Shown here piece by piece: positions 1-33,704 of a stretch of 33,704 nucleotides of DNA. Source of the DNA: Ramicandelaber brevisporus (Eukaryota; Kickxellomycota; Ramicandelaberales; Ramicandelaberaceae); assembly GCA_025201865.1 (NCBI GenBank), contig MU602904.1, forward strand, positions 1-33,704. The letters run 5' to 3'. The stretch's first letter is position 1. Each line of letters opens with the position of its first letter. The position numbers and the translations under genes were made by a program. The notes under the pieces are model-generated. The model was not told the DNA's origin. It was given only the letters and a program-made list of their open reading frames with translations, and ran no database searches.

Positions 1-668
1 GTTCGTGGCACATTTCGTTTGCCTGCCTGTGTCTTTTACCGTGCTATTCACTCCTCCAGTCTGTCTGTCTATAATGAGTGTATCGATCTGGTCAATCATC
101 TGCCACTTCGTCTGTTCCGTGCTGATAAGCATCAGTCAGCTTCTCATCCTCTTCCTCTTCTTCTTCCTCCTCTGGCTGTCAACACTTAGCATCTCCTCAG
201 CGCAGATGTGACATTGTGAACCAGCACCATCACCATTACCATCACCATCACCATCATGCCACTTTGCCACGCCATCATGTCACTTTGCCACACTATTCTG
301 CTGAATCATTCTGCCTCATTACTCTGCAGCCGATCGGTCTGTGCCACTGAACTGGCTCCTTCGGCGTGACCATCCTAAATCAACCTCCTCGGGTCTGTCC
401 TTTTAGTGTCTTGTTCTCATTATCGATCAACTCTGCATATAGGGTCCTTTCTATCGTTTCCGAGGAGCAGTCTTATCCGATGCTTATTTTAGCGTGCCAA
501 TATTTTCATGCTCTATCTCCATGATGTCCGAAGGTGGAGCTGCCTTTCTGACGTGCAGATCTTGCAGCTCAATTGAGACAACAATAACAACAGCAAAAAA
601 AAAAACAGGCAGAAACGCCAGTTCCTTTTTTTCTCCCAAAGCGAATCACCACCTCACTGTTCATCGAG
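1..668. other. Region without a supported gene, upstream of PIS1
   Basis: No convincing coding region is seen. An open frame at 5-211 starts only with GTG and reads as a hydrophobic, compositionally biased peptide with no recognisable domain. The stretch holds a CACCAT-type simple repeat (about 226-256), a 20-bp direct repeat (251-291), and an A-rich then T-rich leader (about 590-640) just before the PIS1 start. The right part is probably the PIS1 promoter and 5' leader. What lies at the left edge is unknown. Confidence 0.5.
251..291. repeat. 20-bp direct repeat, two copies, period 21
   Basis: Copies at 251-270 and 272-291 differ at a single base. Each ends in CACTTTGCCAC. They follow a CACCAT simple repeat and lie about 380 bp upstream of the PIS1 start codon. 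They could be a local slippage product or a paired factor site; the sequence alone does not decide. Confidence 0.7.
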
Positions 669-1454
669 ATGGCCGGTAGCAACTCCAGGACGCCAGCTAC
701 AGCCTCAGCCTCGAACGGCAATGCGGTTACCAGCCAGCAAAAGCAGTTGGAGCCTCGCGATGTGTTCTACTTTGTTCCCAATCTGATTGGCTACTCACGG
801 ATCGTGCTTGCTGCACTTGCCCTGTACTACATGGAAGACGCTCCATGGCCATGTTTCTTCCTCTACGCTGCATCATGCCTGCTGGACGCAGTTGATGGCC
901 ATGCTGCTCGTTACTTTGATCAGTGCACTACATTTGGCGCTGTCCTCGACATGGTTACCGACCGCTGCACCACCACCTGCCTGCTCTGCTTCCTTGCCAG
1001 CACATATCCACCCTGGGCATTGCTGTTCCAATTTTTGATCTCGCTCGACATTTCCAGCCACTACATGCACATGTATGCTTCGTTGACCACTGGAGCCAAG
1101 AGCCACAAGCAGACCAACGAGACTCAAAATTTCCTGTTGAGAGCTTACTACAGCAACAATCTGGTGCTGTTTGCAGTGTGCTTCTTCAACGAGTCATTCT
1201 TTGTGCTGTTGTATTTGCTGCACTTTGTTGAGGATGGCCCGTATCTGCACTATGTGCTGTACCCATTGCTGGCTATCACAGGTGTTGTCAGCTTTGGAAA
1301 GCAAGTTATCAATGTCATTCAGTTTGTCGGAGCATCTAAGGCCCTGGCCGAACAGGATGTAGCCGCACGGAACACAGCGGCGGCTATCACGACCAACAGC
1401 GAGGCACCAGCCACGAGAACTACCCCTACAACCAAGTCTCGTAAGATGAACTAA
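669..1454 (+). CDS. PIS1: CDP-diacylglycerol--inositol 3-phosphatidyltransferase (phosphatidylinositol synthase)
   Basis: This is an integral membrane enzyme of the CDP-alcohol phosphatidyltransferase family. It would make phosphatidylinositol and CMP from CDP-diacylglycerol and myo-inositol, normally in the ER. The 261-residue protein has the full family signature DGxxAR-x8-GxxxDxxxD at residues 76-98 (D76, G77, A80, R81, G90, D94, D98), including the metal-binding and catalytic aspartates. Several hydrophobic segments follow. The sequence FYFVPNLIGYSR at 33-44 is typical of the eukaryotic PI synthases, as is the roughly 220-residue core. The N-terminal 28 residues are polar and the C-terminal tail (about 225-261) is Ala/Thr-rich; both look like extensions beyond the yeast enzyme. 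The ATG at 669 directly precedes the polar leader, and no in-frame upstream ATG was preferred. The gene is followed in tandem by HAT1, 222 bp downstream. Confidence 0.93.
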   Translation: MAGSNSRTPATASASNGNAVTSQQKQLEPRDVFYFVPNLIGYSRIVLAALALYYMEDAPWPCFFLYAASCLLDAVDGHAARYFDQCTTFGAVLDMVTDRCTTTCLLCFLASTYPPWALLFQFLISLDISSHYMHMYASLTTGAKSHKQTNETQNFLLRAYYSNNLVLFAVCFFNESFFVLLYLLHFVEDGPYLHYVLYPLLAITGVVSFGKQVINVIQFVGASKALAEQDVAARNTAAAITTNSEAPATRTTPTTKSRKMN

Positions 1455-1676
1455 ACCTTTTACCACTATTCATTACTATCAATGATGTTCAAACTATCTA
1501 TCTAAATTCAGTTCCAATAGATGTTCTCGAGTTAGAATATCAGGGGAGACAAGAAGCAGTATAGTTTGTTTGTGTTTTGTTTTGTGTGTTGGTATTCCCC
1601 TCTCCTCCCAAACACTCCGATTCTCAAAACAAACAAAACCTTTCACAAAAAAAAAAACATATCGCTACAGCGCTCA

Positions 1677-3398
1677 ATGACAACAAGCGCATCGTCGTCA
1701 GCCTCTTCCTCCACCTCCGCCGCTAAAGCTCACGGCGGCACCAGTGGTGTTTCCCGTACGGAACTCGGCCAGTGGGTTGTTGATTCCACCGCCGCTACCG
1801 AGATTCGTCTGATCGACGGCAGCACCGAGTCTTCTTTGCGCAAGTCTCTCTACAGCACTCAATGCTCTCCACGCAACGCTGCCTTCAATCCATTGTTTAC
1901 ATATCCAATCTTTGGACAGGACGAGCGTGTGTTTGGATTGAGTGATTTGCGCATTCAGCTGTACTTTACATCGGGAAGCTTGGATTTGTTTGTGGGAGTT
2001 ACAAACAGCGCAAAGATTGATGACTATCGACACGATGCGACTGCTGATGATGTGTATGGGTTGCTGGAGAAGCATTTGTTGCCGTTCAAAAAGGATTGCA
2101 CGGAAGAAGATGACGGTCCAGATTATGATAGTGGAGATGAAGATAATAATGACGAAGGTGACAATGATGAAGATGAAGATGAAGATGATGACGATGAGGA
2201 TGATGACGATGACAATGATGAAGTGGAAGGCGGTGAGGATGATAACGATGATGATGAGCCAGCTGCTAAGAAGACACGCACTGGTCCACACAAGCTACGC
2301 CGTCAGCCACGGGACCGCGGCCCACGCGATTACCACATCGACAAGGATACATTTGGCGTAATTGCCGAAGACGCAGTTCGCAAGTTTAAACCGATGGGCA
2401 AGCTGATCAAGACTTACAAGTCACGCCGCAGTAACCATGTTGATTCCACTGACGATTCTGCCGAAACCGAGCAAGCTGACGAAGAGCCACAGTACGAGAT
2501 GTATCTGGCCTCGTTTGAAACTCCTGGCTTCCGTGATTACTACCGCAAGTTACGCATGTTCCCAGTGCTATTTATTGAAGGCGCCACATTCCTCAGCGCC
2601 AATGACCCGAACTGGCTCACTCTTCTCGTGTTCCGTCGCTCTGTCAACTGCAATACTGGCCAATCCAACGGCAGCGCTTCATGGTCCAAGTACAAGTATG
2701 ATTTAGTGGGATTCACTACACTGTATCGCTACTTCCACTATCCAAATATGGTTCGGATGCGCATTAGCCAGGTTGTCGTATTGCCCACATATCAGCGCCA
2801 AGGCCATGCCGAGCAAATGTACCGTTTCGTTTATGACCGCATGTGCCGCGCTGGTGAGTACGTTGACCTGGATTGGCCATTTGCTCCAACCGCCGAAAGC
2901 CTCGCTGCCTCGCCACTTGCCTCAATTCTCTCTCAAACAGATGCTGTTCTTGAGAAAGATCGCAGCAAACTAGCTGTTGATTTAACGGTCGAAGATCCAT
3001 CTGAAGACTATGCTCGTCTGCGAGATCTTTCCGATTTGCGATTCCTTATCCGCCAAACCAACTTTGGCCGTCCAGCTGGCTCTGCAATCAACTCAAACGA
3101 CTGGCTCCTGTCGGCCGATTACACCAAAGCACAGGAGTTTGTAGACGAGTTGCGTGCCAAGTTCAAGTTTAGCCAGCCACAGGCCAATCGACTGTTCCAG
3201 ATTCTGCTGCTATACAGTATCAAGAACTGGGCAGATGTTAAAGAGCGTGAAAAGTATAGATTGTATGTGAAGCGACACATTTATGCGAGAGATAAAGACA
3301 TGTTGTTGGAAATGTCGGAGGATGAGCGCAAGAAGGCACTCGCTGCACTTTACGCGGCCATTGAAGATGATTATAGAACAATCATGAATCTGATTTAA
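1677..3398 (+). CDS. HAT1: Histone acetyltransferase type B catalytic subunit (Hat1)
   Basis: Hat1 acetylates newly made histone H4 (K5/K12), acting with an RbAp46/Hat2 partner. The 573-residue protein has the Hat1 N-terminal domain (about 29-135; note FNPLFTYPIFGQDE at 70-83). A GNAT-type domain follows, with the acetyl-CoA loop QVVVLPTYQRQGHAEQMY at 365-382. The conserved VEDPSEDYARLRD at 438-450 contains the probable catalytic Glu439. The ATG at 1677 is the first in the frame; upstream codons back to 1566 are open but begin with TTG and read like leader. An unusual Asp/Glu-rich tract (about 143-194) is inserted between the two domains and is followed by a basic stretch (KKTR...KLRRQPRDR) that could be a nuclear localisation signal. 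The protein is longer than yeast Hat1 mainly because of this insert and a C-terminal helical part. Confidence 0.93.
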   Translation: MTTSASSSASSSTSAAKAHGGTSGVSRTELGQWVVDSTAATEIRLIDGSTESSLRKSLYSTQCSPRNAAFNPLFTYPIFGQDERVFGLSDLRIQLYFTSGSLDLFVGVTNSAKIDDYRHDATADDVYGLLEKHLLPFKKDCTEEDDGPDYDSGDEDNNDEGDNDEDEDEDDDDEDDDDDNDEVEGGEDDNDDDEPAAKKTRTGPHKLRRQPRDRGPRDYHIDKDTFGVIAEDAVRKFKPMGKLIKTYKSRRSNHVDSTDDSAETEQADEEPQYEMYLASFETPGFRDYYRKLRMFPVLFIEGATFLSANDPNWLTLLVFRRSVNCNTGQSNGSASWSKYKYDLVGFTTLYRYFHYPNMVRMRISQVVVLPTYQRQGHAEQMYRFVYDRMCRAGEYVDLDWPFAPTAESLAASPLASILSQTDAVLEKDRSKLAVDLTVEDPSEDYARLRDLSDLRFLIRQTNFGRPAGSAINSNDWLLSADYTKAQEFVDELRAKFKFSQPQANRLFQILLLYSIKNWADVKEREKYRLYVKRHIYARDKDMLLEMSEDERKKALAALYAAIEDDYRTIMNLI

Positions 3399-3477
3399 AC
3401 ATTAAACAGTATTTAAAAAAGAAATTAGAGCATTCGAATTAAATTAAAAAGTATGGAATTGTAATGTCGGTTATGTG

Positions 3478-3507
3478 CAAAAAGAAAGAAAGAAAGAAAG
3501 AAAGAAA
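3478..3507. repeat. (GAAA)n microsatellite
   Basis: A run of GAAA units lies between the convergent 3' ends of HAT1 and the giant low-complexity gene. It is a simple slippage-type repeat with no other function visible. Confidence 0.9.
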
Positions 3508-3521
3508 CAATGTTAAAGGAT

Positions 3522-4512
3522 CTAAACAGAAATCGGCGCAGTAGTAGATTTAATTGTGGAAATCGCAGGCAAGGGAGATGTGGAAAGGTCAAATGATTGT
3601 GGTTCAGCTTCGTTGTCAACTTCATTTTCATTTTCATTTTCATCTTCATCATCTTCATCATCTTCGTCTTCTTGCTCACTATCGGTCACGTACTCATACT
3701 CAACATCCTCGTCCTCTTCTTCGTACTCATCTTCATCATCATCAAACTCGCCATCTTCGTCATCGTACTCTTCACCATCGTCATCCTCTTCATCATAGTA
3801 GTCATCCTCTTCATCATACTCGTCATCATAATCATCATCCTCATCTGAATACTCATCCTCGTACGCTTCATCGTACTCTTCAACCATACTAGACTGCTCA
3901 ATCTCGCTGTCTTCAGCACCAAGGTCATGTTCCATTTCAGCAATGACATCGTTGAAGATGCGATGGATTCGTGGAGGGACTGGGTCGAATCGAACGCTGC
4001 GCAGAGACGATGTACTCATCATACTACGTGCACTTGACATGATACGAGCGCCATATTCATCACGGCGGACCAGAATTGATCGCACAGTCGGAGTGGGTGA
4101 CGGAGCGCGAACTGGCTGAGGAATAGGTGGTGTTGGAGACTTTGGTGGAGGTGGAGGTGGAGATGGTGACTTGGGTGGAGGAGGTGGAGGAGACTGTTGG
4201 TCCTCAGCAACAGATGGAGATACAGACCGCGAGCGGGTCAGTGGGGTGTCATCAGTCACAAGAACAGGTGGGGTTAGATCGATATCATCAACAGAAGTCG
4301 ACTGGGGCTCAGGCGAATGAGACTCGGTGCCAAGTTCGATACCACGAGATGTTGATGTTGATACTGATGCTGATGCTGATGCTGACGTTGATTCTGAAGT
4401 AGTGTCCAGATTGTGCTCGTCACTAGTCGAAGATACCACATGAATATTCAAATTGTTATTGCTATTGCTTGTTTCAACAGTGACTTCAGGTACTTCAGCT
4501 TCAGCTTCTTCC

Positions 4513-4543
<31 letters not shown>

Positions 4544-7500
4544 CAGGCTCGTCATCTACATCGCTGTCTGATTCATCATTACTGCTGTCACTATCAGAAT
4601 CGGTTTCATCAGAGTCGCTCTCAGGCTCAAGCTCATCATCATCCCACGATGAGATAGCCTTGTTACGCAGAGTTGGGCTCAAGAACATGATACGCTTGCG
4701 ACGCTCTTCTTCATCATCTTCGTCCAAATCAACATTGTCATTGCCAGTGGTGGTGGATGGCGCATCGGAGGCTGCTGACTTGAGTGGGAGAGATGGTGGT
4801 GGCGGTGGAGAAGAAAGGAGAGCACCATCAATGTTTGCAATTGAGTCCGTGGAATCAGCAAGACGACGATGAGAGTTGGGCGGAGAACGAGCTCTCAATA
4901 CGCGCTGATCAATTGCCATGGAGGGAGTAAATGTGGCTTGAATCAATGCGGGTTGTTCCTTCTGCACAGATCTTGATGACTCTTGAGCCATGGCAGCCTT
5001 CGGGTCAAACGGTGCGGTTAATGCAGAGAAACCAGAGTTGTCAACAGAAGATGGCGACTGGGCAGAAGCATCAGCATCGGCGTTGGCATTGTTGGACGGA
5101 GACTGGCTGGCAGCAACCGCAGAGAGGGCAGCACGAACCTTGTCACGATCCTGCAGTATCTGCATCGAAGCTCTCCGCTCGAAATCACGCTCCTTCTTCA
5201 TTGTGTGCAAAACATCACCAACCATGGCAGTACCCAGCACAGATGCACGTTCATTTGACAAGCCTTCTTTAAGCAGTAAATTGCGAGTGATTGTTGCAAT
5301 AATATCCTGAAGCTGTTGCTCAGTAAATCCATCGCTTGACTGAGCAGCTGCGGTGGATGGCAGACTGACATTGGCAAGTTGAGGGGACTTTGGATTGAGC
5401 AAAGTTGTTTTGCGACGAAGCGATCGACGAGTAGCACTGGAGCTGTTGGATGAATTTGTGGAGCGAATTGACCAATTGGAGACAGTCGATCTATCGTCAA
5501 GAACGTCCCATGATTCCATTGCTGCCTTGGCATCTGCTGATGATACTGTGGCTTCCAATTGTTGAACATGCTGCTGATGCTGCTGTTGCTGTTGCTGTTG
5601 TTGAGGCAGAGCAGAGTCATTCATTGGAGGTGATTTAAGAGATGATGCCAAATTTGCTAGCTGAGAATCAGAAGGCATTGGAGGAACAGGTGGGATACTC
5701 TCACCAGGAGCATATCCAGGCCACACGCCTTGCTCCATCAACATTCTGCGTGACAATCTACGCGCTGCCTTTGGAAGTGGGTTCACGGAAGATGCCGGTG
5801 GTTGGCTGCCGGGCAATGGAATCTGCTTCTGTAGAGGAGATTGCACTCCGATTTTACTCACGCGCTTCATCCATTTACCATCAATACTGATTCTACTGGG
5901 CATTGGAGGCTGTAGCTGTTTACTCATTCTCTTCTTGGGTTTAGCTACAGTTGAAGCATCTTTGTTGGCTGGCTGATTATGATGGACTATATATGATCTA
6001 CGTGATTGTCTGCGTTTAGATCCAGCCTGCATCACTGCTACTGCTGTATTTACTGTACTAGAGCTACTATTCACACTGTGTCCATTAATAGTATTACCAT
6101 TGTTATTATTACCATTATTATTAGTAGTAATATTTGTACCATTGTTACTATCAGAGTGTTGGTGCTGTTTGGCGAGTGATTTGATTTCATTTTGTGATTT
6201 GATTTGTGCTATAGTCAAAAATGGAGCTGGATGATAGTATGAATCAGGTACCACTTTACTCAACCGCCGCTGCTGCTTATTATTATTGCTACTGCTATTG
6301 CTATTAACATTTTTATATTTGTTATAGCGTTGGTTGGCTTCATCAATAGTAATCAATTTTACACCAGAGCGCAGTTCGTTAGTTGGAGTTCCATTTAATC
6401 TCAGAATTGGTTTACTAATTGAGCGTGACGCTGTAGATGCAGACTGGGGCAGAGATGGAGGCACGAGTGGTGTCACGCTATCCAGTGGAGGCAGTTGTGG
6501 TGGCAGAGGTGATATGGCAGGAATTGGAGACAAAACACGAGGCTCGGAGATGATTGGCGGAGATGAAGTTGAGTCATTTTTCTTTATTGAGCCAGTCTTT
6601 AATGCATTTGATACAATCTTTCTAACTGCACTGTTGATCTTTGACATTTGAACTGATGCTGATGCTAGCATTACTTGTCTTTTACCTTCATCTGAGCTAG
6701 CTCTGCCTGTTGCTGTCAGTGACCGAGTAGAGTTTGATAATGACGGTCTGGACTCATTAATGTGGATAGTCAATGCACGTGCCATCTCATTTGGTGTAGA
6801 ATTATTATTACTGTTGTTGTTACTGTTACTAGCAATGGGTCCATCGAAACTAGTGACTGAGCGATCCATGGTAATAGTCTGTGAAGGCAAAGTCTTTTTA
6901 TTTGTAGTAATATTGCGCAGTTTCTTAAATCCACTGGTGACTGATTTACCAAATTGAGCGGCAACCGATTGTGACTGAGCAGCATTGTTTGGTGAAGCTG
7001 AAGCTGAAGCTGAGCTGGTAGCTAGTATTGGAGCGGCTGGATCAACCACCACAGCTGATTTACCATCAATAAATGCGCCAGGTCCAAGCAGACTGTGTTG
7101 GTTATAAGTGGCCGAATTATTGGAACCAAGCCGATGATGGCGTGGACTAATTGGCTGCCTCAATGGACTAGAGTTTGACCCACTATCGCTATTATCCACC
7201 TGAATATCGTCATCTGCAGCCACGTTGCTCGTGCTAACCTTATGAGGACCAGCCTGTTTTCTGTACTGCTGCTGCTGCTGCTGGTGTTGCTGCTGCTTCT
7301 GCTGTTGCTGATGGAGACTCTTGGAAGGAACCGCTGGCAGTGACTGAGGCGATGAAGATGAGGATGGCGAGGATGTAGACTGTATGTGCAGAAGAGAATC
7401 TTTCCTCGGAGGAACCACACTAGTTGCAGGCGATGATGGCTGGCTGAACTCTGAGCGAGTTGGAGTTGGCGGTACTCTAGCCATCATTGAAGCTGCAGAT

Positions 7501-9658
7501 GACGCCACAGTCTGCTGGTTGGCCAATACTGGTGAGCGCGATGGCACTGGATGGGGAGGACTTGCTGAGGGGGACTGTGTGGATACATTATCCAGAGTGC
7601 GGGGAATCTGTTTTCTGCGAGATGAGCCAAACATTGATGCCTGACGATGAAGTTGAGAATCCACAGCTGGATCAGTGCTACTCTGCTGCTGGGCGACTGT
7701 AGACTGCATCAGTGTCGATGTGGTAGTGGTAGTGGTAGTGGTAGTGATATTAATGGATGAGGGCAGAGTGTGAACAGGAATGTTGACAGTAGCTACAGAG
7801 TCGGATGAGGTGTTGGAGCCTGACCTGGCAGCTGCCTGCACATTACCATTAGACAACTTGACAGCGGGAGGAGGCGATGACGATGACTTCTTGACAGCAG
7901 CAGCAGTTGGACCGCTTGACATCAACATGTCCATTTCTGCATCAATATCAAGCAATGCCTTCTCGATTTGATTGGACACATTTGTAGCTTCAGCCTGAGC
8001 TGCATGAAGTGCATTATTGCCACGAGTTGCTGATGCAGTGCCAGTGCCAGTGCCAGTGCCAATGCCAGTGCCAATGCCAGCTGCGCTAGTTGTACCAGTT
8101 GTACCAGTTGTTTTGTTTGATGCCACACTATCTAGTTCATTTTCGAGGTCATCGAATAATGAAGCAGAGTCAACCATATATAATGAACGAACAGGTATAA
8201 TAGAGGCATTATCGATGGCAGTCAGAGGCCGATTGTCAGTTTCAGTTATGCTTAATCCATCCAATTCATCCAAATTATTTCCAATTTCATAAATAGATTT
8301 AATGTCACTTCCAATTCGCTGCTGAATCTTCATTCGTGTTCTCTTCGGTCTGGCTATTGGCTTTGAGTTCAACTTTGAACCTTCATCACTGTCATTATTT
8401 CTGCCAGCACTCGTTGCATTTGACCGACTAGATGTCCCAATTGATTGTAACAATGCATCATAATCATTCAACTTTGTCTCCTGCTTTGTCACCGTCGTTG
8501 CTGCAGATGCCAAATCCACATTAGAGCTAACTGCTGGCTGTGAGGGCACAAGCAATGGTTTCGAGCCAGTTCGTTGCATCGGAATTGGGCCGAGAGGAGC
8601 AGACTGCCAAACGGGAGTTGCGCCAGGGGATGTCACATATTCAGTGCTGTTCATTGATTTCAACAAAGATACTGCTGGCTGCGGAACTGGCGTCGTATAA
8701 GTTGGGCTCGACACAGTGGTGGTCGTTGCTGTTCCGGTTGCCGAGGATGAGGATCCAGAGGGCGAGAATGGCATCGCTAGCAACATCATACCTGAGTTGG
8801 CAGCCGCTGTTGCAACGGAAGCAGCGGCAGCAGCTTTAGATGAAATCGGTGGCAAGTCTTTGCGAGGATCAATAGTTCCAGTTGGGTATTGCCAAATACT
8901 GCCAGGAATCACCAAGAGAGGCAGCATTGGTCTACGGCGACCACGCGGACCGCGTGCTTTACTGCGATACTTGACACCATTGGGTGAGCTGTAGAGAAGC
9001 ATCGGCCTGAAAATAGGCATTGAGCAATCTAACAGCGCCTGCTGCGGATATCTGGGAGGTGGTCTCCAGAATCTGGATACAACAGTGACTGATGAGGGCG
9101 ATCGGCCATGGCTGTTTGAGCTGACAGTTGGCGAGGTAGACGGCAGCTTGGACTGGGCCGCTGACGTAACAGGAGAAGCCGATGAAGATTGAATAGAAGC
9201 TTGCTGCTGAATCTGAACAACAGCAGCAGCAGTAGCGGCGGCGGCGGCGGCGGCAGTCGCTGGAGCCAAAGCCGGCTGATGGTGCTGGGTCTGCTGGACA
9301 GCCTCAGCATGTTGTGCCATATACTGATTACGTGCCATCTGATGTGATATGGCTGCTGACTGAGTTGATGTATGCCATTGTGCAGCTTGCAATCGTGCAT
9401 ATATTTGATCAAGAGGGTTCGTTGCAGCCACGGTCGCAGAGGTCGTCTGAGGAGCATATGCAGGATATCCAGTGTATGCAGGAACACTAGTCTGCATTGC
9501 ATAGGCTTGCTGTTGCTGTTGCTGCTGCTGAGCCTGTTGTTGATATGCCATTGCATTGTACATTTGGTAAGCTCCGTATTGTTGAGAATATGCAATCTGC
9601 GCTGCCGATGCTGCCACTTGTTGATTGTATGCGGCCGCAGTTGCTGCTGCAATTGCAT

Positions 9659-9692
<34 letters not shown>

Positions 9693-10568
9693 ATGGGACT
9701 GGGACCGCGGTTGCGCTTGGGGTTGGGTGAATGCAGCTGCAATGCTCGGAGCCTGCATGGTAGTGGAATGACCTGGATATGGAGGCGGAGGAGGCGAATG
9801 CGAATGCGAATGCGACGATGGCTGCGTTGGTGACTTGTGGGATGAATTTGTCTGTGCATGCGATGTCTTCACTGAAGCAGATTGATGCGATTGCTTTGAT
9901 AGCTTTGGAGGAACGGGCGGAGGAACGCTGCCAGGAACTGGTCTCTGCCGTTCAATCATGTACTGTGAAGCTGCCAACATTGTGCTCGTTGGAGCAAATA
10001 AAGCTCGCTCAGCTGGATCATCTCGATTTTGAGGCTGCTGTTGCTGCTGTTGCTGCTGTTGCTGGTGATGATTCTGGCTCCTGCTCTGTGATAGCTGTCT
10101 CGACGGATGATTGTGTGGGCTACGCGCGCCTGCAGCACCCGCAGCATAGTTCGCCGACGAAGGTGAGGTCGCCACCGCAGTACCTGCCTGATATTTCGGA
10201 GTTACCAAGCTATTAACCGCGCCATAGTTCCCCTGCATAGTCGTGCCACCTGGTGCTGGCGGTGCTGCTGCTGCTGCTGTCATCATGTTCGATGCATGCA
10301 TTCTACTGGCATCATGTCGCTTCGTGTCCTTCGATGGGCTCGATACCATGTGCATCGCACGAGAGTTGCTGCTAGTAGTTGGAGTGACTGGAGGGGAAGA
10401 GGCAGCCACCTTGTACAGGGGCAACGAGCGCTGTTGTTGTTGCTGGTGCTGTTGTTGTTGCTGTTGTTGTTGCTGCTGGTGCTGGTGAGCAGATTGCACA
10501 CTCTGCTCCTTCGACTGTTGAGCCTGCTGCGAGCTTGACGGTTTGTCGCGTGTCAGGAACCGCTTCAT
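3522..10568 (-). CDS. Giant low-complexity, mostly disordered protein of unknown function
   Basis: The function is not recognised. From the first in-frame ATG (10568; upstream codons to 10742 are open but start with TTG and are pyrimidine-tract leader) the protein has 2348 residues. The N-terminal third has polyglutamine runs (about 29-46, 169-178, 293-303, 346-354), Ala runs and Pro-rich SH3-ligand-like motifs (PPPVPPK near 216). A compact island rich in Arg, Pro, Trp and Tyr lies at about 499-577 (SRFWRPPPRYPQQ... to IWQYPTG). The middle is Ser/Thr/Asn-rich with many possible phosphosites. Residues about 1746-1820 look helical, possibly coiled coil. The C-terminal region has PPPPPKSP repeats, then a long Asp/Glu/Tyr tract. 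The pattern suggests a scaffold or regulatory protein (cell polarity, RNA or chromatin), but that is inference. It converges with HAT1 and diverges from the bZIP gene. Confidence 0.8.
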
Positions 10569-11372
10569 CTCGCAAAGTATACTTTGTACAGGAACAAGAA
10601 ATGACGAGGAAAGAAATAAAGAAAGAAAAGAAAAGAAAGAAAGAAAGTTATGAATGGATAGCGCTTCGCACCGAGAGAAAGAGAGGGTTAGAGAAGGGGA
10701 GAGAGGAGGGGAAACGAGGCTATAAATGAGAAGAACGGTCAAAGCTGGTCTGTATGAGCAAGCGATCTCAAGCCACCGGCTCGGATAATAAAGCCTGTAT
10801 GGAAAGTGAGTGTGTAGATATCGAATGTGTGTGTGAGAGCTCTCGCGCGCGCTTTCATGTCCGCCGCAGTCTTCGGTGTGTTTAGCGAGTGGTTCAAATA
10901 TATCAGCTACCTATCATTGCCTTTCCTCCCTCCCTATTTTCTCGGTGCATTCCCGGTTCTATCACCTGGTTCGTTTTTGGTAGACGTCCGCTCCGGGGTA
11001 CATGATGAGAGATGGGGATCGGGGTACATGCAAGAGACCTGCAACTTGCATATTTGGCCTATCACCACGGTGCGATTTCTCTGCAGTCGATTCGTCTGCC
11101 AATCGAACCAATTGCATGACGTATTCATGCATACTGTTCGATATCGATCCACGATGCAACAATGCAGTGATACAATGATGCAGCCACCGCCATTTGCATA
11201 ATGATTCACGATGACGATGATGGTGGCTTGCTGCTGGTTATACATAAAACCTCCTGAAAAGCCTCGCTCCTTTGTGTTTTTCTGAGGCCAAGACACCAGT
11301 TAATGACAAAAGCTATTCTAAGTTCCCGTCGAAGGAACACTCTTTTACTATTGGTGACCTGTTTCCAATTGA

Positions 11373-11392
11373 TGTTGAGTAATGTTGAGTAA
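11373..11392. promoter_or_regulatory. Tandem TGTTGAGTAA repeat, possible bZIP/AP-1-like sites
   Basis: The 10-mer TGTTGAGTAA occurs twice head to tail with no gap. TGAGTAA is close to AP-1/Yap-type half-site combinations, so two bZIP-type sites one helical turn apart are possible. It lies about 290 bp upstream of the bZIP start. The regulatory role is inference only. Confidence 0.35.
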
Positions 11393-11463
11393 CCCAAATA
11401 CACATTCATTGTCGTGTCTCTATTCACTCACTGATTTCGACTATGTGGTTGATTTTACAGCTG

Positions 11464-11471
11464 CCACGTCA
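11464..11471 (-). promoter_or_regulatory. TGACGTGG element, matching the animal unfolded-protein-response element core
   Basis: The minus strand reads TGACGTGG (plus strand CCACGTCA), the core bound by ATF6/XBP1-type bZIP factors in animals. It sits 213 bp upstream of the start codon of a gene for a membrane-tethered bZIP protein, so autoregulation is plausible. An 8-bp match can occur by chance. Confidence 0.35.
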
Positions 11472-11569
11472 CTTTCACTGTGATGGATATTTTTCTTTTC
11501 TTTTCTTGAATGATTTTTCTCTCTCTCTCTCAATAGCTGTTGTGCTGGTTGCAATTCTACTCCACTCCA

Positions 11570-11594
11570 CAACAACAACAACAACAACAACAAC
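11570..11594. repeat. (CAA)n trinucleotide repeat in the bZIP 5' leader
   Basis: About eight CAA/AAC units lie about 90 bp before the bZIP start codon. Similar CAA/CAG-type runs occur in the leaders of PRO1 and the zinc-finger gene, so this is a recurrent leader feature in this genome. Confidence 0.85.
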
Positions 11595-11683
11595 CCCTCC
11601 AGTAATTTTTTTATTCGAACGCATCTTGCCAGAACTCAGGCCACGTTTTTTTTTTCCTATCCTTGTCAAGGCAGAGCGACGAA

Positions 11684-14600
11684 ATGAAGAGTGGTGGAAG
11701 CCCTGCAGGTTCAATGGACCTGGACGAGGCTATCGACGGTCTGCTTAACAGCGGCCTGTTCAACAGCAGCAACAGTGGCGCGACTCCTCCAATCACAAAC
11801 GAAGCAGATGCCCTTCTCGCTGCTCTCATCAACAGCACTTCACCACAGCTGTCCAACAACTCCTCGTCGCCTGGCAGGAGCCACTCGATTGACCTGCTGG
11901 CAGCTTCTGCTACTGCTGGAGCATCATCCAGCACTGGCACCGCTGCTGTGCCTAACCCCTTTGCTTCACTTGACGGCTCTACTGGAGGAGCCAGCAATGG
12001 GCTTTGGCCGTCTCTCGAATTGGACCAGCAGCTGCTTCTGCTACAACAGCAACCACAGCAGCAACTATCAGACTCAGGCCAGACGCAGATTGATGGAGCA
12101 CTGTTGGATGAGTTGCTGGGAACACCGCCAGATTCGGCAAGTCTCGATTCCTGGCTGAAATCTCTCACGGACTCCACACTGCTTCCTGGGAACTTCAGCT
12201 TTGGCGCCACAATTCAGAATGTGGACAATGTCAATAATAGCAACGATGGCAACGATGGCAATGATGACAACGATGATGACGATGATGATGCATGCAGCGT
12301 TGACTCCGATTCTAGCGATCAGCCCTTGCGATTAACCTCGACCATTGCGGGTACAGCTAGTGTCAATGGCGACACAAAGAGCACTCTGCCAACACCGCCA
12401 GAGATGAACGACGACTCGAGTGGATCAGACATTGCGAGCTCCTATTCAGATGTTCCACCCCCGCGCAAGAAGCCACATCAAGAAACACCAGCCAGGCCGA
12501 TCCATCCCATGCCAGCTTCATTGATGTCACCGACTGGTCGCAAAGTTGTTCCAATCATGCCTGCATCTACAACGCGTCGCCAGAGTACAGACGGCCCAGA
12601 GCCATCAGTAGTGCCAACCGTGGCATACATGGGTTCACCAGCAATGAGTAGCGTGCAATCGCCACAAATGAGTTCACCCACTCCAGCAACAGCAGCAGTT
12701 CATCAAACGAAAAGCGACAAGTCTTCCGCTGTGATGCAAATTGCGCCTTCGTCTAAACAGCCTACACCAAACACAGCAGCAGCGATGCCCATAATGGACA
12801 AGCGCCAAGAGCGATTGATGAAGAACCGCGCATCAGCCTACGAGTCTCGCAAGCGTAAGCGTGAACACATGGAGAGTCTGGAAACGGAGAATGTTGAACT
12901 CAAGGAGCGAATCTCAAAGTTAGTCGACCAAATCAGCAAATTGACCAAGGAGCGCGATTCCTTGTCCACGGAATGCCAGAAGCTGCGCACAGAGAATTCA
13001 TCACTACGCAAGGGTCAGTCTGTGGCTGCATCTAAAGCAACTTCCACCACCAAATCAAAATCCAAAAAGACAGCTCCAGCAGCACCAGCAGCACCAGCAA
13101 CACCAGCGGCTGCGGCTACACCGGCATCATCGATGACAATATCAAAGACTGCCTCAGTCTCCACACCGCCCGAAACTCACTTCCTCAGCTCACTACTACC
13201 AGCAACTATCGTGCCGACTGTATCACCTGGCTCACTCATGGACATTAACGGACTCGGCACTTCGAGCATCTTTGACAGTGTGACATCACCAACATCAATG
13301 TTCCAGCTCGACGGATTCGGTCTCGACCATCCAAACACTCCGCCTGGCTCATCCCCTGGCTGGTCATCATCCGGCTCCACTGGTTCTGGCGACGAAATGG
13401 CTCTGCGCTCCCCAACAACCACCAGTCCATCGGGCAGTGCTGCCAGCCGTCTTCGTCAGTCGGCTCCTCTCATGCTAATGGCAGCCATGTTTTCATTTGC
13501 ACTGTTCGCCATCCCGATGTCACAGTATGGCAGTGGCGGCAGCAACTCAAATGGAGGTTCTGGCATGGTTGGTTACCATCGTGAGTCTCATCATCACGCA
13601 CACCATCACCAAAATGGACAGAATAGCCCTCGTGTCTTTGAGGCACCAGCCGCACAGCAAGGCAGCTCGACTGGTTTGGTTCTTGCCTTTGACGAGTCCC
13701 GTCCACCCAAGACGAACGAGCGTTCGACCAGATCGCCACGGATTCAGCCCAGCCATGACCGTTTGGCCAAGCTGCGGTCTTCCTTGGTTTCATTGACGAA
13801 CCTGCCATCGAATCTGCTCTCTGCGCGCTTCTCAACGGTGGATCTGGCTCGCTGGGTCATTGGCAGACTACAGTTTGCTCATCTTATCAACAGTGAGACA
13901 CAGATTGCAACCAACTCACCTGTTTCGTCATCGCAGCAGCCTGCTGGTCCACATGATGTCGTCACCTGGCAGCCGCCTTCTCCACCGCCTCAAGCACCTG
14001 TGAAGCTCGAGCACCAACAGCAGCACACTGTCGCTGCAACAGCCACGGTAGTCATCCCATCAAAGAGTGGTGCCAGCCCAACCTCATCTTCCAAGAACAG
14101 CGTCTATGCTCAATCTTCAGGAACTCAAGGTGGCGACATTGCCATGCTGTATTGCCCGATTTTGCAGCACTTCATCATGCCACAGACCGATCCAATCGAG
14201 CCATACCATGGCTACAGCACTTCCTCGTCTGCACCAGCCATCACCGCGCAGATTATGCTATCGGCAGCAACTCCGGGTCCAATCCTCCGTGCTCCCAAGA
14301 ATGTAAAGAGCAAAACTCCACCTCAGAAGCTGTTTGATGTTGAACCCGTGCCAGCCAAGCCACAACAGCAGCGCCAGCAATACCACCACCACCAACAAAA
14401 TCACTACGAGGATGTGGACGACTTTGACGAGCATCATCCTGCAAATCATGAATCTGCCGAGTCTGGCGCAGCTTCTGGCCACACAAACAACATAAGCTTG
14501 ACCACTGTTAACGGTGGCCCAGCCGTGCCCCGTCCTCGAATTGCACTGTTTGCTCCACTCCATGATCACTCCAATGCACCTGATGCTCGCTATCCCTCCC

Positions 14601-14764
14601 CTTGGGATGCCGCGGCTGCAGGCAAGTTCTCGACCGAGTCTCCGCTTAACCGCAATGGCGATAAGATTGGTACAGGTCGGTATCTGCGATTGGAAATGGA
14701 GGTTGTTGACTCGGCTGTTGTCGATGCATCGAACTATGCAGCTGGTTTACTACCAATGGCTTAA
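11684..14764 (+). CDS. Membrane-tethered bZIP transcription factor (ATF6/Hac1-like)
   Basis: The 1026-residue protein has an N-terminal region with LL-rich amphipathic motifs (DALLAALINS at 42-51, ALLDELLG at 139-146), like an activation domain. An acidic stretch follows (about 188-209), then a bZIP domain. The basic region has the invariant N-x7-R pattern (N381 to R389, NRASAYESR), and seven heptad leucines run without a break (399, 406, 413, 420, 427, 434, 441). The basic region resembles Hac1 and ATF6 types. At about 593-612 there is one strongly hydrophobic segment, followed by about 410 residues that include a His-rich patch and one sequon (NIS). This is the layout of ER-anchored ATF6, CREB3 and plant bZIP28; fungal Hac1 lacks a membrane span. 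No clear site-1 protease motif was found. The start is the first ATG; the open frame upstream begins at TTG. A role in ER stress is inference. Confidence 0.82.
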   Translation: MKSGGSPAGSMDLDEAIDGLLNSGLFNSSNSGATPPITNEADALLAALINSTSPQLSNNSSSPGRSHSIDLLAASATAGASSSTGTAAVPNPFASLDGSTGGASNGLWPSLELDQQLLLLQQQPQQQLSDSGQTQIDGALLDELLGTPPDSASLDSWLKSLTDSTLLPGNFSFGATIQNVDNVNNSNDGNDGNDDNDDDDDDACSVDSDSSDQPLRLTSTIAGTASVNGDTKSTLPTPPEMNDDSSGSDIASSYSDVPPPRKKPHQETPARPIHPMPASLMSPTGRKVVPIMPASTTRRQSTDGPEPSVVPTVAYMGSPAMSSVQSPQMSSPTPATAAVHQTKSDKSSAVMQIAPSSKQPTPNTAAAMPIMDKRQERLMKNRASAYESRKRKREHMESLETENVELKERISKLVDQISKLTKERDSLSTECQKLRTENSSLRKGQSVAASKATSTTKSKSKKTAPAAPAAPATPAAAATPASSMTISKTASVSTPPETHFLSSLLPATIVPTVSPGSLMDINGLGTSSIFDSVTSPTSMFQLDGFGLDHPNTPPGSSPGWSSSGSTGSGDEMALRSPTTTSPSGSAASRLRQSAPLMLMAAMFSFALFAIPMSQYGSGGSNSNGGSGMVGYHRESHHHAHHHQNGQNSPRVFEAPAAQQGSSTGLVLAFDESRPPKTNERSTRSPRIQPSHDRLAKLRSSLVSLTNLPSNLLSARFSTVDLARWVIGRLQFAHLINSETQIATNSPVSSSQQPAGPHDVVTWQPPSPPPQAPVKLEHQQQHTVAATATVVIPSKSGASPTSSSKNSVYAQSSGTQGGDIAMLYCPILQHFIMPQTDPIEPYHGYSTSSSAPAITAQIMLSAATPGPILRAPKNVKSKTPPQKLFDVEPVPAKPQQQRQQYHHHQQNHYEDVDDFDEHHPANHESAESGAASGHTNNISLTTVNGGPAVPRPRIALFAPLHDHSNAPDARYPSPWDAAAAGKFSTESPLNRNGDKIGTGRYLRLEMEVVDSAVVDASNYAAGLLPMA

Positions 14765-14956
14765 AACTGCAGAAGCACCTTGCTTACATTACCTTATTCA
14801 TTTAGTATTATTGCGTTTATTACTTTACCACCTTACTCGCTCTGTTTTTTTATTTGTTTTTAATTGTGTTGTCATTCGTATTATCATTCGTTGTTTGTCC
14901 TTGATGCACACAAGCCTCATTCGGGCAACTTCACCTAATACTAAAGTACCCACAGA

Positions 14957-16462
14957 ATGAAACACGACCTCGTAGATCGCACCCCTGAGTTAGGCCACAG
15001 TGCAAGCAAGCGTCCTGCTCTGACTCGCCCTCCACTTGGGCTGCTCGATCTACCCACCGAGCTGTTAGATGAGCTTGCGCTGTACTTTCGAGCTGGCGAA
15101 GCGAAACCAGTTTTGACGGCCCACAGCATCCTGCACGATGTATTTACTCGATGCATCTGGCGCAGCATTGAACGTGCGACTGATTCCGTGATTTGGCGGT
15201 TTTCCTCGTCAGGATGGCAGCGATATGGCCATCTAGTGCGCAGAGTGTCTATCCGCCCGGCTACACTCAACTATATACTACTGGAGTCTATTCAGAATGT
15301 TGTCCATCTTTCATTCGAGCTTCCTTGTTTAGAAACGGTGCTTGGTAATGGTGCTACTCATAAGATGCGCAATCTGCAACGTGTCAATGTCAATTACAGC
15401 TTCACTTACAAACCAGTTAACAAGCATGCAGCTTTGGCGAATAGTTGGCTTTCTAAAGCGAAGAAATCTGGACAATGTGTTAGTTTTACGTGGATGCTAA
15501 TCATCAATGACCAATTTAAGTACGATGACATATGTAAATTTGTAGACTGCTTGGCTGACACTGAAACAAACACTCTGTCTGTTACGATACGCGATACAGA
15601 TAAACTTGACGCAAACAAAATGTCAAAACTCGCCTTGATGGCAAACGAGATTGATGCACAGCCCTCTACTCAGCTTACCATGCTGACTGGTCGCCATCCA
15701 GGTGTTAATTTCCCTCAGCTACAGAAGTTAAAGTGGCTCATCAGTGCCTTTGAGTCAGTGCCTCAGATCCAAGACGCTACTGGATTCATTCCAGACAGAT
15801 TTCCATCATTAAAAAAACTTGAACTGTACTACAAACACAACGATTTGGATATCATTCGGCAGCTATTTTTACATACATGGCACAGTATCACATCGCTCGA
15901 ATTGCGTAATGTTGAGAATAGTCTCATGCTCGATCACATCGTTCAGCGTCTCCCTAATGTTACTCACTTGACTCTGAGTTGGTGTCCGTGTCCAATCAAT
16001 CTCCCATTTATGGCAATAAATCTTCCTAACCTGCAGTATCTGACACTTGATCACACTGAGGAAATTACTGTGGGTGCTGGTGAACAACCTGCACTGTTCT
16101 CGAGCCTCGTGCAGCTGTCGCTGACAAGATACGGCACAAGCCCTATGAAACATGGAGCTCTATCTTGTATTATACACAACGCACCGTATGTGCACACTCT
16201 CATTATCAGAGGTTATTTGATATCAAAAGAGTCTTTAGATAGATTCACTGAGCAATCGAATCAGTCAGTTATATCGCTTGTCACTGGATTGCGCGCTTGG
16301 GATCGTAGCCACAGAGAGCAGGTTGATCATTTACTGGCGCTATTCCCAAATACTCGGTGCTTGAAGCTAATAATTGTGGATTACTCTGACATTCGATCCA
16401 TGCGTGAACACCATCCTAATGTTAACTTTATTAACGTCAAAGCTTCAAGATACTCTTATTAA
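14957..16462 (+). CDS. F-box-like protein with leucine-rich C-terminal region
   Basis: The 501-residue protein has an F-box-like motif at about 28-72 (LLDLPTELLDELALYF, then ...VFTRCIWRSI). The rest has irregular leucine-rich segments, such as FPSLKKLEL, ITSLELRNV, VTHLTLSW, LQYLTLDH and LVQLSLTR. This arrangement is typical of F-box proteins that recruit substrates to an SCF (Skp1-cullin) ubiquitin ligase. The leucine-rich part is too degenerate to count exact LRR units. The substrate is unknown. Codon use looks less biased toward C-ending codons than in the UBC4-like and SEC26 genes, which suggests low expression. It follows the bZIP gene by 192 bp and converges with PRO1, about 70 bp away. 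Confidence 0.7.
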   Translation: MKHDLVDRTPELGHSASKRPALTRPPLGLLDLPTELLDELALYFRAGEAKPVLTAHSILHDVFTRCIWRSIERATDSVIWRFSSSGWQRYGHLVRRVSIRPATLNYILLESIQNVVHLSFELPCLETVLGNGATHKMRNLQRVNVNYSFTYKPVNKHAALANSWLSKAKKSGQCVSFTWMLIINDQFKYDDICKFVDCLADTETNTLSVTIRDTDKLDANKMSKLALMANEIDAQPSTQLTMLTGRHPGVNFPQLQKLKWLISAFESVPQIQDATGFIPDRFPSLKKLELYYKHNDLDIIRQLFLHTWHSITSLELRNVENSLMLDHIVQRLPNVTHLTLSWCPCPINLPFMAINLPNLQYLTLDHTEEITVGAGEQPALFSSLVQLSLTRYGTSPMKHGALSCIIHNAPYVHTLIIRGYLISKESLDRFTEQSNQSVISLVTGLRAWDRSHREQVDHLLALFPNTRCLKLIIVDYSDIRSMREHHPNVNFINVKASRYSY

Positions 16463-16531
16463 AGATGATTATTAACTTGTTTAAATAATTAACTCTCGCA
16501 AACTGTCACTATTTTTTTTTTTGGAATCGGA

Positions 16532-18070
16532 TTACTTGTGACCATGTTGGTGGTGATGATGGTGAAAGTGTTTGGCGGCTGAACGACGGATATCATCCTC
16601 GGTGAACGAATTGATCACATTCACTGGCACCGAAATGGCCAAACTATCCCGATGCACCACACTTTCGTCATCAGCATAGCCCAGCAGCTCTTGAATCTGT
16701 GAGCTGTGGCATCCCTTGATGCGGCTAATCTCGCTGGATGTGTAGTTTGCCAAGCCATACCCAATCACCACAGTATGCTTCCGAGGAGCATTGTCACCGG
16801 TGTCGCTACCACCACCACCACCACCATCACCACCATTAGCAGGAATCTCGCACATAATTTGAACACGCTGATTGGCAGCGAAATGACCCTCAACACGAAC
16901 AATGCCAGCCGCGAATAGACTCTTCTTGAACTTGGCCACAGCCACAGCAGCACCTGCATCTATGACAATCTTGCCGTAAGAATACAGGCCGAGAACCCAC
17001 CATTTGCGAGTGTTGAGAGGACGTGGACTGGCAATGAAGCGAGTGCAAATGGTCTTGGTTGCGTGTCGCTCAATAGAGGGCATCGGAATACCTGCGGCTG
17101 CTGGAGATGGAGAAGATGCTGAAGACGAGGATGATGACGATGACGTCAAGTCTACAGATGGCGCTGAGCTAGCGGTGATGTCACCCAATTTGAGCTTGTC
17201 CAATTCAGAGGCAGCAACAGCGGTGGCCAATGCAGCAGTCTCCTTCTGGCGAATCGCCATCAGCTCTTCAACAACAGTCTTAACATGTGCCAAATGAGTT
17301 GATTTCATAACTATCGTCTCCACACCAGCTGCAGATGCCAATTCTGCTGCAATCAGTTTTGTAGCCATTCCGCCCGTGCCCACCGAAGTTCCACTGCTCG
17401 ACACATCCACAATTTTACGCAATGCTGGGATGTCTTCAACAACCCGCACTGGTTTGGCATCTGGGTTAGTGCGTGGATTGTCAGTGTATAAACACTCTAC
17501 ATCCGTCAATAAGAACAGCAAATCAGCATGGATCATACCGGCAGTAATTGCGCTCAAAGTGTCATTGTCGCCAAATCTAATTTCACCCACACTCACCGTA
17601 TCATTCTCATTCACAATCGGCACAACTCCCATTTGCAACAGTGCTTGGAATGTATTGCATGCATTGACATATTGCGTACGCTCTGACAAGTTTCCACGCG
17701 TCAATAATAGCTGAGCAACAGGCTGATCCAACTGTCCAAACAAATCGTCCCAGATTGCCATCAATCGGCCTTGGCCAACTGCAGCCACGGCTTGTTTGTG
17801 AGCAATATCAGTCGGTTTTGTGGGCATGCGCAAGCGACGGAGACCAGTGGCAATTGCGCCAGAGGACACGAGAACTACTCGGTGGCCAGCTTCGCGGAGA
17901 CTGCAGACGAGCTCAACCATTGCTGAGAGATTGCTGAGCAGCGGGAGATGAGTGGTTGAGTCGCAGATGGAGGATGTGCCCAGCTTGAACACAATCGTCA
18001 AGCCATGAGCCTGCTGCTGTTGCTGCTGATCGCCTACCGTGGCAGCTGCCGTTGTAATGTTTGAAGACAT
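16532..18070 (-). CDS. PRO1: Glutamate 5-kinase with PUA domain
   Basis: This enzyme catalyses the first step of proline synthesis, ATP-dependent phosphorylation of glutamate to gamma-glutamyl phosphate. The 512-residue protein has an amino-acid-kinase domain with VFKLGTSSI near 27, VLVSSGAIATGLRR near 66, VPIVNENDTVS near 150 and VGTGGMATKLIAA near 228. A Ser/Ala-rich linker follows, then a PUA domain (about 350-490, RKWWVLGLYSYGKIVID...). The stand-alone form, not fused to glutamyl phosphate reductase, is the fungal and bacterial arrangement. The enzyme is longer than yeast Pro1 because of the poly-Gln leader, the linker and a His-rich tail of about 12 residues. The ATG at 18070 is well placed before a CAG/CAA run. 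The 5' leader on the minus strand is rich in CAA/CAG/AAT triplets. Confidence 0.94.
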   Translation of the reverse strand: MSSNITTAAATVGDQQQQQQAHGLTIVFKLGTSSICDSTTHLPLLSNLSAMVELVCSLREAGHRVVLVSSGAIATGLRRLRMPTKPTDIAHKQAVAAVGQGRLMAIWDDLFGQLDQPVAQLLLTRGNLSERTQYVNACNTFQALLQMGVVPIVNENDTVSVGEIRFGDNDTLSAITAGMIHADLLFLLTDVECLYTDNPRTNPDAKPVRVVEDIPALRKIVDVSSSGTSVGTGGMATKLIAAELASAAGVETIVMKSTHLAHVKTVVEELMAIRQKETAALATAVAASELDKLKLGDITASSAPSVDLTSSSSSSSSASSPSPAAAGIPMPSIERHATKTICTRFIASPRPLNTRKWWVLGLYSYGKIVIDAGAAVAVAKFKKSLFAAGIVRVEGHFAANQRVQIMCEIPANGGDGGGGGGSDTGDNAPRKHTVVIGYGLANYTSSEISRIKGCHSSQIQELLGYADDESVVHRDSLAISVPVNVINSFTEDDIRRSAAKHFHHHHHQHGHK

Positions 18071-18417
18071 ACTCCACTGTTGCTACTCGTAGTCTATTAT
18101 TGCTGCTATTGCTACTGCTATTGCTACTGTTATTGTTGTTGTTGCTGTTGTTGTTGAAGATTCAGACAGCGTATAGTGCGCGTAGTAGATCAATTTCTAT
18201 TCGCGCTCCTCGGCGAGTTTTTATTCTGACAGCTCTGACTCGGGATGTGACTCTTGTTGCATACTACACATCATGTATACCATCATACATCGATATCAAC
18301 TTTATGGCATTCTAAGAAAATTAATACCGGTAAGGGAGAGTAATCTTGTTTAAAAAATAAATGAAAAATAAGAGTAAAGCAATTAGACGCTTACTAGTGC
18401 TTAAAGTTAATTTATGT
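18071..18417. other. 347-bp spacer between PRO1 start and MPE1 stop
   Basis: The left part (about 18078-18157) is a degenerate trinucleotide repeat, CAA/CAG/AAT-type on the PRO1 sense strand, and is probably the PRO1 leader. The remainder should hold the PRO1 promoter and the MPE1 3' end. No gene is seen. Confidence 0.6.
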
Positions 18418-19154
18418 TTATCTACGGGAGGAAACCCATCCATCCCACTTGTCACGCGAATCGCTCTTGTCATCACGTCGATAATCACGGCGTGGTGGTG
18501 GTGGTGGTGGAGACCTCGAACGGGATCTATCTCTACGTTTGTTGTTGCCACGATCATTGTCATCATTATCAGAATACTTGCCATTTTCACGGTCACGCTT
18601 GGCACGACCGCGGCCGCCACGACGACGGCGACGACGATTGCGCTTACGCTTGCCATCACCGCCACCTGGACCATCACGACGAGGAGAACGCGAGCGGGAA
18701 CGCGAAGGTGATGGGGAGCGGGATAGAGAGCGACGGCGTGAACGAGAATAAGCTGGTGAGCGAGAGCGGGAGGGGGAACGCGAACGGGACCGAGGACGAG
18801 AGCGGGTGTAGGATGGCGAACGACGACGGCGTTCTCTACGGGATGACGAATACCGGTCTCGAGATGGAGAGCGCGAGCGACCGTGAACCAACGAACGGGG
18901 TGGTGTTGGTGGATGAGAATCACTCTCCGATATCTCACCAGGTGAGCGAGGCGATGGTGCTGCCGATGGTGCTGCCGATGGTGCGGCTGATGGCGCGGCA
19001 GATACATTAACTGATGGCGGCTGTGATCCATTCTGACTCGACTGATCTTTATGCTGCTTTTCCAGCTGAGTCTTACGAACCAACTCTGCCAAATGTGGAG
19101 GCAATTGGACTGGACGAGACTGGATTGGTGGTGGTGGTTGTTGTTGAGGAACAG

Positions 19155-19194
<40 letters not shown>

Positions 19195-20865
19195 GGTAGG
19201 GGCTGCTTGTGGCGGAAGATGGTGGTGCATCATACCGGGCATGGGCATTGGGCGATATCCAGGATGACCATAGCCTGGATACTGCTGCTGATGTGGCTGC
19301 TGCTGTTGCTGATGAATAGGCATGTGAGAATATTGATAGTACTGATGAGGATATCCACCAATCTGAGGAGGAGGAACAATGGGGATAGATGCAGCTGCTG
19401 GATGAACATTTGTGATTGGAATGCTGTGAGAGGAAGGCAGAGGCTGCGAACCAGACACTGGAATTGTGCCAGTGCCGCCACTAGGTAATGAAGTGACGAT
19501 GGGCATGTTGCTAGCCGCTGGCACATTTTGAGAAGAGGTAGTGGTGGAATAAGAAGCAACAGCAGTAGTAGCAGTGGCAGTGGCAGCAGTGGCAAGGGCA
19601 TGATCACGACGTAACTTATCAACGGCCACGCGTACATCTAAATCAGATGTAATTTGGTCAAAAGAAATGATGGAGTGACAATTATGACACGATGACACAG
19701 CAGAGGTGGATGGAGAAGACATTGAAGTAGAAGAGACACAATCCTCACAAAACAATGCATTACAGCAGGGAGTACGGACTGCATTGCGAACCAAATTATT
19801 GCAGATGCCACACTTGTACTCGGGTGGAACCTCAAAAGACACCGATGATCCATTTACGCCGTCATTCGAGGCAGCATGGCCCTCGGAAGACTGAATGATC
19901 GAAGTAGAAGTAGCGGTAGAAGTAGAGGTAGAAGTAGCGGTAGTAGTGGTAGAAGGTTTAACTCCATTTACAGTGCTTGAGTCTTCATCAACAGCATCTG
20001 CACCTACAATGTGCTGCTGGAGACGTTCCCATGCAGCAGTATTCGTCTGTCGAATAGCATACTGACCAGTGGACGTAATCAGCGACGCACCAGCAGCAGA
20101 GGCTTCCGCAGTAGGTGCATCAACCAGCTGCAGGAACATTTTGGGAATGCCAGTGGCCCGATGCACTCGCTGTTGATTGCCATCCGGGCCACTTGTGACA
20201 TTTGGGCACTCAGTAATGTGGTGGCCGCCAATGCCGCACTTGAAGCAAACGTACGAAGCCTTGACGGGACGCGTTGGGCGAGCACCTCCACCAGGCGCTC
20301 CAGCTCCAGCTCCAGCTCCAGCTCCAGGTGCATGTGGGCGGAAGCGGACAGGCTGTTTAGGGTTAACTTGAGCATGCATCAACAGCTCTTGTTGAGTGTA
20401 CAGCGACTCTTTAGCAAGCAGCTGTTGAAGGCTAGACTCATCCATCGACATTGTGTCAGCTCCGGCTCCAACTCCAGCTCCAACTCCAGCAGCCTGTTGA
20501 TGCTGCAACTGATACTGGGGCTGGTACTGATTCACCGAGTTGCTTTGAGCACTGGCGAGTTGCTTCTGGAGCTGTTGAGCCTTAGCCTGTTGCGAAGCAG
20601 CACCTTTGCCAACAAGCTCCATATAGCCAGAGCGGCCAGGTTTGACCGGCACACGGCCAACAATCAACGACGTATGCCGAGGTATCATCTCACTAAGCTC
20701 GACATACTCATCGCCAGACTCGTTTGTAACCCTCACATCATATGAGCCTTCGCCGAGTGCTGTAAACACTGCGATTTTGAAGTCGGCGAGGCTGATAGCA
20801 TTGCCATCGAAGGACACCTCGTTCTGCTTGCCAGCGGCGCCGATCCTGTAGAAGACGCTCGGCAT
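18418..20865 (-). CDS. MPE1: Mpe1/RBBP6-type protein: DWNN domain, zinc knuckle, RING finger, RS tail
   Basis: Mpe1 is a subunit of the pre-mRNA cleavage and polyadenylation factor; its animal counterpart RBBP6 is also a RING ubiquitin ligase. The 815-residue protein has the ubiquitin-like DWNN domain at 1-75, starting at the initiator Met (MPSVFYRIGAAGKQNEVSFDG). A CCHC zinc knuckle lies at 207-220 (C-x2-C-x4-H-x4-C). A RING/U-box-like finger lies at 352-396 (CGIC...CCNALFCEDC...CHNC), followed by Gln/Pro-rich sequence. The last 160 residues or so are dense in RS, SR and basic residues. Yeast Mpe1 (about 440 residues) lacks such an RS tail, which recalls animal RBBP6 and splicing-linked proteins. 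A four-copy AAPS repeat lies just before the RS region. The start is certain because the DWNN domain begins there. Confidence 0.93.
18953..19000 (-). repeat. 12-bp tandem repeat, four copies, inside MPE1
   Basis: Four near-identical 12-bp units (18953, 18965, 18977, 18989) encode a repeated Ala-Pro-Ser-Ala pattern between the Gln/Pro-rich region and the RS tail. The first two copies are identical. It is an in-frame minisatellite, so length variation would not break the gene. Confidence 0.85.
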
Positions 20866-21266
20866 GTAGCTTCAATGGAGGATGAAACGGGAAAGCAACA
20901 GCAACAGCAACAAAAGTGGGTTAAAAAGTAAAAAAAAAAAAATCGAAGGAGGAAACCAAAACAACAGCGTTCAAGAGTTGGGGAGAAGAGGCCAGGTTCA
21001 GGATTAATCAGCCTGTCCGATTGATTGATTAACCATACTGTGATGAGATGGAGGACTCATGTTACTTACTACTGTAGAGTTGCAACATTTTGCATAATCA
21101 ACTTTTCTCAAGCCGATTCATGTCAGTGTTACTTCCACTTCTAACAGCTGACAATGCTAATTACAGATAAGTTAAGTTCATCCAGTTAGACTTTACTATC
21201 GGCATTTTTGCGTTTTCATTACAAACTGTACCTTCTCATCACGTAGTGCTGGATAGCAGTTTGGAT

Positions 21267-21283
21267 GACAAAGTCACTTTGTC
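21267..21283. promoter_or_regulatory. 17-bp palindrome, GACAAAGT-C-ACTTTGTC
   Basis: The two 8-bp arms are perfectly inverted around a single central C. The core AAGTCACTT recurs, on the opposite strand, in a second palindrome about 52 bp away (centre to centre). A dimeric factor site is likely; its binding protein is unknown. Confidence 0.5.
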
Positions 21284-21316
21284 GATTTTGTTCGCGTTTG
21301 TTTTGTTTGTTTCCCA

Positions 21317-21336
21317 CAAACGAAGTGACTTGTTTG
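21317..21336. promoter_or_regulatory. 20-bp imperfect palindrome sharing the AAGT-S-ACTT core
   Basis: The sequence CAAACGAAGTGACTTGTTTG is inverted-symmetric apart from one extra base in the left arm. It contains AAGTGACTT, the reverse complement of the core at 21271-21279. It lies about 120 bp upstream of the zinc-finger start codon. Confidence 0.5.
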
Positions 21337-21432
21337 CTCTCTCTGATCTCAACTACTCGACTGAAGATTGACCACTACCAATAACAGCAATAGCAACAGA
21401 ACAGCACAGAGCATAACAGCTGATCTACCCAA

Positions 21433-21453
21433 CAGCCAGCCAGCCAGCCAGCC
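21433..21453. repeat. (CAGC)n repeat touching the zinc-finger start codon
   Basis: Five CAGC units run directly into the ATG at 21454. Because the repeat is tetranucleotide and lies upstream of the start, its length changes leader length but not the frame. Confidence 0.9.
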
Positions 21454-21816
21454 ATGTCGACCGTGAAGATCAAGACAGAGCCAACAGCAACAACAGCAGC
21501 AGCAGCAACAGCAGTCGAGGTGCTAGTCAAGCTCGAGCCGAGTCTCTCTACAGCTGATATCAAACTCGAGCAGCATACTTCAGACATTGACACCAAAGTC
21601 GAGTCTGACAGCGAGGCTAACGACATCAAATCCGAGAGTGACGATGAAAGCGATAACAATGGAGGCACCGACCAGCACCAGCGAAAGTTCATCTGTAATT
21701 ATACTGGATGTGACCGTATCTTCAATTATGCCAGCAGTCTGGGAAAGCATCGACATGAGCACAAACTCCAAACAAATCTCACTATACTTGGAAAGACTTA
21801 CACCTTGACACGGTAG
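21454..21816 (+). CDS. Zinc-finger gene, 5' part: SUMO-motif array plus one C2H2 finger
   Basis: If translation stops at the TAG, the product has 120 residues. Its N-terminal 68 residues carry five xKxE motifs at 6-9, 25-28, 36-39, 47-50 and 58-61. Four fit the SUMO consensus psi-K-x-E exactly (IKTE, VKLE, IKLE, IKSE) and the fifth is TKVE. The last four are exactly 11 residues apart. An acidic Ser/Asp stretch follows, then one complete C2H2 finger at 81-103. A one-finger protein would be a weak DNA binder, which again suggests truncation. Confidence 0.6.
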   Translation: MSTVKIKTEPTATTAAAATAVEVLVKLEPSLSTADIKLEQHTSDIDTKVESDSEANDIKSESDDESDNNGGTDQHQRKFICNYTGCDRIFNYASSLGKHRHEHKLQTNLTILGKTYTLTR

Positions 21817-22542
21817 TCGTTAGATGATCGATGGCCATGTCCTATTCTGGGTTGTACATCAGCACTCAAAACAGTTGATACTGCATATAAACATATGCGA
21901 GAAGGTCATAGTAATACTACGAAACAGCAACGGGAGCAACAGCCTCCAACAATGAGAACTCGGCTCAATCTATACTTCGTTGATGTGGATGACTTTTACG
22001 TGAATGGAGTTCGCTGTGGTTATCATACTACGACTGGAGTGTTCATTTGTCATGACTGTCGATTGGTGCCAGAATGTCTACTCGCACACTTGCAGCAAAA
22101 GCATGGATATGATGAGAAATCAATTGACAACTCTGCTCTGCCAGAGAGTGCAGTAAATGCAAGTGCAGATCCCAACATCAATCAGCACACCAGCAATCCA
22201 CATCTCGCAGCAGCAATTCGCCAGCCATATCAATGGCGTAACCCAGATATTATTCAAGGTTGGCTGTGTATTGCACCTGATTGTGGATATTGTGGTCACA
22301 CAGCTAGAGATAAGAGTCATCACAAGAAAAATATTCATCAAGGCGAGCCGATAACAACTGTCCCTGCACTTGTGTTGCGATTACCTTATGCAAAAACACA
22401 AACCGCATACTTTCTCATTACTCGACTGGACACGACAACAGGCAACATCAATCCAAGTAGCTCAGTCAGTCAAATTAATAGCGAGTGCGATTATGATGAG
22501 CTAGTACTGAGCGATTATAGTGATGAAGATGATATCCATTAG
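21454..22542 (+). CDS. C2H2 zinc-finger gene interrupted by one in-frame TAG (composite view)
   Basis: From 21454 to 22542 a single frame codes throughout except for one TAG at 21814-21816. Before the stop lie a SUMO-consensus-rich N-terminus and finger 1 (residues 81-103, C-x4-C-x12-H-x3-H). Directly after the stop, in the same frame and before any further ATG, is finger 2 (21838-21909, C-x4-C-x12-H-x4-H, CPILGC...HMREGH). Fingers 3 and 4 follow. A real finger downstream of the stop and upstream of the next ATG shows that the two parts were one gene. GT-AG removal of the TAG was tested: the usable donor at 21813 with acceptors near 21862 or 21876 either destroys finger 2 or gives a new stop. 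The remaining options are a recent nonsense mutation, stop readthrough or a sequence error. A DNA-binding role is probable. Confidence 0.65.
21895..22542 (+). CDS. Zinc-finger gene, 3' part: two zinc-finger-like motifs, OrsD/DUF3505-like pattern
   Basis: The open frame is 215 residues from the ATG at 21895, but that ATG lies inside finger 2, so it is probably not a true start. The first motif is FICHDCRLVPECLLAHLQQKHG (C-x2-C-x9-H-x4-H), 15 residues after NGVRCGYH. The second (residues about 126-147) fits C-x4-C-x12-H-x4-H after QGWLCIAPDC. Paired fingers of this type recall the fungal OrsD/DUF3505 family, but that match is from memory of the pattern and is tentative. The C-terminus is acidic. 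The final stop is TAG. Confidence 0.5.
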   Translation: MREGHSNTTKQQREQQPPTMRTRLNLYFVDVDDFYVNGVRCGYHTTTGVFICHDCRLVPECLLAHLQQKHGYDEKSIDNSALPESAVNASADPNINQHTSNPHLAAAIRQPYQWRNPDIIQGWLCIAPDCGYCGHTARDKSHHKKNIHQGEPITTVPALVLRLPYAKTQTAYFLITRLDTTTGNINPSSSVSQINSECDYDELVLSDYSDEDDIH

Positions 22543-22933
22543 TCGGAATTAGCAGCTGTATTTATAGAGTCTCATCTATAGAGTATAACATGTTTAATGT
22601 GCCACCGCCTGATGATTCTGAATGTTGGTAACTCTTTTTTGTATGAAACTATACATTTAGGCGTCGAAATGGCTCTTTTAAAAGTCAATAGTTTTTGTGG
22701 CGAAATGAGCCGATTATGTGTGTTTAATCATCTTGTTAAGTGTTATTCACTTTTTGCCTCGCTTCCCCTCTATTTTCTATTTTTTTTAATAGTACACATG
22801 ATAATTCACAGCTAGCTGCATATCATTTCATAGTATACCTAGAACTTGACGGGTCTGCCTATTAAACGTAATACAATGATAACAATGAATAAATTGAGAA
22901 GTTTCAAAAAGGAAAAGGAAAGCTGGGAAGAGC
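22543..22933. other. Convergent 3' region between the zinc-finger gene and SEC26
   Basis: About 390 bp, AT-rich, between two convergent genes. No coding region, RNA gene or notable repeat is supported. Confidence 0.6.
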
Positions 22934-25900
22934 TTAAGCCGAAGCGGAGGCAGCAGCAGCGGCAGCAGAGGCAGCGGCGGCCTTTTGTGCCAACGTAATC
23001 TTGTCACCAAGTCCAAGAGCAATGCCCTGGAGCTTACTGCGGATACGAATGTGGCCGACAATTGGTCCATTTCCTTGCTTCTCGATGCTAATGTTTGCGA
23101 GAGCATCTTCACCGAAGCTGCTGCGAGCGTACAAATTGGCAGCGAGGAAGCCACAGTCGCCGGACAAGGCCGCCTCTGGAGTTAAGCAAGCCATGTGCGT
23201 CACGTCCATAATGTGCTGGAGATACTTGCGAAGGTCAGTTTCGACTGGTGGGTTAACGGTGACCTTGTTCTCCCACTCAAACTCGGCCCACATGGAGCGG
23301 AATTGGGCCAAGGTGACAGTGCCTGGCTTGATGTACTCCATAATGTCGACTGGAATGTCGTTAAGGATGACGCAGCCGCCAGAAATGGCATCGGTGTGAC
23401 CTGGACCATCGTACACAATGTTGCCAAAGATGAGACCAGTCTCTGTGGAGGAAACCTTGACAGTGGCCTTGCACGATAGGAAGCCCTGTGGACCGAGGTT
23501 GTAGGTTCCGGGACGCTCAACCACCTTGAGGTCGCCAAGAGTGGCAAGCTCCAGAGACAGGTTGCGCAGGGTATCAGAGGTCTGGTTGACGACCAGGAAG
23601 TCCAGCGCAATGTCCATGTTGCGGATGGTGAGATAGGCTTCGCAGTAGACTGGATCGCTATAGCCGGTGAGCTGCACCACACTGTCAAGACGCTTCGTAC
23701 CAGCGGTAACATTGGAGGTGCGACCGAGAGCAGCGCGCATGTCGACTTCATTCTGGTCAAGAGGAGCGGAGCCAGGCTTGCCAGCAACGCCGCCGCCAGG
23801 ACCACGGCGCGACAGCCAGCGAGTGCGGATACCATCATCAACAGAAACACCAATCTTAGCACCAGAGGCAGGCGAGGCAGCCTCGACAGCCTTGCGCTGG
23901 GCATCGGCCTTTGCACGGCCGCGTTCGACAAAGCGACTGAAGGCGCGGTGAGTCGAGCCAATAAACTCTTGGTCACCAGTGCTTGGGGCGGCATCCTTGG
24001 TAGCCGGATCGATGCGAGAACGAGAAAGTGCATCAAGAACGCGCAGGCAGGTGTTGATGCGATCGGTGGAGTCCTCGTCGATACCAGTCTTAAGCACGGC
24101 CGCGTTCGACATCGAGCCAATAAACTCTTGGTCACCAGTGCTTGGGGCGGCATCCTTGGTAGCCGGATCGATGCGAGAACGAGAAAGTGCATCAAGAACG
24201 CGCAGGCAGGTGTTGATGCGATCGGTGGAGTCCTCGTCGATACCAGTCTTAACAAACTGAGAGTGGCCCAAGCGAATGATGCCAGTCAGAATGAGCATGG
24301 CCTCGGCGTGAAGTAAATTGACATCCTTGGCTGGCACCGCAGCAGAGTCCGAGCGAGCAAGAGTGTTGATACGAAGAACCAACTTGGTGAGCGCATTGGC
24401 TAAAGAGGTGGCAACAAAGAAATCGCCATCGAGGAGCAGTGCGCGGATGGCAGGACGCTCCGAGCCGCTTGAGCCAGCCGGAGATCCAGTTTCACCGCCA
24501 AAGGCACTCTCAGTTGCGTACGTGCCATCGGCGAGGATACGGCGGCCACTGCTGCCAGCTCCTGTGCTCGATGCAGCTGGAGAGGTAGCAGCATCATCGC
24601 CAGAATTCTTGCGGTCCAACGCTGCTTGCTCAGCGCTCAGCAATGGAATCGGTCCGATGGAGGCGCGAATGGCATCCCAGGTGCTGCGGATCTCGTCGGT
24701 TGTGATGGCAAACTCACCGAGTATCCAGAGTGCGCCACGGATGACACGAGAGCCGCGCAGGTTCGAGCCAAAGAGGCCAATAAGCTCAGCAACAATTGAT
24801 GGACGCAGGTCAGCATACACCTCGGTAAGCTCACGGAGGAAGCCAACAACGTCGGCGCCGGCCTGGTTCTTGGACGAGCCGGTGGAGTTGTCCAGCTCGG
24901 CAGTCAGAGTCTCAAACAGAACGTGAGCCACATCCGACGCGACATCTGGGAAGCGCTGAGCACAAGAGTTAACAGCGGAAAGAAGCTGCTGACGATACTC
25001 GGCATTCTCGGCAGCCTCGCTCTCCTTGCTCTCAGAGGCAGCGGCAATGGTACGAGCCAGCTCCTTCTTGAACAATGCAACCATCTCGCGGACATTCTGG
25101 CGAGAGAGCAGCGAGCTCATGAAGCCCAATCCCTTGCGACGAACCTCGACATCGAGATTCAGCAAGATTGGCGCACAATCCAAGGCGAGATCGGCCAAGA
25201 CGCCAGCGCGGTCGACGGCATCGTTCGATGGCTCGGCACGCATGCGCTCAAGCATGTCCAGAATTGTCAGCTTGATGTTGCTGTCTGGCTCTGATACAAC
25301 AAGGCTGATCAGAGTGCGAGCAGCATCCTTAACAAGGGTTGGGTGGGTGGTCATGGCCAGGATAGCCGATGCAGCCTCGAAGCGAACCCAGGAGCGGGTT
25401 GAAGCGGTGGTGGCCAGCTGATGAACTGCCTGGAGCAGCTTTGCAGGCTCGACTCCAGCAGCACCGCGGGCACGGGAACCAGCACCGGCAGCCATACCAC
25501 CAACCGTGCTGCTAAGACGGTGGTATTCCTTGCGGATGAGCTCAATGGCGGCAGTCTGCATGGTATCATCAAACAAATCAAACTGGTCCAGGACGCCAGC
25601 GAGATACGACAAGGCAGCCTGCTGGTTGGCATCGCATAGCATCACAAACATGGCGCGCTTGCAGGCACTGTCGACCTCCTCGGCGAGCGCAATCTCGATA
25701 AACTCAACCGCATCTGGAATCAAGGCTGGAACGGCCTGGTAGAGCGAAGAAATAGCGTTAACAGCATTGCGGCGCACGTATGATACACGGTGCTTCAGAC
25801 ATTCGCGCACGGCTGGGATCAAAGGCGTGACGACCTCCGGGTCGCGCATCTTGCACAGGAGACGCAGCGTGGCACCTCGCACGTACTCGTTGGGCGACTG

Positions 25901-26242
25901 CAAGTCGTTAAGCAGGGCATTCACCACGAGAATGAGCTCCTCGCGTGGGGTGCCGTCCGCCTTGCGCTTTGGGCAAATTTCCCAGTAGAAGAGAAGCAGC
26001 TTCTTCAGAATCTTGTTCTTTGACGGCAGCACGAAGCGGATAACATGCATGAGCAGCCCATCAAGGCCAGTCTCGCCGTTAACGTGCGCGATTATAATCT
26101 GGCGAAGTGCGTCGATCTTCGCGTCGTCCGATCCCTTCTCAAGCGCCTGGCGAAGGCGGCCTAACGAGGACTGCGCATCGAAGGCGTCGGCCTGATGGAT
26201 AAGGGTGTAGCAAGGTGCCTCTTGCGGCGACTGTTCAGGCAT
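22934..26242 (-). CDS. SEC26: Coatomer subunit beta (beta-COP)
   Basis: Beta-COP is part of the COPI coat for retrograde Golgi-to-ER vesicles. The 1102-residue protein starts at the ATG at 26242 (MPEQSPQEAPCYTLIHQ); 40 upstream codons are open but begin with TTG. The N-terminal adaptin-like HEAT solenoid is clear (LRQALEKGSDDAKIDALRQI, FVLPSKNKILKKLLLFYWEI, NEYVRGATLRLLCKMRDPE, SYVRRNAVNAISSLY). The C-terminal coatomer appendage follows a linker (LTGYSDPVYCEAYL, VNQTSDTLRNLSLELATLGDLKVVERP, then the platform part). In the linker, residues about 664-710 are repeated at 717-763 with a 53-residue period, an odd recent duplication that keeps the frame. The C-terminus ends in an Ala/Ser run. Codon use favours C-ending codons, as expected for a highly expressed gene. 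Confidence 0.95.
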   Translation of the reverse strand: MPEQSPQEAPCYTLIHQADAFDAQSSLGRLRQALEKGSDDAKIDALRQIIIAHVNGETGLDGLLMHVIRFVLPSKNKILKKLLLFYWEICPKRKADGTPREELILVVNALLNDLQSPNEYVRGATLRLLCKMRDPEVVTPLIPAVRECLKHRVSYVRRNAVNAISSLYQAVPALIPDAVEFIEIALAEEVDSACKRAMFVMLCDANQQAALSYLAGVLDQFDLFDDTMQTAAIELIRKEYHRLSSTVGGMAAGAGSRARGAAGVEPAKLLQAVHQLATTASTRSWVRFEAASAILAMTTHPTLVKDAARTLISLVVSEPDSNIKLTILDMLERMRAEPSNDAVDRAGVLADLALDCAPILLNLDVEVRRKGLGFMSSLLSRQNVREMVALFKKELARTIAAASESKESEAAENAEYRQQLLSAVNSCAQRFPDVASDVAHVLFETLTAELDNSTGSSKNQAGADVVGFLRELTEVYADLRPSIVAELIGLFGSNLRGSRVIRGALWILGEFAITTDEIRSTWDAIRASIGPIPLLSAEQAALDRKNSGDDAATSPAASSTGAGSSGRRILADGTYATESAFGGETGSPAGSSGSERPAIRALLLDGDFFVATSLANALTKLVLRINTLARSDSAAVPAKDVNLLHAEAMLILTGIIRLGHSQFVKTGIDEDSTDRINTCLRVLDALSRSRIDPATKDAAPSTGDQEFIGSMSNAAVLKTGIDEDSTDRINTCLRVLDALSRSRIDPATKDAAPSTGDQEFIGSTHRAFSRFVERGRAKADAQRKAVEAASPASGAKIGVSVDDGIRTRWLSRRGPGGGVAGKPGSAPLDQNEVDMRAALGRTSNVTAGTKRLDSVVQLTGYSDPVYCEAYLTIRNMDIALDFLVVNQTSDTLRNLSLELATLGDLKVVERPGTYNLGPQGFLSCKATVKVSSTETGLIFGNIVYDGPGHTDAISGGCVILNDIPVDIMEYIKPGTVTLAQFRSMWAEFEWENKVTVNPPVETDLRKYLQHIMDVTHMACLTPEAALSGDCGFLAANLYARSSFGEDALANISIEKQGNGPIVGHIRIRSKLQGIALGLGDKITLAQKAAAASAAAAAASASA
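23953..24252 (-). repeat. Exact 141-bp direct repeat (period 159) inside SEC26
   Basis: The copies at 23953-24093 and 24112-24252 are identical over 141 bp. The 18-bp spacer at 24094-24111 is itself a copy of 23913-23930. In that original place it is separated from the repeat by 22 more bases (23931-23952). The simplest reading is a 181-bp tandem duplication with a 22-bp deletion at the junction. The net 159 bp (53 codons) keeps the frame, whereas 181 bp would not. The spacer is read in a different frame in the inserted copy. Confidence 0.95.
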
Positions 26243-27673
<1,431 letters not shown>

Positions 27674-27882
27674 ATCAGCAATTGGCATTCATCCACTCTC
27701 ACCTCTTATTTTTCATTTTTTTAACTCAACAATCTACCTATTACTAATACCCATTATCACATTGCAGGTTGCTTGTTGCATGTTGTAGCTATTTGCAATA
27801 ATGAGGCGAGCCGGCGGGGAAGGAGGATGGATGTAGTTTTTTTCCTCCCCTTCCAGACGCTGGCTTTCGAGGGACACTTGAA

Positions 27883-28746
27883 ATGTTTCGCACTATCTCA
27901 CCACGACGACTGCTCGAACATACAACGAGAGCTGCATCAACTGCACACGCGCTGCAAGGTTACCCTCATCGCCTCGCACTCTCTCTCAACTCTGACCACT
28001 TCCGCCACATTGCCTACAGCAACAGCCGCAGCAACAGTAGCCGCACTATGAGCACTTCCTCCGACTCGGAGTCCGAGGCTTCCTCGTCTCGCCGGTTCAA
28101 AATCTACACCCGCACTGGCGACAAGGGCACCTCAGCACTGTATTCCGGCGAGCGACGTGCAAAGGATGATGCCATCTTCGAGGCCCTTGGCACAACCGAC
28201 GAGCTCACCTCTCACATTGGAGTCGCCATCGAGCACCTCCGCGACTCACCTTCCTCCGGCGCATTGCTGATTGACAAGCTTTCCCACATCCAATGCCTGA
28301 TCCAAGACGTCAACTCCAGCATTGCTACGCCTGCAAGCTCAAAGTCAAAGTCTCGCGTTGCCAAAACTCGGTTTGATCCCGATGGAGAGTGCACAAAAAT
28401 GCTGGAGAATTGGATCGACGAACTCGATGCCAAGCTGCCACCGCTGACAAACTTTATATTGCCGTCCGGCGGTAAGGCAAGCGCGACGCTGCATGTTGCA
28501 AGAGCAGTGTGCAGAAGAGCTGAGCGTAGAATTGTGCCGTTGATGCGTGCACCTCAGCAAGATGATTATTTGGATGAGGAAGAGGCAGCAGCAGCAGCAG
28601 CAGCAGCAGATGTGGATAAGACTGTGGCAGTGTTTGTGAATCGATTGAGTGACTTTTTGTTTGCGGCTGCTCGGTACGCCGCGCAATGTGATGGTAAAGA
28701 AGAAATTGTGTATGTTAATAAGCGCACCACACCTAAAGCAGCATAA
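27883..28746 (+). CDS. MMAB: Corrinoid adenosyltransferase, PduO/MMAB type, probably mitochondrial
   Basis: The enzyme makes adenosylcobalamin from cob(I)alamin and ATP, the coenzyme of methylmalonyl-CoA mutase. The 287-residue protein has a probable mitochondrial presequence ([19 protein letters not shown], with Arg and Ser and no acidic residues early on). Then come the family motifs [22 protein letters not shown] (ATP-binding), [54 protein letters not shown] and [16 protein letters not shown]. Between the last two motifs lies an Asp/Glu and poly-Ala insert ([16 protein letters not shown]), coded partly by GCA repeats. Cobalamin use is patchy in fungi and generally absent from Dikarya. No B12 partner gene lies in this window. 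Confidence 0.94.
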
Positions 28747-28751
28747 TAATG

Positions 28752-28757
28752 AATAAA
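28752..28757 (+). terminator. AATAAA poly(A) signal candidate after the MMAB gene
   Basis: AATAAA starts 5 bp after the stop codon of the cobalamin adenosyltransferase gene. It is a standard eukaryotic poly(A) hexamer, but it is close to the stop and not proven as the signal used. Confidence 0.35.
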
Positions 28758-28848
28758 GGGACATTAATGAAAGCTTTAAAACTAAACTGAAGAAAAATTA
28801 ATAGTGGTTTACATTATAGATTATTGCGAGAGATGATGTAAATATGAT

Positions 28849-29439
28849 TTAAGAGCGGCGAGTGCCGGTCTTTGGTGGCTCGGGCTGAGCTGGCTTGTCA
28901 CCCTGGGTTGCGGTCATCATGTCAGAGCCAGATGGACTAACGGAAGAGTCGTTGGTAACATCGCCAGCCTTGGCTATTACGCCTCCGAACAGCTGGTGAA
29001 GATTAACGTTGAGTCTGTCAGCGTTCACAACCTTGCCTTCATCACCGACTTGGACAACATTGCGCTTGCTGTGCTTCTGTTGCGGCTTTGGCTTGTTCTT
29101 GTTCTTGGAGTCGTCATCACCATCGGGAAACTCGTCGGAGACGTCTGTTGTGATCGAAGAGTCGTTGGTGACGTCGCCAAGCGTGCCGATAATCATTAAG
29201 GCAGCCTGGTGAGCCTGCACGTTGACATCCTTGGCGCTGATGACGTCGTCCTTGCCACCAACGTGAACCACGTCCATGCCTTTTGGAGCCGGTGCATCTG
29301 GAGTGTCTGGCGCGTCTGGCGTCTTTGGCGGGTCTGGCGTTTTTGGCGGGTCTTGGCGCTTGACGAGCAGCGGAGCGGCGCTGACCTGGACAACAGCGAA
29401 AGCGAGAACAATGGCGGCAGAAACGATGGAGACCTTCAT
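28849..29439 (-). CDS. Small secreted protein with duplicated DVTNDSS module and dibasic sites
   Basis: The function is unknown. The 196-residue protein begins with a signal peptide (hydrophobic 4-20, probable cleavage near AA-P at 21-23). A KR pair at 27-28 follows, then a Pro-rich spacer of PKTPD/APDTPD units (about 31-52). Two 43-residue modules follow, at 57-99 and 128-170. They align without gaps at 19 identical positions, and each ends with the same heptamer DVTNDSS, which contains an NDS sequon. A second KR pair at 125-126 sits just before module 2. Kex2-type cleavage at both KR sites would release separate, related peptides, so a processed-repeat precursor is one option; a cell-wall or extracellular protein is another. 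No cysteines are present, which argues against a typical small cysteine-rich effector. The start is the ATG at 29439. Confidence 0.78.
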   Translation of the reverse strand: MKVSIVSAAIVLAFAVVQVSAAPLLVKRQDPPKTPDPPKTPDAPDTPDAPAPKGMDVVHVGGKDDVISAKDVNVQAHQAALMIIGTLGDVTNDSSITTDVSDEFPDGDDDSKNKNKPKPQQKHSKRNVVQVGDEGKVVNADRLNVNLHQLFGGVIAKAGDVTNDSSVSPSGSDMMTATQGDKPAQPEPPKTGTRRS

Positions 29440-29458
29440 GCTTGTATTGTGGGGTGTT

Positions 29459-29494
29459 ACTGATGATACTGATGATACTGACGATACTGATGTT
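29459..29494. repeat. Four 9-bp tandem units ACTGATGAT in the leader of the secreted-protein gene
   Basis: Units start at 29459, 29468, 29477 and 29486. The first two are identical and the others have one or two changes. They sit 20-55 bp upstream of the secreted protein's start codon, so they are likely transcribed as its 5' leader. Confidence 0.8.
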
Positions 29495-30101
29495 CGTGAT
29501 TATTCGCTGTGGGTTGCTTGGTTGATGCTGCTCGGTCGACAATTGTGCGTGGTCTGCACACCGCCTTCGTCAAATATATCCTTGTTTCCACTGTGGGCCA
29601 TGCAGCCCTCTCTCCCCCGATATGGAATCTGGATGCAAATGTCCATGCGAGTGGGATGCTGGATCTCCTTTGGATTGTGCATCCAAATAACAAATATCCG
29701 CGCATTGTTCTCCTTGCCTCCAGAATACTTTGTGTACGGTATCCATCTCCTTGGGTTGTTCATGATAAGCTTTGCAATAGGGCAATTTCAACAGCAATAC
29801 ACTAGTAGTGCACATGCAATTGTGAACCACAGTAGCTATTATAAGATCAACTGATGAAGGGAGAGTCTATTGAAAGATGCGGCTCCACCAACTTTCAAAG
29901 GAGACTGTCAATGCCACTGAATGGCAGCTCACCTATTCGTCTCACTCCTTTTTTATTTTGGTACTCTGCTGCTCACCACCTTCCTGTACGAATGATTCGT
30001 ATCTGTTTCCACAAACGTATTCGATAACTCTTTTGATTACTTTGCTCATTCCTTGTTCTTTTTTCTTCTTTTCCTTCTCTTTATACCAACCTGCCTCTCG
30101 C

Positions 30102-30134
30102 TCTTCCTCCTTCCTCCTTCCTCCTTCCTCCTCT
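30102..30134 (+). repeat. CTCCTTC tandem pyrimidine repeat in the MFS leader
   Basis: About four 7-bp CTCCTTC units lie within a longer CT-rich stretch (30049-30182) directly upstream of the MFS start codon. Similar sense-strand pyrimidine tracts precede several other genes in the window. Confidence 0.75.
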
Positions 30135-30199
30135 CTTCAACGCCATTTCCTCAGATTTTACTCTCCTCCCTTGTTATTTTTTTCACTGCTGTTGCTTGC

Positions 30200-31615
30200 A
30201 TGAATTCAGACAAGGATATCGAAAAGGACAGCGACTCTGTAACCTCACAGGCTATCCCAGCTAATGACGATGGCGCTCTCAAGAGTGAATTATCCGACGA
30301 ATGGGATAGTCGACGAAGCTGGCTTATGCTAACTCTCTCGTTCTTCGTCTTTGTCTTTCTCAATGGCTACATCAACTGCATTGGAGTTATTCAGCGCCAT
30401 TTCACCGAAGACATGCTGGGACATAGCTCTGCCACAGTTGTCGTTGCTGGCTCAATGCAAGTTGCATTTCTAAATCTAGTTGGGTCGCCAGCCGGCATCG
30501 CAGCTGAGCGTTTTGGCTACAGAGTTGTTCTTATGGCAGGATGCCTGCTGAGCATGGTGGGGCTACTACTTGCATCATTTGTTAATGCTGATAATCTGTG
30601 GTTATTGGTGCTGTCGCATGGAGCTCTTATAGGATCTGCTGCAGCTTTGCTAGTGATCCCCTTGTGCAGTATTCCAACCGTGTGGTTCTTGAAGAGACGT
30701 GGACTGGCAAATGGAATATTGATGGCTGCGAATGGGATATCGGGACTGGCATTCCCACCACTGATGCAGAAACTGATTGACACTGTTGGAATCCATTGGA
30801 CATTGCGCATATTCATATTGGTTGTTGCTGTGATTGGAGGCATTCCATCCTGGTTTATTCACGAGAGCAATCATGCTTCAAGTGTGGCAGTAGCATCACA
30901 AGAACCCGATTCTGGCTCTAAACCGGAACAGCATTCACAATCATCAACATCACAATCACAATCATCATCAGTGATTCAAAGAGTCGGCGCGAAACTGCGT
31001 GCTGTGCTTGGCCTAGTTGCCGACTTTTCGCTACTCCAAAACAAACCATTCATTGTTGTTTCCATTTTAAACTTTACCAGTGGCTGCGCATTCTTTATTC
31101 CATACCAGTACTTGCCAACATATGCTACGCGTCAAGGCTTCACCACAGACCAGGCAGCCCTTCTCGCATCTCTCCTTGGTGCCGGTCAAATAATTGGCGG
31201 GTTCGGAGGCGGTCTTCTTATGGATTACATTGGTGTTTACAACTTGCTCGTTCTTGTTCAACTGTTGAGCACGCTAACACCTGCCGTGCTGTGGACTCTA
31301 AGTCAGCAGTTTTCAGTCTTGGTAGCGTTTAGTGTGACATACGGAATTGCATCAGGTGCTGGTGTGCTGACTACCGGTCCTTCAGTTGCAGTGTTGTTTG
31401 ATGTGAGAAGAGTTCCATCTGCTCTTGGAATGCTGTTCTTGATGTTTGGACTGGGAATTATCGCAACATTTACAGCATATGGTCCACTGGAAGATGTTGA
31501 TCCAGTCAACATGTATCCGTTGATAATCTTCACAGCAGTCTTCAATTTTGTAACAATGGTCCTTTCAATGTATGCTCGATGGATGATATCTCCAAAGTTA
31601 TCTGACAAAGTTTAA
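30200..31615 (+). CDS. Major facilitator superfamily transporter, monocarboxylate-transporter-like
   Basis: The 471-residue protein has about twelve membrane segments. The first starts near residue 38 (WLMLTLSFFVFVFLNGYINCIGVIQRHF). The next parts (SATVVVAGSMQVAFLNLVGSPAGIAAERFGYRVVLMAG) fit the TM2-TM3 region with the family's R-x-G-x-R-x-V-type loop. A polar Ser/Gln-rich loop (about 233-260) separates the two six-helix halves. The pattern suits the MCT/SLC16 and fungal Mch group, whose members move monocarboxylates or related acids; the substrate here cannot be told. The usual acidic signature before TM1 is degenerate (EWDSRRSW). The ATG at 30200 begins a hydrophilic N-terminus; the open frame upstream to 30053 begins at TTG and is leader. 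The gene converges with PUS1, 80 bp apart. Confidence 0.85.
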   Translation: MNSDKDIEKDSDSVTSQAIPANDDGALKSELSDEWDSRRSWLMLTLSFFVFVFLNGYINCIGVIQRHFTEDMLGHSSATVVVAGSMQVAFLNLVGSPAGIAAERFGYRVVLMAGCLLSMVGLLLASFVNADNLWLLVLSHGALIGSAAALLVIPLCSIPTVWFLKRRGLANGILMAANGISGLAFPPLMQKLIDTVGIHWTLRIFILVVAVIGGIPSWFIHESNHASSVAVASQEPDSGSKPEQHSQSSTSQSQSSSVIQRVGAKLRAVLGLVADFSLLQNKPFIVVSILNFTSGCAFFIPYQYLPTYATRQGFTTDQAALLASLLGAGQIIGGFGGGLLMDYIGVYNLLVLVQLLSTLTPAVLWTLSQQFSVLVAFSVTYGIASGAGVLTTGPSVAVLFDVRRVPSALGMLFLMFGLGIIATFTAYGPLEDVDPVNMYPLIIFTAVFNFVTMVLSMYARWMISPKLSDKV

Positions 31616-31695
31616 AACTAGTACATAACTAAAGCTAAACCATAAAAAGAATTTAAGACAATTTAAAGCAATTTAATGTGTATTTTGTTTTTTTG

Positions 31696-33324
31696 TTAGT
31701 CATCATTAGAGTCCTTTTCATCATCGCCATCATCAAATGATGCAGTACTCTCGGTTGATTTAAGCACGCCTTCCGGGTTAATGTAGGGCAACGCTCCATA
31801 TTTAACCTGATACTCATCAATACCGCGGACCCACGCATCAAACCAGTCGTTCTCAACTTCCTCCCGCACAATTTCGTCATAAATGTGTTCCTGCTTAAAC
31901 TTCATGATTGCATCTTCGTATGGCTCAAATGATATTGCTGGTGTATCGACATGGCTCGGGTTCTGCTGACTGTGCAATCCACCGGGTCCATACTTCTTGT
32001 TGTAGTACTCAAACACTGGCCGATCCAGCAGCAAACCTAATCCAGGAGCTTTCGGAATGTTAGCCTTCGATTTCGACAGTAATTCGCGCATCACTGTGAT
32101 TGGAGTGCCAGATCGCACAAGCAAGATGACGAGGCCAATCATTTTGCGGATCTGGTGCATCATGAAAGATTGGCCGTGGACACGAAGACGCAGCCACTCG
32201 GTGCCGTTGATGAGAGTGGGTTCACCAACCACTTCGAATGACATGATGACGCGCTGAGCACTCTTGTCGTTGGCATTTTTGCGAATGGTGAAATTGTGGA
32301 AGTTGTGTGAACCCTTGTATTGAGCAAAGGCTTGTCTGACAGTCTCGAGAGTTTCCGAGGAGATGCGATATGCGCGCTTGGCTGCCATCTCTTCAGCTGA
32401 TAGCCGCTCGACTGGTGGCAGGTCAGAACGCCGAGATGGCTGCGATGCCGATGTCGATGCCTCCGGAGAAGCTGCTGCTGAAGCTGCTGAAGTTGCTGCT
32501 GGTGCTGCTGAAGTTGCATCTGTAGTCGTATCCGTTGCAGTGGCTGGGGAAGTGGAAGCAGAGGACGAGGTGGGTGGCAGGAATACATATGTTGGCAGCA
32601 TGTACTCATACATTCGAGAGTCGCACTGGTTCTTTGGGTTGAATGACTTGACAGTGCGTGCGTATCCCCAAACACGAATCTGCGCTGGCAAATGCTCGTT
32701 AATCTTGGCCACAATGTCTGTTACACCTGGCACATCCACAATCATCTTCAACGACACAACTTGTCCAGCAGCATGTACGCCCTTATCCGTTCTAGCGCAG
32801 CGCTGGAGTGAAACCTTCTTTTGATCGTTCGCATTATCCTTGGACACGGCGCCTGCTGCCACTAGAGCATCAAACAGGTCACCTTCGATTGTGCGCTGAC
32901 CTGGATTGACTTGCATCCCAGCGTATCCCGTGCCGTTAAACCCGAGCAACAATGCAACCTTCTTCTTGGGCAACCGTGGCTCGCCGCTCGGATTGTGCTC
33001 ATCATCTTCATCGTCATTTTCATTGCGCTGACGAGGAGTTTGAGCAACGCGGTCTGTAATGTACAGCGGCTTGCCATCCTTGCTCTTTGGACCACGAGTG
33101 CCTCGGCCGCGGTTGTTCTTTTTCTTCTGCTGGTGTTGCTCTTGTTGCTTTTGAGAATCATCTGTAGCAACAGCAGTGTCGTCAGCATCAACGCGAGATG
33201 AAGACTCCATGGAAGTGGCTATTGCTTCGCCAGCGCTGGAGATGCGTGCACGCTTGACCGTGATATCACTGGCATCAACAGCGTCAGCAGCGTTCGATCC
33301 AGTCAACTGATCTACTGGGTTCAT
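31696..33324 (-). CDS. PUS1: tRNA pseudouridine synthase Pus1
   Basis: Pus1 converts uridine to pseudouridine at several tRNA positions (such as 27 and 34-36) and in some other RNAs, mainly in the nucleus. The 542-residue protein of the TruA family has KKVALLLGFNGTGYAGMQ at 121-138. The catalytic Asp180 lies in RCARTDKGVHAAGQVV. Later motifs are MYEYMLPTYVF, SHNFHNFT and MMHQIRKMIGLVILLV. A low-complexity Ser/Thr/Ala insert sits between YVFLPP and the ERLSAEE motif. The first 115 residues or so are polar and Gln/Lys-rich, with possible nuclear localisation signals (KKKNNRGRGTRG). The C-terminal end is acidic. The ATG at 33324 is the first in frame and lies beside an A/T-rich leader. Confidence 0.94.
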   Translation of the reverse strand: MNPVDQLTGSNAADAVDASDITVKRARISSAGEAIATSMESSSRVDADDTAVATDDSQKQQEQHQQKKKNNRGRGTRGPKSKDGKPLYITDRVAQTPRQRNENDDEDDEHNPSGEPRLPKKKVALLLGFNGTGYAGMQVNPGQRTIEGDLFDALVAAGAVSKDNANDQKKVSLQRCARTDKGVHAAGQVVSLKMIVDVPGVTDIVAKINEHLPAQIRVWGYARTVKSFNPKNQCDSRMYEYMLPTYVFLPPTSSSASTSPATATDTTTDATSAAPAATSAASAAASPEASTSASQPSRRSDLPPVERLSAEEMAAKRAYRISSETLETVRQAFAQYKGSHNFHNFTIRKNANDKSAQRVIMSFEVVGEPTLINGTEWLRLRVHGQSFMMHQIRKMIGLVILLVRSGTPITVMRELLSKSKANIPKAPGLGLLLDRPVFEYYNKKYGPGGLHSQQNPSHVDTPAISFEPYEDAIMKFKQEHIYDEIVREEVENDWFDAWVRGIDEYQVKYGALPYINPEGVLKSTESTASFDDGDDEKDSNDD

Positions 33325-33476
33325 TTTTACTTGTTTTTTTTTTTGCTGCTTTTAGGTTAGACTCGAGGTAAATTAGAGTGAATAAAAGTCGACCCTTTAT
33401 TATTGCTAACGGCTTCAACCCATTCGGCTGATGTATTAGAGTGATATCAAGGGACATGGTTTTTACTTAAACAGCA
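33325..33476. other. 152-bp spacer between PUS1 start and the ABC transporter stop
   Basis: Both flanking genes are on the minus strand, so this should hold the PUS1 promoter and the 3' end of the ABC gene. A T/A run just upstream of PUS1 is the only notable element. Confidence 0.5.
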
Positions 33477-33704
33477 TCACTGTTTATGTTCAAGACGAGT
33501 GAGAGCAGTCGCGCGAAGACCGGCAAAATCGCCCGAGTCGACGCACATCTTGTGGAAGAGACTATCAGCATTGTCCATCAGCTCAATCGGCGATCCATGC
33601 TCCACAATCTGGCCAGCCTGCATCACCACAATGGTATCGTGGTCAGCAACTGCGGTATGGAGACGATGGGCAATCGATATCACCGTGGCATCGCGCAATG
33701 GCTC
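33477..33704 (-). CDS. ABC transporter, C-terminal end of the second nucleotide-binding domain (partial)
   Basis: Only the last 75 codons are inside the window; the 5' part runs off the right edge. The visible sequence begins EPLRDATVISIAHRLHT, with the H-loop His of the ABC ATPase. The D-site context and then IVVMQAGQIVEHGSPIELM follow, after which LFHKMCVDSGDFAGL ends the protein, with stop TGA. The order and the short tail with F-x-x-M-x-x-x-SG fit the ABCC (MRP/Ycf1/Ybt1-like) group, in which vacuolar or plasma-membrane conjugate export is usual. A half-type ABCB cannot be fully excluded from this fragment. Confidence 0.85.
   Translation of the reverse strand, partial: EPLRDATVISIAHRLHTAVADHDTIVVMQAGQIVEHGSPIELMDNADSLFHKMCVDSGDFAGLRATALTRLEHKQ

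Follow-up and report, generated by a model that had tools for sequence, protein, structure and literature searches.

The window, by which we mean the whole stretch of 33,704 nucleotides analysed here (contig MU602904.1, positions 1 to 33,704), comes from the genome of Ramicandelaber brevisporus (Kickxellomycotina; 17.9 Mb in 510 contigs), a saprotroph described as widely distributed in soils (PMC5285503). It holds a zinc-finger gene interrupted by a single in-frame TAG, set among the neighbouring genes listed in Table 1. Scanning the window against Rfam and for tRNAs gave no matches. The 2462-codon open frame on the reverse strand is rich in Q, S and acidic runs. The public model of the glutamate 5-kinase (P0001) lacks about 55 in-frame residues that are open in the genome, perhaps because of a falsely predicted intron; otherwise the genomic frame agrees with the R. 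brevisporus protein, save for four residues before its start.

Table 1. Genes and features of the window
Feature	Position	Strand	Basis
CDP-alcohol phosphatidyltransferase	588-1454	+	Pfam
HAT1	1536-3398	+	Pfam
Open frame of 2462 codons	3522-10910	-	No Pfam match
bZIP	11606-14764	+	Pfam
Glutamate 5-kinase	16532-18082	-	
DWNN	18418-20871	-	Pfam
Upstream region common to paralogues (promoter/leader; approximate start), core CTACTCGACTGAAGATTGACCA	21279..21453	+	BLAST similarities mostly from near -170
One-module MSTVKIKTEP zinc-finger family member with one internal TAG	21454..22542	+	
N-terminal tail with four psi-K-x-E (SUMO-acceptor-type) motifs	21454..21693	+	
Finger A, C-x4-C-x12-H-x3-H (C81, C86, H99, H103)	21694..21762	+	
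In-frame TAG, codon 121 (CAG or CAA in most paralogues)	21814..21816	+	
Finger B, C-x4-C-x12-H-x4-H (C129, C134, H147, H152), 3' of the TAG	21838..21909	+	
Finger C, C-x2-C-x9-H-x4-H (C199, C202, H212, H217), within the OrsD-like part	22048..22104	+	
Finger D, C-x4-C-x12-H-x4-H (C272, C277, H290, H295)	22267..22338	+	
Approximate junction from module-1-like to module-2-like sequence, near codon 304	22360..22372	+	Log-likelihood maximum at residue 304, tail score -58.2
Terminal TAG, a normal end for the family	22540..22542	+	Terminators of intact copies
Coatomer beta	22934-26404	-	Pfam
Ubiquitin-conjugating enzyme	26987-27673	+	Pfam
Cobalamin adenosyltransferase	27805-28746	+	Pfam
MFS transporter	29996-31615	+	Pfam
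tRNA pseudouridine synthase	31696-33351	-	Pfam

Re-reading the frame confirmed two statements of the initial annotation, namely that the internal TAG is the only stop between the ATG and the terminal TAG and that an exact C-x4-C-x12-H-x4-H finger (finger B) follows it. The two TAG codons are separated by 241 sense codons and the read-through frame has 362 residues and four fingers, with A upstream of the internal stop and B, C and D downstream. Chance had been thought unlikely to leave such a frame open, and indeed none of 20,000 shuffles of the 723 nt stayed open and the frame is the same as in many homologues, so that its openness is not accidental. The earlier claim that no intron rescues the gene also stands, although it can be refined: many GT-AG or GC-AG pairs delimiting at least 18 nt do drop the TAG and keep the frame open to 22540, but every frame-keeping pair listed destroys finger A or finger B. 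Since the intact paralogues are in addition continuous through the site, splicing of the TAG was rejected. AlphaFold, run on an alignment of two rows, yielded a model of poor quality (mean pLDDT 40.4, pTM 0.25), in which weakly modelled helices at residues 93-102, 141-151, 206-217 and 284-293 provide one helix per expected finger. A search for a second allele of the neighbourhood found none: the coatomer side matched itself alone, and the opposite side yielded, besides itself, short repeat matches only.

The interrupted gene belongs to a large family. Gene starts fitting a 29-base pattern with at most three mismatches occur 110 times genome-wide (66 forward, 44 reverse), while the reversed-pattern control gave 0, and when the genome was queried with the window protein, 99 of the 116 matches listed start at the gene front (query position 1, 2 or 22). 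Five pairs among the listed matches have equal scores (C137/C221, C6/C499, C173/C331, C184/C231 and C305/C454) and the copies on C132 and C92 share 98.7% identity across 1503 bases. There may thus be closer to 100 distinct loci, alleles and recent duplicates being indistinguishable here. We read 51 copies including that of the window, of which 44 are intact, one (L039) is cut by a contig end and six are broken. Single lesions within otherwise open frames mark the window copy (TAG), L009 (TGA) and L037 (TAG), L038 has two TGA codons in an otherwise open frame, L036 has a TAA followed by a sequence jump, and L013 has lost its frame. The TAG of L037, on C132, is at codon 173, where the C92 copy (L061) has CAG; the C92 stretch holds 4850 N. 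As judged from these sequences, the family genes are open frames without introns that encode modular C2H2/OrsD-like zinc-finger proteins.

Intact copies terminate with TAA (22), TAG (20) or TGA (2). The family C-terminus (22516-22542 in the window) has two ends, the stop coming either right after YSD, as TAA, TAG or TGA, or, some five codons further on, after DDIH or a similar sequence. These terminators bear on the genetic code itself. The internal TAG falls where most relatives have a glutamine codon, which is what decoding of TAG as glutamine in R. brevisporus would produce; yet TAG closes 20 of the 44 intact members at the normal C-terminus, and TAA or TGA the others. TAG being a normal terminator in the family, we rejected recoding, whose probability we regard as negligible. 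Global reassignment had already been judged unlikely, and the family supplies stronger evidence for that judgement.

Selection has acted on most of the copies read as protein-coding genes: the module-1 codon tree gives an omega of 0.365, and internal stops are absent from 44 of 51 copies, whereas a neutral two-module copy at dS 0.40 would be expected to hold about 33. The tree and the dN/dS values were obtained from 42 of the 51 copies, leaving out those broken early (L013, L036, L037 and L038) and five one-module copies whose junction lies before, or is unlike, that of the window copy (L030, L031, L032, L033 and L035). Internal branches make up just 6.7% of the total length of this tree. Its almost star-like shape is what would be seen after a burst or with much recombination, and our use of the consensus codon as ancestor depends on it. 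A burst, together with about 110 dispersed copies whose flanks mostly differ, could also be the signature of a mobile element rather than a gene set, the TAG then being the decay of one insertion. We consider this unlikely in view of the omega value and of the intact copies, where neutral ones would carry dozens of stops, and the members scanned gave no recombinase or transposase matches.

As a set of genes, the family is built from modules of four zinc fingers, present in numbers of 1, 2, 3 or 5. Intact one-module copies span 348-374 codons (7 copies) and two-module copies 663-687 codons; three copies with three modules (L059, L060 and L063; 990-996 codons) and one with five (L062; 1644 codons) are open throughout. 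The copies L059 to L063, one of them mostly N, were read for module number only. All eight one-module copies, that of the window included, resemble module 1 at the front and module 2 at the end, and their score maxima fall at residues 304, 311, 262, 269, 182, 166, 301 and 221. Because the junctions differ in position, at least some of these copies represent separate recombinations between modules, and the three- and five-module copies would be the expected reciprocal products. Exchange between genes is suggested as well by one pair, L014 and L027, in which two successive 100-column blocks are fully identical amid a profile of roughly 50-96% identity; this points to gene conversion or a recent segmental exchange. 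The identical blocks extend from about +176 to +476 relative to the ATG, over fingers A and B.

Similarity between copies reaches beyond the coding sequence to a limited extent. For most pairs it ends about 170 nt 5' of the ATG and no more than about 100 nt 3' of the stop, exceptions including L014/L027, which remain alike over about 600 nt upstream and 200 nt downstream, and L021/L027, with a 488-column match further downstream. The upstream comparison used stretches of 21 copies, and the core CTACTCGACTGAAGATTGACCA was sought in the 21 copies with at least 300 nt of upstream sequence. With up to three mismatches it was found in 19 of them and not in the remaining two (L015 and L016).

Within the proteins, conservation and variation are distributed very unevenly over the fingers. 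In the 38 two-module copies used for these statistics, each of the 24 zinc-ligand positions of fingers A, B and D of both modules is kept in 36-38 copies, two Cys and two His at C2H2 spacing being maintained across copies, and relative to the consensus the ligand codons carry 3 and 1 nonsynonymous against 96 and 71 synonymous changes (modules 1 and 2, respectively). In the Pfam scan of members, PF00096 stayed below its own cut-off where it was listed. Canonical fingers contact bases from helix positions -1, 3 and 6, to which positions 1 and 2 contribute (PMC2604467), and we analysed positions -1, +2, +3 and +6. Relative to the overall synonymous rate, their nonsynonymous rate is 1.07 in module 1 and 1.05 in module 2, while the same measure is 0.45 and 0.42 for non-finger codons (Mann-Whitney p = 7e-5 and 9e-5); the nonsynonymous/synonymous ratio of the contact positions themselves is 1.21 and 1.16, against 0.45 and 0.42 elsewhere. 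Concomitantly, the six fingers display 34, 34, 33, 33, 38 and 37 distinct contact quartets among 37-38 copies. The signal is not confined to contact residues: the own ratio of these positions is just 0.41 in finger A of module 1, further variable residues lie outside them, and in module 1 the variation at helix positions +1 and +5 is on a par with that at contact positions (1.06 versus 1.07). It thus concerns the exposed face of the helix, and we read it as diversification of the DNA-facing helix surface, with positive selection at the contact positions being suggested.

The tail that precedes the fingers is shared and has a character of its own. Motifs of the psi-K-x-E type accept SUMO, and the family tails contain on average 3.80 of them (range 2-5, 51 copies), as compared to 0.13 after shuffling of the tails and 0.01 per 90 residues outside them.

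A 150-base stretch around the TAG of the window copy was aligned with the other 50 copies, where both modules of a copy may count, and in the resulting 66 places the corresponding codon is CAG (45), CAA (10), CAT (3), GAG (2), CGG (2) or, once each, CAC, AAG, CTG and GAA; none is a stop. A single C-to-T change converts CAG, the commonest codon among the relatives, into TAG. Over 183 codons after the TAG, comparison with the other 41 copies yields a mean dN of 0.216 and dS of 0.703, i.e. a ratio of 0.308 where the median of the 42 copies is 0.298, and the dN of the window copy is the second lowest of the 42. Had its whole branch been neutral (dS 0.30-0.40), the 723 nt should have gained 8.8-11.8 new stops. 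The observed number is zero, so that at the 5% level no more than about 25-34% of the branch can have been neutral. The codons beyond the TAG have therefore not decayed, meaning that the lesion is young, or not real, or not effective, three options that the sequence alone does not separate.

The very young nonsense allele put forward in the initial annotation fits both observations, the stop being found in none of the aligned places and the downstream frame being unrelaxed. Since the TAG is absent from the relatives, its context is ordinary and other members are broken too, a young null allele is the most likely of the options, and a recent nonsense allele in a birth-and-death family is probably the best reading of this TAG. 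Two features of the window copy count against a null allele: dN/dS is rather high upstream of the TAG (0.496, rank 36 of 42), and the preserved downstream codons would equally fit readthrough or a base-call error. In the latter case, the error would lie in the base call or assembly at 21814 and the true gene would be an intact one-module member like the seven others, from which a one-base difference to the family and the lack of decay downstream would follow. Lesions are nonetheless common enough in the family, with internal stops in four of the 50 other copies read and a lost frame in one. The TAG of the C132 copy against the CAG of its 98.7% identical C92 counterpart, with 20 of 1503 sites differing, looks like real variation and indicates that such lesions do occur, which leaves an error at 21814 improbable.

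Programmed or tolerated readthrough, in which low-level decoding of the TAG would yield a 120-residue and a 362-residue form, would account for downstream codons as well conserved as those of intact copies. The suggestion of the initial annotation that readthrough is programmed nevertheless found no positive support. The TAG is common to none of the aligned paralogues, the TAG TCG context differs from the UGA-CU(A) motif reported in fungi (PMC4207609) and the structure downstream is not unusual (z 0.24; folding as good or better in 111 of 200 shuffles). The same annotation had rightly pointed out that TCG follows both the internal and the terminal TAG, but TCG at the internal site is simply family sequence, present in 16 of 20 aligned relatives. 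We regard readthrough as highly improbable. A slimmer chance still is given to selection for the short product, whose SUMO-type tail and finger A are complete, or to reinitiation at the ATG at 21895 or a later one of the in-frame ATG codons 3' of the TAG, producing fingers C and D; not one of the 50 other copies read ends at the TAG site.

The family is also elusive at the level of known domains and public proteins. The window copy matches OrsD (PF12013) weakly, with 21.9 bits for a cut-off of 26.6, and among four other members scanned one passes the cut-off (L016, 2e-8) and three give no match (L018, L026 and L028); genome-wide, 17 of the 46 places listed pass, two of these only with neighbours. 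A FOXP-CC match in L026 (29.5 for a cut-off of 28.9, with no single stretch passing) was set aside as finger resemblance. Searching public proteins with the L010 protein gave no match among 7997 scored candidates, and we suspect that low-complexity words filled the candidate list. Residues 496-680 of L026, compared with 5.8 billion proteins, retrieved one match among 191 candidates, at 38% identity; the search was limited to proteins of 0.55-1.75 times the query length, so that one-module members would not be listed. This protein (P0121) is the R. brevisporus hypothetical protein GQ42DRAFT_8514 of 865 aa, which matches the genome at 100% over its 865 residues, and its gene (C120:8437-11031) adjoins a family copy. 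It shares the order of fingers A and B and the OrsD-like part, with the 38% extending over 69% of the query region, whereas its N-terminus is different and it has an extra C-terminal region. The latter occurs at no fewer than 11 places, on C311, C221, C137, C66, C21, C85 and C39. Genes of the P0121 type make up a second, smaller OrsD-like class, with several in a row on C311.

The family itself is nearly absent from public proteins although other R. brevisporus proteins are present there, and our suspicion is that it was lost to repeat masking ahead of gene prediction. A family with 44 intact copies among the 51 read can thus go almost unrepresented in public protein sets. The titles and opening lines of the abstracts listed on Ramicandelaber, OrsD and C2H2 or KRAB-like expansions contain no account of it, and Ramicandelaber is not mentioned in the available part of PMC8778642.

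Altogether, these data suggest a scenario in which a C-to-T change turned the usual glutamine codon between fingers A and B into TAG. Translation would then stop at residue 120, so that only the psi-K-x-E tail and finger A would be made, a predicted outcome that makes the copy a presumptive recent null allele in a family that would gain and lose members through duplication, gene conversion, internal recombination and decay. The family proteins would be sequence-specific DNA binders whose DNA-facing helix residues differ from gene to gene, while the common N-terminal tail would recruit a shared partner, SUMO being the obvious candidate; they may therefore constitute a repressor family with many DNA targets. 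By itself the TAG is ordinary gene turnover, and it is the family around it that is unusual for a fungus. As a tentative proposal, for which the odds are somewhat less than even, we suggest a fungal counterpart of the KRAB repertoire: about 100 promoter-sharing genes that join a SUMO-acceptor array to one to five modules, each gene having its own contact code, and that probably silence changing genomic targets. The window TAG would be one step of its birth and death, and the family, missing from the annotated proteins of the species, would hence be nearly invisible. Why a saprotrophic soil fungus needs about 100 such proteins is the question that this raises.

In vertebrate poly-zinc-finger proteins the fingers form one tandem array, whereas here they are grouped by four into modules that include an OrsD-like part and long spacers, and the host is a fungus. 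The contact-position ratio of about 1.2 also sets the family apart, positive selection being only suggested by it, and KRAB, SCAN and BTB gave no Pfam match in the four members scanned. Common to both the vertebrate KRAB/poly-zinc-finger families and the one described here are a large lineage-specific expansion, fixed zinc ligands, a concentration of variation on DNA-facing helix residues, gene conversion and a shared non-finger region (PMC2604467). OrsD has also been reported in the subtelomeric UTASb elements of Ustilago maydis, which are helicase-linked repeats (PMC10532341). The part around fingers C and D resembles OrsD in some members, and weakly in the window copy, but the members scanned lack a helicase match and possess fingers A and B in addition. 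Lineage-specific expansions of C2H2 proteins are likewise described for Basidiomycota, with 1032 C2H2 genes in 30 species; the highest species total named is 74, in Schizophyllum commune, as compared to about 100 members of a single family here (PMC12295980). Finally, diversity of DNA binding by C2H2 proteins has been presented as a metazoan speciality, fungal fingers being limited in recognition, and a fungal family with fixed ligands and almost gene-specific contacts would provide a natural test of this view (PMC5588721).
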